From positions 71,001-135,000 of the forward strand of contig JAODUO010000079.1 in assembly GCA_025642075.2 (NCBI GenBank): DNA of 64,000 nt. The letters are read 5' to 3'. The translations under genes and the position numbers were made by a program. The notes under the pieces were generated by a model. It worked only from the letters and a program-made list of their open reading frames with translations. It did not search any database and was not told the origin of the DNA. Origin of the DNA: Ridgeia piscesae (Eukaryota > Annelida > Polychaeta > Sabellida > Siboglinidae). Positions 1 through 64,000 of the stretch are shown piece after piece (positions within the stretch are counted from its first letter, which is position 1; each line of letters starts with the position of its first letter).

Positions 1-867
1 CGCCAGCTAAATCTAGGGTCAGGGTCATCTTTTTCGGTGTAGTGGTAATTATGTGGTCAGTCAGTATAGAATGTGGTTGGCTATTTCCTAGAATAGCCAG
101 AGGCAAGAGATGTATTACCTTGCAGTTTTTCATATACCACATGCGGTGTCAAATGATTAATTACTCAGTAAGTGAGATTTTTTATCCTAAAGGTTTGCGT
201 GCGTTAATGTCTGTTGAATAAAGAACATGCCCATAAAATGTATAGAATTCGTATCAGTGACGGAACATAACTAGAATCCAGCCAGTTTATTTGTGTTTTT
301 ATCTCTCTATTCTACACTTATGTAATATGTGTGTGTTAATTTTTTCCCTAGATGCTTTGCTCCATTCATGTACCAGTGAAGCATTCCTACCAGACATTAG
401 ATGATAATCACGACACACCCATGTCTACGATTGTACAACATTATGTAAACAGTCCATGCAATAGTCCGGGAGGTTTTATAGCAGCACCGCAAACGAATGT
501 TCAAATTTACATGTTTGAAAATGTAGTCTCACGTCGCCGTCTCCAACCCCATGTTGACTCATACTGCCAGTGTGAGTGGCGTATAATTAAACCACCTCTA
601 CTGGTGCAGCAGGGACACATCAACATGTCTTAACCAGTGTCCAACCACTCCCAGTAAAACATTTGCAACAAGATTACCCCACTCATTACGTCACCCCCTA
701 ACCCCCTGGGTGATCTGCAGTGTTCAGTTGCACAGAATTCTGCAGACGTAATCTGTAAATGCGTGATCAGGAATAAAACCGACACATTTGTGGTGATCGG
801 GGTGTGTCGTGGGGCGGTTTGATGGGGCGGCGACCAACACACTCTTACTCGATTCGTGTTGTTGCAG
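1..867 (+). other. TRIP11 intron, 5' part
   Basis: No exon is recognisable before the acceptor at 861-867. An open frame at 352-633 follows a pyrimidine stretch ending in AG, but it matches no part of TRIP11 or any family I know. I treat this stretch as intron. Confidence 0.6.
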
Positions 868-998
868 AGTTTGGGCACGGTGACGAGCACGACTTCGACG
901 ACCTCGTCACATCACAGCATGAAATCAACCGTCTACGGACCAAGGTGCAGAGACTACAGGCTGAGTGTCACCGATGGCAACAGGTGCACGCCACACAG
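868..998 (+). CDS. TRIP11: TRIP11 exon, first in window
   Basis: Acceptor gttgcag and donor CAG|gtgggt. It enters in phase 2 and leaves in phase 0. The translation starts with an acidic [11 protein letters not shown] stretch, then SQHEINRL and a coiled coil, matching the vertebrate DDDMDFGDIISSQQEINRL block. This marks the start of the main coiled-coil rod. Confidence 0.9.
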
Positions 999-1921
999 GT
1001 GGGTGGAGGGGCGCGATTGAGGGGGGTGCGAGTCGGAGGGAGGGGTGCGAGTGAGGGGCATGATTGAGTGGAGAGGAGCGGGGATGGGTGCGAGTGAGGG
1101 GAGGGGTGCGAGTGAGGGAGGAGTGAGGGAGGTGCGAGTGAGGGAGGGGTGAGTGGAGGGGGAGGGGAGGGTGCAGAGGAGGGGGGGGGGGGGTGGGGGG
1201 GGGGGGTGGCGGGGGGGGGGGGGGTCTGGGTGGGGGGGGGTGGGTGGGGGAGGGGTGCGAGTGAGGGAGGGGGTGCGAGTGGGGGAGGGGTGCGAGTGAG
1301 GGGGTGAGGGGGGGTGCGAGGGGGGAGGGGTGGGAGTGAGGGAGGGGTCGGAGGGTGCGAGTGAGGGAGTGGGTGCGAGTGGGGGGAGGGGTGCGAGTGA
1401 GGGAGGGGTGGGAGTGAGGGAGGGGTGCGAGTGGGGGAGGGATGCGAGTGAGGGAGGGGTGTGAGTGAGCGAGTGGGGGAGGGGGTCCAAATGGGGGGAG
1501 GGTACAAGTGGGGAGGGGTACATGTGGGGAGGGGTACAAGTGGGGAGGGGTGCGAGTGGAGAGAGTGGAGGGGCACAGATGGGTGGAAGGGCCCAGGGAG
1601 GGGATGCTTCATATGGTGATTGTGTACATCTGTCTTCCTGTCACTGGTGTGGAATTTAGCTAATTAGAATTGATGTTCATGTAAAACAAAGTGTTTTAAT
1701 TAATAATTTTATTAATTTGTTAATTGTGATTACCGGTAACTGTAACGTAATCATAGTTTAATACTAAATTTCAAAAAAAAATTGTTAGTTAATTCTTCTT
1801 ATTATTTGTTATTATTTTAATACTTATTAATAATTTTTTATATTTATTATTTTAAGTTGTTTAATATTTATATACATTTACACTTACACATATCACACAT
1901 AGACGTGTATGTGTGCAGACA

Positions 1922-1987
<66 letters not shown>

Positions 1988-2051
1988 CATGCTTACATAC
2001 GCACAGTCACGCACACACGCACGGGTGCACGCACACACACGCACGCACGCA

Positions 2052-2097
<46 letters not shown>

Positions 2098-2761
2098 AAC
2101 CTCGCTAAGCCCTAAACACCTCATTTCACTGTTTTGCAAAACAAAATATCTGAATAACCAATTATTTTATTAACATTTAGTTTTGCCTTCGGATGGAACA
2201 ATTCATGCCTGGTTCTGTAGTTAACAGAGTTCAGTGTCAGTACATTCCATTGTCGAGTTATTTCAGTCTGGCGCGATATAACAGGATATAACAGGCGTCA
2301 GACGACAGTTATATGGCTGTGTCTGAAATAGTAAAATTAGATACGCTGTTTAATGTTACCATGGTCTTTATTACTTTGTAAAGTTATGCAGGCGTACCGT
2401 TCATTTCCATGGTCACCCCAATGTAGTGTGTCTCATGCAAATCTAGACCAGACAGCTCATCTAAGCATGGTAATAAGGCAGCATATAATAGTCTTTGATG
2501 GTAAGTCAACCTGTCCTGTAGTCATCTTAAGTGTCTCCTTCAAGTTCACACAGTTTAGGTTTAAAAATATAAAAATGGTATCAAACAGGTAAAAAGTTCA
2601 AACTTATTTTAGTGAAAGATGTGTGAAGCTGGAAGATGTGTGAATATTTGTGACAGAGGATAGACAATTTTAGACTTATCTTAAAATAATAAAATAATAT
2701 TTTTAATTCATCAGTAAAGCAGCATCCAGGTAACTCAATTTAATAAGAATCATTACATATA

Positions 2762-2835
<74 letters not shown>

Positions 2836-5800
2836 ACACATTTCAAACTACCATGGACCCTCTAAATTGCACATAAAAAGTTTCAAGATCCCCACTTCCC
2901 AAAAGAATTTAAAAAAAAATATTTAAGAACCACCCCAACGGGCCTGCTGATCACAATCAAATGGTCAGCCGCATGGACCCATAGACAGAGGCTAATAAAC
3001 AAACAGACAGAGAACCAAATGATTTTATGACATAGAAGTGGTTAGATTTATACAGTAATGTTCTTTTTTTAACTTTACAAAATGGTGGATTGGCGCAAGA
3101 TCCTCTGTTGGTACTAATTGTCATGAATTCTCACTCATCCCCCCAGTGACACACAGTGGTGCCATGCTTGACTCATCAGGTTACACGGCAAGAGATGTGT
3201 TGAGTTACGTATTAAATAAGTTTTATAGCTCATAAAATGTCCTATTGTTTCAAATTATCTACTTTTAACAGACCCTTCTCAGCAGACAATGTGTTGACTC
3301 ATTGTTTTACACTCCGGTCCATTTGTTCAATTGTTTTACACTTCTGTCCATTTTTTCAATTGTTCCTAGAGTTTCTTTTCCTGTAATGCCAAGATAAAAA
3401 TTCTTGGACAATATGAGTTAATTTTCCCTAATTGGGTAATAAGTTTGTAACTAGCAGACTTGAAGGTTGTAATTGTCTGTTTTATAATTTTGCTCATAAG
3501 TTGAAATTATTGCGCAATTCTGCCATACTTTAAAAACTTACTTTTATAACCTTCATGATCCACCAATGGTCCATATGTGTCCATCCATCCATCCATCCAT
3601 CCATCCATCCATCCATCCATCCATCCATCCATCCATCCATCCATCCATCCATCCATCCATCCATCCATCCATCCATCCATCCATCCATCCATCCATCCAT
3701 CCAACAGTTTTGAAATTTACCAACATTTATATTTTGATGCACTCCTGGTTGTGGTTTCTGATGGTTTAGGTGCTAGAGGAAATTACATTATCATAAAAAA
3801 ATTCAATGACAAGAAAGTTTATGAAAAAAAATACATCAGTACTTAATAGTTCTTAAAATAACATTTTTTTGGGTAAAAGTTGACATTAAATTTATAGATT
3901 TTCGCTGTCCAAACAAAAATAGATATGCAGTTTCTGTCGATGTTATTGCATTGTTAACAGTGTGTAGCAAACATTAAGACAGGACACCATATGTTTATCT
4001 GCACCACAGATAGCTGAATTTACACACACTTTAGTGATTTGATTGCACCAAATGCTGGAGATAATACAACATGCACACACGCAGTGATAGAGATGTTGAT
4101 TTAGGTGATAAATCCACAGTGCTGACAAAGTCCATAAATATGGCCACGGGGAACCAGCAAGTGGAACGAATTAATTTGGTAGAATTTAAGCAAGACAGGT
4201 CATTGTTATCATATACGAAGATAACCTTTTAACTACATCAGCATAAGTAGTGTTAGGAAGACCTGGACACTCAGATCAAATAAACTAGCATTTGAAAGTT
4301 TGGCGATTTGATTTGCTGTCCACATGGAATATGTTGACGTTTGACAGTAGGTGGGTAATGTTTGTTCAGTTGGTGGAACCTGGTTCTTCCTGGGGGACAG
4401 ACTGCTGTAGTACAATGGTTAGCACGTCCAGCTGGCATGCCAACATTCTGACTTCAGAAACTGAACAGGGTTCTTCTCCCTTGGGAAACCCTGTCATCAG
4501 GGGTGAGGTTGACTGTTGTTTCCATTAATTGTCATTTTTCTTTCTCTTTTCTTTCTTCATTTTCCCCTCGCTATGGTCAGCAGTCTCCAGTTCCCTCTGT
4601 CTTTTGTTCCATTACTACGGTCTCTGTCAGCAGTCTCCAGTTCCCTCTGTCTGTTGTTCCCTTACTACGGTCTCTGTCAGCAGTCTCCAGTTCCCTCTGT
4701 CTGTTGTTCCCTTACTACGGTCTCTGTCAGCAGTCTCCAGTTCCCTCTGTCTGTTGTTCCATTACTACGGTCTCTGTCAGCAGTCTCCAGTTCCCTCTGT
4801 CTGTTGTTCCCTTACTATGGTCTCTGTCAGCAGTCTCCAGTTCCTCTGTCTGTTGTTCCCTTACTACGGTCTCTGTCAGCAGTCTCCAGTTCCCTCTGTC
4901 TGTTGTTCCATTACTACGGTCTCTGTCAGCAGTCTCCAGTTCCCTCTGTCTGTTGTTCCCTCACTATGGTCTCTGTCAGCAGTCTCCAGTTCCCTCTGTC
5001 TGTTGTTCCCTTACTACGGTCTCTGTCAGCAGTCTCCAGTTCCCTCTGTCTGTTGTTCCTTACTACGGTCTCTGTCAGCAGTCTCCAGTTCCCTCTGTCT
5101 GTTGTTCCTTACTACGGTCTCTGTCAGCAGTCTCCAGTTCCCTCTGTCTGTTGTTCCTTCACTACGGTCTCTGTCAGCAGTCTCCAGTTCCCTCTGTCTG
5201 TTGTTCCCTCGCTACGGTCTCTGTCAGCAGTCTCCAGTTCCCTCTGTCTGTTGTTCCCTTACTACGGTCTCTGTCAGCAGTCTCCAGTTCCCTCTGTCTG
5301 TTGTTCCCTTACTACGGTCTCTGTCAGCAGTCTCCAGTTCCCTCTGTCTGTTGTTCCCTTACTATGGTCTCTGTCAGCAGTCTCCAGTTCCCTCTGTCTG
5401 TTGTTCCCTTACTATGGTCTCTGTCAGCAGTCTCCAGTTCCCTCTGTCTGTTGTTCCCTTACTACGGTCTCTGTCAGCAGTCTCCAGTTCCCTCTGTCTG
5501 TTGTTCCCTTACTACGGTCTCTGTCAGCAGTCTCCAGTTCCCTCTGTCTGTTGTTCCCTTACTACGGTCTCTGTCAGCAGTCTCCAGTTCCCTCTGTCTG
5601 TTGTTCCCTTACTACGGTCTCTGTCAGCAGTCTCCAGTTCCCTCTGTCTGTTGTTCCCTTACTACGGTCTCTGTCAGCAGTCTCCAGTTCCCTCTGTCTG
5701 TTGTTCCCTTACTACGGTCTCTGTCAGCAGTCTCCAGTTCCCTCTGTCTGTTGTTCCCTTACTACGGTCTCTGTCAGCAGTCTCCAGTTCCCTCTGTCTG

Positions 5801-8800
5801 TTGTTCCCTTACTACGGTCTCTGTCAGCAGTCTCCAGTTCCCTCTGTCTGTTGTTCCCTTACTACGGTCTCTGTCAGCAGTCTCCAGTTCCCTCTGTCTG
5901 TTGTTCCATTACTACGGTCTCTGTCAGCAGTCTCCAGTTCCCTCTGTCTGTTGTTCCCTTACTACGGTCTCTGTCAGCAGTCTCCAGTTCCCTCTGTCTG
6001 TTGTTCCCTTACTACGGTCTCTGTCAGCAGTCTCCAGTTCCCTCTGTCTGTTGTTCCCTTACTACGGTCTCTGTCAGCAGTCTCCAGTCTCTGTCTGTTT
6101 TCCTTCATAGTCTCTGTCACAGTCTCCAGTTCCCTCTGTCTGTTGTTCCTTACTACGGTCTCTGTCAGCAGTCTCCAGTTCCCTCTGTCTGTTGTTCCCT
6201 TACTACGGTCTCTGTCAGCAGTCTCCAGTTCCCTCTGTCTGTTGTTCCATTACTACGGTCTCTGTCAGCAGTCTCCAGTTCCCTCTGTCTGTTGTTCCCT
6301 TCTAACGGTCTCTTCAGCAGTCTCCAGTTCCCTCTGTCTGTTGTTCCCTTACTACGGTCTCTGTCAGCAGTCTCCAGTTCCCTCTGTCTGTTGTTCCCTT
6401 ACTACGGTCTCTGTCAGCAGTCTCCAGTTCCCTCTGTCTGTTGTTCCCTTACTACGGTCTCTGTCAGCAGTCTCCAGTTCCCTCTGTCTGTTGTTCCCTT
6501 ACTATGTTCTCTGTCAGCAGTCTCCAGTTCTCTCTGTCTGTTGTTCCTTCACTATGGTCTCTGTCAACAGTCTCCAGTTCCCTCTGTCTGTTGTTCCCTT
6601 ACTACGGTCTCTGTCAGCAGTCTCCAGTTCCCTCTGTCTGTTGTTCCCTCACTACGGTCTCTGTCAGCAGTCTCCAGTTCTCTCTGTCTTTTGTTCCTTC
6701 ACTACGGTCTCTGTCAGCAGTCTCCAGTTCCCTCTGTCTGTTGTTCCCTTACTACGGTCTCTGTCAGCAGTCTCCAGTTCCCTCTGTCTGTTGTTCCCTT
6801 ACTACGGTCTCTGTCAGCAGTCTCCAGTTCCCTCTGTCTGTTGTTCCCTTACTACGGTCTCTGTCAGCAGTCTCCAGTTCTCTCTGTCTTTTGTTCCATT
6901 ACTACGGTCTCTGTCAACAGTCTCCAGTTCCCTCTGTCTGTTGTTCCATTACTACGGTCTCTGTCAACAGTCTCCAGTTCTCTCTGTCTTTTGTTCCATT
7001 ACTACGGTCTCTGTCAACAGTCTCCAGTTCTCTCTGTCTTTTGTTCCATTACTACGGTCTCTGTCAACAGTCTCCAGTTCCCTCTGTCTGTTGTTCCATT
7101 ACTACGGTCTCTGTCAACAGTCTCCAGTTCTCTCTGTCTTTTGTTCCATTACTACGGTCTCTGTCAGCAGTCTCCAGTTCTCTCTGTCTTTTGTTCCTTC
7201 ACTATGGTCTCTGTCATCAGTCTCCAGTTCCCTCTGTCTGTTGTTCCATTACTACGGTCTCTGTCAGCAGTCTCCAGTTCCCTCTGTCTGTTGTTCCCTT
7301 ACTACGGTCTCTGTCAGCAGTCTCCAGTTCTCTCTGTCTGTTGTTCCCTTACTACGGTCTCTGTCAGCAGTCTCCAGTTCCCTCTGTCTGTTGTTCCCTT
7401 ACTACGGTCTCTGTCAACAGTCTCCAGTTCTCTCTGTCTTTTGTTCCATTACTACGGTCTCTGTCAGCAGTCTCCAGTTCTCTCTGTCTGTTGTTCCCTT
7501 ACTACGGTCTCTGTCAACAGTCTCCAGTTCTCTCTGTCTTTTGTTCCCTTACTACGGTCTCTGTCAGCAGTCTCCAGTTCCCTCTGTCTGTTGTTCCCTT
7601 ACTACGGTCTCTGTCAGCAGTCTCCAGTTCCCTCTGTCTGTTGTTCCCTTACTACGTCTCTGTCAACAGTCTCCAGTTCTCTCTGTCTTTTGTTCCCTTA
7701 CTACGGTCTCTGTCAACAGTCTCCAGTTCTCTCTGTCTTTTGTTCCATTACTACGGTCTCTGTCAACAGTCTCCAGTTCTCTCTGTCTTTTGTTCCATTA
7801 CTACGGTCTCTGTCAGCAGTCTCCAGTTCCCTCTGTCTGTTGTTCCCTTACTACGGTCTCTGTCAGCAGTCTCCAGTTCTCTCTGTCTGTTGTTCCCTTA
7901 CTACGGTCTCTGTCAACAGTCTCCAGTTCTCTCTGTCTTTTGTTCCCTTACTACGGTCTCTGTCAACAGTCTCCAGTTCTCTCTGTCTTTTGTTCCATTA
8001 CTACGGTCTCTGTCAACAGTCTCCAGTTCTCTCTGTCTTTTGTTCCATTACTACGGTCTCTGTCAGCAGTCTCCAGTTCCCTCTGTCTGTTGTTCCCTTA
8101 CTACGGTCTCTGTCAGCAGTCTCCAGTTCTCTCTGTCTGTTGTTCCCTTACTACGGTCTCTGTCAGCAGTCTCCAGTTCCCTCTGTCTGTTGTTCCTGTT
8201 CTCCATTGCTCTCCCACTCTTCCCAGGTCTCTCTCCACGCAGTCCTCCCATCGCACTCTCAGTCTTCCTCGCCTCCCTTTTCCCTCCACTTTCTGGGCAT
8301 CTGCTCTCTTTGCCAATTTTATGCGTCCCATTCTCTCCACGTGACCCGCCCATTTCAGCCTACTTCTCTACAGTTTCCTCTTTCAGCTTTCCTCCATGCC
8401 AGCCTCCTCCCTCAGTTCCCCCAATCTCCTAGCAACTCTCTTAACTCCCACGAATCTTCTTAACCAGTTGTTTTCACAAACCTATGCTTTCTGCCATTGT
8501 ATCTTGGTTAATGTCATCATCTTTAGGCCATACTTAAAAACTGTATGTCCCCCGTGAAGAAGAAAAAGTCTAATTTATTTAATTTAATAATTAATATTAA
8601 TAATTTAATTTGACATCCAATACCTACATGTCAATCAACTCAGAACAATACAAATATATAAAATTACAGCAAACATAGTGATAATGTATATGTTTAACAA
8701 TATAATCCAGGGCCAGGAGACTCGTCCTAGACCACTGACTCGCTCAAAGGTTAAATTTATTTACACCAAGATTATCAACGATAGTTAGAATTTGTAAGTT

Positions 8801-11800
8801 TTGATACATCTCTATACAAACTCAGATTGAGGAAAGTGCTCGCACGTGCTACAGAAAAAAGTAAAAGTACATCTCCCACAATCAGTGAAGTTTTTTAAAA
8901 AATCTACGCTACGCTACGCTAAGCTACGCTACCATGACGCTACGCTACGCTACGCTACGCTACGTTACGTTACGTTACGTTACATAAGTAAAGCATAATA
9001 TACTAATATCAAACAGTGAAATAATTATGTTAAGTACATGCTGATTATCTGGGCGCAATATTGTAGATTAACTTATTAATCTCGTGGCAATTCCTGCTGT
9101 TTTACAGTTCCAATACTTTGGTGATGTGTATAAAAACCAACTTTTATTTCCCTATTTCTGATTTAAGGATTGAAACTATAAACCACTGTTGCACTGAAGA
9201 GTAAACTATTGTTAGAGCACACTTTGTGACGAACCAGTAGTGTCAGTTTATTCTGAAATTTACGGACATTTGAGTAGTTCTTAAAATGGCGTTTAGCATT
9301 CATTCTGCATTAGAACGCTGTAGATAACAAGTATATTGAGCCAATAAATTCTTATGACTTTGTCAATAAATCCTGACGGAACGACATTGTTTGGCAGTCC
9401 AAAATTAGAAACCCATAACTTTATTGCATGCATTTGTTGAGTTTGAACAAAAAAGGTAATAAATAACTAAGCGGTGAAGGTGATAGGGGACAACAAAATG
9501 TATAAATGCAGCCTAAAACTATGTATCTCCCAAAATAAAAAAACATAACTCCTTTGCTTACACGTCATCACATTTCTGACTCTATCTCGCGTAAAATCAT
9601 TCTCAATCACAGTAGATGTAATTTTTTTTTTTTTCTTTATGTTTGCACATCACTAGTTTCTACTTCATGATATTAAACTTTTAATAGTAAATTAAAAAGC
9701 CAATAATTTGATGTTCGTTAAGACAATAACATGAAGACCATTAAAAATATGAACTTTGAACTTCATCAAACATTGTACATCAAGATATACAGCTCCGGGT
9801 GGCTTGCCACCAACTGTGACAAGGGCACTTGTTGATGTGGTGGTAAACAGCCCAGCCATCTGTGACATGTTTTAATGATGCATGTTGTAATGGAGTGCTT
9901 ATGGCAACTAGCTAAGTGAATGCAGGTTGTAGAAGTGCTATTATGTATGGACGTTGGCATTCAGTTTCCGGCAATGAGCCCTGGCGACAGTCTCCATTAA
10001 TACAGGGGAACGGCTGTGGCAATGCAGTCAGATTGTTAATAGTTACAGTCAGCGGTGGGTAACGCTACCAAATTTAAAATAGCCCACATTTGTTTAATTT
10101 GCATGTCATTTAGTTTCATAGTTGTAACTTACATGCTAATGCCACTTGGGGAAGGTAGCAATGTGTAGGGTTAAAACCTTTGTTAAGAATTGTGCATCAG
10201 ATTGGCATGAAATGCATGAATGGTTGAGAGGATGTTGTGCTCTTGGAAATAGATTGATGAATCGCTAGAAATAACAAATGACATGGTTGTAATTTATATC
10301 AATGATAATGTCTAGGTAGGCACAGAATGATAAATGTTGGTCATGTCACTGCTTTTGAAATAGTGATTGTTATCACAATGAATGAACGAATGAATGAATG
10401 ACCAACAAAATTATTGAACGAATGAATGAATGACCGACAGAATGAATGAACGAATGAATGAATGACCAACAAAATGATTGAACGAATGAATGAATGACCG
10501 ACAGAATGAACGAACGAATGAATGAATGACCGACAGAATGAACGAACGAATGAATAAATGACCGACAGAATGAATGAATGAACGAAAGAATGAATGAATG
10601 AAAGTTTATTAAAGAGTAAAACCCAGCAATATTTGTGTGTTATATTTAATGTGCTGCTATTGCTGTTTGTATACCTAAAGTCATGTGACTTACAATGAAG
10701 GCACTATGCCACTATTTAAACTAAAAACACCTAAATAAATACAATATAAATTAACATATATCAAAGTACAACATAAAATTCATAATTATTTATAATTCAT
10801 TGCAGAGATACCTGTAATTTTAAAAGCTAGCTTAAATTAACATGATTTCATTGAAATATTGACAAATATGCAATAAAAAAAAAAAGTTTTATTAAGTGTA
10901 TTAAGCGTGGTGACATTTGAGAATGGAGTAAAACAAATAGGTGAAGTATTGATAATGGGTAATCACACCCATCCAGACAAATGTTCATAGGTAATAAGAC
11001 AAATATAAAACACGTTCTCAAAGTGGCGCTGACGTCAGAATATTTTTAATACCCTCCACAACAGATTCTGCCCATCACAAATTGCGTTTGTTATTATTCA
11101 TAACTGTACTGCATGAACATGTAAAGTTATTTCCACAGTTGGTTCAGTAAAAGAGTATGTTGTTCTGTTGATAGAATAGTAATTAAGAATAGAATTGTTA
11201 GATTGAGTAACTGATGCATATTTGAACTAGCAAATTTTAATAGCTCTTCATCATAGACTGATAGTATAGATGGTTTTACCATTTATTGCTGAATTTTGCA
11301 AGGCCCAGTTAAAAGTAACCCAGGAATTTGTTTGACAATTCAATTAAAACTAACTTGTACAATTTCTCAAATGAGCTGGGTGACATGGCACAGAGGGTGA
11401 CAGATGTGTCCAGTTCTTCACACAATGATACAAAGCTGAACCAGGTGACAATGTACCTGTGGGAGTACTTTAAAGAACGCCTGTCTTCCCAATGGCACCT
11501 AGTGGTGACAGCAGAAGTAGGCCATGTTCTTGTAGATGGGATCTGCCCGGTTGTAATGACAGCATCCCTCCTGGCTCTGTGTCTACGCAGCCTCCGAGAG
11601 GAAATTACGCTCCCATTTACTGGCAGGTGAAGCTGGAGAAATGTAAAGAACGTCTCAGTCGTGGACTGGGTTGTTTCAGTAAATCAATAAGTAATTGTGC
11701 AGAGGGAGAGAGAAAGAAAGCAATGCACTGGTCATGTAAAATGTCCTACAAAAGTGCAGACTTTTGCAACAGTCTCCATTTATAGGTTAAGGTACGGTTT

Positions 11801-14800
11801 GTACCTAAAGTTTTTTTTATTAATTTACCAGTTTTGATACAGTCCCTTTAGATGTGTCACATTATTTTCACTTTCTCAGGCGGCTGGGAATCAGCACAGC
11901 GCGGAGGGAGATGGAGAGGATGGAAACTCTGTCGCTTCACTTCAAAGTCAGGTCAAGGTCAGTAGCATATAAAAGATTATAAAATAAGATTTTTATTTCA
12001 CATGTTGTTTTTGCAGCACAAAATTACAACCATGCTTAGTTATGTAAATTTTTGAAGTTGATCTTTGTGTCAGTGAAATGGTTGATGTTGTGAATGCGTA
12101 ATTGCACAGTCAGTGACTGAGTAATGTTACTGAAAATTTATTTTGTGTATTCCACATTCTTGATTTACATTAGTTGAGCCTGGACAGTTGACGTGACTTA
12201 CCTACTGCTGCACAGTGTGTGGCTTTGACATTGTGTGTTGTTTATCATTAAACATGTGTGACACATTTTATATTATGCATCGCGAGATGGCAGTCGACAA
12301 GGTGGGTGATAGGTCAAAATATAATCTAAAATATATCGTAATAAAACATTGGAATATATTCAGGTTCCACTTCAGCAAACAGAGAAAATATCCCAGAAAG
12401 TAGCTAGTTAGTAGCTACCCCCTAGTGTATACTGCCGTATAATAGTTGTCTAGATAGAGAAATCTCACTTCCAAATACAACAAGGAAATGACAGTGGTGT
12501 TGATTCTTACATATATTTCTCCACTGTGTGACTGCTGTGGGGTTGTGGAGACTAAAGACCCCAACAAGGGGTTCATTGGGCAAGGCTGACTAGAGACGAC
12601 GGACAGTTGTTGGGAAAATGCAGTTGAGGACCTCTGGTGTAGTTGTTTGACACATGTCTCTGTCTGTCTGTCTGTCTCAGGACCTCCAGCAGCAGTTGGC
12701 CAGTTGTGTTGATCAGAACCAGCATGAACTCGCTGTGCTGCAGGACTTGCACGCCCAGAAGCTCAGTGCTGCCACCCAGCGGCAGAAGCGAGAAGCGCGG
12801 GCGTATGAGGAGAAAGTGGCCAGTCTGACGGAACAGTTGCGGGCCTTTGGTGAGTCGGGCCAGAGGAACGAAAGCAGCAGTAACCAACACTAACGTACCG
12901 TAGTAACTGTGTGTCTGGAGGCTATGTTTTGGGCATTCTAATCGTAAATTATTTGTACTATCTGTCAAGTAACTAATTATATTTTATATATAACAAATTG
13001 TTTAAAGTCTGTGATAAGAATAACTAGTTATCGCCCAGTAATGAAGCTACAGTGTCCCCCTCTGGAGAGTGGTTCACAACTCAGTTAGCCTCCTGGACAA
13101 GTTTTCTAATAAACACCCAAGTAAAATGTTGTGTACGACCTTCGTGCTTTTTGAAATCCAATGCCAGTTGACAGATCAAATCCTACAAGACACAGGAAAA
13201 TATTCAGTAAAAACTGGAGCAACAACATTTTATGCATCTGCATTCACGTTGTTCTGTGTTTTTGTCAGAGAATGGCAACTCCACCTGTGGACACGAGAAG
13301 GAACTGTCAAAGCTGAAGGAACAAGTGCGCCACCTGGAGGAGATCAATGGTAAGATGTCGACGGATCTTGAGCAGATGCATGCGGCCGATCGCGAGAAAG
13401 GACGTCTGTTGGCGGAGTTGCGGGAACAACTGAAGCTGTTGGAAGAAGATCATGCAAAGGTGGGCATTTACATGTGCGTGTACACGTGCGTGCGTGCGCG
13501 CGCGTGTGTGATACTTTGGTTGCTATTCTGTTTTGAACATTTGTTATAAAGGGTAGGTTACCCATGACAGTTGTCATGTGTGCGTGTACATTGGTCAACT
13601 GACCTTGCTGAGATTTCAGATTGGATATTTAGACAGGTTATGTTAGATCTAATTGATATTAGGAATGTTCACCAAAGATTGTGCTTGCAAAATAGAAATA
13701 CATTTGGAGTGTGATTACGTGGGAACAAAGGCATATGCACTGGCTTGTGAACAAAACTAGTATTGTGACATCAGATGGAAATAGAAAGTTAGTCTGTCAT
13801 GCTGCTGTAATGTCAACTCGTCTAAAGATAGGTGGTTGCTGCTGAATTTTCGCCAACATTCAATATTGGCTTTTAAATATCATCTTCTCAAAAACCATTA
13901 TTTGCACCAACACAGGCATTGGAAGGCTAATCGTATATCCAGTTACCTGTCAAAAAACAACTGCAGTACAAATCGTCACCACTTCCCTAAATTTTGGGGT
14001 TCAATCCCCTGGATCCAATGTCAATGGTGTGATTTTTCAGTGGTGTCCATAAAATACACAAAAAGGCAAATTTGTTTAGATCTCAGGGTGTCCAAAAACA
14101 CACAATATCCAAATACATAGTCTTATGACATCATATTTTAAGTTTTCTGCATAAGACACATGTGGTTTGGCAGGTGACGGAGGAGAAGACGGAGATGTCG
14201 TCCCAGCATGCCTCACTGCTGGAGGAGATCGACGCACTGACAGAGGAGCGCCAGACACTCAAGATGAGGCTGTACGACCTCGAACAACAGACCACAGATA
14301 CAACCAATCACAACAACTCCACTGGTGTGTGTTAGAACAGTGTTACTAACTCAAGTGTCTCAAGTGTTGAGAAAAACACACTTTGGTTTCTTCTGGTTAA
14401 AGCCACTTCTAGATAACAGAGATACCATGCCAACAGATAGCTATAATGATACTATTGCCTGTTGTTTTGATAAATTTGTTTTTGTATGTAATTGTGTAAA
14501 TAGTATCCGATTCTTATAATTTCCATTTTCAAAATGTGCAACTCAAAAAGGAAAGAACTATAAAAATCAGGATTAAATCCAACAGAAAACAAGCTACACA
14601 ATCGTTAAATTGTTTTAAAAAGTCAGGTTTGATCAGCTTCATCACGATCAATTCTGTCTTTGTTTTCATCGTCTCTCTCTGTATCTAGGGGATGTGACAT
14701 CACAGTCACATGATCACGTCGCCAGCCAATCAGACACTCAGCAACTGGAGCAGCAGGTGCAGAGTTTGACCAGTGAACTGGACGCCAGTCGGCGGGAGGT

Positions 14801-17800
14801 GGAGGAGTTTGACCTGGTCAAGTCAGACTGGGCGATGGAGAAGGAAGCTCTGGAGGAAGTGTTGCTGACAATGAGGGAACAGCTGGCTGGGAAGACGGGG
14901 GAGGAAGATGGAGAGAAGGAAGGAGGGATGGGGATCGATGATTTAATGAAGGTAGGTAGTTTTGTTATGTGTGTGACTGAAGTATATTATTTATTATTTT
15001 GACAAAACTATGAAGTGACATACATTTGTTAAAAACCTCCTCAAAGATACATAAAAAACATTAAATATAAGTAGACGAATCACCCTTTATTTCAAAATGA
15101 CTGTAATATAATGAGTTATTAGTTTTAAAGGCAACAGGTCCTTTAAGTTAACTAGATAATTCTCGTGTCATATGTGGCACTTAAAAGGGACTTTAAAAAC
15201 ATAAACAATTTAATAACCCAATTAAATAATAATAAAATCATTATGAAGCTAAAGATACTCTAATATTCTAAGGCGTAGAACTTGAATGAATCAGTCAAGT
15301 GGTCCTTCCAACATAGTATGTGCACATATTTATAAGTGTGTGTGTTATAACCGCATGAAAAAGTTATAAAAGACCGTGTAATAGAAATTGGAACTACGCA
15401 TTAAAAACATTTTAGCCATTTGCTTATTATTTCAAATACATACCGTTATTTGAATTCAGGATCTAGAGGCAGAGCGAGAGAAGGTGGCCAGATTACAGAA
15501 AGAACTTCAACAAAATGCAGGTTTGTCTTCTGTTTATCATTAGTAGCCTGCACAGCCCCTCAATCAGTCTAGTTCACTCTAACATTGCTCTAATTTACTC
15601 AGCTGCATAACAAATTACTTTATAGATAGTAGTGCATACCAGGTGTGCAAATTAATTGAATCTTGGCTGAATTTTTCCCAAGTGAGTCAAAAGTGATGTT
15701 GGACTGACCAGTGTGAAGTGCTTGACACAGTCCTTGGTACTGGATACTGGGCTCTACAAGAACTTAAAGCTTGTCCCTGTATCAGAAGCCTGTGACTGCT
15801 GCAGGCTTTAGTAGCCTCCTGCAGTTGCCACAGCTGTAGTTGTCTGTTCATCACCTTACCAAACCTATGATAACTCATCAAGATTTAAATTATTTGTTGA
15901 CCTGTGATTCATTTCCACTCAGTCTGTCCCCCTGTCACAAGTTTGTGGTTTACTTGTACATGGGTGGTTGTATATGTGTCCAAAGCATTTACACCAGTGC
16001 GTTTCCACAATCAGCTGCATGGTGGTTTATATGAAGTAACAAGATGTTGGTAGTGAATACTGACCATATGTAACTGTCTGTTCTGCCTGTGTTTGTTGGC
16101 AGCGGCTCATGTGGCCCTGGACGACATAGAGCGAACTCTGCAGACGTCAACACAAGAGGCAGAAGAGGCCAAACTACAACTGCGGGAAAAATGTGTCGAG
16201 ATGGACAAACTTCAACGTCGGCTCGACGAAACAGAACAGGAGATCACCGAGAGTAATAAGAAAGTTTCCTGGCTGTCAACGCAACTAGAAACGACAGAAC
16301 TTGCGACGAGAAATGACCTAGAGCAAGAGTTGAGTGACTTACAGAAGCAGCTGAAAGCAAAGAACGAGGAACTGATGGACGCGAATGTGGAACTAGAAGA
16401 AATGAAGATGCTGATGCAGGAGAAAGGAGAGCAGGCCGATGCGTTGAGAGCTCGTTTGGAGGAGCAGGCGTTGGAGCTCGAGAATGCAGGAGCAGAGAAT
16501 GAGCAACTGTCGAGTAGCATAGAGGAGCTCGACTCGCAACACGAGGAGGCGATGTCACAGGTGATCACCACCAGGGAGAAACTACTGACTGAGAACAAGG
16601 CACTCCAGGAGCGATGTGCTGCTTTGGAAAGTGAAAAACTTGTAAACGAAAAAAGACTACGGTCGAGTGATGATGCCGTGAAAGGCACATCGAAGGAGGA
16701 ACTGAACCAACTGAGGGAGAAGTTAGAGAAGGCAGCGATGACACTCAACGAGATGCACATGGACAAGAAGGAGCTGGAGACGGAGGCAGTTTCGCTGAAA
16801 CGGAAAATCTCCGACCTGCAGAAGAAGCTGAAGGCGGGTACGTCGGAGATCACGTCGCTTAAACAGAAGAACCTGGAGCTGGAGATAGACGTGACGTCGT
16901 CGCGGGAGGAACTGTCGCTGCTCAAGCAGTCGGTGGCGGCTAGGGACGACTTGGGGCAGCTGCGGAAACAGTTTGAGGAGAGCTGGAATGAGAGCACGCG
17001 TAAGGAGATGTCGACAGAGCTGCACCAGGAGGTGGCGCTGCTCAAGGCTGATCTCGCCGCGGCACAGCTGGAAAAAGAGGTTGTCTCGCGGCAGCTGGAA
17101 CAGCTCAAGAACCGCGGGTCCTCGGACGATCAGGCTTCCTCCGTGACGGCGTCGCAGTCGTCCGTCGAGCTTCTCGCTCACATCGACTCGCTGCAGAACC
17201 AGAACGAGTCCCTTGAGAAGCTGCTCGGCGACACGGAGGAGAAGCTCGCCGAGATCGGGCAGTTGTACGACGCCCAGATCGTGACGACAGAGGGACACAC
17301 AGCGCAGGTGAAACACCTCACTCAGCAGGTGGACTCACTGACGCAGGAGAGAGACGCCGTGACGAGGCAGCTGAAGGAGAGCATGGAGAAGGTGCAGGAG
17401 GAGGTGCAGAGGTACGAACGGGAGAAGGGGAAGAACGAGGAGCTGGGTGCAAAAGTGTCGGAGTTAGAAGCGCTGTGTGTTGACCTTGAGAAGAGCAAGG
17501 TCATGCTGGACGAGACGTTGAGGGAGAAGCGAGAGGTGACACAGGCGTGGGAGGAGAGCAAGGGGTTCATCGCGACCCTCAGGGTGGAGAACGAGGGGCT
17601 GTTACGTGAGAAGGAGAACAGCACAAAGTTGATCCGACAGCAGCGGGCGGAGATTGAGCGATTAGGCAGCGTCGCCTCGTCAACAGCTGTCAGTGATGAC
17701 GCACTGGAAAACTCGTCGGAAGACATCAGTAATGAGCAGAATGCCAGTCGCACGAAGCCGTCAACGCATCGAAGCGAGAACGCAGATGGGAAGGACCAGA

Positions 17801-20800
17801 TGAATGGTCGAATCACCGCGAGTAAAGCGAACATGGCAGAACTGGAAAACCTACGAAAAATCATCTCGTTGAAGGACAACGTTGTCATGGAGTTGAAGGC
17901 GAGTAACGCGTCGTTGTTGCGACTGCTGGAAGAGCGCTCGCTTGAACTACACGGTGACCGCGTACTTGTCGAGATACACGAGCTCGGTGCAGAAGTGACA
18001 AACTTGCGACGCGAAAAAGAACAGATGATGTCGGTGCTGAATGAGAAGACAAGAGACTGCAGCTCGCTGAGAGCGGAGGTGCACCGATTAATGGGCGTTG
18101 TTTCTTCGCAGAAAGCGTCTTTGTCACAAATGCAAACAGATAACAACACTCCGCAGAGGTCAGCTTCTGCCTCCGATGTACCAGCTGACAATAGCAACAA
18201 CGAAATGAGCCGTGAAGCAATAAAGCAGTTGTCGCAGGTGATCAGGGACAAAGACGTTGAGATCGAGGCACTCCGGCAAAAGAGCGACACGCTCATCGCC
18301 GTGTTGCAGGAGCAGTCGGCAGATGGCGCCGCCGATCAGATCTCGACGTTGATGCGAGAACGCGATAATCTCACCAAGCAGATCAGCGTGTACGTAGACG
18401 ATCGTAACCAAATCGTTGCAGCGCTCAATAACAAACACGAGGAGTGCGTTGCATACCACACAGAGGCCGGGCGACTCGCCGAGCTGCTCGCGAGCAACAG
18501 CACCGAAAAAGACAAACTTCAGCACGAGTATGAGAAACTGATGTGGGAGTTTGAAAACAAGAAACAGGCCTTGCTGAAGGCGCAGAATGAACTCGTTGGA
18601 TTGCGACAAAAGTGCTCCGAATCAAATCGGATGTATTTAGATCTGAAACAGAGCGGCATCAGGTTAGATTTGACAGACGTCAGTAATGATGACACGTCGG
18701 GACAAAATGACGGACGTGAATCGCAGAAGCTGATGGTCCTCATTGAGAACCAGCATGCAGCCATTTGCGAAAAGGATGAAATCATCACTGAAAAGATGAC
18801 GGCTCTTCAGGAGAAAGAGCAGCGATTGCTCGAGTGCGACCAGAGTTTGCTCGAGCGCGACCGACTGTTAAGCGAGAGAGAGAAATCATTAAACGAGTTG
18901 CGAGTTCAGCTGCACCGGGCCGAGGAATTGGGGAGTCAGAAGGAGGCTCAGCTGAGTAATGTGAACAAGCAGCAACAACACTCAACTTTCCAACTACAGG
19001 TGAGTGATGTGAACAAGCAGCAACAACACTCAACATTCCAACTACAGGTGAGTGATGTGAACAAGCAGCAACAACACTCAATATTCCAACTACAGGTGAG
19101 TGATGTGAACAAGCAGCAACAACACTCAACATTCCAACTACAGGTGAGTGATGTGAACAAACAGCAACAACACTCAACATTCCAACTACAGGTGAGTGAT
19201 GTGAACAAGCAGCAACAACACTCAACATTCCAACTACAGGTGAGTGATGTGAACAAGCAGCAACAACACTCAATATTCCAACTACAGGTGAGTGATGTGA
19301 ACAAGCAGCAACAACACTCAATATTCCAACTACAGGTGAGTGATGTGAACAAGCAGCAACAACACTCAATATTCCAACTACAGGTGAGTGATGTGAACAA
19401 ACAGCAACAACACTCAACATTCCAACTACAGGTGAGTGATGTGAACAAGCAGCAACAACACTCAACATTCCAACTACAGGTGAGTGATGTGAACAAGCAG
19501 CAACAACACTCAACATTCCAACTACAGGTGAGTGATGTGAACAAACAGCAACAACACTCAACATTCCAACTACAGGTGAGTGATGTGAACAAGCAGAAAC
19601 AACACTCAACATTCCAACTACAGGTGAGTGATGTGAACAAGCAGCAACAACACTCAACATTCCAACTACAGGTGAGTGATGTGAACAAACAGCAACAACA
19701 CTCAACATTCCAACTACAGGTGAGTGATGTGAACAAGCAGCAACAACACTCAACATTCCAACTACAGGTGAGTGATGTGAACAAACAGCAACAACACTCA
19801 ATATTCCAACTACAGGTGAGTGATGTGAACAAGCAGAAACAACACTCAACATTCCAACTACAGGTGAGTGATGTGAACAAGCAGCAACAACACTCAACAT
19901 TCCAACTACAGGTGAGTGATGTGAACAAGCAGCAACAACACTCAACATTCCAACTACAGGTGAGTGATGTGAACAAGCAGCAACAACACTCAACATTCCA
20001 ACTACAGGTGAGTGATGTGAACAAGCAGCAAAACACCAAAAAAACCCTCAACATTCCAACTACAGGTGAGTGATGTGAACAAGCAGCAACAACACTCAAC
20101 ATTCCAACTACAGGTGAGTGATGTGAAAAAAGCAGCAACAACACTCAACATTCCAACTACAGGTGAGTGATGTGAACAAGCAGCAACAACACTCAACATT
20201 CCAACTACAGGTGAGTGATGTGAACAAGCAGCAACAACACTCAATATTCCAACTACAGGTGAGTGATGTGAACAAGCAGCAACAACACTCAACATTCCAA
20301 CTACAGGTGAGTGATGTGAACAAGCAGCAACAACACTCAACATTCCAACTACAGGTGAGTGATGTGAACAAGCAGCAACAACACTCAACATTCCAACTAC
20401 AGGTGAGTGATGTGAACAAGCAGCAACAACACTCAACATTCCAACTACAGGTGAGTGATGTGAACAAGCAGCAACAACACTCAACATTCCAACTACAGGT
20501 GAGTGATGTGAACAAGCAGCAACAACCCTCAACATTCCAACTATAGGTGAGTGATGTGAACAAGCAGCAACAACATTCAACATTCCAACTACAGGTGAGT
20601 GATGTGAACAAGCAGCAACAACCCTCAACATTCCAACTATAGGTGAGTGACGTGGAAGGTTCACGCCTCAGGACTTCATCACTAGTGTCGGTGGTCAGTC
20701 AGGCGTCACCATATTACCAAAATCTAGGCGACCACCACAAAAATGTCTAATGATAAATACAGCCTGCATTGTTAAAAACTAAGACGATTAACTTGCCCAC

Positions 20801-23800
20801 TAACAATCATGTCAATAGCCTGATTGCCTCATGTTTCAGGTAATTGTATAAAATCCATTTGATTGACATTTAACATGAGTTTAGTTATGATTTCTGTGCG
20901 GTTGGTAGAATATGATTTGTGAAATTGAATTGCTAAAAACAGTTATTTTGCGAAATGGATTAAAAGGATTAAAATCTTAATACCGGGATTAACACTGAGG
21001 TCGGATTCCGAGGATATTGGCGCCTTAGAAGTTATTTATTATTATGTCATCAGTAATCAATTACAAAAAATAATATACAGACATGTGAACAAACCAATTC
21101 TGGTTATTTTATAGACTCAAGTCTTTCAAAGTGTGTCTAAATCACAACACAAATATTTTAAAATAAATTCAGAAAGCCGCCTAATTTGTGCGTCTGTTTT
21201 CCTCCAGGGTCTACAGACCGAGGTCGCTGACCTTCGCTCCAAGTGCGCGCAGCTTGTCGGAGCGCAACGATGTCCTCCAGTCGGAGTTAACAACCTGCGA
21301 GAGACGTACGGTCGCGTGTCTCGTGCCGTCAGCGACAAAGAGTTTGAACTCGCCGCGGCACAAGAGAAGATCAACTCACTGAGTCAACTGGTGAGGCACG
21401 ACTCTGCACCAGGTGGCGCCAGTAGTGACAGCGAAGTCGAGACGCTGATGCGGGAGAAGGAGGCCATTCACCAGCAGGTGGCGCTGCTGCGGCAGGAGCG
21501 AGACCAGCTGGTGTCAGCACTGCAGCAAACTCAGGTTGAGAACGAGCAGATGCAGGCGAAGGTGTGTTGCACAGAAAAAATGTTTTGGGGTTATCACTTC
21601 CTTTGGAAACTGTTCTGGACTTTGTTGCCTGCAGTTTAGGAGACCACTGACAATTATTTCGCTTAAATATTATATAACTGGTATTCATAATTTTTTTATT
21701 TTAGAAAACCAATTCCATCTATGGCCATTATTTATCATTCGCGTTTCTGCTGGGTAACATGTGGTATAAACCTTAACACCAATAAAGCACCTCGGCCAAC
21801 CACATGTTTTGTAAACAGAAGTAAAGATGCTGCTTTTCTTCCAAAGAGTAGTAGATGCAATATGCATCCTCTTTACGACACCAGTAACATATCCACAGAA
21901 ATACATATTCGTAGGCAGGCTCAAATGTAGTTAGATATATCATGCATTTCAGATTTCACAGCTGAGTGAACGTGAACAAAAATTAACGCGAGAGCTCGAC
22001 AGACTGCGCAACCACCTACTGGCGATAGAGGAGAACTACACGCGTGAGGCGCTCGACTCGGAAGAGCGAGAGAAAGACCTAAGGAATCGCCTCGCTCAAG
22101 CGGAGGAGAGGTTATTGTCGTCTTCCTCGCTGGTCGAATCAGCCAGGTATGCAGTTAAAAAATGTTTTTGTTCAACTTTTGTTCAAACCGATCCAAGATA
22201 CATCTGTATTTTATATGTGTGTCTGTATGTTTGTGTGTGTGGTTATGTAAAACTGGATATTAATTTGGCATTTCACATTCTATGGATGTGCAGCCACTTA
22301 GCCACTTGTGTCGCCACGTACTGGACAGTGGTGGATAAATAAGTGTGTTTGTTAGTCAACAGGCCAGCCAGCAGGTGGAGACACTGCAGCAGCAGTTACA
22401 CGTGATTGCGGAGCAGCGTGACGGCGCCCTCTTGCAGCTGGCGAACTCACAGGAGATGGCCAGTCAGTACGCCACCTCCCTCGCTAACCTGCAGATGGTG
22501 CTTGAAGCAGTTCCAGCACGGTGAGTGGCACCACCTGGTGGTACGTTGTGGAAACAATAGTATGAATATGTTTGTGTAGCATTGAGTGTGTGGAGAGAGA
22601 TGGAGAGGGAGACAGAGACGGATGGAGGGAGGGAGAGCAGACAGGCGGGCCGTGGCGGCGGCGGCGGCTGGCTGATACAAAGTGAAGGAACGAAGGGTGA
22701 GATAGAGAGGAAACGTGTGGGGAAGGAGGACGGAGATAAGGAGAGTGGAGGAGGATGTGAGGTATACAAGGGGAGAGAGGGATGAAAGTTGAGAGATGGA
22801 GAAGGCAGATGGGTGTGCCGGGAGGGAGAGGGATAGGGTGGCAGGAGAGAGACAGTAGGAGGGAGAGGTGGGGAAGAAGGAAGGAAAGGATCAAGAGAAG
22901 GAGGGATGGACCAATGGAGGTAGATGGTAGGAGGCAGAGAGAGGGAGAGAGAGAGAGGTGAGAGGGCACAGTGTGAAGGGTGTGGTTGTGTGTTGCAGAG
23001 AGAGACGTCAGAGGCCTGACAGAGCGTGGTCGGAACAAGACCAGTGAAAGGACTCGCAAGTCAGAGGTCACTCTGACATGCAGGTCAGTGGTCACTCTTA
23101 CGAGTCAGTGGTCACTCTTACAAGTCAGTGGTCACTCTTACGAGTCAGTGGTCACTCTTACGAGTCAGTGGTCACTCTTACGAGTCAGTGGTCACTCTTA
23201 CGAGTCAGTGGTCACTCTTACGAGTCAGTGGTCACTCTTACGAGTCAGTGGTCACTCTTACGAGTCAGTGGTCACTCTTACGAGTCAGTGGTCACTCTTA
23301 CGAGTCAGTGGTCACTCTTACGAGTCAGTGGTCACTCTTACGAGTCAGTGGTCACTCTTACGAGTCAGTGGTCACTCTTACGAGTCAGTGGTCACTCTTA
23401 CGAGTCAGTGGTCACTCTTACGAGTCAGTGGTCACTCTTACGAGTCAGTGGTCACTCTTACGAGTCAGTGGTCACTCTTACGAGTCAGTGGTCACTCTTA
23501 CGAGTCAGTGGTCACTCTTACGAGTCAGTGGTCACTCTTACGAGTCAGTGGTCACTCTTACGAGTCAGTGGTCACTCTTACGAGTCAGTGGTCACTCTTA
23601 CGAGTCAGTGGTCACTCTTACGAGTCAGTGGTCACTCTTACGAGTCAGTGGTCACTCTTAGAGTCAGGCACTCTTAGTCAGTGGTCACTCTTACGAGTCA
23701 GTGGTCACTCTTACGAGTCAGTGGTCACTCTTACGAGTCAGTGGTCACTCTTACGAGTCAGTGGTCACTCTTACGAGTCAGTGGTCACTCTTACGAGTCA

Positions 23801-26800
23801 GTGGTCACTCTTACGAGTCAGTGGTCACTCTTACAAGTCAGTGGTCACTCTTACGAGTCATGGTCACTCTTACGAGTCAGTGGTCACTCTTACAAGTCAG
23901 TGGTCACTCTTACAGTCAGTGGTCACTCTTACGAGTCAGTGGTACTTCAAGTAGTGGTCAACTCATTTCATGGTCACCTTACGTCAGTGGTCATCTATCG
24001 TGGTCACTCTTTCAGTCAGTGCACCTATTGTCAGTGGTATTCAGTTCTCTTTTTTTGCAGCTAGTAGTTTTTCACTGGTTGGGTTTTCAACCACTGTCAT
24101 TATGTTCAGATGCTACAATTTTGTTCTACTGCAATTTCGTTCAGCTGCTTTGATTGTATTCAGCTGCTGTGGTTGTGTTACGCTTGTGTATGTTCAGCTT
24201 TTGTGGTTGTGTTCAGGTGCTGTGGTTGTGTTCAGCTGCTGTGGTTATGTTCAGGTGCTGTGGATGTGTTCAGCTGCTGTGTTTGTGTTCAGTTGCTGTG
24301 GTTGTGTTCAGCTGCTGTGGTTATGTTCAGGTGCTGTGGATGTGTTCAGCTGCTGTGTTTGTGTTCAGTTGCTGTGGTTGTGTTCAGCTAATGTGGTTGT
24401 GCTCAGTTGCTGTGTTTGTGTTCAGGTGCTGTGGTTGTGCTCAGTTGCTGTGTTTGTGTTCAGGTGCTGTGTTTGTGTTCAGTTGCTGTGGTTGTGTTCA
24501 GCTGCTGTGTTTGTGTTCAGGTGCTGTGTTTGTGTTCAGGTGATGTGGTTGTGCTCAGTTGCTGTGATTGTGTTCAGCTGCTGTGGTTGTGTTCAGCTGC
24601 TGTGTTTGTGTTCAGTTGCTGTGGTTGTGCTCAGTTGCTGTGTTTGTGTTCAGGTGCTGTGGTTGTGTTGAGGTGATGTGGTTGTGCTCAGTTGCTGTGA
24701 TTGTGTTCAGTTGCTGTGGTTGTGTTCAGCTGCTGTGTTTGTGTTCAGGTGCTGTGTTTGTGTTCAGGTGATGTGGTTGTGCTCAGTTGCTGTGATTGTG
24801 TTCAGTTGCTGTGGTTGTGCTCAGTTGCTGTGTTTGTGTTCAGGTGCTGTGGTTGTGTTGAGGTGATGTGGTTGTGCTCAGTTGCTGTGATTGTGTTCAG
24901 CTACTGTGGGATTGGGTTCAGCTGCTGTGATTGTGTTCAGCTGCTGTGATTGTGTTCAGGAGCAGCTGGATGAGAAGAGCGAGGCTCTGGAGGCGGCGAG
25001 TAGACTCAGTGAGCAGCTGGACCGCAAGGAGGAGATGATCCACGCTCTACGGGAGGAAGGTAACTCACGGGTCACATGTAGACAGACTCTTTTAACCACA
25101 TCATTTTAACCTCTTTAGTCTCCATTCACCTACAACCAGCCAATCTGTCATAGTCACTGACTGCTGGTGTTTGTGAGCCATCCACTCTGTCACGTTTTCT
25201 AAAGGACGTTTTTAATCGGTGCTTTTTGTAAACCGATCTTGCCAAATGTGTATGATGGGTATTTAGAAATGCATTTCATTAAAATGAGATGGGATCTAAA
25301 GGATTAATACTGCAATTTAAAAATAGGGTTAGCAGGGTTGACAGTGTCATTTAAAAATGCAATTTATTAAAATGACAGTGTATAAAGGGATGACAGTCCT
25401 TACTTTCCTTTCTGGCCATTCTGGTGAGACATCAGGCAACAGCACTACTGTGTCAGCCACAATGAACAGATCCATCTTTCGTTTATTTGTGAGCAACAAC
25501 GTCTGCTAAGTCTAGTAACTGGCCATTGCAGATATGAAGCAGACAGACAGTCTGTTGTATATTGCTCTTCTGCCAACCTATCAACTTAGCTGTCACCTAC
25601 TAGCTTTCAGTACAAACAATTCACCATCTTCTAAGCCAGCTGTCGCTTATGAATGTTTGTGTCTGGCTTTTAATTATATCAGTACAGCATGAATTTAAAA
25701 CTATCCTAGAATGAATGTCTGATTATGTTTTGCGTTCAATGATAATGGATGAATGTTTGACCAGTGATACTAGATACTAACACAGCATGAATAACCTCAC
25801 AAGAATGAATGTTTGACCAGTGATACTAGATACTAACACAGCATGAATAACCTCACTAGAATGAATGTTTGACCAGTGATACTAGATACTAACACAGCAT
25901 GAATAACCTCACCAGAATGAATGTTTGACCAGTGATACTAGATACTAACACAGCATGAATAACCTCACCAGAATGAATGTTTGACCAGTGATACTAGATA
26001 CTAACACAACATGAATAACCTCACTAGAATGAATGTTTGACCAGTGATACTAGATACTAACACAGCATGAATAACCTCACTAGAATGAATGTTTGACCAG
26101 TGATACTAGATACTAACACAGCATGAATAACCTGACTAGAATGAATGTTTGACGAGTGATACTAGATACTAACACAGCATGAATAACCTGACTAGAATGA
26201 ATGTTTGACCAGTGATACTAGATACTAACACAACATGAATAACCTCACTAGAATGAATGTTTGACCAGTGATACTAGATACTAACACAGCATGAATAACC
26301 TCACTAGAATGAATGTTTGACGAGTGATACTAGATACTAACACAGCATGAATAACCTCACTAGAATGAATGTTTGACCAGTGATACTAGATACTAACACA
26401 GCATGAATAACCTCACCAGAATGAATGTTTCACCAGTGATACTAGATACTAACACAGCATGAATAACCTCACTAGAATGAATGTGTGACCAGTGATACTA
26501 GATACTAACACAGCATGAATAACCTCACTAGAATGAATGTTTGACGAGTGATACTAGATACTAACACAGCATGAATAACCTCACTAGAATGAATGATTGA
26601 CCAGTGATACTAGATACTAACACAGCATGAATAACCTCACTAGAATGAATGTTTGACCAGTGATACTAGATACTAACACAGCATGAATAACCTCACCAGA
26701 ATGAACGTTTGACGAGTGATACTAGATACTAACACAGCATGAATAACCTCACTAGAATGAATGTTTGACCAGTGATACTAGATACTAACACAGCATGAAT

Positions 26801-29800
26801 AACCTCACTAGAATGAATGTTTGACCAGTGATACTAGATACTAACACAGCATGAATAACCTCACTAGAATGAATGTTTGACCAGTGATACTAGATACTAA
26901 CACAGCATGAATAACCTCACTAGAATGAATGTTTGACCAGTGATACTAGATACTAACACAGCATGAATAACCTCACCAGAATGAATGTTTGACGAGTGAT
27001 ACTAGATACTAACACAGCATGAATAACCTCACTAGAATGAATGTTTGACGAATGATACTAGATACTAACACAGCATGAATAACCTCACTAGAATGAATGT
27101 GTGACCAGTGATACTAGATACTAACACAGCATGAATAACCTCACCAGAATGAATGTTTGACGAGTGATACTAGATACTAACACAGCATGAATAACCTCAC
27201 CAAATTGAATGTTTGACGAGTGATACTACATACTAACACAGCATGAATAACCTCACCAGAATGAATGTTTGACCAGCGGTACTAGATACTAACACAGCAC
27301 GGATATCCGCGTCAGAACGAAGGGCTCCAACTCTGGATGGTTGACTAATCTCAGCTGGTAATTCAGAGTAGCGTTTGAAGAAATCTCGAATTAACAGTTG
27401 GGATTGGTCAAATATCTCTAGCGGCACGGCACGTTTTGGTGATCACTGCAACTGCTTATACACTGGTTTCTTTGTCCGTAGTTTCCTGTCTGCCACGTGT
27501 TTAAATGTTCTATGCACGTCTTTAGAGTCCTTCCATTTGGTTGTGTGTGGCTTGTGCACATGCTGGATGTTTGCTCACTTTAGGCACCACACATTCAACG
27601 TTCAAACATGTTCTACGTGGCTTCATTAGTCTCACTGGCTTTTGCATCTGTCTCCAGCAGATCCTCCCATTTCACTTCCCCGCCTCCCTCTGCCTGCATT
27701 CTGTTCCTTTAGTAACTCTAGCTGAGCTGTTAGTGCCTGCACTTGCTTTCAGTCCGTCCTTTTCCGTGTCGTACTTTTGTTCATGTGATCATGGGCACTG
27801 TTAAACTGTACTAAAGGTTATTGTGTCGGATGAATTGTGTCAAAGGTTATTGTGTCAGTTGAACTGTGTCAAAGGTTATTGTGTCAGTTGAACTGTGTCA
27901 AAGGTTATTGTGTCAGTTGAATTGTGTCAAAGGTTATTGTGTCAGTTGAATTGTGTCAAAGGTTATTACGTCAGATTAAATTTATCCCAAAAAGTGCATT
28001 ACGTTTGTATTGGCAAAACAGTAGCATTAAGTTTGTGCAGTGGGAAAAAATATTTAAATTTTGGGCACCAATATTTTTAACCCAAAAAACTCTAAACATA
28101 TTCTATATTTAACATATGAAATACAGAAGACCCTCATAAGCCTGATCCCTTTACAAAACTCGTCTGTTAAGCTCAGCCAATGAAATTGCCCATGAGATAT
28201 GTGGTATAAATGTGATCTAATTTTGGGTGATTTCAGCCACACACCGCTTATGCAATGTTTGTGATGTAGATGCAAATATTCCAATAAACAAAGCCATTCA
28301 GCCGCTTTTGTGATTGGACGGATGGGTATACATATAAATGATATTTTAGTCCTCTTATAATGTATGTTTACTAATTAAAATTATATTTTTAGAAGATCAT
28401 ATATATATATATATATATACATATTTTAAACAATTTTAAAGGACATTTTATATATATTTATTAACTAGTTTACACCACAATTATTGTTAAATAGATAATC
28501 TATTATTTTAAATTTGTCTTTATTTATTTATTATATTAAAAAACATTTTAAAGAACAAATTATGTACAACGTATATCTATATCTTATATTTATTTGCCAT
28601 ATTTATTTTATTGTATATATATAGGCACTATATGAGTCAACGCCAGACTACATTCCAATTCATCATGTAACGCACATTGAATATGGCAATAAAGCTTTAT
28701 TATTATACTGGAATTCCAGAAATAGTTTCTCCCTCTTCAAATTGGGGCGGGTATTTGCTGTTCTTATGAATGATGCAGTCACGATTAACTATCGGTGGGG
28801 TGGGGTGAGGGTCCACAGAGTGTAGATAAAGGGTGCACAACCCTGTAATATCAGCTGGTAATTCCGAAGTGATATCAAGTTTCAGGATACTGGCTGATAT
28901 AGCAGGGTGGAGCATGCACGCATGTTGTTTACGCATGAACCATTTGTTAGTTCTCACAAGAAGGGCTGAGTTCAATGTTAAAACCTGCGTTGTCACATGT
29001 TAGTGAGTTACTTTTGTACTTTATTTAGATATTTTTATTTATTTTATTTTAATGTACCTTTTTGTATGTATATATGATTTAGCCTGAAATATAAGTTAAA
29101 ATAGTTGTATTCATGGAAATGGAACAGTTGATATCCATTATAGCTAAAAGATCAAATCACACACGACTGCTAACCCACATTATTTGTTTGTGTTTAAATT
29201 AATTAGATTTTGTTAATCATGTCACTAACAGTTTTGATGTTAATTTGACAGTTGCGTTTGCTCTGATATATCACCCTCAAGTTGACTTACTATTTCAGAT
29301 AAGTAATTTAGAATACAGGCGATAATTCATTGTTCAGGTCGATTCAGTTGATTGCTCCAGGAGGGGAATTACTTAATTGACACTGCTAAGGGAGGAGTCG
29401 TTATTTTATTCATTTGGTTATAGCTTTACTGCACGTGTGAGATTAACCCATTGTGGTAGTTTGCAGTGCATTGTGTGCATTAACCCTTTAACCACCAGCA
29501 CACCACAGCATGCTGGGCAGTTGGAGAGAATTCTGGTCGTCACGCTTGACCACACAAATCCCTGAGTATTACATCAGGTACTGATACATGCTATAACACT
29601 CAGTACCTGTTGCGATAGTCACGGATCAGTGGCCACATGCACCGATTAACCTCTTAACATGTGATGGTCACGGATCAGCGGCCACATGCACCGATTAACC
29701 CCTTAACAGGTGATGGTCACAGATCACCAAACATGTGCACTGAATAACCTCATAACATGTGACAGTCATGGACTGGTTATCACTGATTAACCACTAACAC

Positions 29801-32800
29801 AGGACATTGCTTACATGTGACGGTCACGGATCAGTGGTTACATGAACCGTCTGTGCCTATAGATAGATGGTTGTTGACTTGTGCAGTGAGACAGTGTTGC
29901 TTATATATGAACATCTTGGTGGAAGGTGTTTGGCACATTGACAGGCAATGATCATTTTTGTAGTAAACACATAATGGCAGAAGTTTGTTAACCTTGGTTC
30001 ATACGTATGTATGTATGCATGGATGGATGGATGGATGGATGGATGGAGGGATGGAGGGATGGAGGGATGGAGGGATGGAGGGATGGATGCATGCATGCTT
30101 GGATGCATGCATACTTGGATGCAAGCATGCTTGGATGCATGCATGCTTGGATGCATGCATGCTTGGATGCATGCATGCTTGGATGCATGCATGCTTGGAT
30201 GCATGCATGTGGATTCATGCATGCTTGGATGCATGCATGCTTGGATGCATGCATGCTTGGATCCATGCATGCTTGGATGCATGCATGGATGAAAATTTGG
30301 TGCTAGTGATGAAAATTCATGCATGCATGCACATGCATGAATTTTCATCACTGGCACCAAATTTTCAACGCCACTTAAAACATTATGCTTCATTTAATTT
30401 GAGATATTGATTGTTCACAAAGATGTTCAACAACAAACATAGAAAACAGAGGCAGCAGGAAACTGCCTCACATTACATGTATATCACTCTCCAAACATGA
30501 GATAAGATCACCATCTTCTGCAAATGTTTGCTGGCATTTTTCTGATTTATAGACTTGTACCATAACCGTATGAGGAAGCTTTGTACCTTTGAGTACAGTG
30601 CAACAGGAGAACTGAATGCTCCCCGTTAATGATGTGCAATAAATGATCCCTTTTAGTGCAACTTCGGGAGAAGGAGTTGACAGCAGCGGAGGAGAAGGTG
30701 GCGGTGCTGAGTGGCTCGCGGGAAGCGAAAGTTGACAAGTCAGTGTCACATTTTCTTCCTTGTAAAGCTATAATAAAACTAACAAGAATTGAAAATATTC
30801 CGCTTCTGTGGCCATTCAAAGGAGAATTACAATTTATTTCAAAATATCAACAGGAGTGTATGTAAAATGTTGTTAGATAAAGGAGCGTATTCTTTAGACT
30901 TTTTAAACGGTGACGTTTTAGTTAGCATTTGCAAAGATCTTTTCTCATTGGTGGTGTCAGAACACAATAAATAATTGTAAAACCAGCTGGCTCTCAGTAT
31001 AACAAAACGAATGCCATTGGTCAATTGAACGGTCTCATTAGTATCAGAATATTTATAAAGAACATTCTAACTGGCTGGTGTCAAAGCACTTGTAAAGAAT
31101 ATTTTCATTGGCTGGTTCCAGAGCACTTGTAAAGAACCTTCTCATTGGCTACTTCCACACACCGACAGGGAAGCGTATAGAGGTGCTGCGACTCATGTGT
31201 AAGGTGCTGGATTTCAACGCCGACGAAATGCAGCAGGTAACAGTGTGTGAATGACTGGGGCTAGACAGTACTTCTATGGCAAGTGTTTTCATGCAAGACT
31301 AGTTTCATGTGGCTTGGCTAGGTTGCATTGATTTATTACTGTGCAGAGCTGTCTAATTTACTGGTTTCGGGACAACTAAAAATATTGTTCATTGATTGTT
31401 ATCATGGATAGTTGCGAAGCATCTACAAGTTACGTAGAAATGTGTGTTATAATGACCAGTAAAACAACATGCTCACCCACAAACAATGTACCAACATGAA
31501 TTATTTCATAAGTCAAACAACATGTACACCCGCATGTTATAAAAATACCAATATAAAACATTTTATATTGCATAGGATACAGACAAAATTAACTGAAGCA
31601 ATTTGTCACAATTTATTTAGTATGTGTGACAAGTTTCACACATTTCATACATGGTCTATGCATTGAACTAAAGAATGAAGCATAATGTTGTTAATCGTGA
31701 CATGCGTGTGACAGATTGGTGCCGACACAAACAGTGGGTGGTTGGGAGGACTGCTGCGGAGGGTGACACCCACTACCCCCACTACCCCAACAAAACCAAA
31801 TAAGGTAAGATGCCCTCTCTTGTGTATTTTCTATCTAGCAACTGTTGTCTTCGTCGGTTGACACCTGAGACTTCTTTATGTTGTTTAGACAGAGACGATG
31901 CGGGCATGTTTTGTCATCGTCAGAACAAAGTTTAATTATTTCAGTGGACAAAGGCGGGCCATGCTGACATACATATGCACACATGTGCACACATGTACAC
32001 AGCTGTATCATCACTTAACACTCATAATGATGTATCTGCATTAGTGCATAACTGGGTTGTTTTCTTTTACTTCCATTCGGATGTATCGGCAACTCACGAA
32101 TAGTGCTGCCCTCTTGTGATCAGTGTAGCACCATTGTCCAAACTTGCAGAATGGAAAGTAAAGAGTACACAAGTGTACAGTTCCAGTTTATATAAAAATG
32201 CCGATACATTATTATGTTTGATTATGTCGTTATGATTGGTACACACATGCATGTAGTCATGTACATGAGTGAACACATGCATGTAGTCATGTACACGAGT
32301 GGACACATGCATGTAGTCACGTACACATGAGTGGACACATGCATGTAGTCACGTACACATGAAGTACACATGAGTGGACACATGCATGTAGTCATGTACA
32401 CGAGTGGACACATGCATGTAGTCACATACACATGAAGTACACATGAGTGGACACATGCATGTAGTCATGTACACATGAGTGGACACATGCACGTAGTCAT
32501 GTACACACAAGTGGACACATGCACGTAGTCATGTACACATGAGTGGACACATGCATGTAGTCATGTACACACAATTGGACACATGCATGTAGTCATGTAC
32601 ATGAGTGGACACATGCATGTAGTCATGTACACATGAGTGGACACATGCATGTACACATGAGTGGACACATGCATGTACACATGAGTGGACACATGCACGT
32701 AGTCATGTACACATGAGTGGACACATGCATGTACACATGAGTGGACACATGCATGTACACATGAGTGGACACATGCACGTAGTCATGTACACATGAGTGG

Positions 32801-34211
32801 ACACATGCATGTAGTAATGTACACAAGTGGACACATGCACGTAGTCATGTACACATGAGTGGACATGTGCATGTAGTCATGTACACGAGTGGACACATGC
32901 ATGTAGTCACGTACACACAAGTGGACACATGCACGTAGTCATGTACACATGAGTGGACACATGCACGTAGTCATGTACACATGAGTGGACACATGCACGT
33001 AGTCACGTACACACAAGTGGACACATGCACGTAGTCATGTACACACAATTGGACACATGCATGTAGTCATGTACATGAGTGGACACATGCATGTACACGT
33101 GAGTGGACACATGCATGTAGTCATGTACACAAGTGGACACATGCACGTAGTCATGTACACATGAGTGGACACGTGCACGTAGTCATGTACACGTGAGTGG
33201 ACACATGCATGTAGTCATGTACACAAGTGGACACATGCACGTAGTCATGTACACATGAGTGGACACATGCACGTAGTCATGTACACGTGAGTGGACACAT
33301 GCATGTAGTCATGTACACAAGTGGACACATGCACGTAGTCATGTACACAAGTGGACACATGCAAGTAGTCATGTACACGTGAGTGGACACGTGCACGTAG
33401 TCATGTACACATGAGTGGACACATGCATGTAGTCATGTACACGAGTGGACACATGCATGTAGTCATGTACACATGAATGGACACATGCACATAGTCATGT
33501 ACACACGAGTGGACACATGCTTGCATACATGGCATTACATGAACATGCATGAGCATGTACACTCACTAATACACATCACACACGCACGCACACACATACA
33601 CAGACCACATACACACCCACACCTGTACACACCCACACCTGTACACACCCACACCTGTACACACCCACACCTGTACACACCCACACCTGTACACACCCAC
33701 ACCTGTACACACCCACACCTGTACACACCCACACCTGTACACACCCACACCTGTACACACCCACACCTGTACACACCCACACCTGTACACACCCACACCT
33801 GTACACAGATCAGATGGTGGAGAATGTGGAGACTGACATCCATCTACACGTTGCTTTCAGTCGTTCTCGCAACTGTTTGTGAGCTTCCTTGAGACGGAGT
33901 CGACGCCCAAACTCCAGCCCCGTCTGCCCGCCGAGGCGATGGCCGAGGAACAACATCAGCGTCAGGAGCAGCGGCATCAGAAACACACGTTTAACCCTTT
34001 CACGGCCACCGCCGCAGCCACCTCCACCTCCACACCAACGGGTCGTCGCATGTCTGCCGAGGATTCCCACCTGCTCATGAAGCCGATCGCCGCATCACTG
34101 CCAATGTTCACGCCAATCGTAGCCCCCACGGAGAGTACGAGTCGGGGCAGTTCAGGGCGATCAACCCCGGCCTCATCCACGACGATATTGAGAGACGTCT
34201 TGCAGCAGTGA
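868..34211 (+). CDS. TRIP11: TRIP11 / GMAP-210 golgin, 17 exons, 5' end outside window
   Basis: This gene encodes a cis-Golgi coiled-coil tether (thyroid receptor-interacting protein 11). Exons: 868-998, 11880-11957, 12681-12849, 13269-13459, 14174-14324, 14689-14951, 15460-15520, 16103-18999, 21208-21561, 21953-22146, 22356-22520, 22999-23083, 24960-25059, 30657-30738, 31122-31236, 31715-31804, 33861-34211. They total about 1,825 codons; the human protein has about 1,980 residues, so roughly 150 N-terminal residues including the ALPS membrane sensor are missing to the left. Blocks recognisable from the vertebrate protein include [59 protein letters not shown] and HLLMKPI, all in the right order. 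Phases join cleanly except around 22356-24960, and a frame excursion lies in 21254-21308 (described separately). The exon structure is read from sequence without transcript support. Confidence 0.92.
1004..1600 (+). repeat. G-rich minisatellite, potential G-quadruplex tract
   Basis: About 600 bp of degenerate units built from GGGTGCGAGTGAGGGAG, with runs of up to fourteen G between 1177 and 1235. Almost no C occurs on this strand. The tract starts five bases after the exon donor at 998. Proline-rich open frames on the opposite strand are artefacts of this composition. Confidence 0.9.
1920..2096 (+). repeat. (CA)n microsatellite, two tracts
   Basis: CA dinucleotide tracts at about 1922-1985 and 2050-2096 separated by a CA-like imperfect segment. 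Confidence 0.95.
2765..2834 (+). repeat. (TA)n microsatellite
   Basis: About 35 uninterrupted TA dinucleotides. Confidence 0.95.
3579..3702 (+). repeat. (ATCC)n microsatellite
   Basis: About 31 perfect tetranucleotide units. Confidence 0.97.
4574..8192 (+). repeat. 50-bp minisatellite, about 72 copies
   Basis: The unit runs from gtctctgtcagcagtctcca to ccttactacg and is 50 bp long. The left half is nearly uniform. From about 6880 to 8060 a second variant alternates with the first; it couples three changes (gtcaacag, ttctctgtctttt and ccatta). The unit has no stop in any forward frame, so all three frames are open for 1.2-1.3 thousand codons, which is not coding evidence. Read on the minus strand, the unit ([15 protein letters not shown]) continues the C-terminus of the RTE-type element next to it. 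Confidence 0.95.
8193..8460 (-). mobile_element. RTE-clade LINE fragment, reverse transcriptase C-terminus
   Basis: The minus strand reads [20 protein letters not shown], then a basic [18 protein letters not shown] and WRTG, the typical C-terminal tail of RTE-type reverse transcriptases. Two stops interrupt it upstream. The 3' end runs directly into the 50-bp array. Confidence 0.8.
8904..8984 (+). repeat. Pentanucleotide tract (TACGC)n then (TACGT)n
   Basis: About 15 five-base units, changing from ctacg/ctaag variants on the left to ttacg on the right. Confidence 0.9.
10375..10602 (+). repeat. Degenerate (GAAT)n with ~40-60 bp higher-order pattern
   Basis: GAATGAAT and GAACGAAT units are interrupted at regular intervals by gaccgacag or gaccaacaaa, giving a higher-order repeat. 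Confidence 0.85.
11880..15520 (+). CDS. TRIP11: TRIP11 exons 11880-11957 to 15460-15520 (six exons)
   Basis: Six coiled-coil exons: 11880-11957, 12681-12849, 13269-13459, 14174-14324, 14689-14951 and 15460-15520. All have AG acceptors and GT donors, and the phases chain as 0, 1, 0, 1, 0, 1. The translation is rich in E, Q, K and L heptads. [14 protein letters not shown] in the second of these corresponds to vertebrate HEMSVLQNAHQQKL. The acceptor of 12681-12849 is built from a short TGTC tract. In 13269-13459 an internal AATG|GTAAGA could serve as an alternative donor, but the longer reading continues the coiled coil and keeps the phase. Confidence 0.85.
16103..18999 (+). CDS. TRIP11: TRIP11 giant central coiled-coil exon
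   Basis: A single uninterrupted exon of 2,897 nt (965 codons after a 2-nt carry-over), entering in phase 1 after the 15520 donor. It encodes nearly continuous heptad-repeat coiled coil. Conserved blocks include [12 protein letters not shown] near 18031-18066 and [14 protein letters not shown] near 18241-18282, both clear TRIP11 signatures. The last 48 nt (18952-18999) encode [16 protein letters not shown] and end CTACAG|GTGAGT in phase 0. This 48-nt end is the first, slightly diverged unit of the tandem array that follows, so the true 3' boundary may vary (see findings). A long open frame on the opposite strand is a by-product of the repeats and codon bias. Confidence 0.93.
18952..20642 (+). 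repeat. 48-bp minisatellite carrying the exon 3' end and its splice donor, ~35 copies
   Basis: Each unit encodes [16 protein letters not shown] and ends CTACAG followed by GTGAGT, which starts the next unit. The first unit (18952-18999) is the coding exon end and differs (ctgagtaatgtg). The array is bounded on the right by gtgagtgacgtgg. Units are exactly 48 bp until 20007. The unit at 20008-20065 has 10 extra bases and the one at 20114-20162 has one extra base, which destroy the frame; a stop follows at 20071-20073. Ten more regular units end at 20642. Confidence 0.96.
20643..21207 (+). other. TRIP11 intron, unique part
   Basis: About 560 bp of AT-rich sequence between the 48-bp array and the acceptor at 21207. 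No feature is recognisable. Confidence 0.6.
21208..21561 (+). CDS. TRIP11: TRIP11 exon 21208-21561 with internal frame excursion
   Basis: Acceptor cctccag, donor AAG|gtgtgt, 118 codons, phase 0 on both sides. The start ([15 protein letters not shown]) and the end ([14 protein letters not shown] to [11 protein letters not shown]) match the rod. Between 21254 and about 21308 the literal frame gives a non-helical [14 protein letters not shown], whereas the +1 frame gives [16 protein letters not shown], a proper coiled coil. This looks like one extra base near 21255 and one missing base near 21305. Confidence 0.87.
21953..22520 (+). CDS. TRIP11: TRIP11 exons 21953-22146 and 22356-22520
   Basis: These two exons hold the best-conserved part of the rod: [16 protein letters not shown], and then [11 protein letters not shown] and [10 protein letters not shown]. 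The first ends in phase 2 at GCCAG|gtatgc. The second begins at the acceptor gttag (exon start 22356), not at the nearby caacag, because only this choice keeps [11 protein letters not shown] in frame. The second exon ends CACG|gtgagt. The literal frame after LQMVLE reads AVPA, while the frame shifted by one base reads QFQH, closer to the vertebrate HFQQ. An extra A near 22505 is therefore suspected. Confidence 0.85.
22570..22960 (+). repeat. Purine-rich (GA/GGA) low-complexity tract
   Basis: Strand-asymmetric GGAGA/GAGAGG sequence fills most of the intron 22521-22998. The pyrimidine-rich open frames on the opposite strand are compositional. Confidence 0.85.
22999..23083 (+). CDS. TRIP11: TRIP11 exon 22999-23083, frame doubtful
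   Basis: Bounded by tgttgcag and ATGCAG|gtcagt, 85 nt. If entered in phase 2, as the preceding donor literally dictates, it contains an in-frame TGA at 23045-23047, yet it leaves in phase 0 as the next exon needs. If entered in phase 1 it is open but leaves in the wrong phase. The position (just before [10 protein letters not shown]) fits TRIP11, so the exon is probably real but carries sequence errors or true lesions. Its last ~24 nt resemble the 20-bp array that follows. Confidence 0.55.
23084..23995 (+). repeat. 20-bp minisatellite beginning at a splice donor, ~45 copies
   Basis: The unit is gtcagtggtcactcttacga. The first 28 copies (23084-23643) are almost perfect; later copies have deletions. 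The array starts exactly at the intron base after the exon ending at 23083, and the exon end (gtcagaggtcactctgacatg) is a diverged unit. Each copy repeats the GTCAGT donor hexamer, though with A instead of G before it. Confidence 0.95.
24140..24959 (+). repeat. 19-bp minisatellite ending at a splice acceptor, ~43 copies
   Basis: The unit is ttcagctgctgtggttgtg with g/t and a/g variants. Each copy contains TGTGTTCAG or a close variant, the same motif that forms the acceptor of the exon at 24960. The last unit ends exactly at that acceptor. All three forward frames are open and Cys/Val rich by composition only. Confidence 0.95.
24960..25059 (+). CDS. TRIP11: TRIP11 exon 24960-25059
   Basis: Acceptor tgtgttcag, which is the last unit of the preceding 19-bp array; donor GAAG|gtaact; phase 0 to 1. 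It encodes [20 protein letters not shown] and a further heptad segment, aligned with vertebrate [20 protein letters not shown]. Confidence 0.9.
25745..27300 (+). repeat. 56-bp minisatellite, ~28 copies
   Basis: The unit begins aatgaatgtttgaccagtga, continues tactagatactaacacagc and ends with atgaataacctcactag. Copies differ at few positions (cca/cga, cac/gac, tag/cag). Every unit holds the heptamer TACTAAC. It lies in the 5.6-kb intron between exons 24960-25059 and 30657-30738. Confidence 0.95.
27813..27970 (+). repeat. 29-bp minisatellite, ~5 copies
   Basis: The unit is aaaggttattgtgtcagttg followed by aattgtgtc, with a/c variation. It decays at both ends. Confidence 0.9.
27971..29613 (+). 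other. Intron sequence without recognisable gene
   Basis: AT-rich intron with a short (TA)n tract near 28399-28420 and a possible retroelement 3' end near 28620-28710 (aataaagctttattattat). Nothing else can be supported. Confidence 0.5.
29614..29850 (+). repeat. Degenerate ~56-bp tandem repeat, 4-5 copies
   Basis: Recurring blocks ggtcacggatcagtggccac and gcaccgattaacc with ttaacatgtga between them. The copies are strongly diverged. Confidence 0.8.
30004..30290 (+). repeat. (GGAT)n / (GGAG)n tract followed by 16-bp GGATGCATGCATGCTT array
   Basis: Tetranucleotides from about 30018 to 30087 give way to about twelve copies of a 16-bp unit rich in the palindrome GCATGC. Confidence 0.92.
30292..30365. 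repeat. Near-perfect 74-bp palindrome
   Basis: The arm 30292-30325 pairs with 30332-30365 over 34 bases with a single mismatch (tgctagtg versus cactggca). The loop is six bases (catgca). It directly follows the 16-bp array and shares its GCATGC core. Confidence 0.95.
30657..30738 (+). CDS. TRIP11: TRIP11 exon 30657-30738, end of rod
   Basis: Acceptor ccttttag, donor GACAA|gtcagt, phase 1 to 2. It encodes the last coiled coil and EAKVDK, matching vertebrate EGKVDK at the entry to the Arf-binding region. It sits after 5.6 kb of repeat-filled intron. Confidence 0.85.
31041..31158 (+). repeat. Three 37-bp copies of an acceptor plus exon start
   Basis: Blocks around 31041, 31081 and 31118 share agcacttgtaaagaa followed by ttctcattggct, spaced 37 bp. 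The third copy is the acceptor and first codons of the exon at 31122. Confidence 0.8.
31122..31236 (+). CDS. TRIP11: TRIP11 exon 31122-31236, GRAB-type Arf-binding domain
   Basis: Acceptor ttccag and donor CAGCAG|gtaaca. The first base completes the Lys codon split from 30738. The exon encodes [11 protein letters not shown], then [10 protein letters not shown] and NADEMQQ, matching vertebrate VLMRNLFIGHF and HEVLRLM. This is the GRIP-related Arf-binding domain that recruits GMAP-210 to the cis-Golgi. A second AG at 31167 would delete the conserved first half and is not used in this model. Confidence 0.9.
31715..31804 (+). CDS. TRIP11: TRIP11 exon 31715-31804
   Basis: Thirty codons, phase 0 on both sides, acceptor gacag, donor AAG|gtaaga. 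It encodes GWLGGLL followed by a Thr/Pro stretch ([11 protein letters not shown]), parallel to vertebrate GWLGGGSKSVPNTPLRPN. Confidence 0.88.
32231..33525 (+). repeat. 30-32 bp minisatellite, ~40 copies
   Basis: The unit is gtggacacatgcatgtagtc followed by atgtacacatga, with c/t changes in the CpG-like acgt/atgt positions and some shortened 22-bp copies near 32640-32760. It fills most of the intron before the last coding exon. Confidence 0.93.
33600..33808 (+). repeat. 14-bp minisatellite ccacacctgtacac, ~14 copies
   Basis: Almost perfect copies ending 52 bp before the final coding exon. Because 14 is not a multiple of three, all forward and reverse frames look open over short spans. Confidence 0.93.
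33861..34211 (+). CDS. TRIP11: TRIP11 last coding exon
   Basis: Acceptor gctttcag. It encodes 116 residues to TGA at 34209-34211. [14 protein letters not shown] matches the vertebrate SFSELFVKFLETES. The tail contains NPF, HLLMKPI, LPMFTP and ends ILRDVLQQ, against vertebrate HLLLKPI, LPTFTP and VLKDLLKQ. The linker between them is Ala/Ser/Thr rich and not conserved. This exon fixes the gene identity. Confidence 0.95.
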   Translation, partial: SFSQLFVSFLETESTPKLQPRLPAEAMAEEQHQRQEQRHQKHTFNPFTATAAATSTSTPTGRRMSAEDSHLLMKPIAASLPMFTPIVAPTESTSRGSSGRSTPASSTTILRDVLQQ

Positions 34212-36644
34212 GCGCCATCTGGTGGGCTCGTGCATGGTCAAGCAGTCAGCAGGAGTCACCGTCACGCCATTTCCAGCAGTCTTGATTTATTAACAGTTGC
34301 CTCACCAGGTGACGCCACATGGATCACTTCTGTTGTCCACTAGATGGCGTCAAGTGCCAGTGCACGCTCACTGCCATGCATGTGTTCAGTATCTATTACT
34401 TGTCCCGAAAATATTGGATCAACATCTTCCGAAGTAACAAAAACAGCGAGACTAAATAGAACTGTGATGGTAGGTTGTGCCCAATAGACCTGCGTGCTGC
34501 CTGCCAGGGTTCGTCTTACACTGCCCTTGGTAGAAATCACATGGGAGAATCCTGAAGTTGTGTGCACTACCTGCGTGCCACGTAAGTGAAATTATTAGCC
34601 GTGTTGGTTTTTTGAAACAAGCCAAGTCACCACACAATCAGTATACCTTCGTCCCAACAATTGGACGCTAGAGCTGTAACAGGTGTCATGTTTGAGATTT
34701 TAGGACTTCATTAATAACAAAAATGTGGAAGGAAAACATTGCCAGGCATTTTGTCAGACATGATCAGTGCACAGGCAGTGTACGCTCTACGCTGTGGTAG
34801 CCACGGGTATACATCCATGCTTGATCCTTGACCACATCCACCATCTAGTAGATGTACTTGATCAAGTCAGACTGCACAAATACAACAACAAACGTTTACT
34901 TGACGCTGGTAACATTTGCTTCAGGCACATGTTTGTGCTGGGTTCTATTTGATGGTGAAAAGTTCTCATAGAGAAAGTGTTTTTTTTAAACCAGAACTGT
35001 CTTGTTCTTGCTCCATTTCCATTGGTGAATTGGACTTCTCATACTTCCCTCTCAATAAATTGTTCTCTGTGAAATGAAAAAATCAAACTTGCAACAGGAA
35101 GTGGCATGTATGTACCACATGTCTACCTCACAGTTTTGAGAGGGAATGGTATATGTATGCAACTGCTCAGTAATAAGTTATTGTTAGTATATTCAGCCGT
35201 ATAAGTGCAAGTCAATCGCACAGTTTAAGAAATAAATATTATATTAGCAGTGCCCTAAAGGCTCCAGTCAGTTCAAGTCAGTGGGATGTTCAAGAAATCA
35301 TTTATGAAGCAATCAGCCCGGTGAAAGATAATTAATTGTGTAATTAGTTACGTCAAGGATTGCTGCGATTTATCGGACAACTGACTGAATTTGTTCTGTC
35401 TAGGGTCTGTTCTGAATCACACATCTTGTTTGCTTTATTAGCCACTGACAGGCAACATTGAAGCTTTGCATTCAGTAGAATATCAATAAACAGTGTTGCG
35501 CCAATAACAATTAGGGAGTAGATTCTTAATAATATTGTCAATTTAAAAACGAAACAATACAGGTGTTTAAAACATTGTGATGACATTACATTTGTCTCTT
35601 GTTCCCACAAATGCTCCTTGGCATCAGAATTACCCAAATGAAATCATTATGAATGATGCATAACTTTAAGGAGTAATCTAGTCTAGCTAGTCCATAAACC
35701 ACGTAGCTTTCGTGTCAGTGGGTGATGGTTTGGTTGTCAATATATGTAAAATAAATTGAAACAGTGGAGCCATCTATAAGGTGGAAACGGTACCAGTGCA
35801 CATTGATGCTACTGTGAATTTCAGAACTAGGTTGCATGGTGGGTAATGTCTTGGCAACTTACCCGAATCTGGCTCTTATTGGCTGTCATTTTCGAAGCCT
35901 TTTTTTAGCATTCAGAAGTCTCAGGGTGGAAACAATGCAAAAACATTTGACTTTGAAAAAAGGAGGCCATCACTAAAGCTGTGCTTTTAAAAAGATCCCA
36001 ATATAAAGTAAAAGTAATAACTGTGGGCATAGGTTAGTGTTAGTAACATTGTCAACTAACAAATTAGTATGATGGACTGAATCATCCAATGATCTTATTG
36101 TATCTTTAACAAAATCCAGTAAAAGGTTCTTGAAGGACAATGTTACCATGGTAAATGGGGAGACGTTCGTAAACTTCAGTTACAATTATACTTAAAACTG
36201 CTCTACTCATAAGCCATATGATAAACATCAATTGAGGAAATAATGTTTGTAAATATCTTGGTGTAGTGATTACGTCTGGGTTATTGTGGTTAGAATGCAA
36301 TGGTACGTTTGAAGTTTATGTTGGTATACATATCAGTACATTCCTGGTTGGTGATTGGTATTGTATATTCACGCGTGTGTGTGTAGTTTGTTTGTACAAT
36401 GCCATGTACATGATCATTAATTAAACGCGGTAAAGGTCTTGTAAAGGTCTTGCTGTTGTCAAGTTAAGGATTATCTATTCACTGCTACAATCTGTGTCTG
36501 ACGTATCGTATGCAAAACACAACATACATATAGGGCGAGATTACGGTAGAACATAACGTGACGACATGTAAGCAGAACTGATGACATGTTTGCACGAATG
36601 TTAGCATTAATGTCAAACGTAAATGTTCATAGCCTTGATTAAGC

Positions 36645-36835
36645 AGGCCCCGTGAGGTGGCAGCACTTTTTAGCTTCTCGCAACTGCCTGGGGAATTAAT
36701 GCTCTGCCAATGTAGCCACCACGGCGACCTCATCCCAGAATAGGGTAGAGACGCTGGTTGGCTCTCGGGCCAACTATGAAATAAAAACAAAACGTAAGGA
36801 TATACTTTTGTAACATAACACCATACCATTATCAG
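36645..36835 (-). repeat. Dispersed repeat, copy 1
   Basis: On the minus strand it contains atttcatagttggcc, gagagccaac, gtctctaccctatt and gtgctgccacctcacgg. The same blocks recur at 44990-45180. The shape suggests a short interspersed or non-autonomous element, but I see no clear tRNA head or terminal inverted repeats. Confidence 0.7.
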
Positions 36836-36837
36836 CT

Positions 36838-37530
36838 CTAAAAAACTGTTGTTTAAAGATATCAGCAATGTCCACGTTTTCTTAGTTCCACAATGATTTA
36901 CAGCTGACAACAGTTGGCACCAAAACAAATCAGTAATACCAGATCACTTTTCTTATCCTTTACTTTCATTCCCACAACGTTACAACTTAGATCACCATTA
37001 TTGTATACTGAAAAGACCAAAGTGTTACATATAATATTGTATCAGCTTGGTGTTGACCATACAACATTGCATTCAACAACTTATTCTTTTTAAGAACTTT
37101 ATTGCCAAGTTGACCTCTTTTCACTGGCACTGAGGATGACAAGCACCTTGCAGTGATCAGTGGTTCTTTTACGTCCCAATTACATCGAGACAGGACCCAC
37201 ATTTAACGTGATCTCCAAGTCACGATATACTCAGTCCACAATGTTGAGAGCCAGGTTTAAATGCTTGCATTCTCCCATTCATCAACTACACAATCAATCA
37301 AACCAGCTCAAAAAAACTGTTGTTTAAAGACATCAGCGCTGTCCGCATTTTTTAGTTCCACAATGATTTACAGCTGACAACATTTGGCAGCAAATTATAT
37401 CAGTAATACCAGAACAAATTTCTTATCCTCTGTTAGAACTTAGTTCACTATTTCCACATCATTATTTCACTGAAAATGCAGGTACACACATTGTATTACA
37501 TACACTATTATATCAGTTTGGTGTTGACTC
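36838..37530 (+). repeat. Local direct duplication of ~220 bp
   Basis: 36838-37055 and 37311-37530 share aactgttgtttaaaga, ttccacaatgatttacagct, atcagtaataccaga and gtatcag.ttggtgttgac in the same order, offset about 473 bp. The copies are diverged, so the duplication is old. Confidence 0.8.
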
Positions 37531-38423
37531 CACATGTTCAGAGTATCCACAAGCAGTAATGATGCTGATTTACTGACGATTCTGAATAACATATCCAGTC
37601 AGTACTGCTCCACCCAAAAGAACCTGTTAATTTAAGCAGCTTCACAACATGGCATTTATCCATAAACATAATTTCATACCCATTACATGGGAACCAAAAG
37701 TTACCTCTTTGGGTCTATGCAGGTAGGAATATATAAAATTAACTATTAAAAATACAAACAGGAATATTATGCCAGCAGTATACTAGAATAACTTGAAAAT
37801 GTAGACAATACACAATTTTAATTGCATAGACTGCACTACTTGTGGTAGAAAGCCTGAAGGCACCAATGCCGACTCTCCCCTATTAGCCTATCTGAGAATG
37901 AGGATAGTCTAACTTCCACCACAGAATGTGTTGGCACTGTAACAATTGCCATGGTAACAAATCAGTAAGGTGCACTGTATGACAGCAAAAGCTGCTAACT
38001 GAATCAAAGGGAATATGATAAATTAACACATCAGCTGTCGGGAAACAGAGGAAGTCTGTCACCACGAACCATAAACTATTAATCTCTCACATTGAAAGTA
38101 AACTTAGTAAACCACAGACATGATATCACTGATTGTAGTTGCAAATGGTTGGAATATATTAACATTTTGGTTGTATAGGCCAATGCATTTTCCTTTTGCT
38201 TCCCTTTCACCCAAAGACACATTCATCTGTGTTGCATATATATATTATTAATGATAACGTTGACAGAAGCACACAAGTACCATCGTAGGTGTCTTGCACT
38301 GATTCCAAATTTTACAATTATTATAAATCATCCAAATATGATCACAGAATGTTACAAATGTGCAGCAACATGATACAATGATATAAAAAACATTGCACAA
38401 ATAGTAGACGCATATTTCTGTAA

Positions 38424-41400
38424 TTATGCTTTCTTCATTTTCTTCAAATCATATTTGCCAATGAAAGGTGAATGAAAAGAGCCAGTGTAGAGAACACCAT
38501 CGTGTTCGTTCACTTCGCTGCATCCACCCAGGCGACCTTGGTGGACGTCCCAGAACGAACGGATGATTTCACCCTGCGAATTCAGCTCGTACACAACGGT
38601 AGACGGGGCCCAGAACTTGAGCATTGTTTCCAAAGACAAGAGCTGTAAAACAAGAAAACAACATTTCTGGTTACAAAACACCCCAAAAGGCACACATTGT
38701 GTCACAGCGAAGCAATTACGATTTCAAGACGTGATGTGTCAGGTTATGAGGGAACTACGTGTTTATGTGAGGTCATGTCCAAGATGGTGCACACAGTGGA
38801 AAGTATTGTTTTCTGAAGTAGCAGTTACATTTACTCTCAGTTTAAACGTCTAAATGAATCAATAAAAATGTCAAATGACAACATCGTCTTTTGATTGTTG
38901 GTTTTTTATTTGTTCATTTATAAATTATATTTTACTTTAATGTGCATTTTAGTGTAACATTTCACTTTAATGATAATATTGTTATTTATTAAATGTTTAT
39001 TATAATATGCACAAAGTTAAGCTGCATTTATTTCTGGTTTTTTTTATAAAACATTGCATAGTTCCCTGTGATAATGGTTATTTAAAATAGAATATTTTAT
39101 TATAACATCAACTGAGGGTTGTGTGGAGTCAACAGTCCACAGTACCTGGGTGAGGAGTTTACGTATCAACGGTCTGGGGGCAAGGAAGTCAAATAGGGAG
39201 AACCCTGGTCCACGGGGCAGGGCGTCACACAGCCAGTAACCCCCGCCACTGCTTGGACGGATGTTGTCAAGTAATCCAGGTAGATTCTCAACAAAGGTGT
39301 CCACCTGGCCCTTCTTGGGACCCTTCAAGTGGTACCTGTGACAGATCAATAGATTGATAATCACTTTCACTAGGTATTGTAGCAGGTATACACTATTTTC
39401 GATGCCTGAGAGTTTGTACTGAATATTAGACATGGAAAGTAGATAGATTAATTTCTTGATTTATGCAGATAGTCAAATTTTTGTTACAGCCCCCCCACCC
39501 CCATTTCCATGGTAACAAACAAAACGTCTCCCATTCTGAGCAAATATTGGCAAATTTCGAAGCATTGTCATTCTCAATTGAACATAATCACAACTTTTGA
39601 AATATGAAAATCGATATAACTAGTTCATAATACAGTCTATTGTATCGTGACAAATGACCACAGCCTCGATACCTGAGGATGCGAGAGTATGTTGTCTCAG
39701 CCACCAACACAAAGTCTTCATCCGGGGAGAGTTGGACGCCATTTGCAAAGTGCAGTCCACCAATCAGCTCCTCCGTCACATTCTTGTGTGGATCAAAGCG
39801 AATCAACCTGGAAGTTGTGTGAATTTTATTCCAGGCAACAGTAAATGTAACTGTTTACACTGTTATTAAACATTAATCTCTGATCACATGACCTCACTCA
39901 TACTGACTGGTGATGAATGCTCCCAATCTACACACAGCCAAGTACTTGAAGACATACTTTAGAGGTGTGGAGAGAACTCATTTCTGTAATTAACAATGTA
40001 CACCTGTAATGGCTGGAAGTATTTGGATACAAGAAACTAACACAATGCACAAATGATAATTACTTTTTGTTTGGAAACAAACAGTACCAGGTACTTCGTT
40101 ATCTGGTTGACATACATGTATATCCATAGTTATCAGTGCCGCCTACATGCATAGAGATATGGCAGTAGTCACAGTGACTAGACCCGCCCCTTGGCCTTAA
40201 TGTTCACTAGGATAGTCGCGTGCGCCTGCGCAGTGGATGCAGCAAGCTACGAGCAGCCAACGTGAATGTACCACTAAATATTAATAAAGTTTTTGTAGTT
40301 GTATACTGAGTTAAAAATGTTGTAATACACGACACTGATATATACTGTAAGTATCTGGGAAAATAAAAATAGTTGTACAAAAACATACAAATATTTTTTA
40401 TGCAAATTTTTATGGTGTCTGAAAAGCACAAATAGTCCAAATACATTGCACTGCTTTCTTTTTATCCTTTGACGTGTCTCCACCAGTTCGTGTTGGCCAC
40501 AGGGTGCTGGTGAAGTTTATGTGTTTGCTTCCTGCTAACAAAGTGGCTAAATTAACTTACCATGTACTCAGTTGTTTGAAATTGATGTAAATAATTTTTT
40601 GGTCAGGAATACCATTGTAGTGAGACTCTTAGATGAGCGAGGAGAGAAAATAACGTGTACCTTCCATCACCAGATCCCTCTAGTACCGAGTAAAGGAACT
40701 GGCTCCTCTGCCACTTCACAGAACTGTCCGTGAGGTAAATGATGCCATTGCTGTCAATGTCAAGGTTATTCAGGAGCGCGGGTTTCTCGCCATCAATCTC
40801 TGACAAAAGCAACTCTGATTTGCCTGAAAGAGATAAACATGGCTCAAATGTAATGTGCATAACGATTTACATACATTACAAAATTAGGAGAGAAAAATCT
40901 AACTGATCTGGTAACTTCAGAAAGTTAATGCAAATCCACAATATATGCTACATTTCAATGTAGATAAGTTATCAAACTTTTTAAAATACACCTTTAAATA
41001 CTGCTACTGTCGTTGCTTGGTGGCTTACAACTATAACTTACTACTGTAACTTAAACTGATCACCACTTGTTTGTACCAGACGTGTGACACTGACCGCATG
41101 TAAGCTGGACAGCTGTAGCTGGCTACCATATATTTTATATAATAAACAGTACACAATACATTTCTGGTGTATAAAGACACAACTTAAAGACCATGCTAAG
41201 GCTTTCGTTATATATTAACTTATTTAAATGATATAATGTATGTGCATACATACAGCTTTGTTTATCATGTCCTACAAGACACGTTTCACTCGCCTGTTTC
41301 TACAGATATCTTGAAGAGACCCCGATAGGCATCGAGGACATACAAGCTTCCTTCATGCATCCGTAACCCAAGCTGACGTCCACAGTTTGGTTCATTCTCA

Positions 41401-44126
41401 GGACGACCTTCAAGCAAGTCATTACAAATCCTTACTGCACACCCAATAAGCCATTGTTAGCGTCATTTGTTGCCAGTTAATGCTATGACAGCACTTATGA
41501 AACTCATTCTATATATTTGGTTGATATGGATTTTTTTACCATTCATGTTTGATTCAACATATTACCAAAACCGTGTTTTTCTGCATTATAAGTTTTTAAT
41601 AAATATGCAGATTTGGTGACAACCACTTTTGCTTCTAGAAGACCTGCCGGGTATTCATTTTATTTACAAAATGTGTAGTACCACCATTGTGCTTGTGACA
41701 AAAACTGATATACAATGGACATGAAAATGGTATTCATAAATATTGTTTGTGAAATCACCTGCAGTTAATAACAAGATTTAACAAGTAAAGGTGACATTTG
41801 TGTCTGTCATAACTGCAGTATTATTGTCCACACATCCAGTTAATGTTTACTTAAACCTGTTACATACCACATGGAGGTTTTCCTAAGGTTGCCAACACGC
41901 TAATTTTCCCATCTTTGATGTCAACAATTTTGCCATCAGTAGTGCCAGTGTACATGTGACCTGGATAGACCAATCAAAAACGTGGTTACATACAGTAACA
42001 CTCACAGTATCTCACTCCATTCTACTAATTTTCACTCTTTCCGCTCTTCTGTTTAACTGTTTTCCACATTATATATTTTAAATAATATTAAATAAAGATA
42101 TTCTCCTATCAACATAATTATAAAGACATGAAGATATTTAAAAAATCTAATGAACTGGGAATATCAATACTTCAATATGAAATCACTGCTCTGATGAAAA
42201 CAAAGATTACTATGTGCAAAATGCTGTGCAAATGTTTAACTTATCACTTTGTAAATTGCCAGTGTCATATCAGATTCTAAAGAAATAGCTGTTATTTAGC
42301 TGAAGTAACCAGAAAAGATTACCTTTGTGAAACACAATTGATTCAGGTCCCAAAATCTCATTTTCAAAGAGTCGTTCACCTCTGGTCAGAAGGTCGTTGA
42401 CCTCTAGTGCTCCCTCCAACTTTGGTGGTTCAGGAACACTGTTGATAATAAACTAAACTTTGTCTTTGTTCTACTTCTAGTGTTAAGGTTAGCTGAAGCT
42501 GCTGTTTTAGCAGCCAATCACATTTATTATTAGAGAAACTATGTGACCTGGTAGATTATGTTTTGAAGAACCTCCAGACATTTCATCTCAGAAATGGAAG
42601 GTGGAAGTGTATAATTGTATAAAATTCTGTTTTTGAGTTTCTGGATGCTTCTGCCATTTTGACCCAACTGCATCCATTTCTGATAGCATGTGTAAGGTTC
42701 CATTCTGAATTGAAATTGATCAAAGTGTTTGTGCATTGTAACTGAATAACATCCAAACATCCCATAAAGCAAGCTGAATTAGACTGATCACAATAATTTT
42801 GTAATAACATTTCCAATGATATCTAAGCAACATCCATAACTTGCTCATCTATAAAACACAGGTCAGTCACTCAATCTGTTACCACCGTATTTCCCCATTT
42901 GTTTTACTGTTATGTAAATTAATAGTATGTATGAATGACATCAACAATTGTTTAACAAACGTCCTGACATGTCTCCTGAGTTACCTTATCATGACAGGAT
43001 TGATAGGGGCTGGAACGGTCAAACTGACCAGGAGAAGTAAAAGTCCAGGTATAAATACGAAGGTGACGATGACCCCAGCCAGAACTCTAATCAGAGTTGT
43101 CCATCTGAAAGAGAGACACATGTATAGTTGTATTGTTGTCATTACCACATGGCATGCGACAGAAATACATACATCCAAGACAGTTGTGGTTTTACAAAAA
43201 TATAGTTCATCTGAACTTTGTGCGTTGTTTCGAATTCAAGATGTAATAATGTAAAATGTATTTTGCATCTAATACTCTGCAAACAAATACTTCACAAAAA
43301 TACCAATGTAAGTGTTCTCTATCTGGCTCATCGTGTGGTAGTTGGTTCAATACATAATAAATACTGTGAGCATTTAACAAATGTATGTTTTTTTTACAAA
43401 ATAACATAGTTATCACACTGTTATTCTAAACAATAATCATGATGATTTTCAATATCCCATTATTTTTTAAACTGTCAATGACCAATAAATGTTAATTACA
43501 GACTGTGATACCACATGCCATAATGTTATGTCACAACTTTACTACTAATTGGAACGTAAGAAACAACAAAAGTGTTAACAATTAACACATTTCCGTGATA
43601 GTGTCCACAAACCACAATATGGTATGTTCCACATGCAAAATTTCTGCACGTTTCCCCTTGATGACTGATAATAAAACGGACCCTCCTGTTGTTAATGTGG
43701 TCCATTTCCATTAGACATTATATAGTAGATATAAGTTTTACAACTTCAATTAACACGTCTCCGTATTAAACTTCTATATACGTACCCGGCATCTCCAGTT
43801 TCTTCCTCAGGTTCATCCACAACGTTCTTGGTGTGTTTCTCATCACCGCCACCAGAGGCGCTCTGTCCAGTGGACCGATGGCGAACCGTGTCTCTGTCCA
43901 TTGAAGCAGAATCTCTGTGTCGCCTGTTGTGTGAAGCCACCAGCTATATAAATTTATAAAAAATTATTTATTCTTGTAACATTTATTGACAAGTTTAAAT
44001 GGGCAAACATACATGAACTTTGACAATATAGAATGTATTCTGGAGTGCCAATAATCACTTCATGACATGAGTGTCAACACATGAACGTGCGTGCGTATTG
44101 TCACGTACCCATGCAGTAACAGCCAT
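38424..44126 (-). CDS. APMAP: APMAP-like protein (adipocyte plasma membrane-associated protein), 10 exons
   Basis: This is a type II membrane protein with an extracytoplasmic six-bladed propeller of the strictosidine-synthase-like family; vertebrate APMAP has reported arylesterase activity. Exons in order on the minus strand: 44126-44109, 43943-43786, 43104-42985, 42438-42323, 41960-41868, 41434-41294, 40823-40661, 39807-39673, 39335-39146, 38642-38424. Phases join perfectly, giving 450 codons plus TAA; human APMAP has 416. A hydrophilic tail comes first, then a membrane helix at about residues 64-90. Signatures: ERLFEN and GPESI (exon 4), MYTGTTDGKI (5), CGRQLGLR (6), YLTDSSVKWQR (7), FANGVQLSPDEDFVLVAET (8), DNIRPSSGGGYW (9), EHDGVLYTGSFHSPF (10). 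The first exon, six codons from ATG at 44126, is the least certain part. Confidence 0.93.
40824..41293 (-). other. APMAP intron 6 with GC-AG ends
   Basis: The exon ending at 41294 reads GAAACAG and is followed by gcgagt. The acceptor is ctctttcag before 40823. The codon split G|GC and the propeller alignment leave no GT alternative nearby, so this is a rare GC-AG intron with an otherwise strong donor consensus. Confidence 0.8.
42985..43104 (-). CDS. APMAP: APMAP exon 3, signal-anchor membrane helix
   Basis: The 120-nt exon encodes IRVLAGVIVTF followed by a run of Leu, Val and Pro to TVPAPINP. This single hydrophobic segment behind a charged N-terminal tail predicts N-terminus-inside signal-anchor topology, as in vertebrate APMAP. 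Confidence 0.88.
44109..44126 (-). CDS. APMAP: APMAP putative first coding exon
   Basis: An ATG at 44126 opens six codons (MAVTAW) and runs into a strong donor TGG|gtacgt. It joins in phase 0 to the acceptor tatatag before 43943. The frame is also open upstream without an obvious acceptor, which favours a true start exon, but a start further upstream cannot be excluded. Confidence 0.55.
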
Positions 44127-46796
44127 ATTGTTAATAATGAACACAAGTTTTTGAAAATAAAAAATATTATCACCACAAATATGTCAATCTACACGTGTCA
44201 TTTCATCATTCAATGGAATGGTAATACTACTGGTAAAGCATATGTCCGTGCAAACTCTTATAATTGTTACTAGCGCTATAACACGTTCGAATATAATAAT
44301 TAATTAATTCGGAATCCACATTCCGTTCCACAACGCGACTTGCTAGCCACGCCCACAAGCTGTGTAAGGATCTTTGTCAGTCCCCAGACTCTGCCTAGCC
44401 CTAGGTGCAGACCGGTGTCGAGGGCAGTGGTGTGACTGTCAACACTCATGAATCAGTCAGTGACATTGACAGTGACATATCGGTGGTGTGATCTGTTGTT
44501 TCACACTTTTTACGGTAGTCGCAATGGTTTAACGTCAATTTTCTTCTTCATGTAAACGTGCAACTTCAATTTTTTTTAACAACTGTCTCATTCATCGTTT
44601 CAAGTTAGACCGCCAGACGAGACAACCAAAAAACACCACATCATATAATAATGATCTAAATTCACACAAAAATCCACATCGCAACGCTAGCGACAGCTGC
44701 AATATGTCATGACACTTCTTTGGAGTTAAATCATTTTGACGATAACTGAAGCAACAATAGGTTGTACGACATACCTCCGCAATATGCTGACGTAAAAGCC
44801 CAGAAAACACACCCACAATCAACGTAATATTAATAAATTATAAGTCAGTAACTCGAACTTGCGCTCTACGCCTCTTGACGCATTGACGGGAAAGTGTTCA
44901 CAATACTTATACACCAGATGGCACCACTCGATGCTTTTCGTTTCGGCATGCTCGCTAGGAAGAGCACCAGTTTTTCCCATCGATGAGTAGCCTCGGTTAC
45001 CCGGGCTCCGTGAGGTGGCAGCACTTTTAAGCCCCTCAACTCTGCCTGGGGAAAGAAAGGCTGTGCATTTTTTAGGCCTTACCTCAGATTAGGGTAGAGA
45101 CACTGATTGGCTCTCAGGCCAACTATGAAATAAAATTAAAATAACGATATACTTTTACAATATAATGATATCCTATGAAAAGTATTCAACATTGAACTCA
45201 TATTATCCCCAAAATAAGTAAAAATTCAAATTTACAGTTGTTTATAAAATAAGAATTACGGCAGGATTAACCAGTATCCGTGACGTGGCAGCATTGTATA
45301 GCCCCACACGAATAACATACACATTAAATAAGGATACCATTTTACCAAACAATGCTCTATTATAAAACAAACCTATTCAAAATTAAACTTATATCAACAC
45401 AAAATAAATAGAAATACAAATTTGCAGTTGTTTATAAAAAAAAGAAATTACGGCAGGACTAACCAGTGTCCGTGAAGTGGCAGCATTGTATAGATCACGC
45501 GGATAAACAAACAAAAGCCGACTAAGTAACCAGACTGTTTTCTCGGCGTAGTTCCGCAGCCGGCCGACAGTCGGTTAATCGATGAGGAGATCGACATTAT
45601 TGATGAGGCAAACACTGAGGCAAGGCTGATAGAATAGAGAGGGGCCATTAAAAAGCAAACCTTTTGAGGCAAACATGATTTGACCTCTTTATATCGGCAG
45701 TCGGTGTGATCCCTATTAATGTTGTCTATGTTTCTGATGACGTGAAAGACATCTACTATAGTGGACCAGCCAAACATTGAAATTAAATATGGATTTAATC
45801 CAGCAGGGATTAAATACGTTTTGCTCACAGCACCAACTAACTTGTAAACATTGTCCAGTCACATCTGGGCAATGTCACCTTAGATGAAGCCACAGTGAAG
45901 CTGGGGCGGGGCTGGACACAGTCACCACCCGGCATCGCATATCATGAGATTACAGTTTTAATTCCTCTGTCAACAGAGGAAGTGCGTTTCACGGAGCAGC
46001 CCGTTTTTAACCACACTTTTTGGTTTGTCAGCGTTTGGTTGGTTGTGGTAGACGTTTTCATACAGAACGTCCTTTCAGAGCTGACTTGTTTGCGTTTGGT
46101 TGACAAGGGCGTTTTTCGCGATTTGCGTGCGCAGTTCGTGGGCGACGCCAACGGGTTCTGCTTCTTCGTGCGATCGGCATTTATTACCTAACCTAGACTT
46201 AGCCTGGCTCCGTCGCTTCACAAGGTGCAATAGACCTGGCCGCGCCCAAGTTGCTTGCCATAATTAATTAAATGAAAAAAATACCTATCCCTACAGCTCC
46301 CATTACCTTATCCAATCACTGAGATTGTGTTTACAACGGCGATAGCATTGACGCACGTAATCGGACACGTGACTTTAAGGCCGGTTCTGCGTGCTGAGTG
46401 GTTAGACCACGGTCAGACAACAGGAAGAGGCGCATCATGGACGCCTCTATGAAGCCGATGATTTCAGTAAAATTATCCACTTTGGAATTATTTTGCTAAT
46501 AAACCACTGGCGTTAAAAATGTGATTACCGTTCAGAATGGTTGCTTTGTATTAGCTCTTTCACGTGCATAGCACGTAATATTTCCTTTTTGGTTCCCTTT
46601 AACGCTGTGGGCGTTGCGTTATCGCTGGCGTCTCACCGCGATCGTTTTCATTAAGTCCTGGGCGTTGCCGGTCGGGTTATTCCGCCGGTTGTTTGTGTCT
46701 TGGCGTTGTTTGCTTTATTTTGGGCGTGTTTTGGGTGCCTCTTCATCACAGTCATTAGCGCCCGGGCTTGTAATTTAATATAGTTGTTGCATTGTT
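44127..46796. other. Region upstream of APMAP, with dispersed repeat copies
   Basis: The APMAP promoter should lie in 44127-44900, but no core promoter motif is clear. 44990-45180 is copy 2 of the dispersed repeat; shorter related copies (ccgtgacgtggcagcattgtatag) lie near 45270 and 45460. Open frames at 45448-45828 (-) and 45895-46191 (+) are not recognised. Confidence 0.55.
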
Positions 46797-47902
46797 TCAT
46801 TAATTATTATTATTAATTATTAATTTATTCAGCCTCCGTTGCCGGAGAAGAAACATTACATACATATTCATACGTACATTCACATATAAAAGTCACACGG
46901 TGAAGAATAAAAACCTGATAAAATTATATAAATAGCAACAATACATGCAGTGGCATGATGTAATATATAAAACTCAGTGTATATTGTGTATATCAGTTAA
47001 AATAAAGAGACGTGTAATTATTAGAGTGCAATGCTTAACAGATGAACTAAAAGATATTCATGTGAATATGGCTTGGTAAAATTATCAGTAAATAAAAGAT
47101 GTCTAATCGAGTTAACAAGACCATCATTGTTTGTCACACTAGTTTTGGGTACATGTTGAGAATTAAAGGCTCGTTTAGTTGGTGACTCGCCAATAGATAC
47201 CACCCTATCCAGCAGGGTTCCAGGTACCGTTTTACCATAAAAGACACGAGACAATAAGTGCTGCATCAGTCGACGCCCTGGACTTTCAACTTTAAATATT
47301 CGATTATACAATGATAACAAATTTCTATTTACAATATCTTCGATCTTTTCAATATTTAGTGCTTTAAGTAAGGCTGTGTTGTGTGATAGTTTACTTAATC
47401 CAAGACTTTGTTTAATTAATCTACCTTGTACAGATTCAAGTCGACGCATTTGGATGGTGGTGCTGCTCATGCATTCTAAACCGTATGTTAACGTTGGTTG
47501 ACATATACATTTATACATATACGCTTGAACATCAGGAGTGGCTCCTGCGTATAACATACTGGCACTTCCAAGCCCATAAAATGACTGTCTGCATTTTGTT
47601 AGTCTGTTGGTGACATGGCTGGCATTATTACCACCACGATTAAACACGTTACCAAGTATATTAAGCGATTCTTCATTACATAGACATTTGTCACCAAGCC
47701 TCCACTTTGGGTATAACGAACACTTTCCAACAATCATGCATTTCGATTTTTCAACTCCAAATTTAAATCTCCACCTTTTGCTATATGCAATACTTACATC
47801 AACTAGGTTCTGTAGATCTTGAACATTTGTTGAGAATAAGGTAATATCGTCGGCATAAGCCATAGAATTGTACAGTGTATCACCTATTCTGCCACACGCC
47901 AT
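46797..47902 (-). mobile_element. Non-LTR retrotransposon, 5'-truncated (RT C-terminal part)
   Basis: The minus-strand frame 47902-47021 (293 codons) begins just upstream of the catalytic box AYADDITLFS and continues through KSKCMIVGK and LNILGNVF to a long C-terminal domain and stop. It is followed by a 3' UTR ending ggaggctgaataaatt and a TAATAA-rich tail near 46797-46830. The abrupt start within the reverse transcriptase indicates 5' truncation at insertion. The catalytic half is intact but the element cannot be autonomous. Confidence 0.85.
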
Positions 47903-48734
47903 TTGCCCACCCGTCGCTAGTTTGCCCGGCTACGGGCGATATCGCTATCCAGTGTGGTCCCTTCCGTTTGCTTGCTTGTACGAGAGGGGCTCAGCTGGTG
48001 TTTGGCTTTGTTTTGTCTCCTCTTCTTGTTGGACTTCGAGTTACACTGTGTTATACGATTGACATTCTGTTGTTGTGTCTTTGCTTTCAGTTCTCACCGT
48101 CTGGCTTCTGACACATGTTTTTGCAGGTTTCGGCTGTCTGTTTGTTTCCTATGTGTTTGTGACTTAAGCCCATTTATGAGTGCTGTACTCTTGGTGAATG
48201 CATCGTAATTTTTACTGTGTTTTCTGTTTTGGTTACGGCTTTGACCTTCTTTTTTGGCATGTTGTCTTTGTTTTCTTGCCAGGTGGAGGGATGACAACTT
48301 GCCTAGCGCACAGTTCGGAATTGTTGCATCTGACCTTTTGTTTTTTGTTAGGTCTTGGCATCCAACGCATCACTGGTGTGTTCGTTGTGTATACATGTGT
48401 GTTTGCCTTCCTGGGGCTTCAGTCTACGTGCACAGCTGCTCGTGACGGCTCACTTTCGTGGCCTTGCGTGTTGTTGGTGGACAGGTTATAGCGACCCTGG
48501 TGGGGCGGCGGGACTTGTTTTTGCCAAGCCTTGATGAGATTGGGTTTTTTTCTTACCCATTCAGGTTCTGTGGTCGTTGGCCGGTTTGCTGCCCCCTTGC
48601 TTGCCGTGGGATCAGCACTGTACGCCTTCCGGGGTGTTGATTTTGTGTCCCCCCGTCTGTTGTGTGGCTGTTTGTTTGGTTTGTACATGTTTGATTGTGT
48701 GAATAGTGTTCGGCCAGGTATTTTGTTGTGTTAG

Positions 48735-50880
48735 CCACTGCTTTTGCCCAGGGTCGTGATGTTTTGTTTCAACGCCCTGGTGTGAGACCTAGCCATGGTG
48801 TCGACCACATTTATAGTGTTGGGCCTACATTGTTAGCGTTAGGCCCACGCTGTGGTCGACCGGGGTGTGATGTGGTGTTTCCGCACCCTCGTGTTACCTT
48901 GCTAGCTGTTACCCTCGCCATGGTGTCGACCACATGTATAGTGTTGGGCCTATATTGTTACCGTTAGGCCCACGCTGTGGTCGACCAGGGTGTGATGTGG
49001 TGTTTCCGCACCATTACCTGGCGGTTTGAGTGGCTTTATCTTGTTGTTGGCAAGTTTTGTCACTGGGCCGCGTTTGGTGGGAGTGGTGTGTTGGTGTGTG
49101 TCCACTCCTTTGGTGTGGCTACCTGATGTGCGGACTGACGCTGTTGCCGGCCGTTGTTTTATTGTTGCATGTCATTTATTCACTATAGGTGGTGCTGTCT
49201 CTCAAGGTCTTGTTTGGCTGTGGCTTGCATGATCCGTCCTTGTGTTTACCTTGTTTGTCTTACAAGTCTTGTTTCAGTGATGCCTACAGTGTCGGCTTGT
49301 CGACTGGCGGGTATTAATGCCCAGTCGATTTTGCTGACCGTGTTGTATCAGACACTACGTTATGCCAGAGAGCCAGGGTGCAGCCTGCCCCCGGTATGCC
49401 CATGTTTTGGCAGACAACGTGCATTTTCATGATCTTGGTTTGGCCGAGTCTTACTTATCTCTGCGTCGTGCTGCCATTAAATGCTCTTCTCCCAACGTTG
49501 TTGGCACACTCACTCCATCGACATGGAGTCAGCGAGTCAACAATTGTATTCGCCGAGTCATACCTTGATGTTTCCTTTGACTTGTGTACTCCTGCTTACT
49601 GTTTCTTCATTTGGCCTTGTGTTGATTAGGTTGCCTCCCAAATCCACATGCTACATTACTACCTGCAGGAGTTCCCCATTGTCTGCCTGGTCGATGGCGG
49701 GTCTGATAACGTTATGCCATGGAATTACTGTTCACATGTCACGGAGGTTATACTTCACCATGTAATTCTTTCAGGTCGCCAGGTTGGCTAACTCTTTTAT
49801 TTATTTATTATATGTATGTTCTTTGCCTTTCTGCTTTCAGATGTGCCATTTTGGTTTATTTGTCCGTGACGTGCCTTATTACCTGTTGTTACGTATTGCC
49901 CAGGGATGCATCGTTCGAGTATGATATTCTGTTTCATCTGTTTTTTCCCAACAGGCTGTGCTGTGAGGCCGACATCCCTAACTATTAGGTTTATACAGCA
50001 GTTGGTGCCAGGCATTGCATTCATACATGCGCTAAATCTGCATGCGTTTTTTGGTCTGTAGGTTGTCTTCCAGAATGAGATTAATTTTCCGTTGCCGCAT
50101 TGTTCCGTCTTGCACAGGCCATGTGGCGGACCATGTCTAGATTGTTGTCCTTGCCCAGGGTGATGGCGACGTGATTCACACTGATATATGCTACCAGCCT
50201 GGCTACGTGACTGCCTGGGGTGATGATGTGATTCACATCATTTCTGTTATGCCTTCTTGCCTGTCTGCATGAACTGTCTGCTGTGGACCACACTTTTATT
50301 GTTGGGCGTGCATTGTGGTCGGCCCAGGGTGATGATGTTGTATTCCACACCCTTTTATGTTTTCGAGCCGGTATGCATGGACAGGCTGTTGAGGACCATA
50401 CATTTATTGATGGGCTTGCACACGTCGTCGGCCCAGGGTGATGTTGATGTGTTCTACACCCATATTTGCTTTGAACTTGTCTGCTTGAACAGGCTGTTGT
50501 TGACCATGTATTTATTTTGGGCTGGCCTAGGGTGGTGTTGATGTGTTCCACACAAATGTATGCGTTAAAGTAAGTCTGCCTGGACTGGCTGTTGTTGACC
50601 GACCTTTTTAGGCTTGCCTTGCAGTTGGTCCAGGATTATAACGGTGCACTCTATGCCCATATATGCTACGAGCCTGACTGCTACCGTGTTGTTGACCACG
50701 CATTTCTTACTAGGCTTGCATTACGGTCGGTCATATATGCTGACGCGGTCATACACATCCGTATTAGCTACGAGCCAGGCGGCATGTTTCGCTAATGTTC
50801 TAGACAATACACTTACTGTGAGCTTGCTTTGCAGCCGGTCGCCACAATTACATGCAGTTGTACTTTCAACTTTGTTTCAG
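48735..50880 (+). repeat. Degenerate ~110-125 bp tandem repeat
   Basis: Recurring blocks are gcccagggtgatg, tgtgttccacac, gttgttgaccac, atttat..ttgggc and ggtcgg. The clearest pair is 48790-48870 and 48915-48995, 125 bp apart. Within it gtcgaccaca (48800-48809, 48925-48934) faces its reverse complement tgtggtcgac (48851-48860, 48976-48985). Further copies at about 50110-50860 are strongly diverged. Confidence 0.7.
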
Positions 50881-50996
50881 GCACGTTATGGTGCGCATTA
50901 ATTATGCCTCCGACTGTTTCCTGGTTTGGCCACCTGTTTTAGTGTTTCATATTCTGACATTGTGTATCATATCCACTATATTTTGTTTCCCTTGAT

Positions 50997-51209
50997 GGGC
51001 TGGTCCCACTGAGGGTGTGTTTTGTTCGTTTCATTGCATTTGCTGTGGCGTGGTCCAGCACCTTTTTGGGCTAGTCCCACTGAGGGTGTGTTTTGTTCGT
51101 TTCATTGCATTTGCTGTGGCGTGCTCGAGCACCTTTTTGGGCTAGTCCCACTGAGGGTGTGTTTTGTTCGTTTCATTGCATTTGCTGTGGCGTGCTCGAG
51201 CACCTTTTT
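50997..51209 (+). repeat. 71-bp tandem repeat, 3 copies
   Basis: Copies start at 50997, 51068 and 51139 with gggct(a/g)gtcccactgaggg and end in cacctttt. They are nearly identical, differing mainly at ggtcc versus ctcga. Confidence 0.95.
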
Positions 51210-51419
51210 TGCCCCTGCCCCTGCAGACTTTGCCCTTCGCGCCAGTCGCGTTTTCTCATATGTGCGGAAACTGCTTTTGTATATTTCCTTGGTGCAGTTG
51301 TGCCTCGTGGGACGTTGGGTTGGACTGGTCAGCCGGCACCCGTGTGCCGATGTCCTGGGGGGATTCACGTTGTAACGTACATCCACCGTGTGTAGTTAAA
51401 TACGTGTTGCTATATACTA

Positions 51420-52250
51420 GTTAAATAAGTATTGATATATACGGTAATTGGTGTGGGTGTAGTCAGATTACTTCTAGTAATTAGTGGTTGTAGCACGGTT
51501 AGTCCTGGCAACTGAATGGTTGCAGTAATGTAGATTTAACAAGATTTAACAAGATTGCCACCTAGAGATTCAACTCTAGATGGCAGGTGGACTAGGAAGC
51601 CATTTGGCTTATCGAGAGTCCAACCTATCTATCTAAGTATACCCCGCCCTTCTTAGGTATATGTCAATTTTATTTTTAAATATATTAACACTGCTAGCAC
51701 CTACACAATCAGCTGATAATCTGTTCCATTCGTTTACTGTTCTTTGTGAAAATGAAAATTTTCTAATATCTAGTCTACACTGCTTCTTTGCTAATGTAAC
51801 TCCATGTCCTCTAGTCCTTCTCTCTTCCTTGACTGTGAAAAAAATATTTCTGTCAATATTTTCATATCCATTCAATATTTTAAACACCTCAATCTGATCT
51901 CCTCTCAATCTTCTGGTTTCTAGTGTTGTTAAGCCACATTCTTTTAGACGCATTTCATAACTAATATTCCTGAGTTTTGGTATCATTTTGGTTGCTCTCC
52001 TTTGTACTCTTTCTAGCATATCAATATCCTTAAATGTAGAGAAGGAACGATGATCGACAGAAAGCACGGACTGTGATTGTCAGTAGTATGTAGATTGCAT
52101 GTATGGTGGAAATAAAGGACATAAAATCAGGCAGAAGAAATTGTGTATAATTAAGGAAGGATGACCAGAAGCGTTCCGAGAGTCGGACGAACGATGACCG
52201 GAAACAGTGTATTCTCATTCATTGTCAACGCATATATAGTGAAGGGAATT
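51420..52250 (-). mobile_element. CR1-type LINE fragment, RT C-terminus
   Basis: The minus-strand frame 52067-51633 reads IDMLERVQRRATKMIPKL, then LGLTTLETRRLRGD-like CGLTTLETRRLRGDQIEVFK, ILNGYENI and RTVNEWNRL, a characteristic C-terminal signature of CR1-like elements. It is 5' truncated and ends at TAA/TAG after RRAGYT. The approximate 3' end is the short direct repeat gatttaacaa near 51535-51555. Confidence 0.82.
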
Positions 52251-52279
52251 TTAGACTTGTTGGTCTTTTACTGAATGCC

Positions 52280-55200
52280 TGTATGTGTGCTTTGGTATGC
52301 AGGTATTACAGTACAATACCTCAGGGAGTTTGACACCCCTGCCATGCAGAGTTGTAAACCACTGCCTTGTGGTACAGGTTCTTGACAGAACCAAAGGCTA
52401 AGGGAGCAAACCCTAACCAGAAAACCATGTCATTGTGGCAGCATCAAGGGCGGTTGATGTATGGAACTCCCAATATTTCTCGACTAGCCACTGCAGGGAC
52501 AAATAGTTTCCGCCTGTCTTGACATGTTCTTGCCGATATGAAATCTCTATTTGTTCCCCGAGAGAGTGCCGCTAGTAACTTGCAAAAGCCAGCGGCACTT
52601 CGACATTTTTTGATAGCAGCTTCCATGACATGTACAACTGCACGAAATACCATACCGGATCGGCCGTCGCCCGGGTTACCAAGGACCGCGCTGCTCAACC
52701 TCATCTTCCGTCGACAGTGGAAAATCAGCTAGGAAGAAAAGAAGAAGAGAACTACTGACAATTGCACAATGCAACGTCAGGACTCTCCTCGACCGAGAAG
52801 GAGCTGACCGACCAGAAAGACGTACGGCACTAGTAGCAATGGAACTTGCCAAATACAACATCGACATCGCCACCCTATATGAAACAAGGTTCCCAGAGTC
52901 TGGTATTTTCAACGACTTTGAATACTCTTTCTTCTGGAGTGGCCGACCCAAAGGAGAAAGAAGGGAGGCCGGAATGGGCTTTGCTATCAAAAAGGATATC
53001 GTCACAAAGCTGACAGAAATGCCACGGCCAGTATGTGACAGAATCATGACGATGAGACTACCTCTGAGCAAGGACAACTTTGCTACAATTATCAGCGTGT
53101 ACGCAACAACAATAACAAACCCAGATGAGGCGTTCTACAACCAGCTGGCAAGTGTGCTCAGTGGCATCCCTCGTACAGATAAGCTACTGCTGATAGGAGA
53201 CTTCAATGCGAGGATAGGAAGAGAAAATGACAAGTGGCCCTTGGTCATGGGCAAACATGGGATTTGGAAATGCAACTCCAATGGCGAGCTTCTACTGGCT
53301 CTGTGCTCTGAGTTCGAACTGATAGTGACGAACACCATGTTCAAGCAGAAGGATGAACACAAGACCACTTGGATGCATCCTCGTTCCAGACCCTGGTATA
53401 TGATCGACTTCATCATCACGAGATGTTGGGATAAGATGGACATCTACAGTACCGGAGTCATGCGTGGAGCTAATTGATGGACCAATCACCAGATGCTGAG
53501 GTCAAAGGTGGCTTTCAGAATATGACAAAAGCACAACAGGCAAGGGACAAGTAAGCCGACCAAGCTCAACACAGCAAAACTAAGTACCACCAGCCATAGG
53601 GAGAGTTTTGAGCAGGAGATTGACAGTGCTCTCGCCCAATGGGAGGAGAAGGAAACTCAACACCAGACGAGGAATGGGGAGCTCTGCAGCAGGTCGTATA
53701 CAACACATCCAAGACATATCTTGGCAAGCCAGACAGGCAATACCAGGACTGGTTCGACCCCAACGACCAGGAGCTACAGACTCTTATGAGCAGAAGACAC
53801 CAAGCCCACCAGAGAGTGTTGCAAACCAGGAGCACCAGATCCACCACTGCAACATATAAAGATGCCTGCAGAATGCTACAAAAACGCACCCGTGCACTGA
53901 AGTCAGACTGGTGGGAAAGGAAGGCAGTGGAGCTGCAGAGAGCTGCTCAAAATAAACGACATTAAGGGCTTCTACAATGGACTGAAGGAAGTGTGGGGAC
54001 CCAAAAACAATGGATCTGTTCACCTGAAATCAACAGATGGAATGGAGACCTTCTCTGACAGCAAGAGAGTTGTAGCAAGATGGAGTGAACACTTCCAGAA
54101 GCTACTTAACGTCCCTGGCGACGTAAATCACGAAGCTCTGGACAACATCCCGCAGCGTGTTACCAAGACAAGCCTCGATGAAATTCCAACCGTGGATGAG
54201 ATGGCTAGAGCAATCGCCTGTCTGAAAGATGGAAAGCACCTGGAGGAGATGGAATTCCTGCAAAAGTATGGAAGCATGGAGGGGACAATCTGTTCAGCAG
54301 ACTGCACCAACTAATCACCAATGCCTGGGAGGTAGGTTCTGCACCACAAGCATGGAAGGATGCCAGCATTGTAACCATCTACAAGAAAGGTGATCGAACA
54401 GACTGTGGGAACTATAGAGGAATCTCTTCTTTCCATAGCAGGCAAGATCTTCGCCAGCATCCTCCTCAACAGACTATTTATTCACATAACACCAGAGGTA
54501 GTTCCGGAGACACAATGTAGCTTCAGAGGTAACCGGAGCACCGTGGATGTGATATTTTGTCTTCGACAGTTACAAGAAAAGTGCATTGAGCAGGACAGAC
54601 CATTGTACATGGTATTTGTCGACTTCAATAAGGCGGTTCTGCACCACAAGCATGGAAGGATGCCAGCATTGTAACCATCTACAAGAAAGGTGATCGAACA
54701 GACTGTGGGAACTATAGAGGAATCTCTTCTTTCCATAGCAGGCAAGATCTTCGCCAGCATCCTCCTCAACAGACTATTTATTCACATAACACCAGAGGTA
54801 GTTCCGGAGACACAATGTAGCTTCAGAGGTAACCGGAGCACCGTGGATGTGATATTTTGTCTTCGACAGTTACAAGAAAAGTGCATTGAGCAGGACAGAC
54901 CATTGTACATGGTATTTGTCGACTTCAATAAGGCGTTCGATACAGTTGGAAGGACCGGGCTGTGGCAGCTACTGAGGAAGTATGGCTGCCCAGAGAAGTT
55001 CATAACAATGATCGAGGCACTAAATACCGGAATGATGGCGAATGTTAGTGTTGGAGGGGAAGTCTCGGAATCGTTCAGTGTTACAAATGGGGTCAAGTAA
55101 GGTTGTGTACTGGCTCCCACGCTCTTCTTCATCTTCCTATCAGCAATGCTCGACGAGGCTTTCCGACACATGGGGGATGGCGTCTACTGTCCAGACAGAA

Positions 55201-56091
55201 CGTTGACCTATTCAACGTCGCACACTTCAGAGCGAAGACCAAGATTACTCGGATACTGCTATTCGTAGATGACAGTGCACTGGTTGCACACTCTGCTGAA
55301 GAGATGCAGAAAATAGTGGATGCTTTCTCCGATGCGTCAAAGAAGTTCGGCCTGAAGATTAACATCAAGAAAACCGAGGTGCTGTACCAACCCAACTCTA
55401 TAAGAACTCGAGAGGATGATATCATGGTTGATGGAAACAAGCTGAACTCTGTTCTGGAATTCACCTACCTCGGAAGCACTATATCAAGTAATGGATGCAT
55501 GGTCGATGAAATACAGAGGAGGATGGCCAAGGCTAGTGCATCTATCGGTCGACTACGCCAGAGACTCTGGAACAACCACCATGTGTCCATGCGGGTTAAA
55601 GGCAAGATATACCGTGCAATCGTGCTGTCCACCCTCCTATTTGGAGCCGAGGCCTGGACAGTGTACAGACGACAGGTGAAAAGGCTGCATGCCTTCATGA
55701 TGCGACATCTGCGTTCGATCATGAGGATAACCTGGATGGACAAAGTGACAAACAAGGAAATACTCGAACGGACAGGGCTGCCATCTTTGGAAGATTTTCT
55801 GATCAAAAAGAATCTCCGGTAGAATGGACACCTCATGAGGATGTCACCAGACAGGTTACCAAAGCAGGATCTCTACTCTCAACTGTCTTCTGGTCACAGA
55901 AAGAGAGGGCGTCCTCATCTCCGGTTGAATGATACCATCAAGAGAAACCTGAAGCTGAGAGACATAAAGACGGACACATGGACATCACTCTCACAGCAGA
56001 TAGATAAATGGAGAGCATTAGTCAAGTGATGGAAGCAGTCTTTGTCGCTTCGCGACTGACAGCATGATGAAGATGATGATGTATGTGTGCT
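52280..56091 (+). mobile_element. RTE-clade retrotransposon, near full length, broken, with 12-bp TSD
   Basis: Target-site duplications TGTATGTGTGCT flank it at 52280-52291 and 56080-56091. After a ~450-bp leader, the APE-type endonuclease lies at about 52755-53477 (AQCNVRTL, LLLIGDFNARIG, MIDFIITR) and ends in TGA. The linker is split over several frames at 53639-54314. Reverse transcriptase blocks follow: [26 protein letters not shown] (54915-54948), LLFVDDSALVAHS (about 55257-55295, with FVDD as the catalytic box), and a C-terminal KRGRPHLRLND-type tail near 55900. The 3' end is gatgatgaagatgatgatg. At least four stops or frame changes make it inactive. Confidence 0.88.
54335..54934 (+). 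repeat. Perfect 300-bp tandem duplication inside the RTE element
   Basis: 54335-54634 and 54635-54934 appear identical at every base. The duplication covers the fingers and palm part of the reverse transcriptase and breaks the domain at FNKA. Being exactly 100 codons, it does not shift the frame, but stops occur at 54672-54674. Confidence 0.93.
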
Positions 56092-58170
56092 GTTGTCAAT
56101 TAAACCTCTCTCCCACGCTATGGGGCCTGGATCTTCTGAGTTGTGTGGCATAGGTTCGAAGGCGTAGTGTGGTCTAATAGATAAGGCAGATCGATTACAA
56201 CGTGACACCTACAATGTTCCTCGACATCACGAGTGATGGCTCGTCACGCTTCAGCGCCTTGGCAGATCTCCGCATGTCGTTTCTGCAACTGCATGAACAG
56301 CCGCCAGCGCCACCCCTATGACTGCGCAGCTACACCGTGCCACTACGCGCTATCGACACGTTGTTATACACGGTTCGGACCCGTTCTTTCTGCCTAGGCA
56401 CTGCCAAGACAACGACACCTCACTGTGTCACGACGCCGGATGCTTTGTTAACGGGGTTTGTAGATGGCATCATCTGGCCGCCCGGCCAGCCACTGACTCT
56501 ACCTCATCAATCATTCGTGCTGGTGGTTGACAACCGTGGATTGTGCTATTTACGCGTTGGCGGGTTCCTGTTACGCGTGTCGTTTCAATCTTGCCTGCAG
56601 ATGTTGGGGTTAACCCAGGACGCGCCTGCCACACCTGCGGGGGACAGTGAGTGTGCAGTGACTCTGGGGCTGCTTACATCTGCTACCTCCGGGGATCCTC
56701 ACGGGTTCGGTCCTCTGTCCGTTTATTGGATTGGGAGGTCACCTAGGTCAGCCCATTAACTTGACGACACCCAGTGCGGATGCTTCGACAGACTGTGTCC
56801 ACCCTCATTACTGGACGTGGGCATGGCTCAGACTTGGTTGCATGACAAGTGGTACACGGCCATTCTTTATACACACAGTTAGCACCCCTGGACGCGTGAC
56901 TACAATGCATCATGCTGTAGCTGGTGGCATTATGATTGCCTTACTAAGCATCTTCACGATGGCGTCAACAACACCTTGCCATCTTTTAGGCCCAGCATGC
57001 GTTGCTTGATGACAAATACTTTTGCATATGTTTCCCTACTAGTGACGAACCATGTGTATTTCTTTTGCACGGCCTTCTTTACCGTACTGGATCCTTAAAC
57101 ATAAGTATTGCGTTTTGACTAAGTTTCTGGTATTGATTGATTTCAAAGACTTCTGGTATCGCACCACCAATATATTGATTGATATCGTAGAACTCTGATA
57201 TCACACCGGCACTACTTCTGGTGCAGTTGCGCTTCTACTGGATCTGTGTTTTCTGTATATACATATATATTAGCCTTACAATGTATGTGTCGTGTATCGA
57301 GTATCGAACATATATTCAGGTATCGATCGGTATCGAACAAAAACCTGGTATCGGACCAGCACTAGGATTGCCTCGGTTTTTCTGTTTTGTGCCGGCGGTT
57401 TGTATGCCTTTCTAATCACCTGTTGTCACGTACTAGCTCACTCTTTAGTTATATCTTATCACTGGTGTTTGCCGTCATACTGTTCCTCTTGTATTTTTTT
57501 TTTTTTTTTATACACATGCATGTTTGATTTGGATTTTCTGCGTGCCTTTGGCCGGAGGTTGGATGCGTAGTGTTTTGTTTTCTCTCCCTTGCAAAACAAA
57601 CTACATTCATCTTTTTTAGTTCAATGGTAGTGTCTTCGACCCCTGTACATCTGGGGTTTCAGTTACAGTCCAACTTTTCTTCACTGTTGGCAACCCCCGT
57701 GTGTGTGTGATGGGGTGCCTGCTATTGCCCTCTCTGGTAGTCTGCTGTGCTTTGTGTGGGGGTTGTTAGGTGGTTTTGGTCCCCACATTTATTTTTCTTA
57801 GATAGCTAGTTGCTTAGATCTTTTCTCGTGCAATCCCCATTGACAAACATGACATCTACGCTTTTAAGGGGATTTGCTTTATTTATCTAGGCCAACAGCA
57901 ATGCTCATACTCTTGTATACTATATGATTTCTCATTATTTGTGTAATTAAAGGGCATTGCTGTTTTCCACTCACATTTGTTTCTGTTTTTCTTGCTATCT
58001 CTCGCTCCATAAACCGAGCAAAGCACAGCAGGCTCCCATTACCTTTACTTAGTTAGCTACCGGTGAGGGTGAGCTAAATAAGTTCTCTAGAATGTTTTTA
58101 TCGGCACTGTTTGTTAATAGCGGGCATCCATGACAGATCAGTCACCCGTAGTATCAGGAAAATGACTAGG
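56092..58170. other. Unrecognised sequence right of the RTE element
   Basis: It has the same G/T/C-rich character as 47903-51420 and several modest open frames (56337-56759, 140 codons; 56731-57009, 92 codons), none matching a family I know. It could be the continuation of the sequence into which the RTE and CR1 copies inserted. Confidence 0.5.
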
Positions 58171-58174
58171 GTGG

Positions 58175-58840
58175 ATGCCACGCTGAGTTTTGAATTTAAA
58201 GGTCATTTTGAAGGTTACGAACTCAACTGGGGTCTTAACTTCGGTTTTTATTTTCTTCATGAATTAAAATCTACGTGAATAGATCTTCACATAGCAATAA
58301 CGGTTGTGTGATTAGGATCAGCATTTGTTTAGATATAAGGTGTTAAACTTTGCATTTACACAGAGATGCATAGGATAATGCAACATAAAAATGTGATTAT
58401 CTCGAAATATGTTTTTCTTGTATGTAGAAGTTGTTTGCATCGATCAGTTGCATGCATATCCATTATTGCCTGGTCAACCTGTTTTTCAAAACCGTACAAT
58501 ACAGTGTACAAGTCAGTATACATAAATTCGTTCATAAACATGACTCGAAGGTGACAAAGAACTAGCCAACATGTGCGGAAATTGTTCAAGACGTGAAATG
58601 ACAATTGCAGAATAGAACTCTGCGTCGCAACTGCATGGTCAACTCTCTGGTGTTCTGATGATCAATATAATGTTCAAATCCACACAAGTGAATTCTTGCT
58701 ACGTTGATAGTTCGTAGGGTAAAAAGGTATACGTCGATGCCATCCACGATTTTAAATATGAAGGTTATGTTGGAGGTCACAACATCAACTTCAGTCAAAA
58801 TATTGTTTTCCATTATTTGACATCTACTTGATCACACCTT
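58175..58840 (+). repeat. Two diverged copies of a ~100-bp segment
   Basis: 58183-58280 and 58738-58830 both start gatgcca and run parallel at about 60 percent identity to atctac..ga. In one frame both can be read to a stop (F-E-F-K-G-H-F-E-G and D-F-K-Y-E-G-Y-V-G-G), suggesting decayed paralogous coding ends. Confidence 0.45.
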
Positions 58841-58954
58841 TGCACAGAAACACATAGGTTTTGGTTTGTAGATGTGTCGTCTGTGTTATGAGGTTCTGAA
58901 CCTTCAATCTATACATGAAAATAATAGGTAAAAAGATAAGGTAAGTTAATTCTT

Positions 58955-59275
58955 ATATAACGCAGTATCCAGTCCCCAGTGATGGATATGTGTATGAGCT
59001 GCTTTATACTTTACATCCCTGGCAGAGCTATTCAAACAAAAACATCTCAACTTCTTTGGGAAGCATCCAGCCATGCTGCAATTAATGCGCGAAGGCTGCT
59101 CATACACATATCCATCACTGTCTATAGCCAGGTACTCATTCATACAGGTGAGTGAACTGGAGCAATGTCGAGTGAAAACACCTGTCCAAGGTTTCACACT
59201 GCTGCACAGGAATCGAACCCGGGTTCTCTTAGTCGAGAGTCCAAAGCTCTACCCCTGAACCACTGCGCTATACAG
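58955..59275 (-). mobile_element. tRNA-derived SINE
   Basis: Read on the minus strand, the head contains agcgcagtggttcaggggta (A-box region) and gggttcgattcct (B box), a tRNA-like RNA polymerase III promoter with about the right spacing. The body continues for roughly 200 bp and includes a 21-bp inverted repeat, 58979-58999 against 59098-59118. The 3' limit near 58955 is approximate. Confidence 0.75.
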
Positions 59276-59573
59276 TATGTATGGAATAACTGTAACCGCG
59301 CACGTATGTTTGCGGTACGGATGTTTGTGAAGAATAGCAATGTTTACATCCTAGACAATATCGTCACTGTTCCTGTAACAACGTTTACGTACGGTGTAAA
59401 ACCTTCCCTGCACACAGATGATGATATGGTAGAGAGATCCAGTTCCACAGTGAAGTCAAGGCGATTTAAGTGGCAAGCGCATGCTGAGACCATGAGCTAT
59501 CAAGCCTAAAGTAGTACATGAATTCCAAACGCTTGATCATGCTATCTTGCCACATGGTGACAGACAGTCACCA

Positions 59574-60655
59574 TCATTCGACCGTAAAAAGAAAATTAAG
59601 GAAGAGTGGTTTAGTAGCACGGATGCTGAAAGGAAGACGGCCAGGGCTAAAGAGTGTGCCTGGTGGTGTCACAAATACATGATGATAGTCGACTAGTTCC
59701 ACCATGTAGTTTTCCATTGGTCCCAGAGTTACAAAGTTCGAATCTTTGAAAGCCTCCTCATATTCACCCGTGATGTGTCGTGTCATTAGCCAGCGTAGCA
59801 GTGCGCCTTTGCGCAGTGTGAAACCTATAACACCTCCCTGGCTCTTTGCTTCACGATTGACGGTTTGTTTCAGGGCTTGATCTGTAGGAACGCAATTGAA
59901 AATCCGACTCGCTGACCTACGAACAACAACCCCTCTCCATCGTGTGGCGATACATCAGTGGTTCTCTTTCTTCCAGTTGTTTCATCTCTGCAATGTACAC
60001 TGGGGTGTATCGGGAATAGTTAATTCGCCCAGCAAGGACGAAATAGGGAACAGTTTCCATCACAGCGTGTATATGCGTTAGGACATTTGCCTCCCTGTCA
60101 GCTCGTAAGGGTCTAACTAGTACGTTACCAGACTCAATGAAGCCATCCCAGTAAGCAAATGTTTCTGAGTGTTGTCGTCCTTCTTTTTGAAAGCGAGTGA
60201 TCGCATCCAATACGGACTGGGGAATTGCGTTTTCCACTTGATAGGTGACATTGGGTTTTCGCTTCTTAGCAGGTTTGCGATACACTTGGATCTGTTGTTC
60301 TTTGTATTGTGCGGTGTCCAAAGATTTCTTCTTCGTGCAAAGAATCGAAGACATTTCACGACTGACTGGAGATCGTTGGTACAACACGACAGCCATGGCA
60401 TGGGTAATGCGTTTCCCATCGATTATCTCCTCATTTTGGTCAAAGTTATTGATGGCTGCATCAACGATTGAGTCAATGTTTTTAGAGTCAAACTATGAAA
60501 TCCCGCGTGGAACCTGTACTTCAGATGGTCCCGATAGTTGATCAAGAGCTATTTTCTCCCGTCGTCATAGGTTATAGAATGTCCTACTGTACTGAGAACT
60601 CCTATAAGTTCCTTGCCGCCATGGTCATGGTGCATCTGAACCCCAAAACCAAATG
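59574..60655 (-). pseudogene. Broken ORF of an uncharacterised repeated invertebrate family
   Basis: Three minus-strand segments belong together: 60655-60549 (GVQMHHDHGGKELIGVLS), 60494-59917 (FDSKNIDSIVDAA to AYWDGFIESGNVLVRPLRAD and LAGRINYSRYTPVYIAEM), and about 59930-59574 (FNCVPTDQAL, AKSQGGVIGFTLRKG, MTRHITGEYEEAF). A stop lies at 60549-60551 and a one-base frame change near 59935. From memory such blocks recur in multi-copy ORFs of molluscs and cnidarians, likely mobile-element cargo or transposon genes; I cannot name the family or function. Confidence 0.55.
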
Positions 60656-60660
60656 TAATT

Positions 60661-60732
<72 letters not shown>

Positions 60733-60743
60733 GTGTGTGTGTG

Positions 60744-60810
<67 letters not shown>

Positions 60811-60866
60811 GTGTCTGTGTATGTGTGTGTGTGTGTGTGTGAGTGTGTGTTGTGTGTGTGTGTGTG

Positions 60867-60933
<67 letters not shown>

Positions 60934-60948
60934 TGTGTGTTGTGTGTG

Positions 60949-60997
<49 letters not shown>

Positions 60998-61033
60998 TGT
61001 GTGTGTGTGGTGTGTGTGTGTGTGTGTGTGCGC
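60661..61033 (+). repeat. Long (GT)n microsatellite
   Basis: About 370 bp of GT with a few GTT and CT interruptions. It cuts off the upstream part of the minus-strand ORF at 60655. Confidence 0.97.
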
Positions 61034-61827
61034 TTGTGTGCATGGCTTGACATGCTATTACATATGCTGATCACGATGTTACATTCCTTTGAAGGCACTG
61101 CGTAGATTCACTTGTCGTCGGCGGGTGTGACTACTCATTTGGCTTGTTCTTCAAGCCGATTCAAGAGAGCTGTCTATATGTAAGCATATACGAGACTGGT
61201 TTTTATCACTAACACGTACGGCTCGTTTATCACAGCTATGGTGTGTATCTGCTTGGGAAATTACATAACCCAGAGACATTAGTGTAAGCGGGGGGGGCAA
61301 ACGCACGGAACACATCAGTGGTAGTTTAGGGGGTACGAGCTGGCAATTAGGGTGCCTGAGCCGGAGCTTCGGCACGGCTCGATTTCACGGCATCGGAAGG
61401 CGGGGTAGGGGCCTGTTGCAATTTTTTTCGCGGCGACGTTCACAATTTCGGGACCACCTACAGTAACAATTCATAATCACTTATAATTACATTTCTGTTA
61501 TTTCTTTCGCAAGTACTTGTAATTTTGCTTCACAGCGGTACTAATGTAATATTGTTTTATAATTTGAGCTGAAGGTAATTTGTATGAACATTGCTTTTAC
61601 GCTCTAAACCAGGCGACCAAGTGGAAACCGCGAGGCGACTTTGGGGAAGTTAGGCGATGGATGGCGGTGCGCTTGCTGAAATTAAACGATGAAAAAACTA
61701 AGATGATGATCTTTACATCAAAGCATCATCTCAATGTGTACGGAGGTTGCTCCTTGACAATTGGCGATGAAACGGTTTCACCATCACACCGCATAAGAAA
61801 TCTGGGAGTTCACATGGATCAGCATCT

Positions 61828-62593
61828 TGTAAGAATCGTAAGGATATATTTTGAAGCAGAGATATGAAAGCACGGAGGAGGGAGCAAAGACACAAGAAGT
61901 CGTAGATATATAATTAGCGAGGACTAATGTGCTGGACTAGTGGCTGTGGGCTATTAGTGACGGTAATGGGTTGCTAGTTATTTGGCCGTAGGCGCACTGC
62001 TGGAAGGAAGGTCAGTAGTGCTATTCTTGTTGGCCTTCGCCGCACTGTTGGGAGAAGTAGACTAGGTAGAACCTTCTAGAAGGAATGCCCCCACGCCACA
62101 GCCAGATTATTATTAACTCTCGGATCTACCGAGAGCGTAGTCCGAGCGTTGTCCGAAGCTTAGCCAGAGAGTTGCGTAGATAGCCTAATTAAATAAGGAA
62201 ATGCATGTCTAGTTAGTGACTGCCTCTTGGCAGATAGGATATAAGCCTATGGAAGAAAGAGACAAGAAGAGGGAGAAAGAAGAGGATGGAAGATGTTTGT
62301 ACTGGGTATTAGGAAGAATAAAAACGTGTTTGCTACCAAGCCGAACTTGGACTTCTGCAGTTATTGAATCGTGAAGAGACACTACACTGCTTGTGTGTTA
62401 TGGTGAGTTGCGACTGTGGCCGATCCTGTAGTAGGTCTCTAGTTGTAACTACCTGACATGCGAGTAGTGTAAACCAGGCACAACTGATACCTCTAAGGTG
62501 GAGTATTGCATAACACTCGTTAGGGGCTAGGTTGTTGACGTCACAATCTGACGATGACAGATCATATGACTGCTATGTGTGCCGCATGTAACT
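61828..62593. mobile_element. 766-bp insertion in the LINE, possibly LTR-like
   Basis: The 7-bp AGCATCT occurs at 61821-61827 and 62594-62600, and removing one copy plus the insert rejoins the LINE reading frame. The insert has a TATA-like gatataag (about 62237), an AATAAA (about 62318) and a 7-bp hairpin ctctcgg/ccgagag near 62118, as expected of a solo LTR. The ends are not a clean TG...CA, so the class is uncertain. Confidence 0.5.
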
Positions 62594-62939
62594 AGCATCT
62601 ATACAGACTGTCATCAACACAGCACTACCTGACAACCGAGGCCGCGAAAAGTGCAACCAACGTCACCTCTCGACTCGACTACTGCAACTCATTGTTACAT
62701 AACATCCCGTTATCACAGACAGCTCGGTTGCAGCGTGTCCAGAACAATGCAGCCATAGGCTAGTAACACGCACCAGTAAACACGACGACGTCAAACCAGT
62801 GTTGAAGGAGCTGCATTGGCTGCCAGTTGAGAGCCGAATCGCCTTCAAATATTAAGAATGACTTTTAAATGCATCAGTGGTTTGGCTCCGTCTTATCTGA
62901 CAGAACTTGTTCAACCACGAAAGCGTGACGGACGCCTAC

Positions 62940-63404
62940 GCCGGTTTCATGGCGCGTACTTAAGACGTCGTAGCGGGCTATAACTCGTCGAAAGCCTAAA
63001 ACGTTGTAAAGTTGCGCTAGTTGCGTTTCATGAGTCTGATCCATAGTTGCACTTAGCTGCACCATGTATTTAGTAGGCGTAACTTTACGCTAGTTGAAAT
63101 ATTTACGATATGCTCCCGAAGTTGAAATATTGGATATCCTTTGCATTCATCATAGCTTCCCATTTGCTATCGAACGACAAAGGCGGCAGCTAGAAAGAAA
63201 AAGGTTATTCAGACACAGCACAAATACAGGGATTCCCCACAGCGACCTAACTAGGTCAGTTCTACTATGATTTAGCTGCGCGAATGCTAAATTGGTCTCA
63301 TGAAACCGGCCATAAGCTGCATTGACTATTCGTTGGTAGCTGCGACCAGTAGACCGCGTAATTGCGCGTAAAGTGACACGGCTTCATGAAACTCGGCCCT
63401 GGCA
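62940..63404. mobile_element. Non-autonomous DNA transposon-like insertion
   Basis: The left end gccggtttcatg (about 62940) and the right end catgaaactcggcc (about 63391-63404) are imperfect inverted repeats. Related inverted motifs occur inside (gcgtttcatgag near 63025, catgaaaccggcc near 63302). The segment splits the LINE between its TELVQP and GDSAFG blocks. No target-site duplication is clear. Confidence 0.5.
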
Positions 63405-63670
63405 GAACTATGCGCCAACACTGCACCAAGGCCTAACAAAGACGTGTATTGGTGATTCGGCCTTTGGCGCAGCAGCACCTCGACTGCGGAATGAATTACC
63501 TGTGAACATGCGTGCATCCGGGACATTACCTATGTTTAAAACTATGTTTAAAAAGTGTTTAAAGACATATCTTTTCATTAAACATTTCAATTAATTCAAA
63601 TTGTTTTGAAATGACCGACTTTGCTTTAGAATTTATGTTAGTGTTTATGTTTTAGATTAATTTATAAAGC

Positions 63671-63674
<4 letters not shown>

Positions 63675-63716
<42 letters not shown>

Positions 63717-63720
63717 GCTC
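63675..63720. repeat. (TA)n tract flanked by inverted agccttta / taaaggct
   Basis: About 18 TA units within a perfect dyad whose arms read agccttta and taaaggct. It lies in the 3' UTR of the LINE. Confidence 0.85.
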
Positions 63721-64000
63721 TAATTTTATATTAATTTATATAATTTACATACCAAGTTTTAGTACTATACATCTTAAAAGCAGTGTTTAATTTATTTTAA
63801 ATTTATTTATATAATTTACATAGAAGGTTTACTAGTGCATCTTAAAACCAAAAGTTAATATTATGATTTATATTAATTTATATAATTTACATTTATATTT
63901 ATTAATATACAGGTAGAATATTTCTTGTGCAGCGCATCGATCCGCCATGCGGGAATTGGCGCTATATAAAAATTGTATTATTATTATTTATGTATATGTA

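Follow-up and report, generated by a model that had tools for sequence, protein, structure and literature searches.

The closest described relatives of the array presented here are the 'mirage' minisatellites of amphioxus, found in Adh3 and in the globin genes BflGb6 and BflGb9, with further cases at several amphioxus loci (PMC3087553). From RT-PCR and from the Adh3 data, these repeats seem to leave regular splicing undisturbed; their length is unstable, for Adh3 even in somatic cells (PMC3087553). Human segmental duplications harbor internal tandem repeats at exon–intron boundaries, on average four units of 30 bp, and these boundary minisatellites are described as a possible source of novel introns, transcripts retaining the repeat being present as well (PMC2812944). 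The Rogers model explains intron gain by an AG/GT proto-splice site that is duplicated in tandem (as cited in PMC3087553), and the potato RdRp is given as a case of intron gain from such a site (PMC4974935). At a smaller scale, human tandem alternative donors comprise two donors located four bases apart (PMC2423196). An intronic minisatellite of C. elegans has been linked to multiple splicing decisions (PMC4039745), and the earthworm metallothioneins possess tandem repeats internal to their introns, together with exon duplications missing from the transcript; these are not boundary arrays (PMC12783039). The word minisatellite is absent from the main text of PMC3902484, and among the papers listed by word searches of one library, none was seen to describe boundary minisatellites in tubeworms. 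The kind of array is already known, if rarely described; its occurrence in an annelid was not encountered in these searches.

The window analysed here is a stretch of 64,000 nucleotides from the vestimentiferan tubeworm Ridgeia piscesae, in which a 48-bp array is located at the end of a large exon of the TRIP11 gene. As in the amphioxus mirages, the repeat unit spans the exon–intron boundary (the last 48 bp of the exon followed by the donor, the boundary being taken from the annotated model and a protein alignment) and the splice signals are repeated with it, GTGAGT being found at 35/35 Ridgeia unit ends. The two systems differ in the host, here an annelid, in the number of units, 35 near-identical ones as compared to 6 and 3 for two BflGb6 haplotypes (PMC3087553), in the Ridgeia period, which is divisible by 3 and remains open for 22 units, and in the presence of further junction arrays in the same gene. 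Judged on its sequence, the Ridgeia array corresponds to the structural definition of a mirage; the undisturbed splicing and the length instability are features described for amphioxus. The human repeats likewise represent a minisatellite expansion at an exon–intron boundary, but they belong to recent paralogs with transcripts that contain or lack the repeat (PMC2812944). In common with the Rogers model, an AG|GT occurs in each Ridgeia unit, so that any pair of units might theoretically serve as donor and acceptor; unlike in that model, the Ridgeia intron seems to be old and lengthened, not created, the peptide of the unit occurring once in relatives. The resemblance to human tandem donors lies in competing donors held at a fixed distance, and the difference in their number and spacing, 35 donors at 48 bp in Ridgeia (PMC2423196). 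Boundary-spanning minisatellites, named in amphioxus, are thus extended to an annelid.

The TRIP11 gene and its 48-bp array

Several pieces of evidence identify the gene holding the array as TRIP11/GMAP-210 of R. piscesae, as proposed in the preliminary description: a GRAB domain (PF10375) is encoded by the C-terminal exons, with 34.3 bits for a Pfam cut-off of 26; many proteins among the best 120 of 1118 matches carry the name thyroid receptor-interacting protein 11; and the relatives' proteins, aligned by tblastn, mark out consecutive TRIP11 exons of the + strand, the first being 868-998 and the last 33861-34211. The closest match among these 120 is the annotated R. piscesae protein NP493_81g01000 (P0001), at 100% identity, while a Paralvinella protein (P0003) and P0002 match at 44% across 95% of the query, residues 1150-1748. 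P0001 joins the large exon at donor 1 to exon 21208 and terminates at ..VLEAVPAR, seemingly truncated by a frame change around 22507. Read by eye against the relatives, single-base frame changes are apparent in exon 21208-21561, where two compensate each other, and in exon 22356-22520, where there is one; they may be real or due to consensus errors. The upstream exon 868-998, supported by tblastn and with exact ends set by eye, is absent from P0001, the first residues of which read through the intron end 12654-12680.

The array and the exons that flank it comprise the following features:

16103..18999, + strand: large TRIP11 exon up to donor 1, which is presumed to be ancestral (tblastn of P0002, P0003 and P0004; identical to P0001)
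18952..18999, + strand: unit 1, the last 48 bp of the exon, with a 16-residue peptide that is single-copy in relatives
19000..20642, + strand: units 2-35, 34 extra copies, each with a terminal donor (TRF and motif count)
within 19000..20642: unit 23 of 58 bp, unit 25 of 49 bp, units 33 and 35 ending in CTATAG
20643..20654, + strand: intron start past the array, GTGAGTGACGTG, with donor 35 and the putative partner 12-mer of the founding exchange (12-mer match and marker columns)
21208..21561, + strand: next TRIP11 exon, phase 0 (tblastn and protein comparison)

TRF delineates a tandem array at 18949-20654, with a period of 48, 35.3 copies, 96% matches and a score of 3145, which rules out a chance repeat as its source. 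A direct count yields 35 GTGAGT donors, their first bases running from 19000 through 20643, and the distance from donor to donor is 48 bp in 32/34 intervals, the two exceptions being 58 bp (ending at donor 23) and 49 bp (ending at donor 25). The units were cut at the GTGAGT motif, which accordingly stands at all 35 unit ends; the 35.3 copies and the period of 48 were obtained by TRF independently. A 48-bp array with 35 donors is thereby confirmed, and with it the span, the period and the count of about 35 donors announced beforehand, all checked coordinates being in agreement. The earlier statement that every unit ends with CTACAG|GTGAGT holds for 33 of the 35 sites and fails for donors 33 and 35, which read CTATAG|GTGAGT. 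The site was also said to be a near-ideal 5' splice site: on a donor matrix, CAG|GTGAGT indeed obtains the top score among the 16 donors taken in the TRIP11 gene, the 16 including 23083, whose exon was later found to be unsupported. With the same matrix, the array donors are uniformly strong, and each unit therefore offers a good donor.

The reading frame of the large exon (18001+3n) runs without a stop until a TGA at 20071, and exon 21208-21561, the next one after the array, has phase 0; both points had been put forward in the preliminary description, as had the in-frame status of the first 22 donors. When each donor is joined to exon 21208-21561, donors 1-22 (22/35) give an open in-frame product and the other 13/35 fail: from donor 23 onwards, each of the 13 products meets a stop by the end of exon 21208-21561, in 12 of the 13 cases already inside the array. 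The openness of the units is almost automatic, because they are copies of in-frame exon sequence. As evidence for use of the donors it was dismissed, such copies being open by descent. Only one fact regarding the frame is non-trivial: the period of 48 is a multiple of 3, for which the chance is 1 in 3.

Ancestral state and probable founding exchange

Among the best 120 of 1118 protein matches, P0001 included, 117 align across the exon junction. No insertion is present at the junction in 114 of these 117 proteins, and the other three have insertions of 4, 11 and 11 residues. The Paralvinella protein reads LNNLRKQSDNLSFQLK and then GIQVDC at this point, where Ridgeia has the 16-residue peptide of unit 1 and then GLQTEV. 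As the 16-residue peptide is single-copy in relatives, the old end of the exon most likely corresponds to unit 1, to which 34 units with donors 2-35 would have been added, and donor 1 is the putative ancestral donor. The opposite polarity, an array belonging to the original exon and contracted later in the relatives, is ruled out by the 114/117 aligned proteins without insertion.

The start of the intron after the array, GTGAGTGACGTG, is identical at 9 of 12 positions to exon segment 18952-18963, CTGAGTAATGTG, located 48 bp before donor 1. This level of identity is reached by 5/2885 of the 12-mers of the large exon and at 2/389 of the offsets tested; the intron 12-mer is also the last partial unit of the array, so that its resemblance to unit 1 depends to some extent on the array itself. 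Better evidence for the founding event comes from three marker columns of the unit. At columns 1, 7 and 9, units 2-35 read G, G and T (34/34), while the exon copy reads C, A and T and the post-array intron G, G and C: the added units follow the intron through column 7 and the exon from column 9 onwards. The switch is the same in 34/34 units, which places the founding crossover between columns 7 and 9. One exchange within the common stretch yields exactly this marker pattern and, automatically, a unit composed of the exon end plus the donor.

Founding by exchange between the similar exon and intron 12-mers thus appears well supported. Two earlier proposals stand with it: that the array grew from the end of the exon, which agrees with the single copy in relatives and with unit 1 being the exon end, and that it arose via similar 12-mers 48 bp apart, which agrees with the 34/34 marker columns and the 9/12 match at the 48-bp offset. 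The event would be a single unequal exchange or slippage between two motifs separated by 48 bp, TGAGTAATGTG in the exon and TGAGTGACGTG at the beginning of the intron; ordinary minisatellite turnover would have enlarged the array afterwards. The unit haplotypes 18A, 35T, 22A and 29C46T recur in mixed order along the array, which fits such a turnover.

Donor use and competing explanations

Units 2-35 display six variable columns, of which two are synonymous, three are replacement columns and one is nonsense (partly counted by hand). One of the six falls within the nine splice-signal columns, for 1.1 expected (6 x 9/48). In this small sample of six columns, no sign of selection on the peptide or on the donor is seen among the units. 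The frame-breaking lesions (units 23, 25, 33 and 35) are all located within the last 13 of the 35 units, and selection on the first 22 units could produce this distal confinement. The ends of arrays usually diverge more, units 33 and 35 have one haplotype in common, and consensus errors could account for the lesions of units 23 and 25.

With a protein query assembling the exon end, four units and the next exon, 0/7751 candidates gave a score, and no array-containing Ridgeia protein is present among the best 120 of 1118 matches, where P0001 is the sole one at 100% identity. These negatives do not amount to strong evidence, as the database may contain few Ridgeia transcripts. A sequence search of the PDB gave no match. 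An AlphaFold2 model of the exon end followed by nine units (single sequence, mean pLDDT 75.3) was discarded, as it exhibits strands where a coiled coil is expected; models of this type are known to mislead for perfect repeats.

The array is probably a neutral, recently homogenised mirage minisatellite spanning the exon–intron boundary. Functional mRNA would be made mainly at donor 1 or at a few nearby donors, the remaining donors being redundant and tolerated, as 22/35 give an open in-frame product; the products of the other donors carry stops and would be cleared by nonsense-mediated decay. A selected function for the array is not needed. The minisatellite-rich sampled genome and the amphioxus precedent (PMC3087553) support this explanation, in addition to what can be read from the locus itself, namely the structure of the array, the single peptide copy in relatives, the exchange marker columns, the neutral-looking variation among units and the junction of donor 1 with exon 21208 in P0001; the periods of the neighbouring junction arrays, none a multiple of 3, point the same way. 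It fits less well with lesions that are only distal and with a kept donor that is the strongest of 16. Among equal donors, moreover, the most downstream, intron-proximal one is often preferred, which is ill-suited to donor 1 as the main site. The same preference is the starting point of a different account, in which the last donors (34 and 35) win, most transcripts bear a stop and are degraded, and TRIP11 output is lowered. The stops encountered from all 13 donors from 23 on, 12 of them inside the array, are those that such an unproductive-splicing load would entail; but TRIP11 still has to be made, and units 23 and 25 may owe their lesions to consensus errors, other exons seeming to show single-base frame changes too, so this account is considered unlikely. 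Nothing decisive on competing donors was obtained from PMC1877881.

A splice ladder in actual use, with a choice among the first 22 in-frame donors, rods differing by multiples of 16 residues and selection for this variety, is similarly doubtful. It would account for 22/35 donors being open and in frame, for their uniform strength and for the confinement of frame-breaking lesions to the distal 13 units. It is disfavoured by the absence of visible selection among the units, by the failure to find an array-containing protein (0/7751 candidates; best 120 of 1118 matches), by the annotated model, which takes donor 1, and by the neighbouring junction arrays, which do not preserve the frame; a 16-residue unit would also be expected to misfit the heptads of a rod (16 = 14 + 2). 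On present evidence, neutral tolerance has a higher probability than the putative employment of the donors as a splice ladder, and the reading of the array as an 'expandable exon' is possible but unsupported, because there is no sign of selection, P0001 uses donor 1 and the neighbouring periods of 19, 37 and 17 bp break the frame. A broader proposal, in which about 22 equal donors form a natural ladder of 16-codon steps with graded choice, producing Golgi tethers of various length with copy number as a heritable, mutable tuner, and in which splice junctions are founding sites of minisatellites, is quite improbable. With up to 35 near-identical donors, near-equal steps and a predictable protein for each, the locus represents a natural test of donor choice.

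The number of copies could also be an artefact, a short mirage having been inflated or a longer one collapsed, with the distal lesions as consensus errors. An Illumina assembly with a contig N50 of 10.42 kb, as published for the Ridgeia genome (PMC9921365), offers little guarantee for an array of 1.7 kb, and in the amphioxus genome draft one mirage seemed to be misassembled (PMC3087553); apparent coding indels are found elsewhere in the TRIP11 gene as well. Conversely, haplotypes recurring in mixed order resemble a real array history, unlike what copying a single read would produce, neither the boundaries nor the founding markers depend on copy number, and the window is without N, which leaves the artefact very unlikely. 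As P0001 is moreover placed on a record of 627,631 bases, the window probably stems from another, long-read assembly. A nanopore study of Ridgeia reportedly exists.

Minisatellites at other junctions and in the sampled genome

Other arrays are located at or near splice junctions, certain or possible, of TRIP11:

1005..1563, + strand: 17/16-bp G-rich arrays, starting 6 bp into the intron after exon 868-998 (TRF; exon by tblastn)
23084..23943, + strand: 20-bp array at the possible donor of a possible exon 22999-23083 (TRF; junction status uncertain)
24139..24959, + strand: 19-bp array flush with the acceptor of exon 24960 (TRF; exon 24960-25059 by tblastn)
31056..31166, + strand: 37-bp repeat straddling the start of exon 31122 and its acceptor, in the GRAB region (TRF; exon by tblastn and Pfam GRAB)

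The 19-bp array 24139-24959 contains 41 YCAG acceptor-like sites (33 TTCAG and 8 CTCAG), with 36/40 spacings of 19 bp, and is the acceptor counterpart of the donor ladder; it does not preserve the frame. The 37-bp repeat comprises a reference copy at 31093, which holds the acceptor, copies at 31056 (30/37) and 31130 (25/37, exonic), and a degenerate one at 30932 (21/37): the 3' end of the intron before exon 31122 resembles a copy of the start of that exon. With periods of 19, 37 and 17 bp, none of these arrays next to homology-supported junctions has a period divisible by 3.

TRIP11 has one donor array and two acceptor arrays at its junctions; any excess over chance varies with the null and concerns one gene. 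Counting homology-supported exons only, 3/18 arrays touch a junction (the donor array, the 19-bp array 24139-24959 and the 37-bp repeat 31056-31166) and 4/18 lie within 10 bp of one, the fourth being the G-rich array 6 bp after exon 868-998. Array 23084-23943 is left out of these counts, as no homology support was found for exon 22999-23083. The 18 arrays are hand-merged TRF rows, from which the two-copy row 1789-1845 is omitted. A null in which the arrays are placed wholly inside introns has means of 0.017 (touching) and 0.188 (10 bp), and the observed values are reached in 0/20000 runs, or in 19/20000 runs at 25 bp; two of the three junction-touching arrays, however, overlap an exon. A null allowing an exon overlap of up to 51 bp, as displayed by the observed arrays, has means of 0.836 and 0.993, and the observed values are reached in 405/8000 and 117/8000 runs; it ignores selection against arrays in coding sequence. 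Adding row 1789-1845 changes little (455/8000 and 144/8000). The true null lies between the intron-only and overlap versions. The excess of arrays at TRIP11 splice junctions is suggestive, no more, because it depends on the null, the pattern was noticed before testing and a single gene is involved. A first placement test (4/10 arrays, 0/4000 runs) is superseded, having counted the unsupported exon 22999-23083.

Should junction arrays be common in siboglinids, they would provide a direct view of the way in which direct repeats between the end of an exon and the start of the following intron make introns longer or exons more extended. Were the ladder reading true, the 41-site acceptor ladder, with sites mostly 19 bp apart, and the other junction arrays would indicate that splice junctions found minisatellites.

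Twenty pieces of 10 kb were sampled from the genome, which together with the window amount to 264,000 bases, 35,000 masked bases included. They contain 51 arrays, 17 of them in the window, covering 41,010 of the 264,000 bases: minisatellites are very abundant in the sampled Ridgeia genome, and several exceed 2 kb. A strong donor is found in the repeat unit of 1/51 arrays, namely the 48-bp TRIP11 array, and no clear exon abuts an array at 16 places chosen among the 34 sampled arrays (two arrays merged as one, ORFs judged by eye). Both results count against a wide pattern of junction arrays. Of these 16 places, only the one in L001 looks coding, and it resembles by eye a retroelement; at L001:5293-5494, a 31-bp tandem repeat lies inside a retroelement-polyprotein-like stretch (by eye), away from splice sites.

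The window itself harbors three further repeats of interest. The 50-bp array at 4576-8196 extends over 3.6 kb with 72.7 copies, is open throughout in two frames and touches no model exon. At 33610-33807, a 16-bp unit is repeated in 12.4 copies with 100% matches (TRF), probably as a result of a very recent expansion. Finally, a 300-bp tandem duplication with 100% matches (TRF) is located at 54335-54935, within a retroelement-like coding stretch extending by eye over about 52629-55822.
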